DNA of 38,839 bases from Candidatus Poribacteria bacterium (GTDB taxonomy: Bacteria > Poribacteria > WGA-4E > WGA-3G), in NCBI GenBank assembly GCA_009843785.1, contig VYCT01000140.1, forward strand, positions 1-38,839, written 5' to 3'. This document shows positions 1 through 38,839 of the stretch, one piece after another. Numbering within the stretch: position 1 is the first letter of the stretch; every line of letters begins with the position of its first letter. Under the pieces are notes generated by a model that made no database searches, was not told the origin of the DNA, and was given only the letters and a program-made list of their open reading frames with translations. The translations under genes and the position numbers were made by a program.

Positions 1-1076
1 AGTATGTTCTGCTCCCGTTTGAGACGTGCCACGGCGTTTTCATATCGTGAGAGATCCGGAATAAATGTTATTAATTGATTCTGTATATAAGTGTAATGTG
101 CAGAAAGCCCGGAGGTAACTGTTGGTGTTATCGATGAGGTTTCCTGATTTCTTTTCTCGATCTCAGCGATTTGTGCGTCAAATCCCTCCAACTCTGACGA
201 AGTTGTGCCAACTTTTTTTTCAGCAGCGATACGTTGTGATTCAAGGTCGAAGAGTTTTTGTTGCTGAAAGAGCCAAACCGGGTTATAAGATGTCGTTTCT
301 GAGAGTTGCATCTGCTTAGGTGAGTTTTGGAGTTGTTCTTTTAGGTATGTGATATGGGCGTTCGTTGCGTAGAGTTGCTGTTGATTTGTCTCAAGACCTT
401 CCCGAACACGGGCAAGGCGGTCAAGCAGGTTAGTGAGCGTCGGCACCCATGTTTCTGCGCTTCCATTATCACGAACAAACTGGAGGAGAGCGTCTACATA
501 TTCATCTATTTTTACTTCAATTTCTCGTTGTTTATTTTCGAGGAACTCCATAAGTTTTCTGAGTGTCGTTTCTTCTTCTCCACGCCGCAACATTTGCATA
601 TCTTTTGCAAGTTGGTTGACAAGGAGTGCTGCATTTCGTTCACCTCCTTCTGCCTCGGTTAATTCAACAGAAAGCGTGATATAATCAGAATCTGGATTTA
701 CGTGTGCCCTCAGCACGCGTTTGAGTTTACCGACCGACGGGAAAAGAGCAGCCGCATCCGCGTGCCCATTCTCCTCAAGGTTTTCTATTGCTGTGTTTAG
801 CATAGACTCTGTAGAGAATCGGGTGCTGATTGTTTCCATCTCTCGTCGGTCAACACCGCCGGAGAGTACATCTTGGAACAGATTTGCTGAAGAAAGGGAA
901 GATGTCCCACTGGGTTGGACGAGTAATATTAACGTGGAAGCGGCGTAAGTTTTGGGCAAACGGAGCGAGATAATTAGGGCGGTTCCTAACACTAATAGAA
1001 GGGTTAGGCAGAGCGTAAAACCATGCTTTCGGATGAGTTGAAAATAATCGCGTAGGTGTGCCTCCTGTTGCGGCAT
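1..1076 (-). CDS. Wzz-type polysaccharide chain-length determinant (5' part, runs off the window)
   Basis: An uninterrupted minus-strand frame of about 358 codons starts at ATG 1076 and has no stop before base 1, so the C-terminus lies outside the window. The N-terminus (MPQQEAHLRDYFQLIRKHG) followed by a hydrophobic segment at about residues 15-34 and then RLPKTYAAS is typical of Wzz/chain-length proteins, where a first membrane helix is followed by a periplasmic beta/coiled-coil domain. The rest is Gln/Glu/Leu-rich and likely coiled coil. The family controls O-antigen or exopolysaccharide chain length, sometimes fused to a tyrosine kinase that would lie in the missing part. A TAG stands six codons upstream of the ATG, so no earlier start is likely. 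It lies 58 bp downstream of the lipoprotein gene at 1135-1701. Family call is good; the exact subclass is unknown. Confidence 0.8.
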   Translation of the reverse strand, partial: MPQQEAHLRDYFQLIRKHGFTLCLTLLLVLGTALIISLRLPKTYAASTLILLVQPSGTSSLSSANLFQDVLSGGVDRREMETISTRFSTESMLNTAIENLEENGHADAAALFPSVGKLKRVLRAHVNPDSDYITLSVELTEAEGGERNAALLVNQLAKDMQMLRRGEEETTLRKLMEFLENKQREIEVKIDEYVDALLQFVRDNGSAETWVPTLTNLLDRLARVREGLETNQQQLYATNAHITYLKEQLQNSPKQMQLSETTSYNPVWLFQQQKLFDLESQRIAAEKKVGTTSSELEGFDAQIAEIEKRNQETSSITPTVTSGLSAHYTYIQNQLITFIPDLSRYENAVARLKREQNI

Positions 1077-1134
1077 GAATGTACGGTATTTCTATCCGCC
1101 CTTTGGATTAGAAATTGCCCCTCCTTCTCTGTGC

Positions 1135-1701
1135 CTATAAGTTATTGGCAACGCGAATTTCTTCCTCGTTAAAGGCTTCATCATGCCACTCGGCTATACG
1201 CCATTCGTCATTTCTCTTTTCAAAAATAAAAAGGTTATCACCTTCGGCGTATGCACCGGTATATCCACCCTCAAGCGTTTGACCGTCCGACACAAAGAAT
1301 TGGATTCTGTAATGATTGCGAACCTCGGCCTCTGTGTTATCATCATTCATAGTAATCTCTGGCGGTGAAGAGAGCTCTATTTCAATATCTTGGAACCGAT
1401 CAAAGACGCGAGTCGCAGAGGCGCGTTCCTCTCGGATATCATCAAACTCAACGTCGTCTGTTTTGTCGCCATCTGTTCCCATATCAGAGACATAAAGGAA
1501 GCCATCTTCCCAGAAGGTGTTAATGTAGGTGTTAACATCTTCCGTTTCGTAACCTTCTCGCCATCGGTCTAAAACACTACTGATTTGAAGGATTTCCTCA
1601 GCCGGAATTTCTCCGACCTTATCAGCGTCTCCACACCCCATAAAATTTGCGAGTAGAAGTAGGATAAGTACGCCGCTGACTTTGGCGAAATTCCTAAACA
1701 T
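1135..1701 (-). CDS. SnoaL/NTF2-like lipoprotein
   Basis: About 188 residues. The N-terminus is a lipoprotein signal: a short basic start, a hydrophobic run (LILLLLANFMG) and a Cys. The mature part contains a nuclear-transport-factor-2-like pattern: a helix ISSVLDRWREGYETEDVNTYINTF in which a small domain begins, then strands ending in NDEWRIAEWHDEAF, as in DUF4440/SnoaL-type proteins with calcium-kinase-association-like folds. The exact role is unknown; such lipoproteins often bind small ligands or partners in the periplasm. Start choice: an ATG at 1710 sits directly against the AGGAGG, while the ATG at 1701 lies 9 nt from it, so 1701 is preferred. Neighbours on the same strand are a Wzz-like gene downstream and a membrane protein upstream. 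Confidence 0.7.
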   Translation of the reverse strand: MFRNFAKVSGVLILLLLANFMGCGDADKVGEIPAEEILQISSVLDRWREGYETEDVNTYINTFWEDGFLYVSDMGTDGDKTDDVEFDDIREERASATRVFDRFQDIEIELSSPPEITMNDDNTEAEVRNHYRIQFFVSDGQTLEGGYTGAYAEGDNLFIFEKRNDEWRIAEWHDEAFNEEEIRVANNL

Positions 1702-1731
1702 AATAAGCATCCTCCTTTTTAATAATTTAAA

Positions 1732-2307
1732 TTAAAAGGTTTTAACAATACCAAAATAAAAATGTGAAGGGGTCGCACCGATTTCGATCCCCAGGTTTTC
1801 AATATTTTGTGCATCCTGTTCAATAGATTGAATCAGGGTTGTCGCGTTATAAAAGTTAGCACTCACGTAGGAATCGATAAGGCTATACAGCCAAATACCG
1901 ATGCCGGTATACATAAAAAATGTCCTGAGTTTGTACCGCTGGTTCGCGTAGTCGTAACTCTCTAATATCACTTTTTCATTAGAGAAAGGGTCCCAAACCA
2001 GCTTTTCATAAGCCTCGTAGCGATTCCTAAAGGAATTTTGTGCTAACAAGGCACCGACGATAGAGCCGCCTACCCCCAAGACAGTTAGGCTCCCTCGGAA
2101 GTAACTACGACTGTGAAATTGACCCCATCCCGGAAAAACAGCGGAGCGCACCATGGCACCGATCGGCGAAACAAGTTTAACTTGTTCCGCCGTTTCAGAT
2201 GTTTGCTGTTCGATATTTGCGGTGTTTTCAGCCTCCTGTGCAAACTCCTGTGCAAAACTGGCAGGGAGGTTGAATAACACAAGTGAAATAATTAACAAAA
2301 ATCGCAT
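1732..2307 (-). CDS. DUF5683-like membrane protein with signal peptide
   Basis: About 191 residues from ATG 2307. The first 20 residues (MRFLLIISLVLFNLPASFAQ) are a clear cleavable signal peptide. They are followed by a Gln/Glu/Ala-rich spacer, then the motif SAVFPGWGQFHSRSYFRG and two or three hydrophobic segments (LTVLGVGGSIVGALLA; FFMYTGIGIWLYSLIDSYV). The PGWGQ motif before transmembrane segments is characteristic of the DUF5683 family of envelope proteins of unknown function. The frame extends upstream to 2418, but that would bury the signal peptide behind 37 residues and overlap the previous gene, so 2307 is preferred. It lies 55 bp downstream of the Arg/Ser-rich protein gene, probably in the same transcript. 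Function is not known. Confidence 0.7.
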   Translation of the reverse strand: MRFLLIISLVLFNLPASFAQEFAQEAENTANIEQQTSETAEQVKLVSPIGAMVRSAVFPGWGQFHSRSYFRGSLTVLGVGGSIVGALLAQNSFRNRYEAYEKLVWDPFSNEKVILESYDYANQRYKLRTFFMYTGIGIWLYSLIDSYVSANFYNATTLIQSIEQDAQNIENLGIEIGATPSHFYFGIVKTF

Positions 2308-2362
2308 TTCGTATGTAGACTTCACACATTCAAACGGTGATGCGAAGCCCGTGCTGCTCCTG

Positions 2363-4039
2363 TTAACGTCGCCGTTTCGTCCGTTGTGTGCTCCGACTTC
2401 GATCGTCATCGTCATCATCGCTGCTACTGCTCGAACTGCTACGCGATGAACTTGAACTTGATGTCGTTGGACGCGTCCGGGTTTTTGTAGATGATGAACG
2501 GCTTACGCTGGATCGCGAACGCGATGTACTCGAACTCGAACGGCTTACGCTGGATCGCGAACGCGATGTACTCGAACTCGAGCTTGAACGGCTCACGCTT
2601 GATCTCTCAGGCGATGAACTTGTCGTTGAACGGCTTACGCTGGATCGCGAACGCGACGCACTCGAATTTGATGTCGTGGTTCTATACTTCGGGCGCGAGT
2701 TGCTGCTTGTACTTGACGAGAACGACCGATTCGACGAAGAAGTAGAACGTCTGTAAAGCGGTGTAGTCCGCTGTGTTTCAGACCTTCTGTAGCGATTCAC
2801 GTCCTGCGTGGTAGCAGTCGAATAACGCCGCTGCTGACTCAGTGCCCTCGCTGTACTCCCTGAAGCGTAAGTGCTTTTTCGGACGTTGCTTTGGCGGAGT
2901 GTGGAGGCAGTAGAAGCACGGGTACGTAGTTTCTGCGTAATAATCGATTGGCGCGCAACGCGCTCCGTCGTCGCTGGAGTCTGGCGCCGGTGGTTTTCGA
3001 GCGTGGTTCGGACACTCCGCCGGACTGCCGTTCGATTTTCGCCTCGGTTGTTCGCTGATAATCGGCTACGACTGTACTGCCGACGGGTTGTTTCGTGCTG
3101 CGCACTCCACCGATTCAACTGCGTCCGTCGTTGATAAACCTTTGGCGTGCCACGGTAGTAACTCTGGTACGAACCGTAATACGGTGAATAGTAGCGGTAG
3201 TAAGCACTTGGATAGTAGCCACGGTAGCGTCCGAGATACCCACCATAATATGAACGGATTGACAGATAGTGGTGGTCGTAAACCGGATAACTCCATCGGA
3301 GATAGTAATCGTAGTCCGTCGCGTAATAGACAGGCCCATCGTAAAAGTAGAGGTAAGTGTAACGATGCCACGGACGCCAACGGTAGGTCGGTGTGTAGCG
3401 TTGAACGACTCTAACTTTTGGCTGCCTGCGATACGTGGAGACCTCAAGATACTCTACATCAATCTGCTCGCCGCCTTCGGCGACAATATGAAGTTCCATC
3501 CATCCATCTTTGACATGACCGACTGCAGGAATTTTAATATGTTCTGAGCGATTTTTCGCTCGGAGCACAAAAGTGTCTCCGTAACGGGTCTCTTTTGCAT
3601 TTTCGTCGTAGTAACCGCTGCGGGTTGTCTCGCGCTTCGTATTACGAATCCAGGCGCGACCCGCGATAGGTTCTTCATAGTCTTCAATTTCTAAACGATG
3701 CGGTTCGCCTCGGTATCGCACTAAAACTTCAATATACTGTGTCCCCGCTGGAATTTCAAAGAGATATACCGCGCTGGCAATTGCAAATTCGTATTCGTCT
3801 GTGTTCTGAGCGTCATTTGCCCAAGCGGTGAGTCGAACGCCATCCTCAAAGCGTGGACTGGCGGTGATCGTTGCATTTCCGCGCTCTATCCATTCATCAA
3901 CATCGCTTGCAACGCGATGCTCGCGACTCAACCGGTCTGCGTAATAATCGTAATCAGCGTTCGCGAGGGGTGACAACCCAGCGATGACAAAACAGCTGAT
4001 GAAGCATACTACGCTTAAAGTCGAAATCCGGGTCTTCAT
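2363..4039 (-). CDS. Secreted protein with Tyr-rich middle and Arg/Ser-repeat tail
   Basis: 558 residues with a signal peptide (cleavage near LANA-DYDYY). Three zones are visible. Residues about 30-205 form a beta-rich domain (a stretch like IPAGTQYIEVLVRYRGEPHR suggests a jelly-roll or carbohydrate-binding-type fold). Residues about 215-310 are extremely rich in Tyr, Arg, Trp and Gly (RGYYPSAYYRYYSPYYGSYQ). Residues about 310-558 are disordered and basic, becoming an Arg/Ser repeat (units of SVSRSSSSTSRSR) that ends in a run of Ser, six Asp and a basic tail. It is preceded by a good SD (AGGAGG, 8 nt from ATG 4039) and a strong promoter at 4165-4193. No enzyme motif is visible. A surface, matrix or polyanion-binding role is possible but is inference. 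Confidence 0.75.
   Translation of the reverse strand: MKTRISTLSVVCFISCFVIAGLSPLANADYDYYADRLSREHRVASDVDEWIERGNATITASPRFEDGVRLTAWANDAQNTDEYEFAIASAVYLFEIPAGTQYIEVLVRYRGEPHRLEIEDYEEPIAGRAWIRNTKRETTRSGYYDENAKETRYGDTFVLRAKNRSEHIKIPAVGHVKDGWMELHIVAEGGEQIDVEYLEVSTYRRQPKVRVVQRYTPTYRWRPWHRYTYLYFYDGPVYYATDYDYYLRWSYPVYDHHYLSIRSYYGGYLGRYRGYYPSAYYRYYSPYYGSYQSYYRGTPKVYQRRTQLNRWSAQHETTRRQYSRSRLSANNRGENRTAVRRSVRTTLENHRRQTPATTERVARQSIITQKLRTRASTASTLRQSNVRKSTYASGSTARALSQQRRYSTATTQDVNRYRRSETQRTTPLYRRSTSSSNRSFSSSTSSNSRPKYRTTTSNSSASRSRSSVSRSTTSSSPERSSVSRSSSSSSTSRSRSSVSRSSSSTSRSRSSVSRSSSTKTRTRPTTSSSSSSRSSSSSSSDDDDDDRSRSTQRTKRRR
2496..2669 (-). repeat. Four 42-bp tandem repeats inside the Arg/Ser-rich gene
   Basis: On the plus strand the unit begins GAACGGCTTACGCTGGATCG. 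Copies lie at 2496-2537, 2538-2579, 2586-2627 and 2628-2669; the first two look identical, the third has diverged most, and 6 bp (GAGCTT) separate copies two and three. Each unit encodes 14 residues on the minus strand (SSVSRSSSSTSRSR-like), so changes in copy number keep the reading frame. Nearby shorter Ser-codon runs extend the low-complexity tract to about 2400. Confidence 0.85.
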
Positions 4040-4080
4040 GGAATTTTCCTCCTATGTTCGTGTCCTTCATTTGGCATTGC

Positions 4081-4102
4081 CGATAGGTTTTTATACCTAT
4101 CG
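4081..4102. other. Perfect 8-bp inverted repeat in the 5' leader of the Arg/Ser-rich gene
   Basis: CGATAGGT at 4081-4088 pairs with ACCTATCG at 4095-4102 around a TTTTAT loop. It lies 41 nt upstream of ATG 4039 and downstream of the promoter at 4165-4193, so it would be transcribed in that gene's leader. It lacks a T-run, so a leader structure or regulator site is more likely than a terminator. Function is not known. Confidence 0.45.
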
Positions 4103-4164
4103 CGCGCGGTGCCGCGTGAATGTCAAAACTCCGTTATCCTCTTAATCGCAAAACTATTATGGAA

Positions 4165-4193
4165 ATGATACAATTTCCCCCAAAAATTGTCAA
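4165..4193 (-). promoter_or_regulatory. Sigma70-type promoter for the Arg/Ser-rich protein gene
   Basis: On the minus strand a perfect -35 box TTGACA (4188-4193) is followed after 17 nt by TATCAT (4165-4170). Transcription would start near 4158 and give a leader of about 120 nt before ATG 4039. The spacer contains a G-run. It lies in the 270-bp gap after the microcompartment genes, so it separates the two units. Confidence 0.65.
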
Positions 4194-4309
4194 GAATAAT
4201 CAAAATTAACTGATCCTTCTCTGGCTCCGATGTCCTGATCACAATTCCCGGTTTAAGATGGACAGGTTCATCTCTTAATGCCGACAAAAACTAATAGTTC
4301 CGACACTTC

Positions 4310-5047
4310 TTAACTTTTAGGTATGAGTTTAATACCTCTCTTTTTCGCATGCTCACGGGCAAGTGGTGTAATAATCGCTTGTTTTGCATAAACCAACTCT
4401 TGCACATCCGCATCCAGGTTTGAAATAGTCGTTGCGCTAATTAGAGGTCTGTCCAAACTGATGGGTGAGTCGTCTGTTTTCTTCTTAATCGACTCAGCAA
4501 TCTGCATCGTAGGTACCCATTTAACGCCGAGTTCGGATAAAACGTTTACATATTCAACCTCAATCGCATTAATTTTTACGGATGCCTCATTTTGATTATT
4601 AAGGGCATCGGGGACTGCTATGACTGTTTTTCCTTTAGAGAGTGCTTCATACACGAGATAAGTACACGGTGTGTCTACTAACCTTAACGCGAGTTTTGCA
4701 GCCATCGGATGTGAGAGAACAGGGAGCACAATCTGCTGATAAGGATTCACAAAAGTTGCTATATCGGTGAGCGTGTCCTCCCGCAGAACGTTCTCTTCGC
4801 CAAATATCGCATGAATCGGTTCCAGATTTATAACTTTAGTTGCGAGATCGGATAAAATTATTGTAATTTTCCATCCATCTTGCAGGCAGGTCCGAAGCTG
4901 CTGGAGCGGTTCATCCAATTTGAGTTGCGTCGCCCCAAAAATAGCGAGTAGTTTTTTCTCGTCTGCAGGCTGCGTAGTGGTAGATGCTTGCGCCTCGAGT
5001 ACCCTCTCTACGATTTTCCGAATTTGGTCAACCAGTTCTTGGTTCAT
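4310..5047 (-). CDS. Microcompartment-associated flavoprotein-like protein
   Basis: 245 residues. Residues 1-20 (MNQELVDQIRKIVERVLEAQ) form an amphipathic helix followed by a Thr/Gln/Pro linker, the layout of an encapsulation peptide that docks cargo onto microcompartment shells. The core resembles the flavoprotein family (Pfam Flavoprotein): LLAIFGATQ at the start of a Rossmann-like fold, then IVLPVLSHPMAAKLALRLVD and GKTVIAVPDAL. The usual TANT-like flavin motif is changed, so FMN binding is uncertain. The C-terminus ITPLAREHAKKRGIKL is a motif often seen at the ends of microcompartment accessory proteins. It follows pduL by 24 bp with a weak SD. Flavoprotein-like genes occur in several microcompartment loci; their exact reaction is poorly known. 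Confidence 0.7.
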   Translation of the reverse strand: MNQELVDQIRKIVERVLEAQASTTTQPADEKKLLAIFGATQLKLDEPLQQLRTCLQDGWKITIILSDLATKVINLEPIHAIFGEENVLREDTLTDIATFVNPYQQIVLPVLSHPMAAKLALRLVDTPCTYLVYEALSKGKTVIAVPDALNNQNEASVKINAIEVEYVNVLSELGVKWVPTMQIAESIKKKTDDSPISLDRPLISATTISNLDADVQELVYAKQAIITPLAREHAKKRGIKLIPKS

Positions 5048-5071
5048 ATTGTTTCAAAGTATACGGAGCAC

Positions 5072-5776
5072 CTAACGTACGATTTCAACAGGTTCGCCAC
5101 CCTTCAAACCTGCGGCATTGGAATCATCGGTATCTAAATGCATCTGAAGCACATAGCCTTCAGAAATCTTGGGTCGAACATTTTCCAACGTCAACGCGCG
5201 TTCACCGGGGAAATGTACTTTTAGAAGATCTCCTTCGCGAATATTGCGTGCCTCAGCATCGCTCGGTGTCATGTGGATATGCCGTGTCGCGCAGATGGCA
5301 CCTTCCTCTAAATAGACACTACCTGCGGGCCCGATGAGGGTAATAGGTTCCGCACCCGCAAGATCGCCTGAATCTCGAATCGGAGGGCTTAACCCGAGCC
5401 GAATCGCTTCGGTTTGGGCAACTTCTACTTGGGAGTAATCCCGCACGGGGCCAAGGATACGAACAGCTTCAATAGCCCGCATCCGCTTTCCGACGATCGT
5501 CAATGTTTCGTTCGCAGCGAACGCTTCGGGTTGATATAGAGGCGCATAGACAGTGAGTTGGTGTCCGGCACCGTAGAGGATCTCAAGGTGCTCTTGGGTT
5601 ACATGGGCATGTCGTGCTGAAACGCCAACCGGAATTTGCTGTTGCTCTGTGACGGCATCACACGCGCGACTTCCGGCATCACAACTTCTCAAAGCACAAC
5701 CACTACACGCTTGGTCCGTCGTCAGTCTGTTCACGACGCGGCGGGTAATCAATTCAACAAGGGCGCGGTCTGGCAT
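5072..5776 (-). CDS. pduL: Phosphate acyltransferase PduL, microcompartment type
   Basis: 234 residues. PduL exchanges CoA and phosphate on acyl groups, recycling CoA inside microcompartments. Two beta-barrel halves are visible. The first carries PVGVSARHAHVT with His56/His58, the second ICATRHIHMTPSDAEA with His166/His168; in known PduL structures the equivalent His pairs help bind two zinc ions. HLDTDDSNAAGL near residue 213 is a further family motif. The N-terminus (MPDRALVELITRRVVNRL) is an amphipathic encapsulation-peptide-like helix. Between this helix and the first domain lie four cysteines (24, 27, 32, 39) in a short linker, which is unusual. It sits 74 bp after the BMC-H shell gene and 24 bp before the flavoprotein-like gene, presumably in one transcript. 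Confidence 0.92.
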   Translation of the reverse strand: MPDRALVELITRRVVNRLTTDQACSGCALRSCDAGSRACDAVTEQQQIPVGVSARHAHVTQEHLEILYGAGHQLTVYAPLYQPEAFAANETLTIVGKRMRAIEAVRILGPVRDYSQVEVAQTEAIRLGLSPPIRDSGDLAGAEPITLIGPAGSVYLEEGAICATRHIHMTPSDAEARNIREGDLLKVHFPGERALTLENVRPKISEGYVLQMHLDTDDSNAAGLKGGEPVEIVR

Positions 5777-5850
5777 CTATGATTCGCCTTTTCTGTTAGG
5801 ATGTTCCAAACGTTCTTAGGCAACGTCTGGTCGATCCACTTACGAATAGC

Positions 5851-6126
5851 TTACGCTTTCTTTAAGATAGTTTCGACTTCAGCATGTGGACGTGGAATTA
5901 CATGAACAGAAACAACTTCGCCGACACGTGCAGCGGCTTCAGCCCCCGCATCCGTTGCGGCTTTCACAGCACCGACATCACCACGCACCAAGACGGTCAC
6001 GTAACCGCCACCGACTTGTTCGTAACCGACGAGTTGGACATTCGCCGCTTTCACCATTGCATCAGCAGCTTCAATACTCCCAACCAAGCCTCTCGTTTCA
6101 ACTAAACCCAATGCTTCTCCGGTCAT
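5851..6126 (-). CDS. BMC-H microcompartment shell protein (PduA/EutM/CcmK type)
   Basis: 91 residues, a single BMC domain of normal length. It starts with [20 protein letters not shown], continues with [20 protein letters not shown] and [20 protein letters not shown], and ends with a [10 protein letters not shown] segment. This is the full signature of the hexameric tile that forms microcompartment facets and their central pores. ATG 6126 is preceded by AGGAGG (14 nt away, with a GGAAG in between). It is the first gene of a three-gene unit with pduL and a flavoprotein-like gene, behind the promoter at 6234-6262. No pentamer (BMC-P) or aldehyde dehydrogenase is present in the window, so vertex proteins and the signature enzyme must be encoded elsewhere. 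Confidence 0.96.
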
Positions 6127-6233
6127 ATTAATTCTTCCAGCCTCCTATTGAAAATCCAGATACAAATAAAAGTAAATCTTCGCGCACAAAAATCGAAGGC
6201 AGTCCAGCGAAATGCTAAACACTTTCCTCTTAA

Positions 6234-6262
6234 AGTATATCACAATCTTCCGATTTTTTCAA
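6234..6262 (-). promoter_or_regulatory. Sigma70-type promoter for the microcompartment genes
   Basis: Minus-strand TTGAAA (6257-6262), 17-nt spacer, TATACT (6234-6239). It gives a leader of about 100 nt before ATG 6126 and begins just after the end of the TPR gene at 6272, so the microcompartment set has its own transcription start. Confidence 0.6.
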
Positions 6263-6271
6263 GGAAAAAAC

Positions 6272-7063
6272 TCAAAGCGCGTTTATATAGTTTATTAACA
6301 TTTGTGTTGTTAGAGCTTGTATCATCTGTTTGTCGAGTGCCTCGATCAAAAGTCTGTTAACCTGTCTGGTATCTCGGCTCGCTAATGTGTGATCCCCGAA
6401 CTGCCTGTGGACCTGTGCACGACTGATATATGCACTCGCGAAACTCGGTTCGAGAGCGATAGCCTGATCCAAATCTGCCAATGCGAGTTTTAAACGGTTC
6501 TCACTACCTCGAATAGCGAGTTGGAGATAAACGTTACCGCGTCCGTAATATGCCATCGCCGTCGGTTTCCGTCTAATCAGATCGTCATAGTCGGCAAGTG
6601 CTTTTTGAACGTCTCCCTTTTTGAAATAAGTTTCTGCCCGTTTCTGTATAACGTGGGAGCTACGCCTCCTTTTAAGTGAGGCAGAGTAGTCTTCAATCGC
6701 GCGTTGCATATCGCCTAACGATTGATATGCATTACCGCGGCTTGCGTAGGCATCCGCTTGATACCTCTTGAGCTTTAACGTTTGGGTGTAATCTGCGATA
6801 GCAGCATCGTACTGTGCAGAACGGTAATAAGCGAGTCCACGTTTCACGTAAGCTTCGGCATACCTCGGTTCAATTTCAATCGCACGCGTAAACGCTTTGA
6901 TCGCTTGTGGAAGTTTCCATGATCTCAGCGATGCGGTGCCCTCTTGAACGTGTAGCTGTGCTTGCCGATCCATGCCTTTTATCGCGTCCCACGTTACAAA
7001 GCGAGAGGCGAGAAGGATGGTGAGGATCAGTACAGGGGTCATGATGTAAATGAGTGGTCGCAT
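6272..7063 (-). CDS. Membrane-anchored TPR protein
   Basis: 263 residues with an N-terminal hydrophobic helix (IYIMTPVLILTILLASRFV) and little else before the repeats, so a single-pass anchor with a periplasmic repeat domain is likely. At least five tetratricopeptide repeats follow (for example QAIKAFTRAIEIEPRYAEAY, then AIADYTQTLKLKRYQADAY, AIEDYSASLKRRR, ALADYDDLIRRKP, ALADLDQAIALEP). TPR domains bind protein partners; the partner here is unknown. It is the last gene of the msrP-serpin operon, 12 bp after the phosphoesterase gene, and has a weak SD, which fits translational coupling. Confidence 0.85.
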   Translation of the reverse strand: MRPLIYIMTPVLILTILLASRFVTWDAIKGMDRQAQLHVQEGTASLRSWKLPQAIKAFTRAIEIEPRYAEAYVKRGLAYYRSAQYDAAIADYTQTLKLKRYQADAYASRGNAYQSLGDMQRAIEDYSASLKRRRSSHVIQKRAETYFKKGDVQKALADYDDLIRRKPTAMAYYGRGNVYLQLAIRGSENRLKLALADLDQAIALEPSFASAYISRAQVHRQFGDHTLASRDTRQVNRLLIEALDKQMIQALTTQMLINYINAL

Positions 7064-7075
7064 GATGTGGAGCTG

Positions 7076-8074
7076 TTAGTCAGATTTCGGTTTCCCAGTT
7101 TTGTCGTACAGATGATGAATATTCACCCCTAACTTCAGCGCGTGGACGGAGGTGTATGTTTCTGATAGGTCAATTTCAATATAAGTTGGGATGCCGGGTA
7201 AGCCGCTATAGCCCGTTGAAAAGATGAGTTGATTTTTACCGAAGGTCGCTATACCGTCTCTAACGTTTTGTGACGGAAAATAATGAATCGGCGTATGTCC
7301 AACAATAAGCAGATTGGCGTGGATGGTTTCAAGAAAATTTTTTATATGTCTTAAAGTGTATCCACCACTATACGCGATCATAGGACGATGCCAGAGGAGT
7401 TCTTCAAGGGTTTTAGGACTCGGATTAACGAGATCCGTAAGACTGCTGATGAAACGCGGGGGACCGGCGTGAATACCGACAAAACCGTTTTTTCCGATAA
7501 CGACCGTTGGCAAATTGACAAGGAATTCGTAGTGAGCATCCGTCATTCTCTCAATGAAATTGAATTGCTCATAATAGGAACCGAGGTGGCTATCGTACAA
7601 TAAACGAATGAATTGTTCTCGGTTTTGTGTCGTCATCCCCTGTTTTTTCAGCATCGCGTATGCATCTGCGGCGGCAAATTCGTGGTTCCCTCGGAGATAG
7701 ATGAGTCTTTTGCCTTTATCGCCGAGTTGTTTTTGGAGTTCCATAACCCGGTCAACGATTAAAGTATCACCAAAAGGCGGGTGTCTCGGTTCATCTGGCT
7801 TATAGTCAATTGCGTCGCCGAGTATCAATCCGTAGACATCTTCCTCCGCTTGAATCCGCTCGACAAGTTTTGTGAGTCGCAACCATTGATTAAAATCGTC
7901 CCAGTGGGCATGCAGATCGGAAACGATGTAGACAGTGCCGTGGTCCGGTAGAACAAGGACATGTCCGTCGCGCGTGAGTTGGTCAGGGTACTGTGTGAGG
8001 TGTTTCAGTTGTGCTATCGCCACGGAAGCGAGGCACATAAAACAGAGGGCAATGTAAATCAGCGAGGTGTGCAT
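7076..8074 (-). CDS. Exported calcineurin-like metallophosphoesterase
   Basis: 332 residues with a signal peptide (cleavage near SVAIA-QL). All metal-binding blocks of the calcineurin-like superfamily are present: Asp53 and His55 in SDLHAHWDD, Asp87 in LGDAIDY, Asn130-His131-Glu132 in LRGNHEF, His202 in GIHAGP and His260 in VGHTPIH. The order and spacing (GD...GNHE...GIHAGP...GHTP) are closest to the PPP-type (serine/threonine or diadenosine-tetraphosphate phosphatase-like) branch. An exported member acting in the periplasm is plausible; the substrate cannot be told. It lies 5 bp after the peptidase gene and 12 bp before the TPR gene, in the msrP-serpin operon. Confidence 0.88.
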   Translation of the reverse strand: MHTSLIYIALCFMCLASVAIAQLKHLTQYPDQLTRDGHVLVLPDHGTVYIVSDLHAHWDDFNQWLRLTKLVERIQAEEDVYGLILGDAIDYKPDEPRHPPFGDTLIVDRVMELQKQLGDKGKRLIYLRGNHEFAAADAYAMLKKQGMTTQNREQFIRLLYDSHLGSYYEQFNFIERMTDAHYEFLVNLPTVVIGKNGFVGIHAGPPRFISSLTDLVNPSPKTLEELLWHRPMIAYSGGYTLRHIKNFLETIHANLLIVGHTPIHYFPSQNVRDGIATFGKNQLIFSTGYSGLPGIPTYIEIDLSETYTSVHALKLGVNIHHLYDKTGKPKSD

Positions 8075-8079
8075 GAGTG

Positions 8080-8991
8080 TTAAGTCCTAAAGAATGTATC
8101 CACGGTATCTTCTTGTTGTGCGAGTTTATTGAGGTGCCGTTGTCTACGATTCCGGCGGACCAGGTAACCGAGGAGTGCCAACCCACCGAGACCGCCCCAC
8201 AAAAAGTAGGAATTAGAGAAAAGGGATGCCCATCGGTAACGTTCCGCCAGTGATTCACGCCAGCGAACATCAAAAGTAGCAAGATCCCATCCAACTACGG
8301 CTTTAAAAGCTGTATCGAAGTTATTGCCTGCGTGGAGTTCTGCAATAAGCGCAAACAGTGCATCCCTACCTTTGACTTCAACTAACCAACGGACGGCATC
8401 TTGGCTTTCAGCATACGCCAAATCCGCACCGGCTTGCGAGCGCGGGAACCCTCGCGTTAGTTCTTGAAGCGGTAAGATGGATTTAGAAAAAATATGTTTT
8501 AGCAATGTTCCGTGACGGCTCGGCACCCATTCCTCGGCAAAGTAGATCGCGATGCCTTCTATAAACCACAGCGGGATTTCTTTAACGGCTTTGCGGGTAC
8601 ACTGTCCAAAGAGGACATGCGCAATCTCGTGACGGAGCACCTGTACTAACTGCAGTTTCGCCAGGGCAATGTATTTCGGGTTTTGAATAACGATACGGCG
8701 ACTCAACGGGAAGGCACATCCGACTGCCCAATCCTGAATTGGGGCGTGAACGAAAGCCTGAAATTCCTTTTGTGTATCGCATATCCAGATATCAATCATT
8801 CCTGCTGGCATACGACTTGTCAACTGTGGCAGTTCGGCATAGAAATCCTCGGCAATCTGAAGGATTGACGTTGGGTCTGCTGTGCCTTCCTGATAGTAGA
8901 CTCGGAAGTGTGTGCTTTCCACTGACTCCCAAGTGGCGGCTACTGAAAATATAGGCAACAGGCATAAAAAGAGAACAAGGCTTTTCATCAT
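8080..8991 (-). CDS. Membrane-anchored HExxH metallopeptidase (peptidase MA-like)
   Basis: 303 residues. It has a signal peptide (cleavage near SVAAT), a catalytic domain with HEIAH at 121-125 and Glu145 in LWFIEGIAIYFAEEW (the gluzincin HExxH-about 20-E layout of the peptidase MA family), and a C-terminal membrane helix at about 260-280 followed by an Arg-rich tail (VRRNRRQRH). The catalytic domain would therefore face the periplasm, with the tail in the cytoplasm. Zinc endopeptidase activity is expected; the substrate is unknown. The gene starts 7 bp after the serpin stop with a G-rich SD, so the peptidase and the peptidase-inhibitor-type protein are translated from the same message. The serpin is unlikely to be its inhibitor, since serpins trap serine and cysteine proteases. 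Confidence 0.82.
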   Translation of the reverse strand: MMKSLVLFLCLLPIFSVAATWESVESTHFRVYYQEGTADPTSILQIAEDFYAELPQLTSRMPAGMIDIWICDTQKEFQAFVHAPIQDWAVGCAFPLSRRIVIQNPKYIALAKLQLVQVLRHEIAHVLFGQCTRKAVKEIPLWFIEGIAIYFAEEWVPSRHGTLLKHIFSKSILPLQELTRGFPRSQAGADLAYAESQDAVRWLVEVKGRDALFALIAELHAGNNFDTAFKAVVGWDLATFDVRWRESLAERYRWASLFSNSYFLWGGLGGLALLGYLVRRNRRQRHLNKLAQQEDTVDTFFRT

Positions 8992-8998
8992 CCCCTAC

Positions 8999-10255
8999 CT
9001 ACGGATCTACGACAGTGCCCATGAAGAGTACAGTTTTTGTCTCGTTATCACGAATCGCGAAGAAGAAAGGTCTGTTTGCCATGAACGCGGGTGGCGCGCT
9101 GGTTGCGCGAATCCCGACACTGGTTACTGCTGCGGCTTCAGTGCCTTCTTCATTGACTTCGACGACGGCTTTATGGAGCACTTCTCCGATATACAAGTTT
9201 TTACCCAAAGCCTCTAAATCTGCCATCTGACTGAAATCTGCAAGCCCCGGTGCAAACGCGATACCCATACCGAGTGATTGCAGCGGGTTGTTAAGCGTTT
9301 TTTCATATTCCAACTTAAATTTAGGCATGCTGAGGAATATTTCTTGTTCGCGAAACTGCGACACCCAACGCTCCCAATTCTCAGTGTTTAAACCATCTAA
9401 GAAGGTGTTGATATCAGATTCAGGATAGGGAAGGAAGATGTACATGCTCATCCGCCCATCGCCGTACGGAAGGCTAATCGCTTGGAACTTTGCTTCATAG
9501 TTTTCGTAGTAAGGATAATCACCCGTTCTTGTCATCATCGGTATCTGTTTTTCATCACCGGTTGCGAGATAAAAAGTTCCGTCGCGCGTGCGAGAAGGGT
9601 CGAATTCTGTCTGCCACGTTCCTTTGAAGTAGATGGCGTTAATGAGAAATAACACCATATCCAGATTGATTTCATCAAGGATTTTTGTAATTTTGCCGTT
9701 GGTATTGGTGTTTACCCACTGGTTAATTGTTGGTAGCGTGTTTGGGTCGGTGAAATCGAGCGTTGAGACCTCCGCTCCGAAAAATTCGGTGTTTCGCTGC
9801 AGGAAATCCTGCTTGAACGGAACATCTTGGCGTGCCCAGAGTGAATTTGCAATCGTGAGTATAACTTTCGGGTCTGCTACTTGAAGTGCTTGACGTAAGC
9901 CTGCATAGCCGGGGTTTATCGCTTCGGAGTCTAACTGTTGTAGGTGCAGCGTATTCGTCATCGCTTGCTCGGTTTCACCGGAGGCTCCGTTTAACGTCAT
10001 TGCCAAAGCGATAGAAATACTGAGTGGTGAGATAAAAATATTTTTATCTTTCTCACTTTTACGAATTTCATTGAACAGATCAAAACCGAATTGCGTATTT
10101 GCCGTGACGACGTTTGTATCAATAGAAACAGTTCCAGGCGCGTCTCGTCCCTCATCACCAAAGATAGCACCAAGATTATTACATCCAGCAAATATTAGCG
10201 AAACCAGGCACATCAAGCATAGAAAAGATTTCTCACTTGTCTGTTGCTTATACAT
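8999..10255 (-). CDS. Lipoprotein serpin (serine/cysteine protease inhibitor)
   Basis: 418 residues. The N-terminus is a lipoprotein signal with lipobox IFAGC (Cys25). The rest is a complete serpin: NAIYFKGTWQTEFDPSRT and PFFFAIRDNETKTVLFMGTV are classic family blocks. The reactive-centre hinge at 369-378 (EEGTEAAAVT) has the small residues needed for strand insertion, so it looks inhibitory. By standard numbering P1-P1' is Thr385-Ser386 with Arg383 at P3, so the target specificity is open (a Thr at P1 would suit elastase- or subtilisin-like enzymes; a cut after Arg383 would be trypsin-like). It probably sits on the outer or inner membrane and protects the envelope from proteases. It follows msrP by 27 bp. 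Confidence 0.93.
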   Translation of the reverse strand: MYKQQTSEKSFLCLMCLVSLIFAGCNNLGAIFGDEGRDAPGTVSIDTNVVTANTQFGFDLFNEIRKSEKDKNIFISPLSISIALAMTLNGASGETEQAMTNTLHLQQLDSEAINPGYAGLRQALQVADPKVILTIANSLWARQDVPFKQDFLQRNTEFFGAEVSTLDFTDPNTLPTINQWVNTNTNGKITKILDEINLDMVLFLINAIYFKGTWQTEFDPSRTRDGTFYLATGDEKQIPMMTRTGDYPYYENYEAKFQAISLPYGDGRMSMYIFLPYPESDINTFLDGLNTENWERWVSQFREQEIFLSMPKFKLEYEKTLNNPLQSLGMGIAFAPGLADFSQMADLEALGKNLYIGEVLHKAVVEVNEEGTEAAAVTSVGIRATSAPPAFMANRPFFFAIRDNETKTVLFMGTVVDP

Positions 10256-10282
10256 TTATTTTCTCCGCTTCAAGAGATCGTT

Positions 10283-11248
10283 TTACCTTTCGTAAAGGTG
10301 CGCGACAGCATCACCATAGCCGTTGTAAATCAATGTCGGATGTCTTTCCCTTGAGCCAATCATCCACTCAGTGGCTTGTGACCAGCGCGGGTGCGGGACA
10401 TTCGGATTGACGTTCGCTTCAAAGTCGTATTCTCTTGGAAGGATAATATTCCAAAAGTTTCGAGGTTTTTTGTCGGTGAGTTCAATGCTGACAATCGATT
10501 TGATACTCTTAAATCCGTATTTCCATGGTACAATCAACCGGATAGGTGCACCGTGTTGTGGCGGCAAAATATGCCCATAGATACCAACGACTAACAGTGT
10601 TAGATCGTTCATAGCTTCCGCGAGTGTTAACCCTTCAAGATAGGGCCACGGCAAACGCGCATCGTGTTGATGCGGTGCTACGTCAGGATCGAAAAATGTC
10701 AGCATACTGACATATTTTGCATCGGCTTTCGGTTGAACTCTCTCAAGCAGTGCTTTCATAGGGAAACCGATCCATGGCACTACCATCGCCCAAGTTTCAA
10801 CACAGCGGAAGCGATAGATGCGTTCTTCAAGAGGCATCATCTTAATTAAGTCATCTACATCTAAGGTCATCGGTTTTTCGACGAGCCCAGATATTTCAAT
10901 CTCCCAGGGGCGTGTTTTAAATCTTTCCACTCTTTTCCAGACGGTGCTTTTGGATTGCGTAAACTCGTAGTAATTGTTATAGGTCGCAGCAATCACTTCG
11001 TCGGTCATCTGTCTTTCTACGGTGAAGTTCGCGTTTTTTTCTGCCGCAAGTGTTTGCGCTCGGAACGGTGCTAACTGTTTTTCAAGCGCACTGTTTTGCG
11101 CACAGGCGTTTGAAGTGGAAAACAATAGGGTGCCCGCACTTGCCAATCCCAAATCTTTGATAAATTTTCGGCGGTTGATGTAATCTGATTCAGGTGTTAC
11201 CTGATTTTCGGGGATTTCCCATCCTTTTGGAATCTTAATGTACGCCAT
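10283..11248 (-). CDS. msrP: Protein-methionine-sulfoxide reductase catalytic subunit MsrP
   Basis: 321 residues. MsrP is a periplasmic molybdopterin enzyme that repairs oxidised methionines in envelope proteins. A Tat signal (RRKFIK at 26-31 followed by LGLASAGTLLFS) is preceded by a 25-residue n-region as in E. coli YedY. The molybdenum-ligating Cys149 lies in YRFRCVETWAMVVPWIGFP, and GAPIRLIVPWKYGFKSIKSI and the C-terminal NVPHPRWSQATE are family blocks. The start has a good SD (CGGAGG, 9 nt). It is the first gene of a five-gene operon behind the promoter at 11358-11386. The usual heme membrane partner MsrQ is not adjacent, so the electron donor must be encoded elsewhere or be different. 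Confidence 0.95.
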   Translation of the reverse strand: MAYIKIPKGWEIPENQVTPESDYINRRKFIKDLGLASAGTLLFSTSNACAQNSALEKQLAPFRAQTLAAEKNANFTVERQMTDEVIAATYNNYYEFTQSKSTVWKRVERFKTRPWEIEISGLVEKPMTLDVDDLIKMMPLEERIYRFRCVETWAMVVPWIGFPMKALLERVQPKADAKYVSMLTFFDPDVAPHQHDARLPWPYLEGLTLAEAMNDLTLLVVGIYGHILPPQHGAPIRLIVPWKYGFKSIKSIVSIELTDKKPRNFWNIILPREYDFEANVNPNVPHPRWSQATEWMIGSRERHPTLIYNGYGDAVAHLYER

Positions 11249-11357
11249 GAGATTTTCCTCCGTTGCAATTTGATTTGGTTATCTTTCTTCATTTCTGATA
11301 AGGACCGGAGCTCGATACCTCAGAATATCACGGATTAAGAGCAAGTGTTTGTCAGAT

Positions 11358-11386
11358 AGTATATATCATTCAGACTTGGAGTGCAA
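11358..11386 (-). promoter_or_regulatory. Sigma70-type promoter for the msrP-serpin operon
   Basis: Minus-strand TTGCAC (11381-11386), 17-nt spacer, TATACT (11358-11363). The predicted leader of about 100 nt ends at ATG 11248. It is the only obvious promoter for the five tightly spaced genes down to 6272. Confidence 0.6.
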
Positions 11387-11435
11387 CTTAAACTTCGGTT
11401 TTCAGGATACGCCGATTAATCAGTTATCAATCTTC

Positions 11436-11476
11436 CTGCCGAGACCCCATGCTTTAGCTTGCGGGATGTAGGCGGG
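11436..11476. mobile_element. Possible IS200/IS605-type (TnpB-associated) end remnant
   Basis: The plus-strand string ACCCCATGCTTTAGCTTGCG, followed by GGGATGTAGGCGGGC, resembles the imperfect hairpin with a CTTTAG-type loop that ends many IS200/IS605-family elements and their TnpB guide RNAs. No tnpA or tnpB is nearby, and the two arms (CCCCATGC and GCTTGCGGG) no longer match perfectly. The call rests on remembered resemblance only, so it is weak. Confidence 0.3.
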
Positions 11477-11551
11477 CGTTGCGTTTGGAAGTCAAAAAAG
11501 ATTTAACTTTTACCTAAAAATATGGTATAGCTATAAAAAAGTTCATTTTTT

Positions 11552-11581
11552 TTGCAACTTTTTGAGATTTTGGTGTATAAT
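11552..11581 (+). promoter_or_regulatory. Sigma70-type promoter for the metal-efflux cassette
   Basis: TTGCAA (11552-11557), 18-nt spacer and a perfect TATAAT (11576-11581), with T-rich DNA upstream that could act as an UP element. It is placed to give a leader of about 55 nt before ATG 11642. A metal-responsive operator could not be recognised with confidence. Confidence 0.65.
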
Positions 11582-11641
11582 ATCCTAAAGTGTTTTATTT
11601 CGATTTCTATTTTTTGACGAAACAGCGGAGTCTATTGAACA

Positions 11642-12082
11642 ATGTTGCGAAAACATCGGCAAGTTCTTATCTTACTCGTAGGGCTACTGTACGTCTATTC
11701 GGTGTGCCCATTCCTCTGTGCGACTTTTGAACAAAAGTTCTGTCACGACGCGCCTCAAGAAGTACTGAGCGAAGATGCTGAAGCCCGCGCAATCTGCTGC
11801 CGGAGTACTCAAACAGGCACGGCGGGTGAAACCGAAACGCCATTAGAAAGTGGTAAGCCGTGTTGTGCAACTGATTTGGAACTTGTGCTTCCAGACATCA
11901 GAGACAACATCCCCGAATTCCGTGAATTAATCGGACAGTCTCTGGTCTTGATTCTTCCTACCTCGGCGACTTTACCCGTTGCCCCCGAAGAATCTTTTAA
12001 GACTTCTTCCAGCCCTTTAGTTTCTACACTTTTCCCCGATCATCCTCTAACCCGTAGAGGACCTCCATTTGCGCAGTGCTAA
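11642..12082 (+). CDS. Exported Cys-rich small protein, first gene of the efflux cassette
   Basis: 146 residues, no family recognised. The N-terminus has a basic start and a hydrophobic segment (VLILLVGLLYVYSVCPFLCA), so it is exported or anchored. The following region is Cys-rich: Cys at about 22, 26, 34, and pairs CC at about 57-58 and 79-80 (AICCRSTQ and GKPCCAT), plus one at the extreme C-terminus (FAQC). Pairs of adjacent cysteines before a Pro/Ser-rich tail suggest thiol-dependent metal binding, which fits its position as the leading gene of a heavy-metal efflux operon. It lies 61 bp downstream of a strong promoter, and the next gene follows after 181 bp. Function as a metal sensor or carrier is inference. 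Confidence 0.7.
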   Translation: MLRKHRQVLILLVGLLYVYSVCPFLCATFEQKFCHDAPQEVLSEDAEARAICCRSTQTGTAGETETPLESGKPCCATDLELVLPDIRDNIPEFRELIGQSLVLILPTSATLPVAPEESFKTSSSPLVSTLFPDHPLTRRGPPFAQC

Positions 12083-12263
12083 GTGAATTCTACAAGGAAT
12101 TCTTTAAGCACTCGTCTATCCTTTACTTTCACACTTTTACTTACATATCGTTTTCCGAACTTTCTTTTTATGAAGGTTTGTGTCGGAAACTGTCAATAGA
12201 TTCTGTAGCGCGATATCTTATGGTTCGCTGCGTTACAATACTTTTTGGATGGTATAAAAAATT

Positions 12264-13310
12264 ATGAAAATGCGTTTGCTTTTACACGCGATACTACTCA
12301 ATTGGGTTTTTATTTCTTTCGGATTCGCACAAGAAAGCTGTCCTGCGTGAAGCAATCCTGTCTTGCCGCCGAGCGGGATAGGTGAAGTCAGTTTGGCTTC
12401 AAAAGAGATAAATCAATTTCGAGTCAATGTCAATATGTTGGTCTCCCCTGATGCCCAAGGTGGGCATCTTGAAACACGAGGACTTTCGCCAACAGGTGAA
12501 GTTGTGGACGCGCCTTTACATAGGCACCACGTAGCATTAAGCACTTACCGGACGGATATTGGCTTGCAATACTTGCTGAGCGATCGGTGGATATTGCAGG
12601 CGAACATTCCGTATGCAGTCAAAAATCAGGAAGCCAATATTGAGTGGATTGACCCAGTGAGTCCTGAAGAGGAACAAGCCATTTTACGGAGTAGGGACAT
12701 CCATCATCGAGATGAAACCTATGCTGGACTCGCTGATTCAGATCTGTTTTTAGGGTATACATTTCGTGGCCTCTTTAAAATGGATGACATTTTATTTGCC
12801 CGGTTCGGTACAACGATTCCAATCGGCAAAACAGAGGAAAACCCGTGGAAACTTGGCGATGAAGGTCTTAAACACCTCCATATCCAGTTTGGTACGGGCA
12901 CCTTTAACCCGATTGCCAATTTGCAGTACAGTCTACCGCTCTATCAAGGTCTGACGCTCACTGCTTCGACACGGGGGACGTTTCCGGTCTATGAAAATAG
13001 CAAAACTTATCGAGGACCAGTGGAATTAACCTATACGGCTGGCTTTAGGTATCGCCTCTCCGATTGGTTTTCGTTTAACGGAAACTACCTCGGATTTTAT
13101 CAATCCGCTGCTGCTTGGGCTGGGGAGCGCGATATTAATACTGGGCTGCGTTACACTATGGCAGCACTGGGTATGTCCTTGGCAATACCCAATGACATTT
13201 CCGTGACCGCTAACGTCATGTTTCCACTGACGCAAGATACCCTATATGATGAAGGCGATGCAATTGAATTTGGTACTTTGGTTTCTTTAGCGACATCGTA
13301 TACATTTTGA
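12264..13310 (+). CDS. Outer-membrane barrel protein with in-frame TGA (candidate selenoprotein)
   Basis: Reading from ATG 12264 gives a signal peptide (MKMRLLLHAILLNWVFISFG, then FAQ), then ESCPA-TGA-SNPVLPPSGIG, then an uninterrupted 319-codon beta-barrel-like sequence ending in Phe (SLATSYTF), typical of outer-membrane proteins. The TGA is at 12348-12350 (codon 29), three residues after Cys26, so readthrough would give CxxU. The same gene uses TGA as its true stop. If translation began after the TGA (TTG 12363 is the nearest candidate, with no SD), the protein would lose its signal peptide, which makes no sense for a barrel. A hairpin at 12357-12382 fits a bacterial SECIS. Alternatives are a nonsense mutation of a Cys codon (TGC/TGT) or an assembly error. 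Its neighbours suggest a role in metal export. Confidence 0.7.
12357..12382 (+). promoter_or_regulatory. Hairpin resembling a bacterial SECIS element after the in-frame TGA
   Basis: Six nt after the TGA, CCTGTC (12357-12362) pairs with GATAGG (12377-12382) including one G-U. A TTG bulge follows, then CCGC (12366-12369) pairs with GCGG (12373-12376) around a CGA loop. The apical loop starts 19 nt after the TGA and has a G in its first two positions, as the published bacterial SECIS model asks (loop about 16-37 nt away, stem of at least 4 bp). Such hairpins can arise by chance. Confidence 0.5.
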
Positions 13311-13374
13311 TTTCAAAGACTTTCGCCGAATAATGCTGGATAACCATTACGGGAAAATAAAAGGGAGAGACATA

Positions 13375-14004
13375 ATGAAAATGAAATTGACGCGGCGAAT
13401 CGTCGCAGCTTTCTTAGCAATTCCAACCGTGTTACTACTCGTAATCTTTTCGCTGAATGCAGAAGACGCTCACAAGGCGCATGAAGGTCATCAACACGGC
13501 GATCAGGAAGCCGCCACTGACAAAGTACGTTGCGCGGTTGATGGTATGATGATGAAACCTTCAGCAATGATCAAAGTTGAACAGGCCGGAAAAGCCTACT
13601 ATTTCTGTAACAAGATGCAGGCAGAGATGTTCAAGGCAAATCCAGATAAGTACCTCCAAACAATTTCAGTCGGAAATTTGACATTTGATCTCAACGTGCT
13701 AACGACAGATGCGTACAAGATGATGATGTCTCACATGGGAATGGAGGGCATGATAAAAACCGACGAGATTAAGGGAAAGACGCACTATTTCAGTATATAC
13801 CCGACGCATGATCACGGTGAGATTGCGTTAGGTGATGTTAAACTTGCCATCCAGGTTACCAATACTGAAGGGGAGACGAAGATGGCATTGCTGAAATATA
13901 GCAAAATGATGCGGACCTACGAAGGGTTCATTACGATGCCAAAAGGTACCGAACATGAGGTCCGCGTTCGCGTGACGACCCCAGCTGTCAAGATTTCATT
14001 GTAG
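13375..14004 (+). CDS. Exported YHS-domain heavy-metal-binding protein
   Basis: 209 residues from ATG 13375, chosen because GGGAGAG lies 6-8 nt upstream and the signal peptide (TRRIVAAFLAIPTVLLLVIF) then starts at the N-terminus. After a His-rich segment (HKAHEGHQHGD) comes a YHS domain at about 42-90: VRCAVDGMMMKPSAMIKVEQ, then AYYFCNKMQAEMFKANPDKY, with the two conserved cysteines. A second, Met/His-rich domain follows (MMMSHMGMEGM; YPTHDHGEIALGDVKLAIQV), resembling a beta-sandwich of the YtkA type. YHS domains occur in copper and heavy-metal transport proteins. It is encoded 64 bp after the barrel gene and presumably buffers or delivers metal to the pump in the periplasm. Confidence 0.8.
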   Translation: MKMKLTRRIVAAFLAIPTVLLLVIFSLNAEDAHKAHEGHQHGDQEAATDKVRCAVDGMMMKPSAMIKVEQAGKAYYFCNKMQAEMFKANPDKYLQTISVGNLTFDLNVLTTDAYKMMMSHMGMEGMIKTDEIKGKTHYFSIYPTHDHGEIALGDVKLAIQVTNTEGETKMALLKYSKMMRTYEGFITMPKGTEHEVRVRVTTPAVKISL

Positions 14005-14006
14005 TG

Positions 14007-14144
14007 CGACTGTCGGCTGTCGGCTTTCAGCCGTCAGCAAAGAGGGAGTTTGTTAGACCATAGTTCTCTACCTGAAGGCTGAGAGTTGACGGTTATTCCA
14101 CTGACTGCCGATGGTTGATGGTTAACTGCTGACCGCTGACAACT
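14007..14144. repeat. Composite heptamer repeat, copy 1
   Basis: Between the YHS gene and the first TolC-type gene, a left array (14007-14038) reads as 7-bp units such as CTGTCGG, CTGTCGG, CTTTCAG, CCGTCAG. After a core of about 55 bp, a right array (14095-14144) has the same unit in reverse orientation (GGTTGAT, TGCTGAC, CGCTGAC). The inverted arrays make it look like a small non-autonomous element. Related arrays lie at 15519-15550, 19045-19160 and 36953-36988. Confidence 0.6.
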
Positions 14145-14162
14145 ATTAACAAGGAGGCGACA

Positions 14163-15518
14163 ATGCGTGGAGTTAGTTTACTATACCAAATGGCGTTAGT
14201 TGTTGTCGGGAGTATGATAGTGTTAAATGTTCTGATGCCGAGAGAAGCACAAGGGGTGATCCAAGAAGCATCAACGCCAGAGCAAACTACCGATGTGACA
14301 ACTCTATTTGCTGAAACGCTTGAGCTGCCGCGCCTCATTCAGGTTGCCGTTGAACGCAGCCCAAAAGTGAGTGCCGCAAAGGCGCGGTGGCAGGCGACAA
14401 TTGAACAGTACCCACAAGTGACAGCGTTGCCCGATCCGATGTTCATGTACGGCTATTACATGCGAAGCGTAGAGACGAGAGTTGGTCCTCAACGCCATCG
14501 GATTAGTTTTTCACAAGCATTTCCATATCCCGGTACCCTTGAGGCAGCCGGAGAGGTTGTCAAAAAGGCGGTTGAGATTGAGCGCGTGAAGCATGAACAG
14601 GTAATCCGTGATCTCATCGTTGGGCTGAAACTGAGTTACCACGAATTGGCGTATCTTCAACGAGCGGTCGAACTGACGCGGCAAAATCATGAATTAATAG
14701 CCTCCATTCTCGCGATTGCGACCACACGCTATGCCGAAGGGAAAACGACACTCAATGATGTCCTGAAAGCACAAAGCCAACTCGCGCAGTTGGAATATGA
14801 TCTTGTCCTGTTAGAGGAATTGCAGCACGTTGAACAGGCAAATATCAACGGGATGCTGTCGGTGCCTTCAGCAACGTCGTTGGGTATGACAGTGCCTATT
14901 CCTTATGAACCGCTTGATGTAGGATTGGCTGATATAGAGAAACAGGCGTTAGTAAAACGACAAGAGTTGCAAATTGCGGCGTTGAGCATCGAAAAAGCCA
15001 CTGAAGGGATTGCACTTGCTGAACTCCAAACCAAGCCCATGCTTAAGTTTGACTTAATGACAATAGAAACGGGCAAAGCTTTGATGTTCGACACACCCGG
15101 CAGTGGTAAAAACCCGTTTAGCATCGGTGTTGGTGTGACAATTCCGTGGTCAAGTTTGAAGAACAGCAGCAAAGTTCGCGAGGCGCAGCAAAATCGTGAG
15201 GCTGTCACAGCGAACAGGCACGCTCTGGAGGATGAAACGAGGGTTACCCTTCGGAAAATTTATTTTCGTCTTGAGAACGCGCGACGGCTTGTCGAACTCT
15301 ATGAAACCACACTTATTCCGCAAGCGGGTGCTGCTGTTGAGGTCGCTGAGACGTGGCATCAGGAAGGTCCCAAGAGCATTGCGGGATTTCTGGAGACGCA
15401 GAGCGTTTGGTTGAACTTTAATCTCGCCCGGCTACGTGCGATTGCGGACTATCAACAGAATGTCACTCGGCTGGAGCAATTGGTTGGAGGGAAGATTGAT
15501 GATTCGCACGTTGAATAG
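14163..15518 (+). CDS. TolC-type outer-membrane efflux protein 1
   Basis: 451 residues with a signal peptide. It is an outer membrane factor of the CusC/TolC family: LPRLIQVAVERSPKVSAAKA opens the first coiled-coil half, VGPQRHRISFSQAFPYPGTL is the typical membrane-strand turn, and a second, parallel half begins near IEKQALVKRQELQIAALSIE. Such proteins form trimers that span the outer membrane and the periplasm and connect to RND pumps through adaptors. The start has a perfect SD (AAGGAGG, 6 nt from ATG). The gene overlaps the second TolC-type gene by 20 bp. Length is normal for the family. Confidence 0.9.
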   Translation: MRGVSLLYQMALVVVGSMIVLNVLMPREAQGVIQEASTPEQTTDVTTLFAETLELPRLIQVAVERSPKVSAAKARWQATIEQYPQVTALPDPMFMYGYYMRSVETRVGPQRHRISFSQAFPYPGTLEAAGEVVKKAVEIERVKHEQVIRDLIVGLKLSYHELAYLQRAVELTRQNHELIASILAIATTRYAEGKTTLNDVLKAQSQLAQLEYDLVLLEELQHVEQANINGMLSVPSATSLGMTVPIPYEPLDVGLADIEKQALVKRQELQIAALSIEKATEGIALAELQTKPMLKFDLMTIETGKALMFDTPGSGKNPFSIGVGVTIPWSSLKNSSKVREAQQNREAVTANRHALEDETRVTLRKIYFRLENARRLVELYETTLIPQAGAAVEVAETWHQEGPKSIAGFLETQSVWLNFNLARLRAIADYQQNVTRLEQLVGGKIDDSHVE

Positions 15519-17148
15519 TTTTCAGTTTTCAGTAGACAACCGGCGACTGAAAAAAAATCTGTGTGAGCGGATTTTCGTACCGACAACCATTAAAATCGGT
15601 CTCATCATGCTCACTGTTCTGATAAGTGGGTGTGCAAAGCATCGACTCGAAACGTACCAAGAATTGCGTGATACTAAAATACAACGACCTGCCTATTACT
15701 ATACGGAAGTGGAAAAAAAGATTTCTAATACTGAAAGCGATCCGATCGTGGAGCCAGACCAGTTTCTCAGTGAAATTGAAGCAAAGGTGTTGAGGTACCA
15801 GAAACAGTGGCAAGCCCAATTGGAAAGTGAAACACCGATGCCAAATCTGTTTTACGATCTTTCAACAGACACCATGAAGGCACATCGGCAATTGGCATCG
15901 TCACCTGAAGCCGCAAGAGCCCGGCTTGCTGAACCTATTACGTTGGAGCTCCTTGTGGCACTTGGATATGAATGGAGTCCGGGGTTGAAATCTGCCCGTG
16001 AAAAAATTCGGGCGATACTGGAGCAATATCCACAAGCTGTCTACTTAGAGAATGTGTTACGTCAGTATAACGCTTTCACGAAACAACTTGATACGAAAGT
16101 TGGACCGATGCGCCATAAAGAGATGATGGCAATGGAGTTTCCGTTTCCAGGTACGTTAGCGTTGAAAGGACAGGTCATCACCGAAGATGTGCTAATTGCC
16201 CAGAAAGAGTTTGAAATTGCTCTGCGCGATCTGGTAACCGAAATCAAGTTAGCTTACTACGATTATCTTTTTGTCGTTGAGGCGACCCGTATTAACGAAG
16301 AGAATCAGAAATTACTGCAGCAGATGATTGCAATTGCCCAAACGAAGTTTCGTGTCGGACGAGGCAAATATTCAAACGTCATTATGGCACAAGTGGAGTT
16401 ATCGAAGTTGGCGAATGTGATTATTACACTTGAACAACAACGGGAAACTATTATTGCGCGTCTTAATACGTTATTGAACACTTCAGCAGATTTGCCGTTA
16501 GGCATTCCTGGACCAGTTGAAGAGGAACGTGTTATACCTACTTTAGCTGAGTTGTATGCGTTAGCGGTTCAGAAACGTCAAGAAATCCAAAAACAGAAGT
16601 TGGCAATTAGTAAAATGGGTTTGGTTGTGGAAATGGCAAAACAGATGACATATCCTGATCCGACCCTCGGGGCAAGCTACTTTGAAAACCGGAGTATGCC
16701 AGACTTGAAACACACGCAAAAAATGCCTATGACTTTTATGGCGCAGCGCACATTAAATCCAACAAATACAGCGTGGTTCGGCCACCGAAACTCATACATC
16801 CGTGAAGTGAATGTAAAAATTGAAGCGATAGAGCATCGGATTGAAGAACTTGAGAGCCAGCTCCGTTTTGTCGTGAAAAAGCATCATTTTGGAATGGAGA
16901 CCGCAAATCGGAGCATTCGCCTCTATCGTCAGACGCTGCTTCCGCAAGCACAGCAGGCGTTGGATGCCGCGAATACAGCCTATCAAGCAGCACAAATTGA
17001 CTTTTTGAGTTTTCTTGATGCCCAGCGCACTTTATTAAATTTGAGGATTGAAGAGGAGCGAGCATTGCGCGATTATCACCAACATCTTACGCAGTTAGAA
17101 CAGGCAGTTGGCATGATATTGCCTAAACACCCACTGATCCAAAAGTAG
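15499..17148 (+). CDS. TolC-type outer-membrane efflux lipoprotein 2
   Basis: 549 residues from ATG 15499, which has GGAGGG 7 nt upstream and overlaps the end of the preceding gene, so the two are translationally coupled. A hydrophobic run ends in lipobox LISGC, so it is a lipidated outer membrane factor like CusC. An unusually long n-region of about 35 residues precedes it, part of it encoded by a heptamer repeat. The body is a paralogue of the upstream protein (VGPMRHKEMMAMEFPFPGTL against VGPQRHRISFSQAFPYPG), but with about 90 extra residues before the first barrel half. The two halves are seen at about 135-340 and 360-549. Two outer membrane factors for one pump is unusual; they may form a mixed or alternative channel. 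Confidence 0.88.
   Translation: MIRTLNSFQFSVDNRRLKKNLCERIFVPTTIKIGLIMLTVLISGCAKHRLETYQELRDTKIQRPAYYYTEVEKKISNTESDPIVEPDQFLSEIEAKVLRYQKQWQAQLESETPMPNLFYDLSTDTMKAHRQLASSPEAARARLAEPITLELLVALGYEWSPGLKSAREKIRAILEQYPQAVYLENVLRQYNAFTKQLDTKVGPMRHKEMMAMEFPFPGTLALKGQVITEDVLIAQKEFEIALRDLVTEIKLAYYDYLFVVEATRINEENQKLLQQMIAIAQTKFRVGRGKYSNVIMAQVELSKLANVIITLEQQRETIIARLNTLLNTSADLPLGIPGPVEEERVIPTLAELYALAVQKRQEIQKQKLAISKMGLVVEMAKQMTYPDPTLGASYFENRSMPDLKHTQKMPMTFMAQRTLNPTNTAWFGHRNSYIREVNVKIEAIEHRIEELESQLRFVVKKHHFGMETANRSIRLYRQTLLPQAQQALDAANTAYQAAQIDFLSFLDAQRTLLNLRIEEERALRDYHQHLTQLEQAVGMILPKHPLIQK
15519..15550. repeat. Heptamer repeat inside the coding start of the second TolC-type gene
   Basis: Units AGTTTTC, AGTTTTC, AGTAGAC, AACCGGC, GACTG run from just after the stop of the first TolC-type gene. 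They are in frame with the second and encode SFQFSVDNRRL in its n-region. The second half is the first in inverted orientation, as if the two arms of the intergenic element were joined directly. Confidence 0.5.
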
Positions 17149-17173
17149 TCTTTTCTTACAAGGAGATCACAAA

Positions 17174-19042
17174 ATGCCTAAAAATTTCTGCCTCGCAATT
17201 ACACTGATGATTACTGTGTTATTCATATTCAGTTGTAGTCAGCAAGAGAAAGCTGAAATGGAGCAGCCTGTTAGTGAAAAACGTGAAACGATACCAGCGG
17301 ACACGTCCGGCATGGATGAACACGCCGCTCATACACCAATTGAAAAACGTGAAATGACATCAGAAAGCACGATGTCCGGCATGGATGAACACGCTGGCCA
17401 TGCCGCAATGGTAACATCCTCAGATGGAGAAAAAACAATTCGGTTTTGGACGTGTGTTATGCATCCCACAGTCAAAATGCCGGAGCCTGGTGGTTGTCCA
17501 GTTTGTAAGATGGATCTGATTCCTATTTACGAAGGTTCAGGTCTGGAACTCACTGAACAACAGAAGGCACTGATTCCAGTACGCACTGAACCCGTCGCTT
17601 TTCGCGAAGTTTCGCGTGAAATTCGGACGGTTGGTATTCTGGATTATAACGAAACCCGTATGGCTTACGCTTCAACGCGAATTTCTGGGTGGATTGAGAA
17701 CTTACATATTGATTTCACGGGTATCAACGTGCGTGAAGGCGATGAGCTCTTGTCCATCTACAGTCCGGAATTGGTCACGGCACAAGAAGAATATTTGACG
17801 GCACTTAAAAGTATTGAGGAACTTCAAAATACAGAATACGCGGAACTGCGCAGGTCCGTTGAACAGACCGTTACCGCTGCGAAATCCAAACTTGAATTGT
17901 ATGGATTGACCTTAGATCAGATTGAAGATATTCGCAACCGTGGAGCAGTCAGTACGACCTTACCGCTCTTCGCACCGATGGCTGGGACTGTGGTTCACAT
18001 GAACGTCGCGCAAGGTCAACACGTGAACAAGGGGATGAATCTTTACCGTATTGCCGACCTTAAGAGTCTATGGATTATGGCGGACGTTTACGAATATGAA
18101 CTGCCGTGGATTTACATGGGGCAGGCGGTTGAAATGACGACGCAATCGATGCCTGGGCTAACTTTTCCGGGCAAAGTCACCTACATTTATCCATTCTTTG
18201 ATACGCGAACGCGAACGCAGAAAGTCCAGATAGAAGTCTCCAATCCGACCGGGCGCCTCCGTCCAGGGATGTATGTGACGCTTCAAATAAAACCGACACT
18301 TGCGGAAATCTATACCCAGGGAGCCATCTCGAAAGCACCGTATGCATGCCCAATGCATCCATGGGTTACTTCTGAACATCCTACTGAATGTGAAATATGT
18401 GGCATGGATCTGGAACCGACGCACTCCGATGTCGTTGGGACTGAATCGGTATCTGACACAGAGGGGAAGTGGGTTTGCCCGATGCATCCTGAAGTGCGAT
18501 CTGACGAATTTGGCGAATGTTCTATTTGCGGCATGGATCTCGTCGAAAAACAGCCAACAACTGAAACCCGCGCACATTCTCACGGACATCAGCACGCGCA
18601 CGCGCCTTCCGTTCACGCGGATCAGCCACCGTTGATTTTCAAATACGTGTGTCCTGATCATCCTGATGAATATGCAACCGTGCCTGGACTCTGTCCACAT
18701 GATGGGAAGTCTCTTGTTATGACAGGTGAAGTTCTAACTGTACCGAAGAGTGCAATTATTGACACCGGTTTACGGAAAATAGTCTTCGTGGATCGCGGTG
18801 AATCGGGTTATGAACAGATTGAGGTCGAGGTGGGCCCCGAAGCTTGGGGAACATCGGGCGACTCAGAAACCAAACGCCGATACTATCCTATTGTGAGCGG
18901 ACTTACGCCTGGCGATAGGGTTGTCACACATGGCAACTTCCTGATAGATTCGCAGACGCAATTAACGGGGTCCGCGTCCGGTGCTTATGGCGGGGCACTC
19001 GGCGGTGGAGAAGAATCAAAAACCCCTGTCCATCAACATTAA
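17174..19042 (+). CDS. cusB: CusB-type RND adaptor with four heavy-metal-binding modules
   Basis: 622 residues, much longer than a standard adaptor (about 400). After a lipoprotein-like start (lipobox IFSCS, Cys near 22) a Met/His segment (SGMDEHAAH and SGMDEHAGH) is duplicated. A first Cys/His module at about 92-120 (CVMHPTVKMPEPGGCPVCKM) precedes the adaptor core: membrane-fusion hairpin (about 180-260), lipoyl/barrel part (about 265-385, LRPGMYVTLQIKP). Three further modules follow: 390-418 (CPMHPWV...CEICGMDL), 433-459 (CPMHPEV...CSICGMDL) and 490-515 (CPDHPDEY...CPHDGK), with a His-rich linker (HSHGHQHAHAP) before the last. They interrupt the C-terminal membrane-proximal domain (VLTVPKSAIIDTGLRKIVFV). 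Such modules are known in CusB-like proteins and probably capture metal for the pump. SD AAGGAG lies 8 nt from the start. Confidence 0.92.
   Translation: MPKNFCLAITLMITVLFIFSCSQQEKAEMEQPVSEKRETIPADTSGMDEHAAHTPIEKREMTSESTMSGMDEHAGHAAMVTSSDGEKTIRFWTCVMHPTVKMPEPGGCPVCKMDLIPIYEGSGLELTEQQKALIPVRTEPVAFREVSREIRTVGILDYNETRMAYASTRISGWIENLHIDFTGINVREGDELLSIYSPELVTAQEEYLTALKSIEELQNTEYAELRRSVEQTVTAAKSKLELYGLTLDQIEDIRNRGAVSTTLPLFAPMAGTVVHMNVAQGQHVNKGMNLYRIADLKSLWIMADVYEYELPWIYMGQAVEMTTQSMPGLTFPGKVTYIYPFFDTRTRTQKVQIEVSNPTGRLRPGMYVTLQIKPTLAEIYTQGAISKAPYACPMHPWVTSEHPTECEICGMDLEPTHSDVVGTESVSDTEGKWVCPMHPEVRSDEFGECSICGMDLVEKQPTTETRAHSHGHQHAHAPSVHADQPPLIFKYVCPDHPDEYATVPGLCPHDGKSLVMTGEVLTVPKSAIIDTGLRKIVFVDRGESGYEQIEVEVGPEAWGTSGDSETKRRYYPIVSGLTPGDRVVTHGNFLIDSQTQLTGSASGAYGGALGGGEESKTPVHQH
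17306..17394 (+). repeat. 20-bp direct repeat encoding Met/His motif
   Basis: TCCGGCATGGATGAACACGC occurs at 17306-17325 and again at 17375-17394, encoding SGMDEHA twice in the N-terminal Met/His-rich part of the adaptor. It is a recent in-frame duplication of a likely metal-binding motif. Confidence 0.8.
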
Positions 19043-19044
19043 GG

Positions 19045-19160
19045 AGTCGTCAGTTGTCAGTGCGGATTTTTTTCAAAACTCCTTTCAGACATCAGATAAG
19101 AGGCGTTGTTAAACGAAAATCTCTTAACCGATAGCTGATAACCGACAACCGATAACCAGT
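19045..19160. repeat. Composite heptamer repeat, copy 2
   Basis: Between the adaptor and the pump gene, a left arm (GTCAGTTGTCAGTG, 19048-19061) and a right arm of inverted units (AGCTGAT, AACCGAC, AACCGAT, AACCAGT, to 19160) flank a core that includes ATAAGAGGCGTTGTT. The right arm ends 5 nt before ATG 19165 and replaces the place where an SD would be expected. Confidence 0.6.
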
Positions 19161-19164
19161 AAAA

Positions 19165-22100
19165 ATGATTAACCGAATTATTGAAATCTGTATGAAAAAC
19201 CGCCTATTGGTATTGGTTATTTTTATATTTGTGACAATGGCGGGTTGGTGGGCGTTGAACCGGACACCCATTGATGCTATGCCGGACATCGGCGAAAACC
19301 AAGTGATTGTCTTCGCGGATTGGCCCGGGCGAAGCCCACGAGATATTGAGGACCAAGTTATCTATCCATTGAGCATTACTATGCTCGGAATTCCTGATGT
19401 CAAAGATGTTCGATCGACTTCAATGTTTAGTTTTGGTTACATTAACATTATCTTTAAAGATGATGTCGATTTCTATTGGGCACGTACACGCGTATTGGAG
19501 CGAATGAATCTTGCGCAAAAGGATATGCCGGAGGGTGTTGTACCGGTCCTCGGGCCCGATGCAACGGGTGTCGGACAGGTATTTTGGTATACCGTTGAGA
19601 ATGGATATTATTGCCCGAATCATCCGACAGAACGCTATGCCGAGCCGGGCACTTGTCCAGAAGATGGAGAGCCGCTTATTGCCTCCAATCTGGAGCTTCA
19701 TGAACTTCGGACGCTCCAAGACTGGACGGTTCGTTACTATCTCGCCTCTGCTGATGGTGTTTCCGAGGTTGCCTCGGTCGGTGGATACGTCAAACAGTAT
19801 CAGATTGACATCGATCCAAACACTTTATTGGCGTATAACGTGCCGTTATCAATGGTTTACAACGCCGTTCGAGGGAGCAACCTTGATGTTGGTGCCAAGG
19901 TGATTGAGGAAGGCGGAATGGAATTCCTGATTCGGGGTTTGGGGTTTATCAAAAGCATCGCCGACATAGAAAACATCGTTGTCAAGGAACATGACGGCGT
20001 ACCTATCTACGTCAAAAACCTTGGAACCGTCAGCGAAGGGCCCGACTTTCGCCGCGGTGCTTTAGACAAGGCAGGCATCCCCGCAACCGGTGGTGTGGTG
20101 CTAATGCGGTACGGTGATAATCCACTGCGTGTGATTGAGAATGTCAAAGCGAAGATAGCGGAACTCACGCCTGGGCTTCCATCAGGGGTCCGAATTGTCC
20201 CGTTCTATGACCGGAGCCATCTTATTCACCGGGCAACAGATACGCTAAAGGAAACGCTGACAGAGGAAATCATCGTCGCTGCAGCTGTTATCCTGCTTTT
20301 CTTGGGGCAAGTTTCAAGTAGTTTGCTAATAGCACTTGTTTTACCGATGGGGGTTCTGCTTTCGTTTGTGGGCATGCGGATTATTGGTTTACCATCGAAC
20401 ATCATGTCAATGGGTGGCATCGCCATAGCGATTGGCGTGATGGTGGATGCCGGTATTGTGATGACAGAAAATATCACGCGACATTTACGGGAACCGCACG
20501 CCGGTGAAAGCAAACTTCAGGTTGCAACCCGTGCTGCTAAAGAGGTGGGACCACCTATTTTTTTCGCGATGCTCATCGTTATTGTTGCCTTTATACCTGT
20601 CTTTTCTCTTACCGGCCAAGCAGGTAAACTCTTTAAACCGCTTGCGTATACAAAAACTTTTGCTATGCTCGGTGCAGCCCTCATAGCGATTAGTTTAGTA
20701 CCAGTTTTAGCGTCGTTTCTACTCCCGGACCCAACCCGTACTCGGACAAGTAGAATTTCCAAAATAGTAGCGCGGTTCTTTGCGATACTCAGCTGGCCCC
20801 TGAGAAAATTAGCCGATGGGATTACGTGGGTACTCAGAACCCTCTATCGTCCGATTATTCAGTTGGCTGTAAAGAATATTTGGACGAAACTCGCTGTTGT
20901 TGTCTTGGCGGTACTTATTTTTGCCGCAAGTATACCTTTGACCCCTTTCTATAAAAATATTGGACAAGAATTCATGCCGCCACTTAACGAAGGGGCGTTG
21001 CTATTTATGCCGGTACTGCTTCCGGGTGCCTCGATTACGCAAGCAAAAGATGTCATGGCGAAACAGGATTTGATTATGAATCGGTTTCCAGAAGTTGCAC
21101 TTGTCGTTGGGAAATTGGGGCGCGCGACAACAGCAACCGACCCCGCTCCAATTGGCATGTTTGAAACCATTGTCAATATAATTGACCCAGCAGAATGGCC
21201 CCGACGCGCGATTAAGCGCGATTCAACAGCGGAGCTTGTGTCCGTTCTTGTCCAACGTTTAGCACGCGACGGGCTGATCAGTGAGGAACATGTGAGTCAT
21301 ATTGGGGCAGATTTTTTTCGTGATATTGTTACCGCGGCCGTAAAACGGTTTGATACCTTAGCGACAACGTATCATAACTCTTATCTGTCAGTTGACGAGC
21401 GCGAAAGCCTCTATCGCATCTGGTTCTTACGCGTCCTTTTGGAGGAACTTCTCACCGAAGTGCGGACAGCGGGAATGGGATTGGCGCACGTCAAAATTGG
21501 AGAATCTGAGACTGAAGTGAAACTGCATCAGATCGCCGAAGAACTTGAACCTACTCTCAAGCATAAGACTTACTTCCGTACCAAAAACCGCAACGAACTC
21601 ATTACCGAGTTGACAGAGGCTACCCGAATACCGGGGGTTTCGCCGATTATGACGCAGCCCATACGCAATCGCGTTGATATGCTCGCAACAGGTATACAAA
21701 CCCCAATCGGGATCAAAGTATTTGGTAAAGACCTCGCGCAGATTGAAGAGATTGCAGTCCGGATTGAGCAAGAACTCCTTAAGCTTGACGGTGCACAGGG
21801 GCCCTATGCGGAGCGCATTGGAAATAAGCCGTACCTTGAGTTTCACATTAACAGAGAAGAAGCCGCGCGCTACGGTATCCAAATCAAGACAGTGCAACAA
21901 ATCATCATGACAGCAATCGGTGGCATGAATCTAACTTATACCGTTGAGGGACGGGAGCGGTTTCCGATTCGTATCCGTTATATGAGAGAATTGCGGGATA
22001 ATATTGAAGCACTGAAACGTGTCCTCGTGCCAGCACCAAAGGGACTGCATATTCCGCTTGAGCAACTCGTGACCATCGAAAGACGACCGGGACCGGCGAA

Positions 22101-22833
22101 GATCGCGAGCGAAAATACGTTACTCTTTTCCCGCGTCTTTTGTGATGTGGATGTTGATACCATTGGACTCGTTGACTTCGTCACGTTAGCCCAAAAGACA
22201 CTTGATGAAAAAATTAAGCCGACGCTACCGCAAGGCTACTTCTACGCTTTTAGCGGACAGTACGAAGCTGAATTGGAAGCCCGCAATCGATTAACGATTG
22301 TTGTACCCGTATGTATCGCAGCTATTTTTATATTGCTATATCTCCAGTTCAAGTCGCCTTCTGCGATGTTTTCAATCTTTCTTGCGATCCCCTTTGCCTT
22401 TATCGGAGGTATGTGGATGCAGTGGTTGATGGCGTACGTGCCGGAGGCACTCGGCGGTGGTTACGCCATTAAATACAGTACAGCGGTGTGGGTGGGGTAT
22501 ATAGCCCTGTTTGGCATAGCCGTTGAAGACGGAATCGTTTTAATTGAATACCTATTGGAACGCGTCCGGGGCGGTGAATCTATTGATGACGCCGTGATCA
22601 ATGCTGGATTGTTGCGCGTCCGACCTATCATCATGACCACAGCAACTACGATTTTGGCGTTATTACCAATCATGTTAGCAGAAATTAGTACCACTACTGG
22701 TGCGGAGTTGATGAAGCCTATCGCGGTCCCTACCTTCGGCGGGATGGTCTCGGCAACGATGGCTAATCTTATTTTAGCACCGGTGTTATTCTCGCTTTTC
22801 TATCCTGTTGAACGCTGGATTCGCCAGCGGTAG
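19165..22833 (+). CDS. cusA: CusA/CzcA-type heavy-metal RND efflux pump with an inserted metal-binding module
   Basis: 1222 residues, longer than CusA (about 1047). It is a proton-driven RND pump that moves metal ions from periplasm to outside through the adaptor and TolC-type channel. The N-terminal helix, TPIDAMPDIGENQVIVFADW, the porter domain and two 6-helix bundles are all visible. Helix 4 has IAIGVMVDAGIVMTENI with the acidic residue of the proton relay; the second-bundle counterpart is FGIAVEDGIVLIEYLLERV. Residues about 147-172 hold an inserted Cys/His module (Cys150 and Cys164 in CPNHPTERYAEPGTCPEDGE) in the first porter region, just before LRTLQDWTVRYYL. About 100 extra residues near 690-790 are also unusual. 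No SD is visible, because a heptamer repeat ends directly upstream; the start is thus somewhat uncertain. Confidence 0.93.
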   Translation: MINRIIEICMKNRLLVLVIFIFVTMAGWWALNRTPIDAMPDIGENQVIVFADWPGRSPRDIEDQVIYPLSITMLGIPDVKDVRSTSMFSFGYINIIFKDDVDFYWARTRVLERMNLAQKDMPEGVVPVLGPDATGVGQVFWYTVENGYYCPNHPTERYAEPGTCPEDGEPLIASNLELHELRTLQDWTVRYYLASADGVSEVASVGGYVKQYQIDIDPNTLLAYNVPLSMVYNAVRGSNLDVGAKVIEEGGMEFLIRGLGFIKSIADIENIVVKEHDGVPIYVKNLGTVSEGPDFRRGALDKAGIPATGGVVLMRYGDNPLRVIENVKAKIAELTPGLPSGVRIVPFYDRSHLIHRATDTLKETLTEEIIVAAAVILLFLGQVSSSLLIALVLPMGVLLSFVGMRIIGLPSNIMSMGGIAIAIGVMVDAGIVMTENITRHLREPHAGESKLQVATRAAKEVGPPIFFAMLIVIVAFIPVFSLTGQAGKLFKPLAYTKTFAMLGAALIAISLVPVLASFLLPDPTRTRTSRISKIVARFFAILSWPLRKLADGITWVLRTLYRPIIQLAVKNIWTKLAVVVLAVLIFAASIPLTPFYKNIGQEFMPPLNEGALLFMPVLLPGASITQAKDVMAKQDLIMNRFPEVALVVGKLGRATTATDPAPIGMFETIVNIIDPAEWPRRAIKRDSTAELVSVLVQRLARDGLISEEHVSHIGADFFRDIVTAAVKRFDTLATTYHNSYLSVDERESLYRIWFLRVLLEELLTEVRTAGMGLAHVKIGESETEVKLHQIAEELEPTLKHKTYFRTKNRNELITELTEATRIPGVSPIMTQPIRNRVDMLATGIQTPIGIKVFGKDLAQIEEIAVRIEQELLKLDGAQGPYAERIGNKPYLEFHINREEAARYGIQIKTVQQIIMTAIGGMNLTYTVEGRERFPIRIRYMRELRDNIEALKRVLVPAPKGLHIPLEQLVTIERRPGPAKIASENTLLFSRVFCDVDVDTIGLVDFVTLAQKTLDEKIKPTLPQGYFYAFSGQYEAELEARNRLTIVVPVCIAAIFILLYLQFKSPSAMFSIFLAIPFAFIGGMWMQWLMAYVPEALGGGYAIKYSTAVWVGYIALFGIAVEDGIVLIEYLLERVRGGESIDDAVINAGLLRVRPIIMTTATTILALLPIMLAEISTTTGAELMKPIAVPTFGGMVSATMANLILAPVLFSLFYPVERWIRQR

Positions 22834-22879
22834 AAGGATTTGTAAGGAGTACTTTCTGTCAGGAAGAATTGGAGGAATT

Positions 22880-23494
22880 ATGAAACTTCTAACGACATTC
22901 AGCGTCTGTATATTTGTCAGTCTTATGGGGTTCCCAGCTGTTAGTACCGCGTCTGAATTTGAAAAGTATTTACATGTCGCAAAAGGCGGTGTCGTAAGCA
23001 CCGGTCGCGGGTTAGCCGTCACTAACGCCGAACTTGAAACCGCACTCACCGAAGAATTCTCTATCGGATTTCAATTAACACCTACCCTTCGGTTCTCAGT
23101 TCCGTTCGGTAGTTCCATTGTCGATACTCGCGGACGTAACGCGGATGTCTTACCCTTTGGGATGTTGAGTGTTGAGACTGTTGGCACGATGCTGACACTG
23201 AGGGGACGGGGGAAATGGGCACCCTTTATTGGACTCGGTGCAAATTTCTATTCTTTTACTGAACACTTCGCTACGCCAGCGAATATTCAGAATACTTTTG
23301 GGGCGGAAGCATCCACTGGACTCAGTGTAAGACTTATTGATAGCATCTTTGAGGTCGCTCAGTTAAATGGATCATTTGGCTATCAGTTCAGTTTTTTGAG
23401 ACCGAAGGTGAGCGTACCAGCCAGACCGGATGTTGACGTGTTATCGTTAAACCGTCATAACATCACCTTCCGATTGGAGATTTTGGGATTGTAA
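22880..23494 (+). CDS. Small outer-membrane barrel-like protein
   Basis: 204 residues from ATG 22880. GGAGG lies 4 nt upstream and a signal peptide (MKLLTTFSVCIFVSLMGFPA) begins there; the open frame upstream overlaps the pump and is not used. The mature part alternates hydrophobic and polar residues and resembles 8-strand barrels such as OmpW (ALTEEFSIGFQLTPTLRFSV, WAPFIGLGANFYSF). The C-terminus ends ITFRLEILGL, lacking a final Phe. It lies 46 bp after the pump gene and may be the last member of the cassette. Role unknown. Confidence 0.72.
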   Translation: MKLLTTFSVCIFVSLMGFPAVSTASEFEKYLHVAKGGVVSTGRGLAVTNAELETALTEEFSIGFQLTPTLRFSVPFGSSIVDTRGRNADVLPFGMLSVETVGTMLTLRGRGKWAPFIGLGANFYSFTEHFATPANIQNTFGAEASTGLSVRLIDSIFEVAQLNGSFGYQFSFLRPKVSVPARPDVDVLSLNRHNITFRLEILGL

Positions 23495-23518
23495 AAATCC
23501 TTGTAAAAATAAGGATTT
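23495..23518 (+). terminator. Hairpin after the efflux cassette
   Basis: AAATCCTT (23495-23502) pairs with AAGGATTT (23511-23518) around an 8-nt loop, immediately after the barrel gene stop. It is AT-rich and lacks a T-run, so it may be a weak attenuator or mRNA end stabiliser. Confidence 0.35.
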
Positions 23519-23566
23519 CTGGTAAACTTATAGGGATGCCCAAGAAAACGGATGAGGAGGTTGTAG

Positions 23567-24559
23567 ATGTTTTTCCGAATCTATTGCTATCGGCGCGTAA
23601 GCGTTCTATTAACATTCGTGTTTTTAATGGTATGTGTACCACTGTTCAGTAATGCGCAAGATGCTGAATTTCCGGTGCAGAGACTGGCGGCTATTTTTCC
23701 GGAAGCGAAGAGATTTGTTCAAAAGCGTCCCGTGCTTACACCGGATCAAATTGCGTCAATTGAAAAGGACATCGCGAGTAAACTCCGAACGGCCGACCTG
23801 AAACCGATTTTTTACATCCCGATCAATGACGCGAGTAAGCCGATAGGGCTGATCCTGTTCGTTAGTGTAGAGGGCCGGAACGGTATTATTGAAGGGGCTG
23901 TTGCGCTAAACATGCGCGGAAAAGTCGTAAAAGTGGAGGTCTATGCGCACAAGGAATCTGAAGCCATTGCCAGCGCGGAATTTCTCAAACAGTTCACCGG
24001 TATGGGTATAGGCGACGCTTTCAAAGTTGGCGAGGACGTTGCAGCTGCTGAAGCGCATGAAGACGCTTCAAACGCAGTCGCTCTAATGCCTAAAAAGACG
24101 TTGGTAATGAGTTATGCCCTCTTCCTCAAGCGGGAACAAAAACCAGAACCGGAAGAAATACCGGAGGCTGATGCACCAGAGGAGATGCCTGAAGATGAAG
24201 AAATACCTGAGGTTGAGGACTTGAAAGCCCTCATGATGTTGATGATAGATGACTATTTCGTGGTCGTTGACTACTTTGACGACAAGGCGGGCAAAGCGGA
24301 AGCCGTTGAAGCGGCGAAGCAACTCGCTAAATATGCAAAGAGCATCTCAAGTTTTGAACCGCCAAAGAACGCAGATCAAACAGAGGAATATGTCTATCTG
24401 CAAGACAAATTTAGCGATACACTCCTTAAATTTGCTGAAGCACTTCAAAAGGAAGGTATTTCTGATGGAACGCGTGAGCAATGGAACGCTATTGTTGAAT
24501 TAATCGATCAAGCACACCTCCGATTTAGCGAGGAGGAGATTGACTTGGACACATATTGA
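23567..24559 (+). CDS. Exported FMN_bind-like protein with acidic linker and helical tail
   Basis: 330 residues with a signal peptide (cleavage near SNAQ-DAE). Residues about 70-150 (KPIGLILFVSVEGRNGIIEG, then GKVVKVEVYAHKESEAIASA, FLKQFTGMG) resemble the FMN_bind domain of RnfG/NqrC, but the SGAT-type motif that takes covalent FMN was not found, so flavin attachment is doubtful. A linker rich in Glu, Pro and Asp (about 195-220) leads to a C-terminal four-helix-like region (about 222-325) reminiscent of cytochrome c-prime-like domains but without CxxCH. SD GAGGAGG lies 8 nt upstream. It is followed 44 bp later by the double VWA gene, perhaps in one unit. Function unknown. Confidence 0.55.
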   Translation: MFFRIYCYRRVSVLLTFVFLMVCVPLFSNAQDAEFPVQRLAAIFPEAKRFVQKRPVLTPDQIASIEKDIASKLRTADLKPIFYIPINDASKPIGLILFVSVEGRNGIIEGAVALNMRGKVVKVEVYAHKESEAIASAEFLKQFTGMGIGDAFKVGEDVAAAEAHEDASNAVALMPKKTLVMSYALFLKREQKPEPEEIPEADAPEEMPEDEEIPEVEDLKALMMLMIDDYFVVVDYFDDKAGKAEAVEAAKQLAKYAKSISSFEPPKNADQTEEYVYLQDKFSDTLLKFAEALQKEGISDGTREQWNAIVELIDQAHLRFSEEEIDLDTY

Positions 24560-24603
24560 CTGTGGGTGCTGTAACTTTGGGTTGAATTTGAATTGGAGAT
24601 GAT

Positions 24604-26034
24604 ATGGCTTTTGTTAAGCAAGTTTTGGTTTGCAAACTGCCCCCCAAAATCTGGATATGCTGCTTGTGTGTGATGTGCGTATTGATGGGAATACTGCAAG
24701 CATCGGCGCAGGTCCGTCCGCCTCGACGAAAACAGAGAATATTGGTGGATCCGGGTGTGAAGAAGAAAGATACCCTCAAGGCAGATATCGGGGCGAGCCT
24801 CAAAGACATTGCGAAACGCGCAACGCAACACTCCGAACCCGCGAAAGTCGATGTCGTGTTCGTTGTTGATGTCAGTAAGCGGATGTTGGCACCTGTTGCT
24901 ATCCTTGAAAAGAGGCTTATTGATATGCTCGCTGTTATAGAGGCGCAAACGATGGACTATAGGTTCGCGTTCATAAGTTTTCAATCGGTGCGGGGAGAAC
25001 CGAAATACATATTTCATCAATGGTCATTTGACTACATCAGTATTGAGAACGCTTTGCGAGAGACGCGGGTTGAAGCCGATAACGCGGAGTCTGGATATGG
25101 GCTTGATGCAGTCGTAAAAGGTTTGAATGCGTTGGATTTCCGCGAGGGGGTTACGACACAATTTGTTGTGGTTAGTAATTCGCCGATGCGCACTTCGTGG
25201 ACAGAAGCAGATGCGAAAAGCAGAATTAGTGAACAGATCGTGAACTTATGCCGACAAAACAACGTGCAGCTCAACTTTATCGGTACAAGTGAGAAAACTC
25301 AGGCGGAACTGACTGACCGGACGAGCGGCAAGTGGTACCCGATTGATTCATATCAGCGGCGGATGGATGGACAACGGATCCAGAGTGGCGAAACAGTCGC
25401 CGATAAAGCACTGCTTCGAGTGGACGGCGTGTTTAAACGCATTGCTGAAAATTTAGTGCAGAGTGAACTCGGTAAAGTAGACATTGTGTTTGTCTTTGAT
25501 TACAGTCTGAGCATGGAACCTAAAACGGACGCTGCGTGTAATGGCTTGGATCTGATGGTCTCTGTGTTTAAGTCGGCGGGGTTAGATTATCGGTTGGGGA
25601 TTATTCGGTTTTGGGCAGCAGTCGGTGGTGGCGAAAGCACTATCGTCGTAACCAAGCCGCCGTTGGAGCCCGATCAGGTGAAGTCGATGTTTCGGCTCCC
25701 AAAATCCGGTGATGAACATCTGCTGGATGCCGTTATTGAAGGCGTACCGAAACTTCAGACGGAACAGGAACGCGACCTTGTGCTCATCATTGTCACGGAC
25801 GAAGCAACGAGCAAGCGTGCCGAAAAAGGGTATACAGCCGGGAAAGCGGTTTCAGTGTGCCGTGGGGCGCGAGCCAGAGTTTATGTCATCGGCGGTGTCA
25901 CCTCAATGAAAACTGGTTCCATTGGAGATGATTTCCAGCGGCAAGTCGCCCAACTTACTAAAGGTGAGCACTACATTATGCCGGGTGCGAGTGCGCCCGT
26001 GACCACGACAGGGGGCCCTGACCAGCGACGATAA
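24604..26034 (+). CDS. Exported protein with two von Willebrand A domains
   Basis: 476 residues. A hydrophobic signal (ICCLCVMCVLMGILQASAQ) exports or anchors it. The first VWA domain (about 80-275) has VDVVFVVDVSKRM: Asp89 and Ser91 but Arg instead of the second Ser, so its metal site (MIDAS) is degenerate. The second (about 290-460) has VDIVFVFDYSLSM: Asp299, Ser301 and Ser303 with later LIIVTDEATS, an intact MIDAS. VWA domains bind protein partners through a metal ion. It lies 44 bp after the FMN_bind-like gene and faces the convergent cyclase-fold gene. A degenerate plus an intact domain suggests division of roles; no pathway is known. Confidence 0.82.
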   Translation: MAFVKQVLVCKLPPKIWICCLCVMCVLMGILQASAQVRPPRRKQRILVDPGVKKKDTLKADIGASLKDIAKRATQHSEPAKVDVVFVVDVSKRMLAPVAILEKRLIDMLAVIEAQTMDYRFAFISFQSVRGEPKYIFHQWSFDYISIENALRETRVEADNAESGYGLDAVVKGLNALDFREGVTTQFVVVSNSPMRTSWTEADAKSRISEQIVNLCRQNNVQLNFIGTSEKTQAELTDRTSGKWYPIDSYQRRMDGQRIQSGETVADKALLRVDGVFKRIAENLVQSELGKVDIVFVFDYSLSMEPKTDAACNGLDLMVSVFKSAGLDYRLGIIRFWAAVGGGESTIVVTKPPLEPDQVKSMFRLPKSGDEHLLDAVIEGVPKLQTEQERDLVLIIVTDEATSKRAEKGYTAGKAVSVCRGARARVYVIGGVTSMKTGSIGDDFQRQVAQLTKGEHYIMPGASAPVTTTGGPDQRR

Positions 26035-26056
26035 GGGTGCCGCCTTCACTGCCTTG

Positions 26057-27064
26057 TTATTTTGCTGATTGCTCTATAGCAAGTTCATCTGCCGTTTTGG
26101 CGTGTATCGCGATAAGGACGAAACAGGTAGACTGCAAATTCGCTGTTGGTTCCGTCAGTTCGATCGGGGTGTTGCTGATGAAGCTGCCCTCTTCTTGCCG
26201 TGTTTTTGCCAAATAGTTGATCGCAACACGACGCGTATTGAGCGGGTCGTTTCCAGCAGCGAGTGCCATAATCGCGATGGCAGTGATTTCTGGATCACTC
26301 GGGCTATTTTTATAACTTCCGAACCCGCCATCCCTGTTCTGGAGCTGCTTTAACCATGCGATTTGTGCGTCAATGTCGTAAACAGGTTCTAAGCCTTGTA
26401 TCACCCAAGATGTCAGGAAAATGTTGGATTGATTGTGGTGTTGCAATGCCCAACCTCCGTCAGACCTAATGCTCCCTGCCAACCAATCCGCGCCTTTGGA
26501 GACGGGTTCAAAACTCTGTTTGAAACCGAGCCGCCTGAATCCTGCTAAAACAGCAGCAGTGTACAACAGATTGTCTGGACTTCGCTCCTTTTTACCCCAA
26601 CCACCGCTCCGATTCTGGACTTTTTTCAACCACTGTAGGCCTTTGTAACGGACTTCGGGATCGGTCTCCGCTGTCGTTAGAGCGATGAGTGCAAAGATGG
26701 TGTGTGCGGTGTTATTGTTCCAACTTCCATTATCCATCTGTGTATTTCGCAGATACGCCACACCTGTCCGAATGACTTCTGAACCGGTGCCCCACCCCGC
26801 ATCGATCAATGCCCAAACCGCGAACGCAGTACTTTCCACATTGCTATCGCCGCCAGGGACCAGGGGCCAACCCCAATCTCGGTTTTGGTGCTGCACAATA
26901 TAGCTTTTCGCGCCCTCTATGGTTTTGAAGAGCGGAGGGCCCTCTGGTGTTTGATTTGAAGTGGCGGCTTCGGTATCCGCAGCAGCACTGCCTCTAATCC
27001 CGATAACGAAGTTCAACAGGATATAACAACAGATTACCATGAGAATACTTTTGTGGTTTTTCAT
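26057..27064 (-). CDS. Exported squalene-hopene-cyclase-fold repeat protein
   Basis: 335 residues with a signal peptide (cleavage near GSAAA). The body is made of repeats of the prenyltransferase/squalene oxidase type, each with a Gln/Asn-rich turn such as NRDWGWPLV, DNGSWNNNT, NRSGGWGKK, DGGWALQ and NRDGGFGS followed by helices. This predicts an alpha/alpha barrel. The DxDD catalytic motif of squalene-hopene cyclases and prenyltransferase zinc ligands were not seen, and it is only half the length of a cyclase. It is probably a non-enzymatic or polysaccharide-binding relative. It stands convergent to the double VWA gene (22 bp apart), and 111 bp separate it from the alcohol dehydrogenase. Confidence 0.78.
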   Translation of the reverse strand: MKNHKSILMVICCYILLNFVIGIRGSAAADTEAATSNQTPEGPPLFKTIEGAKSYIVQHQNRDWGWPLVPGGDSNVESTAFAVWALIDAGWGTGSEVIRTGVAYLRNTQMDNGSWNNNTAHTIFALIALTTAETDPEVRYKGLQWLKKVQNRSGGWGKKERSPDNLLYTAAVLAGFRRLGFKQSFEPVSKGADWLAGSIRSDGGWALQHHNQSNIFLTSWVIQGLEPVYDIDAQIAWLKQLQNRDGGFGSYKNSPSDPEITAIAIMALAAGNDPLNTRRVAINYLAKTRQEEGSFISNTPIELTEPTANLQSTCFVLIAIHAKTADELAIEQSAK

Positions 27065-27175
27065 CCTAACGTACCTCCATTTGTGTTATTGTTAGTTTTA
27101 AAACACCTGAAGATTTGTGGAGTTACGCGCGTTTTTCAAACGGAGCTCTCTTCTTACAGAGCATTGATTATCACA

Positions 27176-28300
27176 CTACGACTGTGGCTCAATCACAATC
27201 TTGTAAACGCCTTCTTGTCCAAGCATATCAATGCCTTTTTCCAACTGATGCAACGGTAGATGATGCGTTATCAATTCGTGCAACGGCGCGCGTGTGATTT
27301 GGAGGAAATCCAACGCTGTTTGAAACTGGATTTGCGGATATGCCCATACCCCGCAAACATCCAGGTCCTTGTTACAAATCTGGTAAGGTCGGATTTGAGT
27401 ATCCCCGGAATCCGTGTAGTGTCCGACTTCGATAACCTTCCCACCGCGTCTCACCACGTCCAATGCCTCGGAGAAAACGGACGGCAATCCTGCACACTCA
27501 ATTGCGATGTCTACACCGACGCCGTTTGTGAGGTCCTGAATCTGCTCCACTCGCTCTTCAGGTGTTGTCTCTCCGACGTTGATAGTTACATCCGCCCCCA
27601 TCCGCTTTGCCATCTCTAACCGACTGTCAACGAGGTCGGTGGCAATAATAGTCCCGGCACCGCTATCCCGCAATACAGCAACGACGAGGAGACCAATCGG
27701 ACCACAGCCGAGAACCGCTACCCGACTCCCAATGCTGTATCCATCTCCCACTTGCGGCAGGCCGGGGGCATACGCGCGTCCAACAACACGCGTTGCTACT
27801 GCCACAGGTTCTGTCAAAACGCGAATCTCTTCCGGGATACCCTCTGGCATTTTGTACACCCAAGAATTGCCGTGGATATACGTATACTCAGCGAAGTCGC
27901 CATGTAGATAGGGCGGGGTCTCGCTATTGCCAAAGCCGTATATCTTTCTGTTGGAACACAAGGTCGGACGACCCGGCACATGCAAACAGTAGTAGCATCT
28001 ACCACAGTTTTTTGAGCCAGGCACCACGGTTACACGGTCGCCAGCTTTGATGGGACCGCCCATCACATTCATTACCTGATTCGCATTTTTGCCGATCTCA
28101 GCAACCGTCCCAACAACTTCGTGTCCTGGAATGATAGGAAAGTTCAGGGCAACGTGCCCAAGATACACGTGTTTATCAGTTCCACAAATGCCGACTCGAT
28201 CGACCTGTAAAAGGAGCGCGTCATCTGCAAGAGATGGTTTCTCAAATTCACGGATTTCTATCTGCCCCGGCTGGAGCATCACTGCTGCTTGAACTTGCAT
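27176..28300 (-). CDS. Zinc-dependent alcohol dehydrogenase (MDR family)
   Basis: 374 residues. A medium-chain dehydrogenase/reductase: GICGTDKHVYLGH with catalytic zinc ligand Cys39, PGHEVVG with His60/Glu61, the four structural-zinc cysteines 99, 102, 105 and 115 (CGRCYYCLHVPGRPTLC), and the NAD(P) site VAVLGCGPIGLL. The pattern is like threonine, sorbitol or glucose dehydrogenases; the substrate is not readable. Length is normal. It follows the CoxE-like VWA gene by 43 bp on the same strand and may be the last gene of that operon, which would be an odd partnership. Confidence 0.9.
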   Translation of the reverse strand: MQVQAAVMLQPGQIEIREFEKPSLADDALLLQVDRVGICGTDKHVYLGHVALNFPIIPGHEVVGTVAEIGKNANQVMNVMGGPIKAGDRVTVVPGSKNCGRCYYCLHVPGRPTLCSNRKIYGFGNSETPPYLHGDFAEYTYIHGNSWVYKMPEGIPEEIRVLTEPVAVATRVVGRAYAPGLPQVGDGYSIGSRVAVLGCGPIGLLVVAVLRDSGAGTIIATDLVDSRLEMAKRMGADVTINVGETTPEERVEQIQDLTNGVGVDIAIECAGLPSVFSEALDVVRRGGKVIEVGHYTDSGDTQIRPYQICNKDLDVCGVWAYPQIQFQTALDFLQITRAPLHELITHHLPLHQLEKGIDMLGQEGVYKIVIEPQS

Positions 28301-28343
28301 AGTTAGATTTCCTTATCTTAGTTTTTGGGTTCGTAGGCACTAT

Positions 28344-29504
28344 TCATCGTGCCCAGAGCGGAATCAATACTTTTGTCAACTGCGCCAAACTCTCCAGATT
28401 GTGTGCAGGGAGGAAATAGTCTACATAAGGCAACGCCGTGCGGATACCTCGACAGATTGGCTGATAGCCGTCACTGCCAAGCAATGGATTGAGCCAAATT
28501 AACCGATACGCATGCCGGTGCAACATCTCCATAGAGCGACGCAAGATATCTACGTCGCCGCGATCCCAACCATCGCTGATGAGAATAACTACCGTACGGT
28601 ACGCCGAGAAAGACGGCGCAAACTGCCGATAGAATTCCAGCAGGCTTTCACCAATCTTCGTTCCGCCTGACCAGTCCGGCACGACGTTTGCCACTTCGTT
28701 TAAGCCTTCTGCCAACCCTTTCCGTTGGAGGAGCCCCGTAATGTCCGTCAGGTGCGTGCTGAAGACTGCGACTTCTACTTCTTTCAATTCCTGTTGCATG
28801 CCGTAGATGAATTGGATGAGGAACTTGGCATAACAGTCCATAGACCCGCTCACATCACAAAGGAGTAGAATCTTGGTCTTTTTAATTTTCTGCTGTTTCC
28901 GCATTAATTCGAGAGGTTCGCCGCCGTGAACGAGACTCTTTCGCCAACTCCTGCGAAAATCAATAATTTTGCCCTTTTTGCCGACAACCTTCCGACGACT
29001 CAGCTTTGTTGCCAACACCGCCGCCAATTTCGCAACGATCTCCCGTGCTTTCTCCATATCTTCTGTCGTGAACTCGCTGAAATCCTTTCGAGTTAGCACC
29101 TCTTCCACGCTATAAGCGAGCGGATCGTCTTCTTCTCCTTCTTCCTCATCGTCTTCGGGCTCGGCATCCAGCCACTGTTCTATCATGTCCTGTTCGTCAG
29201 TAGCATCGGAGAGGTCTTGAAGACTGGATGGTTCGGGTGCTTCTCCACCGGTATCAACGGCTTGGAAATCTGGACGCGGGTATCGCCAAAACACGTTAAA
29301 AGCGAGGTCAAACGTTTTTAGATCTGCTTCCTTCGTAATAAGATTCGTCCGTGCTGTATGATAAAACGCCTCACGCTCCCCGATATCGATCAGTTCAACG
29401 CTTTTGCACCAACTCAGTTGATTAGTTGTTGTCACGTTGATGTCCATCTGTCGGAGCAATCGGCAGAAGTCTGTAATCTGTTGGAGGAGGGTCTGATCAG
29501 TCAT
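28344..29504 (-). CDS. CoxE-like VWA-domain protein
   Basis: 386 residues, cytoplasmic. The N-terminal 130 residues end in an acidic stretch (EPEDDEEEGEEDDP). A basic bridging region (RRSWRKSLVHGGEPLEL) leads to the VWA domain at about 205-386 with intact MIDAS residues: Asp217, Ser219 and Ser221 in LLCDVSGSMD, Thr282 in WSGGTKIGES and Asp311 in LISDGWDRG. CoxE/VWA proteins normally act with a MoxR-type AAA ATPase as chaperones in metal-cofactor insertion or complex remodelling. No such ATPase is in the window. The start overlaps the stop of the upstream nucleotidyltransferase gene by 8 bp, so translation is coupled. Confidence 0.85.
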   Translation of the reverse strand: MTDQTLLQQITDFCRLLRQMDINVTTTNQLSWCKSVELIDIGEREAFYHTARTNLITKEADLKTFDLAFNVFWRYPRPDFQAVDTGGEAPEPSSLQDLSDATDEQDMIEQWLDAEPEDDEEEGEEDDPLAYSVEEVLTRKDFSEFTTEDMEKAREIVAKLAAVLATKLSRRKVVGKKGKIIDFRRSWRKSLVHGGEPLELMRKQQKIKKTKILLLCDVSGSMDCYAKFLIQFIYGMQQELKEVEVAVFSTHLTDITGLLQRKGLAEGLNEVANVVPDWSGGTKIGESLLEFYRQFAPSFSAYRTVVILISDGWDRGDVDILRRSMEMLHRHAYRLIWLNPLLGSDGYQPICRGIRTALPYVDYFLPAHNLESLAQLTKVLIPLWAR

Positions 29505-30393
29505 TTTCTTGTTTCTCTAAGTAAGCAATGAAGGCATCAAGTTCTTTGAAGATGTTGTCAAACAACTCACCGATTTGCTTGGCGTTTTTCTCCGTTTTAC
29601 TATAAGTCAATTTTTTCTCATAGATATTATTAAAGACATGGCGAAATTCTAAAAATTCCTCCAAAATCTCGAACGTTTCTTGGGAAATCACAGGTTGCCG
29701 TTCCGCGTAGGGTTCTGTCATCTGTATTAGCAATTCTTTATGCCACCTACTTCCGTCGGGCATGCGTAGGTCAATATCCATGGCAATCTGTTTAAAAATG
29801 ATTTCTATTCCTCTATAACAGTCTACAATATTTTTCGCAATTGCTGTTTCTATTTCTTCTTTGTAGATAATTGGTGCCGTTTTGATCTTCTCTAATCGCT
29901 CTGTTATTTTTTGGATGGTACCTTCTATTTCAATGCATTCATCGGAGATACGTTGTATCAGTGCTGACCTGTCCACTTTGTAGATAGCTCCTTTTTTGAT
30001 TGGTGTCAGTTGACTCTGAATTCTCTGACGAAATAACCCTTTGCAACTGTCAAAATCAACCAGATCTACTTTGAATAAGCCGCTGATGTCGGATGTTACT
30101 GATGCTGCCCGAAAATACTTATCATTCGGGATGCCCCAAACAGCGATGTCAATGTCCGACCATTTTGAGAATGCCTCTGGTTCGGCAAGTGACCCGAAGA
30201 CAGCAACCTGTGTTGCCCCAAAATCTTTATAGAGTATCTGCGCAATTCGATGTGCAGTCTGCCAAGCGCGTTGCAGCAACGCACCATCCACTTTTCGGTT
30301 CTGAAATTGCAGATCGATCTGTCGACGGTATTCTGCTAATTCTTCAGGCGACAAATCTTTCGCTGTGCGATGGGGGGTTGTGGGGTGATGCAT
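29497..30393 (-). CDS. Nucleotidyltransferase-HEPN-like fusion, paralogue A
   Basis: 298 residues. The N-terminal half is a minimal nucleotidyltransferase: AVFGSLAEP (Gly67-Ser68) followed by Asp80 and Asp82 in SDIDIAVWG and a third acidic residue, Asp110, in FKVDLVDF. The C-terminal half (about 145-298) is all-helical and looks like a HEPN/HepT-type domain: EFRHVFNNIYEKKL at 249-262. In active HepT-type RNases this place holds Arg-x4-His-x-Tyr; here Arg251 and Tyr258 are kept, but Asn256 replaces His. Two-gene MNT/HepT pairs are toxin-antitoxin systems in which the MNT adds AMP to the HepT tyrosine. Here both are in one polypeptide. The gene lies 16 bp after paralogue B and overlaps the VWA gene. 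Confidence 0.75.
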   Translation of the reverse strand: MHHPTTPHRTAKDLSPEELAEYRRQIDLQFQNRKVDGALLQRAWQTAHRIAQILYKDFGATQVAVFGSLAEPEAFSKWSDIDIAVWGIPNDKYFRAASVTSDISGLFKVDLVDFDSCKGLFRQRIQSQLTPIKKGAIYKVDRSALIQRISDECIEIEGTIQKITERLEKIKTAPIIYKEEIETAIAKNIVDCYRGIEIIFKQIAMDIDLRMPDGSRWHKELLIQMTEPYAERQPVISQETFEILEEFLEFRHVFNNIYEKKLTYSKTEKNAKQIGELFDNIFKELDAFIAYLEKQEND

Positions 30394-30409
30394 ATTGCAA
30401 TCTCCTTAC

Positions 30410-31354
30410 TTACTCGTCCGACTCCTGACGCTTTAGCCATGAGATGAACACGTCCAGTTCTTCAGATATGTTGGGGAATACCGCGTTGACTCGCTTGGCA
30501 TTCTCCAGAGTTTGTTCATAGTCCAGTTTCTCTGCGTAAATATAAATAAAAACGTGACGAAACCCTAAAAATTTGTGTAGTTCCGCACAAGTTTCCTCGG
30601 AAAGGATAGATGCCCGCGTCGCCCTTGGTTCCGCCATTTGTTTTAAAAGTGCTTTATGCCACTCTTCGCCCTGAGGTAGGTTGCCATCAATATCTCGGGC
30701 GATTCGTCTGAAGATGTTTTCAAGACCTTTATAGAAATCGTAGAGGTGTCGAGCAATAAGAATTTCTAAACTTTCCTTGTATGCAACAGGAGCCTTTTCA
30801 AGTTTTTGTAAATCTGCTCGGATTTTTTCAACTCTTTGTGTTATCTCTATGTGTTCCTCAGAAATCCGTTGGATCAACCTATCTTTGTTCACTGCGGCAG
30901 GATCCTTTCTCTTTATGTGGGTTGCAAACTTTGTGTTAGTCTCCGTTCTGCTGTTCTGAATCGGAACAGTTTGGCTCTGAATTCGTTCTCGAAAATGCCC
31001 TTTACAATTTTCAAAACTGACTAAATCAATTCTGAATTCTTTGCTAAACCCAATAGTTTGTGCGACAGCGCGAAAATACTTGTCAGATGGAATCCCCCAA
31101 GCGACAATATCAATATCCGACCCTTTTGAGAACCAATCTTGTTCGGCAAGCGAACCAAAAACAGCGACCTGTGTCGCACCGAAGTCTTCATAAAGCATAG
31201 TGGCAACCTGATGTGCAGTCTGCCAAGCGCGTTGTAGCAACGCCTCATCTACCTTCCGGTTTTGGAGGTGTTGATCGAGTCGGCGGCGGTATTGCGCTAA
31301 TTCTTCAGGCGATAAATCTTTCGCTGTGCGATGGGTGTCTGTGGGGCGATGCAT
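30410..31354 (-). CDS. Nucleotidyltransferase-HEPN-like fusion, paralogue B
   Basis: 314 residues, very close to paralogue A in the first 90 residues (TAKDLSPEELAQYRRRLDQ). The nucleotidyltransferase motif is intact: Gly67-Ser68, Asp80, Asp82 (SKGSDIDIVAWG) and Asp110 (FRIDLVSF). Residues about 135-155 form a divergent spacer rich in Thr and Lys. The HEPN-like half ends with FRHVFIYIYAEKL: Arg266 and Tyr273 are kept, but Tyr271 stands where the catalytic His should be. SD AAGGAGA lies 8 nt from the ATG. It is first in the operon B - A - VWA, behind a promoter at 31376-31404 and a terminator that isolates it from the S1-domain gene. Tandem duplication with A is clear. Confidence 0.75.
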   Translation of the reverse strand: MHRPTDTHRTAKDLSPEELAQYRRRLDQHLQNRKVDEALLQRAWQTAHQVATMLYEDFGATQVAVFGSLAEQDWFSKGSDIDIVAWGIPSDKYFRAVAQTIGFSKEFRIDLVSFENCKGHFRERIQSQTVPIQNSRTETNTKFATHIKRKDPAAVNKDRLIQRISEEHIEITQRVEKIRADLQKLEKAPVAYKESLEILIARHLYDFYKGLENIFRRIARDIDGNLPQGEEWHKALLKQMAEPRATRASILSEETCAELHKFLGFRHVFIYIYAEKLDYEQTLENAKRVNAVFPNISEELDVFISWLKRQESDE

Positions 31355-31375
31355 ACCACTATCTCCTTAGAGAAT

Positions 31376-31404
31376 AGGATAGCACGAAATGGCTTGGTAT
31401 GCAA
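31376..31404 (-). promoter_or_regulatory. Possible promoter for the nucleotidyltransferase/VWA operon
   Basis: Minus-strand TTGCAT (31399-31404), 17-nt spacer, TATCCT (31376-31381), about 22 bp upstream of ATG 31354. It begins right after the terminator at 31407-31446, as expected for a new transcription unit. Confidence 0.45.
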
Positions 31405-31406
31405 GA

Positions 31407-31446
31407 AAAAAGAGACGGGAGGGCTTTTACCTTCGCGTCTCTTTTT
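31407..31446. terminator. Strong rho-independent terminator, usable on both strands
   Basis: AAAAAGAGACG (31407-31417) pairs perfectly with CGTCTCTTTTT (31436-31446) over 11 bp. On the minus strand the stem GAGACG/CGTCTC is followed by a run of Ts, so it ends the S1-domain gene transcript; the symmetric A/T runs let it work the other way too. Confidence 0.85.
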
Positions 31447-31498
31447 GGTGGAATTTTGCGATGATTTATTGCCTATAGTTTGCCGGTTGGATTGGCTC

Positions 31499-31984
31499 CT
31501 AAGGCAAGGATAAGGCTAATCTCTCCTCCTCATAATTAATACGGGATATAATTACATCAATTTCCTCATCTTTTTTTGGTTCACCGGAGTCTGGCATATT
31601 TGAATGGTGAATCAGCCCTGTAATTCCTTTTTCAAATTCGACAAATGTTCCATGTTCAGAATCTACATTGGTGACAGTGCCCGGGTGTTTTGAATTCTCC
31701 TGATATTTCTCTTTTACTCTGTTGCCCCATTCGTCATGCTTGGATTTCAGCCTCAGTGTAGGTAATTGTCCATCATTTCCTTGGTTGGGGTTGATAACAA
31801 TAACTTCAACTTTCTCGTTCATTTGAACAACGTCGGATGGATGATTTATGGTTTTCACGGTCAATTCGGATTGGCGGATAAATCCCCTGTTCTTATCTAA
31901 CTTGACATATACACCAGCATCGATGATTTGGTCCACACTTCCTTGCAAGCATTGCCCAACTTCAAGTATATTGGAAACCTCCAT
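31499..31984 (-). CDS. Small protein with two S1-type RNA-binding domains
   Basis: 161 residues from ATG 31984. Domain 1 (about 8-75: VGQCLQGSVDQIIDAGVYVK, then GFIRQSEL) and domain 2 (about 95-160: HPGTVTNVDSEHGTFVEFEK, GITGLIHHSNM) are S1-type OB folds as in ribosomal protein S1. They bind single-stranded RNA. The frame stays open upstream to about 32080; TTG 32011 would add nine residues, and neither start has a good SD, so the start is uncertain. The last residues (EEERLALSLP) match the usual end of an S1 domain. A standalone two-domain S1 protein may be a general RNA binder, possibly in translation or RNA decay. It is ended by the terminator at 31407-31446. Confidence 0.8.
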   Translation of the reverse strand: MEVSNILEVGQCLQGSVDQIIDAGVYVKLDKNRGFIRQSELTVKTINHPSDVVQMNEKVEVIVINPNQGNDGQLPTLRLKSKHDEWGNRVKEKYQENSKHPGTVTNVDSEHGTFVEFEKGITGLIHHSNMPDSGEPKKDEEIDVIISRINYEEERLALSLP

Positions 31985-32195
31985 ACTATTTTGCAAACGT
32001 GAGGATTCCAAAGAAGAATTATCGCTTCTGGATTCTTCGTAGTCTGGTATACTTTCAATACTTAGTATAACATATTGATAAGCGATTTTGGAAAATTAAA
32101 ATGATTGCCACCGGGCAGTGAATTACCGACACGTATACGTCACATTCTGTCTACGACAAAAGCGGTTTCACCACTGTTGGGAAGTATCAAAATAG

Positions 32196-32223
32196 TTGAC
32201 TTCTGGCAACATCGTGATATAAT
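32196..32223 (+). promoter_or_regulatory. Sigma70-type promoter for the toxin-antitoxin unit
   Basis: TTGACT (32196-32201), 16-nt spacer, perfect TATAAT (32218-32223). It reads into the decayed toxin and the YgiT-type antitoxin gene. Transcription would start near 32230. Confidence 0.6.
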
Positions 32224-32250
32224 TCTATTGTAAATAGGATTTTTCGTCGG

Positions 32251-32448
32251 TTGGCACAGCACATTGAGATTCGGAGAAGTCAGGTGGTGCAGGGATTTAC
32301 ACATGACCGGAGAGGTATTCGATATAGATTTTGAGGGCCTGCTCGCGACGGAAGGAAAATCAACGTAATTTTCCGAATTTTAGACTCAGGGGAATTGTGG
32401 ATCGTAACAGTTACGCAACAGAAGGGACACAATCATGAAACCATCTGA
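32251..32448 (+). pseudogene. DUF4258-like toxin remnant with in-frame TGA
   Basis: From TTG 32251 the frame reads LAQHIEIRRSQVVQGF, THDRRGIRYRF, then TGA (32332-32334), then GPARDGRKINVIFRIL and DSGELWIVTVTQQKG, and ends at TGA 32446-32448, overlapping the antitoxin start by 14 bp. The spacing, the R-Y-x-F-x-G-x-x-x-D-G-R pattern and the C-terminal strands resemble the DUF4258 family, whose members sit just upstream of YgiT-type zinc-finger genes. The TGA falls where relatives, as I recall them, have a Trp or similar residue, so a TGG to TGA mutation is likely. There is no ATG start and the N-terminus looks short. It is most likely a dead toxin next to a surviving antitoxin. Confidence 0.55.
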
Positions 32449-32671
32449 ATGTGAATATTGCAGTGGTGAGATTCGCCAGAAGAAAGTTACTGTTGACCAC
32501 TGGTATGAAGGCAAATTGGTGATTATTAAAGATGTACCAGTCGGAGTCTGCCAAGAATGCGGTCAGCGGTATTATGCAGCTGCAACCTTAGATCGGCTTG
32601 ATACTATGGCGCAGAATAGCGACACCGCGCCGGAAAGAATATCTGTCCCAGTCATGGTGATGAACCCGTGA
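32435..32671 (+). CDS. YgiT-type zinc-finger antitoxin-like protein
   Basis: 78 residues. The N-terminal zinc finger has ECEYCSGEI and GVCQECGQRYY, the CxxC...CxxCG pattern of YgiT/MqsA-type proteins. KKVTVDHWYEGKLVIIKDVP between the pairs is the family's beta strand, and the C-terminal ATLDRLDTMA is the usual short helix. The MqsA DNA-binding helix-turn-helix domain is absent, so this is the short form that pairs with DUF4258-like toxins. SD is weak (AGAAGGGACACAATC before ATG). The start overlaps the remnant toxin frame by 14 bp. It probably still binds zinc; its toxin partner looks inactive here. Confidence 0.85.
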   Translation: MKPSECEYCSGEIRQKKVTVDHWYEGKLVIIKDVPVGVCQECGQRYYAAATLDRLDTMAQNSDTAPERISVPVMVMNP

Positions 32672-32682
32672 ATCTGCTGAGC

Positions 32683-32925
32683 CTATGCTCGTGAGACAGA
32701 CAACAACGCCTTTTCAACAGTAGCTGGCAGTTGGATGAGGTGAAAACGGTTGGCTGTGTAGGCATAATCTTCACCGCTTTCGTCTATGACGCGGATATAA
32801 CCGTGAGATGCTGCTTCGTCGTCCTGAATCACCCCATATACCTTCCCTATTTCAAGAGAAGCGGCATATCCTTCGTTATTAAGGCATAGACCGAATTGTG
32901 AAAATAGGTTCTCTTTGGTATTCAT
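32683..32925 (-). CDS. Small conserved-looking protein of unknown function
   Basis: 80 residues, no enzyme family recognised. The sequence FGLCLNNEGYAASLEIGKVY, then VIQDDEAASHGYIRVIDESG and EDYAYTANRFHLIQLP is beta-rich and acidic, like small SH3-like barrel proteins. Composition and codon use look like a real gene, and a promoter stands 8 bp upstream. It is convergent to the zinc-finger gene (12 bp apart). There is no SD because the transcript would be leaderless. Function unknown. Confidence 0.65.
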   Translation of the reverse strand: MNTKENLFSQFGLCLNNEGYAASLEIGKVYGVIQDDEAASHGYIRVIDESGEDYAYTANRFHLIQLPATVEKALLSVSRA

Positions 32926-32932
32926 CGAAAAA

Positions 32933-32961
32933 ATTATAGCACATCTCTAACGATTTCTCAA
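32933..32961 (-). promoter_or_regulatory. Promoter giving a leaderless transcript
   Basis: Minus-strand TTGAGA (32956-32961), 17-nt spacer, perfect TATAAT (32933-32938). Only seven bases separate the -10 box from ATG 32925, so transcription would start on or just before the start codon. Confidence 0.65.
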
Positions 32962-33006
32962 ATTAAAACTCCCAAAGTCAGACGAGTAGGTAAGGCATCG
33001 TTTCCC

Positions 33007-34938
33007 TTACGGCCAGAAGTTATACATCGGTTGCTGTGTGACAACACTAACAAGACTCCAGATGCCACCAACGGTGAAATCGCCTAACATCAACCCAATC
33101 GCGAACATCACCAGCTGCTGTGATGCCCTCGGTCCGCCGATCTTCAAGACGCTCCACTTGATGATAGAACTCACCAGCATACAGCTCCACAAATACCGCA
33201 TTCCCCAATCGCTGGAAACAACGAACCCGATCGGATGGAAGGGCCACCAAAAAAACCGTGCCCGCATAAACATCAGGAGTGTTGAGAAGAGTAAACCGAA
33301 AAGGATGCCACCGGTGGCATAGAAATTCGGTTCTGTCGGGTAATAGAGCCACCGTTGAAGCCCGTTGAAAACACGTCCACCAAAGCCTGTTGACCAACTA
33401 CTGCTGCCGCTCATGTTCAACGCACCGTAGGTGTAAAAGAGATAAAGGATTACACCGAAGACCATCACGGCAGCGAACCCTGAAACGCCTAACAGTGCGA
33501 AGAACAAGCGTCTCGTCGAGATTCCCGAACGTTCCGAGAGTTTGAAACCCTCTAACTGATGCGGCATCGGATTGCTTGTGTAACTCCGATTGAACCACCG
33601 GTAGAGCGTCAAGGCGACGAGGTTGTTCGTGCCTAACGCCCGCGTGCCGAAACCGTCAACGAGGATATGGTGGTTCGGCATGTTCTCCATCGCATGCACA
33701 GGGAATCCTTGCTCCGCGCGCATTCGCGTTAGCACCAAGACGATGATGAAATAGATGCCGAAAAAGATCGGAATCAGCCAGAGTGACATACCGATACGCT
33801 TGGAAAAGATAAAGAGCAGCGCGAGTCCGCCGACAATACCCCACAATGCGAACCTATAGGATACAGGTTCATTGGCATCCTCGCCTGTACGGCGACGCGC
33901 AATACGGAACACACCTCGGAAATGACGAAGGTTCAAGACTAAAACGGAGATGAAAATCCCGATCGCAGCACCGAAGCATTGTCTGTCAATGTATGGAAAT
34001 CCGGGTAAGCTGGACAGCCCAACGGCACTTGTGAATACTAATTGTGCCTTGAAAAACATAAAGAAAAACCAACTGGAGAATGAGAGATCCAGCGGCATCA
34101 GCAGTCCGAGCCCAATGACAAACGGGTAGTAAGACATACTGATGCCACCAATGGCGTTCCACGGTTTTTCTGTAAACAGATGCCCAAATCCGCGCCAACC
34201 TCCGATCCGTTTAATCGGTAAGGTTGGGAGGGTCGGATACAGAAAACTGAAGCCGTTGAGGATTGCTATGGATGCGGCGATCCCGAAGCCGAGCCACGTG
34301 ATACGATGCGAAAATAGCGATTTTGTGTTATGTGTGACGTGAAATGCAATCTGAGTGATTGGATAAGCAAGCCGTTCGCGTTCGACCCACTGCTTCCGCA
34401 AAATGACATTGATACATAGCATCACGAGGACCAGGACCGTCATGAACCCTGCCCAAGAAAGGATTGGCACTATCCACGTGCTGAGGATGTCCAATGTAGA
34501 GAGGTTGGTTTCACCGATATAGTAACCTGCCAAGACCTTAGGATCGTCTACGAGCAGCCATTTCGGTAGATAATCCCAGAAAAGCTGCTTCCATTCATTT
34601 TCAGGCGTCGCGAACCAGAAGGCGTGTCCAACGGTCGTGACGAGAATCGTCATTAGGGTGATGGAGGGGAAGGCGCAGGCAGTGCTGAGCAGGATGTATA
34701 TCGTGAGGAGTTCCGCATTGGTGAATAGACGGCGGCGAACGGCGAGATTAAGAAGCGTGAAGATAAATACAACGAAGACGACGTTGTAGAATGGAACGGC
34801 ATAAGTATTTAACGCATAACCGACAAGTCCGACTTCGCCTGCAATGATCCAGTAGAAATTAAACGGAATCAGCACGAGCGTGATGATGATAGATTTCCAT
34901 GTGACACCGTGTGATTTTGGGGGTTCATGGTTTCTCAT
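33007..34938 (-). CDS. DUF6785/DUF6784-type multi-pass membrane protein
   Basis: 643 residues with about 12-14 hydrophobic helices (for example ITLVLIPFNFYWIIAGEVGL, ALLGVSGFAAVMVFGVILYLF, and a C-terminal block around FAIGLMLGDFTVGGIWSLVS). Loops are rich in Trp, Tyr and Pro. Length, helix count and motifs such as RMRAEQGFPVHAMENMPNHH recall the DUF6785/DUF6784 proteins of planctomycetes, poribacteria and relatives, of unknown function, which may be oligopeptide-transporter-like. The ATG overlaps the end of the third nucleotidyltransferase-HEPN-like gene by 14 bp, so translation is coupled. No signal peptide precedes the first helix. Confidence 0.72.
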   Translation of the reverse strand: MRNHEPPKSHGVTWKSIIITLVLIPFNFYWIIAGEVGLVGYALNTYAVPFYNVVFVVFIFTLLNLAVRRRLFTNAELLTIYILLSTACAFPSITLMTILVTTVGHAFWFATPENEWKQLFWDYLPKWLLVDDPKVLAGYYIGETNLSTLDILSTWIVPILSWAGFMTVLVLVMLCINVILRKQWVERERLAYPITQIAFHVTHNTKSLFSHRITWLGFGIAASIAILNGFSFLYPTLPTLPIKRIGGWRGFGHLFTEKPWNAIGGISMSYYPFVIGLGLLMPLDLSFSSWFFFMFFKAQLVFTSAVGLSSLPGFPYIDRQCFGAAIGIFISVLVLNLRHFRGVFRIARRRTGEDANEPVSYRFALWGIVGGLALLFIFSKRIGMSLWLIPIFFGIYFIIVLVLTRMRAEQGFPVHAMENMPNHHILVDGFGTRALGTNNLVALTLYRWFNRSYTSNPMPHQLEGFKLSERSGISTRRLFFALLGVSGFAAVMVFGVILYLFYTYGALNMSGSSSWSTGFGGRVFNGLQRWLYYPTEPNFYATGGILFGLLFSTLLMFMRARFFWWPFHPIGFVVSSDWGMRYLWSCMLVSSIIKWSVLKIGGPRASQQLVMFAIGLMLGDFTVGGIWSLVSVVTQQPMYNFWP

Positions 34939-35869
34939 CTGACTCGTGGGTTTCGCTTAAAAAACTGATAAACGTGACTAAATCTTCAGAAACCGTTTTG
35001 AATAGTTCCGTAATTGACTTTGCATGTTCTTCGGCTTTTTCGTAAATCAATTCATCGCCATAGATGTTGTTAACCTTATGACGGAATCTGAGAAGTTTCT
35101 CTAATCTCTGCTGGGTACCTTCGGAAATTACAGGTGGACGCTCCGGACAACGTTCCGCCATCTGTGTGAGCAGATCGGTATGCCACCGCTCACTGTTAGG
35201 TAACTGTTTATCAATTTCATTAGCAATCCGTTCAAAAATTTTTTCAAGACTTGTGTAAACTTCGGCAAGATCTGCAGCAAGAGCTCTTTCAATAAATTCT
35301 CTTGCATCAGCTGGAAGTATATCAATTTTCTCTAAAGCCCTCTCAACCCTGCCGACAGTTCGGTCTATTTTGGTACGTTCATCAGTGATACGTTGAATAA
35401 GTTCGTCGCGATTCACTCTGTAAGTTTCTCCATTTTCTCGGTACGATGCGTTTACCAGTGTGAGAGCGTCCGTTCCTGCTTTATCAATAGGGATAGCTTC
35501 GCTTAGAATCCGCTCACGGAATAAACGGTCAACGGATTTAAAATTGATAATATCTATTTTAAATTCAGGATCCAAGCCCTTTGTTTCCCAGAGCGCGTCC
35601 AGGCATTTGTCGTATGAGACCCCGCAGACAAGGATATCGATGTCTGAATTTTGTCTGAACCGTTTCGGTTCAGTGAGGGAGCCGAAGACGGCAACTTTCG
35701 TTGCCCCAAAGTCTCGATAGAGTACGATGGCGAGACGGCGCGCCGTCTCCCATGCGCGTTGAACCAATTCTTTATCCACCTGACGGTTTTCCCACTGGCG
35801 TTTGAGGTTTTCTCTACATTTCGCGAGTTCTGATGGAGACATTCCGCTTGTCGTGGTTTCGCGACGCAT
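34925..35869 (-). CDS. Nucleotidyltransferase-HEPN-like fusion, paralogue C
   Basis: 314 residues, a third and more diverged member of the family. The nucleotidyltransferase part is intact: Gly63-Ser64 (VFGSLTEP), Asp76 and Asp78 (QNSDIDILVCG) and Asp106 (FKIDIINF). The HEPN-like half ends in FRHKVNNIYGDELIY: Arg263 and Tyr270 are kept, and Asn268 replaces the catalytic His, as in A. SD GGGAGG lies 8 nt from the ATG. It sits between the E1 alpha gene and the membrane protein gene, coupled to the latter by a 14-bp overlap, so this copy works in a different operon from A and B. Confidence 0.75.
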   Translation of the reverse strand: MRRETTTSGMSPSELAKCRENLKRQWENRQVDKELVQRAWETARRLAIVLYRDFGATKVAVFGSLTEPKRFRQNSDIDILVCGVSYDKCLDALWETKGLDPEFKIDIINFKSVDRLFRERILSEAIPIDKAGTDALTLVNASYRENGETYRVNRDELIQRITDERTKIDRTVGRVERALEKIDILPADAREFIERALAADLAEVYTSLEKIFERIANEIDKQLPNSERWHTDLLTQMAERCPERPPVISEGTQQRLEKLLRFRHKVNNIYGDELIYEKAEEHAKSITELFKTVSEDLVTFISFLSETHESDEKP

Positions 35870-35901
35870 ATTTAAGCCTCCCTGTTATCTGACTTGATTC
35901 T

Positions 35902-35921
35902 GGCGCGGTTTCAACCGCGCC
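35902..35921. repeat. REP-like palindromic hairpin, type 1
   Basis: GGCGCGGT/ACCGCGCC with a TTCA loop, followed by TACA, lies in the 85-bp gap between the E1 alpha gene and paralogue C. It has the look of a dispersed intergenic hairpin; a related one is at 38773-38794. Confidence 0.55.
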
Positions 35922-35954
35922 TACATTTACCAACATTTACCGAGAATCGGTTGT

Positions 35955-36938
35955 TTATGGTTGGATGGATCCGGCGTAAACGTCATTCAAGGCATCTTCG
36001 GGCAGCGGTTCCGGACTGTTCTTAGCAAATTCAAGTGCCGCTTCAAGTTCGTTCGCGAGTTCCGTTTCGAGTGCCGTGAGTTCGTCTTCACTCACACCTT
36101 CTTCTTCAGTGAGAACTGCAGCGAGTCGGCGAATCGGGTCGCGTAGGCGTTCCTGCTCTTGCACTTCTTCACGGTCGCGATAGGAAGTCCCCGGATCGCC
36201 GATATGATGTCCTCGGAATCTGTAAGTATCGCAATTAAGGAGCGTCGGTCCGCCGCCTTCGCGTGCACGGGTGACAGCTTCATCTGCTGCAGCGTAAACC
36301 TTTAGCACATCGTTCCCATCAACGGTAACTCCCGGTATATCGTAGGATGGGGCACGAACAGCGATATCCTCTACCCGTTGGTGCTCGTGTTGTGGTGTTC
36401 CCATACCGAATCGGTTGTTTTCACAAACAAAGACGACAGGCAGCTCCCACACTGCAGCGAGATTAAGCGTCTCATGGAATACGCCTTGGTTCGTCGCACC
36501 GTCGCCGAAGAAAGACACGGCGACCTGCTGCGTGCCGCGGAGTTTCGCGGAGAGTGCAGCCCCAGCGGCGAGTGGAATTCCCGCACCGACAACACCGTTG
36601 GCACCCAGAATCCCTGTCTCCTTATCAGCGATGTGCATTGAACCGCCTTTGCCTTTACAATAGCCGGTCGTGCGCGCGAATAACTCCGCCATCATCCGGT
36701 CGCGTTTGCCGCCTTTAGCGATCAGGTGACCGTGTCCGCGGTGTGTACTCGTGATGTAATCATCATCTTGCAAATGGACGCAAACACCAACAGCGGTGGC
36801 TTCTTCACCAATATAGAGATGCAGGAAACCCGGAAGTTGACCACTCTGATAAAGGGTGCCAGCAGCTTCCTCAAATTGGCGGATTTCTATCATTTTGCGA
36901 TACATGTAAAGCATCTGATCTTTACTCGGTTTTGACAT
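35955..36938 (-). CDS. pdhA: Thiamine-diphosphate dehydrogenase E1 alpha (PdhA/AcoA type)
   Basis: 327 residues. E1 alpha of pyruvate, acetoin or branched-chain 2-oxoacid dehydrogenase binds thiamine diphosphate and decarboxylates the oxoacid. The TPP site is intact: GDGATNQG at 145-152 and Asn175 in VCENN. The start pattern YRKMIEIRQFEE, then LPGFLHLYIGEEA and THRGHGHLIAKGG are family blocks. Length is normal for PdhA or AcoA (about 325). The partner E1 beta usually follows directly; here the next gene is the nucleotidyltransferase-HEPN-like paralogue C. The upstream leader holds heptamer repeats that end 13 nt before the ATG, with AAAGGAAAGG as SD. Whether it is PdhA or AcoA cannot be told. 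Confidence 0.9.
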   Translation of the reverse strand: MSKPSKDQMLYMYRKMIEIRQFEEAAGTLYQSGQLPGFLHLYIGEEATAVGVCVHLQDDDYITSTHRGHGHLIAKGGKRDRMMAELFARTTGYCKGKGGSMHIADKETGILGANGVVGAGIPLAAGAALSAKLRGTQQVAVSFFGDGATNQGVFHETLNLAAVWELPVVFVCENNRFGMGTPQHEHQRVEDIAVRAPSYDIPGVTVDGNDVLKVYAAADEAVTRAREGGGPTLLNCDTYRFRGHHIGDPGTSYRDREEVQEQERLRDPIRRLAAVLTEEEGVSEDELTALETELANELEAALEFAKNSPEPLPEDALNDVYAGSIQP

Positions 36939-36952
36939 AATTCCTTTCCTTT

Positions 36953-36988
36953 ATCAGTTACCAGTTGTCAGTTGTCAGTTGTCAGTTA
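36953..36988. repeat. Heptamer repeat array upstream of the E1 alpha gene
   Basis: About four exact or near 7-bp units (CAGTTGT CAGTTGT CAGTTGT on the plus strand) directly upstream of ATG 36938, then TAAGAGGTGTT, which also occurs as TAAGAGGCGTT in the copy at 19045-19160. Only one arm is present here. Confidence 0.65.
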
Positions 36989-37026
36989 AGAGGTGTTCGT
37001 GAGTCCCAAACCTGTAGTTCGTAATG

Positions 37027-37052
37027 AAATTATGCTTTGAATGGCATAATTT
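37027..37052. other. Perfect 9-bp inverted repeat in the E1 alpha / YedK spacer
   Basis: AAATTATGC (37027-37035) pairs with GCATAATTT (37044-37052) around an 8-nt loop. It lies 93 bp after the YedK-type stop and 89 bp before the E1 alpha start. It is AT-rich with no T-run, so a regulator site or a weak terminator are both possible. Confidence 0.4.
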
Positions 37053-37144
37053 TGCTTCGCAGTGAGAATGCTTTACATTTGGAGAGCGGATATGAGGGAC
37101 ACACGCCAAAGTCCAAACGCACATTGTTTCTCCGCAAGGTAAAA

Positions 37145-37840
37145 TTAAAAAGGCGCGATACATTCTGGTGAATCATTCGTAGGGCGGTTGACAAACCGTG
37201 ATACTGGATACGCCTCTATCTCTTTATCTGTGTACGGGATGAGAAGCGGTTGAAGTGCATCCGCTGACTTTGCTTCTGGTGAAAGCCACGCCGCATAAGC
37301 GTCTTTCGGTAAAATCACAGGCATCCTGTGGTGAATCTGCTCCAACACAGTGTTCGGTGGACATGTAATGATAGTGCAAGAACGGAGCGGTTTATCCATC
37401 CCTTCCACCTGCCATATCTCCCATAACCCGGCCAGCGCGAACGGTTCTTCCGATTTGAGACGGATATAGACCGGTTGTTTGAGCCTGTCACCGGGTACCT
37501 GTTTCCACTCGTAGTAGCCGTCTGCCAAGATGAGACAGCGCCTGCGTTTGTAAGCGCTTCGGAAGGAAGGTTTCTCCGCGAGCGTTTCCGAACGCGCATT
37601 GATCATCCTGTTGCCGATTTTCGGGTCTTTCGCCCAAGACGGAATGAGTCCCCAATGAAAGAATTCTACCTGCCCCATTTCTGGGTGGATCTCCGTATCA
37701 GTTGGTGTATTGGCTATAACAGCCACGTCTTGTGTCGGTGATATGTTATAGCGCGGTGACAAGTTCATCGGCATCGCGAAATCGAAGAAGGTTTGGATCA
37801 TGGTTTCGGTGTCACTTGCAAGTGTAAATCGTCCACACAT
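37145..37840 (-). CDS. SRAP/HMCES-type DNA-crosslink protein (YedK family)
   Basis: 231 residues. SRAP proteins bind abasic sites in single-stranded DNA through a thiazolidine made by their Cys2, shielding the DNA until repair. Cys2 (MCGRFTLAS) is exposed after removal of Met1. Asn32 (YNISPTQ), Asn81-Arg83-Glu86 (NARSET), Glu111 (DGYYEWKQ) and His171 (HHRMPVIL) are the known active-site residues; all are present. Length is normal. SD AGGAGA lies 8 nt from the ATG. It lies 34 bp downstream of the short-chain dehydrogenase gene and may be transcribed with it. Confidence 0.95.
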   Translation of the reverse strand: MCGRFTLASDTETMIQTFFDFAMPMNLSPRYNISPTQDVAVIANTPTDTEIHPEMGQVEFFHWGLIPSWAKDPKIGNRMINARSETLAEKPSFRSAYKRRRCLILADGYYEWKQVPGDRLKQPVYIRLKSEEPFALAGLWEIWQVEGMDKPLRSCTIITCPPNTVLEQIHHRMPVILPKDAYAAWLSPEAKSADALQPLLIPYTDKEIEAYPVSRFVNRPTNDSPECIAPF

Positions 37841-37874
37841 TTTTAATTCTCCTGAAAAAAGGTGAGAATTTGTT

Positions 37875-38714
37875 CTACGAATCCTCTTTCGGTTGTGGTA
37901 CCAGTATGTCGTCTCGCCAGCGGAGGCGGAAGGATGGGCGTACGAGTGCTTCTGGCGATTGGAGCGTCAAGCCGCCATCCGCGGTCAACACGATACCGGT
38001 AACGAAATCCGCTTCATCGGATGCTAAGAAGAGTGCAGCGTTGGCGATATCTTCAGGTTTTCCGTAGCGTCCAACCGGATAGCAATCACGCGAGGCTTGT
38101 TCCTCCAAATCATCTTCAGCGAGAGAGGCTTCACCGCGTTCCCCAACAATCTGTCCAGGGGCGATAGCATTTGCGCGGATACCTTCTCTGCCGTAATCAA
38201 GCGCAATACTGCGTGTCAAGGCGTTTAAGCCACTTTTTCCGGCACCGTAAAGTCCAAATCCGGGATTCGTAATTGTGGCATTAACAGTAGAGATGAAGAC
38301 CAAAGCACCCCCACCGTTTTGAATCATTTCTGGGATACAATACTTTGCACCGAGCCAGGGGCCACCAAGCGTCACGCCGAGACTTTCGTTCCATTCTTCC
38401 ATCGTGAATTCTATGGCTTTTTTAGTGTAGGAGTGTGCCGCGTTGTGGACGAGCGTTGTTATCTTACCGTAGTTTGATAAAGCGGTTTCGACGAGTGTCT
38501 GCCACGTTGATTCATCGGCGACATCACCCATGACTGCGGCAGCCTCTCCACCGGCATCTTCAATGCGCTGAACGGTCTCAGCGAGTTTTTCCTCTCGGCG
38601 GCGCGTGTTCACAACGACTTTGGCACCCTCACACGCGAATCGATAGGCGGTTGCCGCACCGATACCGCCCCACGCAGCACCGGCGACAATAGCGACTTTT
38701 CCTTCCAGTCTCAT
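37875..38714 (-). CDS. Short-chain dehydrogenase/reductase (SDR family)
   Basis: 279 residues from ATG 38714, where AAGGAAAGG precedes at the right distance; the longer frame to 38771 has no SD. Classical SDR motifs: Gly-rich NAD(P) site VAGAAWGGIGAATAYRF, NAA in LVHNAAHSY, a catalytic Ser in VFISTVNA and Tyr-x-x-x-Lys in YGAGKSGLNAL. The C-terminal FVTGIVLTADGGLTL is the usual end of the fold, then about 30 extra residues rich in Arg and Trp. Substrate unknown. It is followed by the YedK-type gene on the same strand. Confidence 0.9.
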   Translation of the reverse strand: MRLEGKVAIVAGAAWGGIGAATAYRFACEGAKVVVNTRRREEKLAETVQRIEDAGGEAAAVMGDVADESTWQTLVETALSNYGKITTLVHNAAHSYTKKAIEFTMEEWNESLGVTLGGPWLGAKYCIPEMIQNGGGALVFISTVNATITNPGFGLYGAGKSGLNALTRSIALDYGREGIRANAIAPGQIVGERGEASLAEDDLEEQASRDCYPVGRYGKPEDIANAALFLASDEADFVTGIVLTADGGLTLQSPEALVRPSFRLRWRDDILVPQPKEDS

Positions 38715-38772
38715 GACAATCCTTTCCTTTATAGTTATAGTAGATTCTATAATTACTTGGACATTCAACATC

Positions 38773-38794
38773 GGTTCGGTTAGGAAACCGAACC
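38773..38794. repeat. REP-like palindromic hairpin, type 2
   Basis: GGTTCGGTT (38773-38781) pairs with AACCGAACC (38786-38794) around AGGA, followed by TACC. Together with the hairpin at 35902-35921 it shows the same plan (a C/G-rich GGNNCGGTT arm followed by TA), as in dispersed intergenic hairpins. It lies at the window end upstream of the short-chain dehydrogenase. Confidence 0.55.
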
Positions 38795-38839
38795 TACCGG
38801 GGGTTGAAAGTGTAAACTTATTTTTCGATTTTACTATAA

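Follow-up and report, generated by a model that had tools for sequence, protein, structure and literature searches.

Selenoproteins of the outer membrane have been predicted before. The most complete selenoprotein list that we found covers 119 prokaryotic families (2026; PMC13188914), and the same source predicts two outer-membrane beta-barrels that contain selenocysteine (Sec): the GSU2204-family CxxCH-containing protein, an MtrB/PioB-family barrel whose name suggests electron-conduit barrels (NF041027), and the FCYXU type of TonB-dependent receptor, which carries a CxxU motif (NF049945; PMC13188914, PMC12013277). Two Sec residues spaced two apart (UxxU) occur in metal-binding NF041115, Prx-like and FmdB-like selenoproteins, which are listed as other families and folds, none of them described as an outer-membrane barrel (PMC13188914). 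The predicted Sec protein of the Geobacter ExtI/ExtKL cluster is a cytochrome, not a porin (PMC5877670). As for sponge symbionts, a metagenome study found SelA and SelB co-occurring in most symbiont bins, from various phyla (PMC5649159). A search of the open-access literature returned no paper with 'Poribacteria' and 'selenoprotein' together; earlier work elsewhere is possible.

Here we analyse a gene of Candidatus Poribacteria, labelled SecOMP in the present work, that apparently represents an undescribed family of outer-membrane selenoproteins. It lies in a window of 38,839 nucleotides, by which we mean the whole stretch of DNA analysed, corresponding to contig C251 of a 6.17-Mb Poribacteria MAG that is 97% complete. 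None of the families named in the list of 119 matches SecOMP (PMC13188914). It resembles NF041027 in being a predicted Sec-containing barrel but has no NCBIfam match, and CxxCH is absent from its barrel and found instead in a neighbouring protein in one of two operon layouts (layout B, described below). Similarly, it shares a predicted barrel with CxxU with NF049945, although the latter is a TonB receptor and SecOMP has no match to that family. A SecOMP paralogue with the motif UGAU has its two Sec residues spaced as in the UxxU proteins, and no homology to SecOMP is claimed for the Geobacter protein. The Phenol_MetA_deg proteins (PF13557) give a borderline match over the SecOMP barrel, and the distant relatives read in the phylum are without the Cys/Sec motif. 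At E<=0.01 SecOMP matched 0 NCBIfam families, and searches of PHROGs and of PDB sequences found no relative. The preliminary description of this DNA had spoken of an unfamiliar class of selenoprotein; outer-membrane barrel selenoproteins as such had already been predicted (PMC13188914), and it is the SecOMP family that appears new. A one-Sec/two-Sec family of a major sponge-symbiont phylum has seemingly been overlooked so far, because gene callers cut the gene at its UGA.

Table 1 Positions, within the window, of SecOMP, its recoding signals and the neighbouring genes
Feature	Coordinates	Strand	Remarks
Small Cys-rich membrane/periplasmic protein (CPFLC, CC, CC)	11642..12082	+	conserved directly upstream of SecOMP
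SecOMP selenoprotein gene	12264..13310	+	signal peptide and predicted outer-membrane beta-barrel; 348 aa, Sec is residue 29
Cys26 codon, first motif residue	12339..12341	+	second TGA (Sec) in the UGAU paralogue family
Sec codon TGA	12348..12350	+	residue 29; motif C26-P-A-U29-S-N-P; TGA in 66/66 distinct homologues reaching the codon
Hairpin 1	12357..12382	+	lower stem 12357-12362/12377-12382; bulge TTG 12363-12365; upper stem 12366-12369/12373-12376; loop CGA 12370-12372
Hairpin 2	12384..12400	+	GAAGTC-AGTTT-GGCTTC; likely SelB-binding SECIS core; missed in the preliminary description
YHS-domain, signal-bearing protein (layout A)	13375..14004	+	PF04945 29.7 bits, below cut-off 30.3
TolC-family outer-membrane efflux protein 1 (layout A)	14163..15518	+	PF02321 140 bits
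TolC-family outer-membrane efflux protein 2 (layout A)	15436..17148	+	PF02321 106 bits; true start probably near 15505
CusB-like adaptor (layout A)	17174..19042	+	PF16576, PF19335; four heavy-metal-binding domain stretches
CusA/CzcA-family RND metal efflux pump (layout A)	19165..22833	+	TIGR00914 939 bits
Small protein, unknown family, end of layout A cassette	22880..23494	+	
FMN-binding-domain (RnfG-like) protein, common to layouts A and B	23567..24559	+	PF04205 19.7 bits, below cut-off 22
VWA-domain protein, common to layouts A and B	24604..26034	+	PF00092 32.2 bits; synteny

The SecOMP frame opens with an ATG at 12264, meets a TGA at 12348-12350 and is then open up to its terminator, a TGA at 13308-13310. 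An in-frame TGA at exactly these coordinates, splitting a signal peptide from a barrel domain in an otherwise intact frame, had been reported in the preliminary description. Read with TGA as U, the translation begins MKMRLLLHAILLNWVFISFGFAQESCPAUSNPVLPP... and comprises a hydrophobic signal peptide, the motif stretch QESCPAUSNP and ~315 residues ending in SYTF. Standard ORF calling returned only a TTG-start ORF at 12363-13310. A mechanical scan of the window for other in-frame TGA candidates gave three matches. We assign a probability of about 0.93 to the reading that 12264-13310 is a functional selenoprotein gene in which the UGA at 12348-12350 is read as selenocysteine.

A six-frame search of the phylum located the SecOMP family in 67 genomes, and residue 29 was TGA throughout 92 loci and 66 distinct sequences (L067, which a contig end cuts before the codon, was excluded from this count). 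The TGA is reproducible: independent assemblies keep it, closed chromosomes such as OX639973.1 among them. Orthologues in the window's genus have exactly one internal TGA and the motif CPAU. A second set, ~50-60% identical, has two internal TGA codons and the two-Sec motif UGAU, and one copy from another genus reads CSAU. The host genome of the window itself carries a UGAU paralogue as well (contig C5); neither this copy nor the different operon layout of relatives figured in the preliminary description. The paralogue (L082, G000:C5, ~4400-5479, minus strand) has one more in-frame TGA, its third, at a site occupied by Trp in relatives (MMRW to MMRU), which could be a point mutation, an assembly error or beginning decay. 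On a maximum-likelihood tree the CPAU sequences form one clade with full support, CSAU falls separately, and the motif labels require two changes; residue 26 has therefore switched between Cys and Sec on at least two occasions, with Sec retained at residue 29 throughout. Cys of CPAU and CSAU thus aligns with Sec of UGAU at the first motif position, but none of the homologues reaching codon 29 (66 distinct sequences) has Cys there. Two Sec/Cys exchanges at one half of a motif whose other half is always Sec offer a natural experiment on selenium use.

The same comparison bears on whether the TGA could be a true stop, left by pseudogenization or sequencing error, with only a truncated barrel made from the TTG at 12363. 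Standard ORF calling yields just that product, and a few decayed copies do exist elsewhere (in G019, G028, G047 and G015). However, all 66 distinct sequences, drawn from many independent assemblies, share this TGA, the signal peptide ahead of it and the surrounding motif are conserved, and a conserved RNA element follows it. In addition, dN/dS is ~0.06-0.16 after the TGA and also <1 before it, there from few sites. We reject the pseudogene or sequencing-error reading, which we consider extremely improbable, on the retention of the TGA across assemblies and the low dN/dS; the conserved flanks and the dN/dS on both sides of the codon also uphold the earlier impression that the gene otherwise looks functional. 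The extra copies, fragmentary and apparently decaying, are at G019:C20, G028:C2:632590-633145, G047:C1:1198170-1198804 and G015:C41.

Outside the phylum, no homologues were found in ~300 other genomes, a profile search included, and none in plasmids. Distant relatives within the phylum (22-30% identity) have neither a Cys/Sec motif nor an internal TGA. SecOMP thus appears to have no close homologue beyond one order of Poribacteria, and an outer-membrane Sec protein conserved through that order is a testable target.

The host genome holds a complete set of Sec genes, with SelA, SelB, SelD and tRNA-Sec all scoring above their family cut-offs. Contig C234 carries selB (345.6 bits) followed directly by tRNA-Sec (78.1 bits), selA is on contig C335 (600.6 bits) and selD on contig C132 (361.5 bits; L167, G000:C132:36283-37206). 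The selD gene has one in-frame TGA of its own, in KCAGUASKL, at the usual place of the active-site Sec in Sec-containing SelD. A hairpin, GCTCC-GGG-GGAGC, comes after the selD TGA. Across the phylum, tRNA-Sec was detected in 73 of 85 genomes. Eight fragmented MAGs with a SecOMP gene gave no tRNA-Sec match, for which assembly gaps are the simplest reading because four of the eight hold selB above its cut-off. Collectively, the Sec machinery, the TGA kept in independent assemblies and the pairing of Cys and Sec in the alignment of motif residue 26 strongly support the original proposal of a CPAU selenoprotein, and we infer very strongly from these sequence comparisons that Sec is inserted at residue 29.

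The published model of the bacterial SECIS element has an apical loop of 3-9 nt with G in one of its first two positions, an upper stem of 4-16 bp, a UGA-to-loop spacing of 16-37 nt and an MFE <= -7.5 kcal/mol (PMC13188914, Fig. 2); the loop follows the pattern N1-G-[G/U]-N-N2, in which N1 and N2 pair (PMC13188914). Two hairpins follow the SecOMP TGA. The first, already noted in the preliminary description as 6+4 bp with a 3-nt bulge and a CGA loop, is exact in every detail, beginning six nt past the TGA with its loop 19 nt past it. Its conformity to the SECIS rules had been claimed as well: the stem of 4 bp, the loop of 3 nt, the spacing of 19 nt and the G of the window's CGA loop agree with the model, but the loop G is unconserved, many orthologues having CCA. 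The upper stem of hairpin 1 is paired in all 32 CPAU sequences, and many UGAU sequences have an alternative register. When the 39 nt after the TGA of CPAU orthologues were folded and compared with synonymous-codon shuffles, the mean z was ~-2.6 to -2.9, with 31 of 32 at p<=0.1, and this stretch ranked first among windows along the gene. The UGAU set gave a weaker signal in the same shuffle test (mean z ~-1; 10/34 at p<=0.1), and its consensus folding along the gene revealed structure only directly after the TGA (-11.5 kcal/mol vs ~0 in other windows). The post-TGA hairpin is not a product of chance. Codon choice is constrained over the same region: in codons 1-18 after the TGA, 89% of conserved residues are encoded by a single shared codon, compared with 74% elsewhere in the gene; from codon 6 after the TGA onward the figure is ~95%.

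Hairpin 2 covaries better than hairpin 1. Each of its six stem pairs holds in 65 or 66 of the 66 sequences, and compensatory changes run from C-G to U-A, A-U to G-C and U-G to U-A; together with the loop-closing pair, 99.0% of cells are paired, and there are 10 double changes vs 1.7 in shuffles. Helix-pairing and covariation scores exceeded those of all 500 shuffles and all slides. Hairpin 2 has a stem of 6-7 bp and a loop of 3-5 nt, and its loop, AGUUU or GGUUC, fits the N1-G-[G/U]-N-N2 pattern, and 65 of the 66 sequences have G where the model places it (AGTTT/GGTTC and related loops). This loop lies ~39-42 nt after the UGA, slightly beyond the usual 16-37 nt, whereas that of hairpin 1 is within the range. 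The MFE of the window's element is -15.5 kcal/mol, and all printed family members are at <= -9.8. When the genome was searched with a covariance model built on the full element, just two places were convincing, namely the two family members, and an Rfam search over the window gave no match. From these features we infer that SelB binds at hairpin 2, as the core of the element, and that hairpin 1 is a helix proximal to it. We propose that the UGA would be decoded as Sec by the genome's own SelA, SelB, SelD and tRNA-Sec, directed by this two-hairpin RNA directly downstream. If so, both UGA codons of the UGAU form, which are nine bases apart, would depend on one SECIS element. That the UGA might instead be read as another amino acid, or pass through leaky termination, is very unlikely: the genome encodes all of the Sec machinery, with a SelD of the Sec type; Cys and Sec replace each other at the other motif position; the loop of the hairpin downstream agrees with the SECIS pattern of bacteria; and TGA is also the normal terminator of 14 of the 66 family genes. 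A different genetic code was rejected because TGA also terminates family members.

SecOMP is likely to be an outer-membrane beta-barrel, as had been suggested at the outset. The assignment draws on the N-terminal hydrophobic segment ending in FGFA, the beta-strand pattern and the terminal Phe of the C-terminal SYTF. Its domain matches are borderline, with PF13557 scoring 22.0 and 21.8 bits vs a cut-off of 22. Among 23 members, PF13557 was detected in seven (E<=0.01), PF13505 likewise in seven and a faint TonB-barrel match in two. The AlphaFold2 model is mostly strands at low confidence (mean pLDDT 46.5). Among the invariant residues are GGH, HRH and HHR, the His in HLHIQFG, and the stretch QxSCxACSNP, in which U is printed as C. 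The CxxU/UxxU motif is located close to the N-terminus of the mature protein, probably on the periplasmic side.

We compared the gene neighbourhoods of 21 judgeable CPAU loci from other genomes. The small Cys-rich gene directly upstream (VCPxLC, CH, CC, CC) is present in nearly all CPAU loci; its product has no Pfam or NCBIfam match and no hidden TGA. In layout A, found in 13 of the 21 loci and, besides these, in the window, SecOMP is followed by the YHS gene, two TolC genes, CusB, CusA and a small protein, and then by the FMN-binding and VWA genes wherever the available sequence extends that far. The FMN-binding assignment is aided by a 68% identical homologue in L062 (PF04205 26.0 bits). In layout B (8/21), SecOMP is immediately followed by a His/Met-rich YtkA-like protein, the FMN-binding protein, a CxxCH-heme protein and the VWA protein. 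A UGAU copy in a sister genus (L084/L198) sits in the order small Cys-rich, YtkA, SecOMP, FMN, heme, VWA; most UGAU paralogues lie outside both layouts. Within layout A, L196 still has a short piece of the heme gene, left over between its FMN and VWA genes (15467-15628), and the Cus cassette is therefore probably the later arrival; the simplest history, judged from gene order, has layout B as the ancestral arrangement, part of which the cassette replaced. Since the sister genus also has the FMN/heme operon, the older association of SecOMP was probably with periplasmic redox genes, the link to metal efflux being later and partial. The placement of SecOMP mid-operon among metal-efflux genes, as first described, thus describes the window and 13 of the 21 loci, where CusBA and TolC follow, but not the eight with the FMN/heme operon instead. 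In L062:8209-9732 and its homologues we saw, by eye, a CxxCH heme motif joined to an apparent C-terminal beta-barrel (with an NF041762-like start), possibly a one-chain heme/barrel protein.

What the Cys/Sec pair does can be approached from these partners. In the mature barrel, the N-terminus just past the signal-peptide cleavage site would bear the C-P-A-U or U-G-A-U pair, which, on the periplasmic side of the barrel, may cycle between a selenolate state and a selenylsulfide or diselenide. Electrons would pass between the pair and its operon partners, or the pair would hold, together with them, a soft metal that is redox-active, for example Cu(I). These partners are the Cys-rich small protein, the FMN-binding, c-type-heme and His/Met-rich YtkA-like proteins, and YHS/CusBA in the layout of the window. 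We give such a redox-relay role about even odds against a rival in which SecOMP is likewise a selenoprotein but its Sec/Cys pair serves mainly as a ligand for soft metals (Cu, Ag, Hg), in a barrel that works with the CusBA pump to export metal or take it up. That rival, which we rate as possible at somewhat under even chances, accords with the YHS, HMBD-CusB, CusA and two TolC genes that follow in the window and its relatives, with the invariant barrel His positions (GGH, HRH, HHR, HLH), with the His/Met-rich YtkA-like partner and with several Sec proteins being thought to bind metal (PMC13188914). However, the Cus cassette is missing beside the gene in eight of the 21 loci and beside the UGAU paralogues, and the heme-gene remnant of L196 suggests that it came later. 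Moreover, the OEP domain (PF02321, TolC/CusC) has no match in the window protein or in family members. The same observations do not support the earlier picture, as it was worded, of an efflux channel with a metal-binding selenolate at its mouth. Returning to the redox relay, we advance only tentatively its most specific version, a novel selenium redox centre in the outer membrane of sponge symbionts, formed by an N-terminal UxxU (diselenide) or CxxU (selenylsulfide) pair of the barrel, coupled to periplasmic FMN and c-heme proteins and moving electrons or redox-active copper.

Two other regions of the window drew our attention. From the ORF list, positions 4310-6126 contain, by eye, bacterial microcompartment-like genes (a BMC shell protein and a PduL-like protein with a Cys-rich N-terminus). 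At 8999-11248, a bacterial serpin (PF00079, 415 bits) stands beside a molybdopterin oxidoreductase, and this arrangement is conserved upstream in many relatives.
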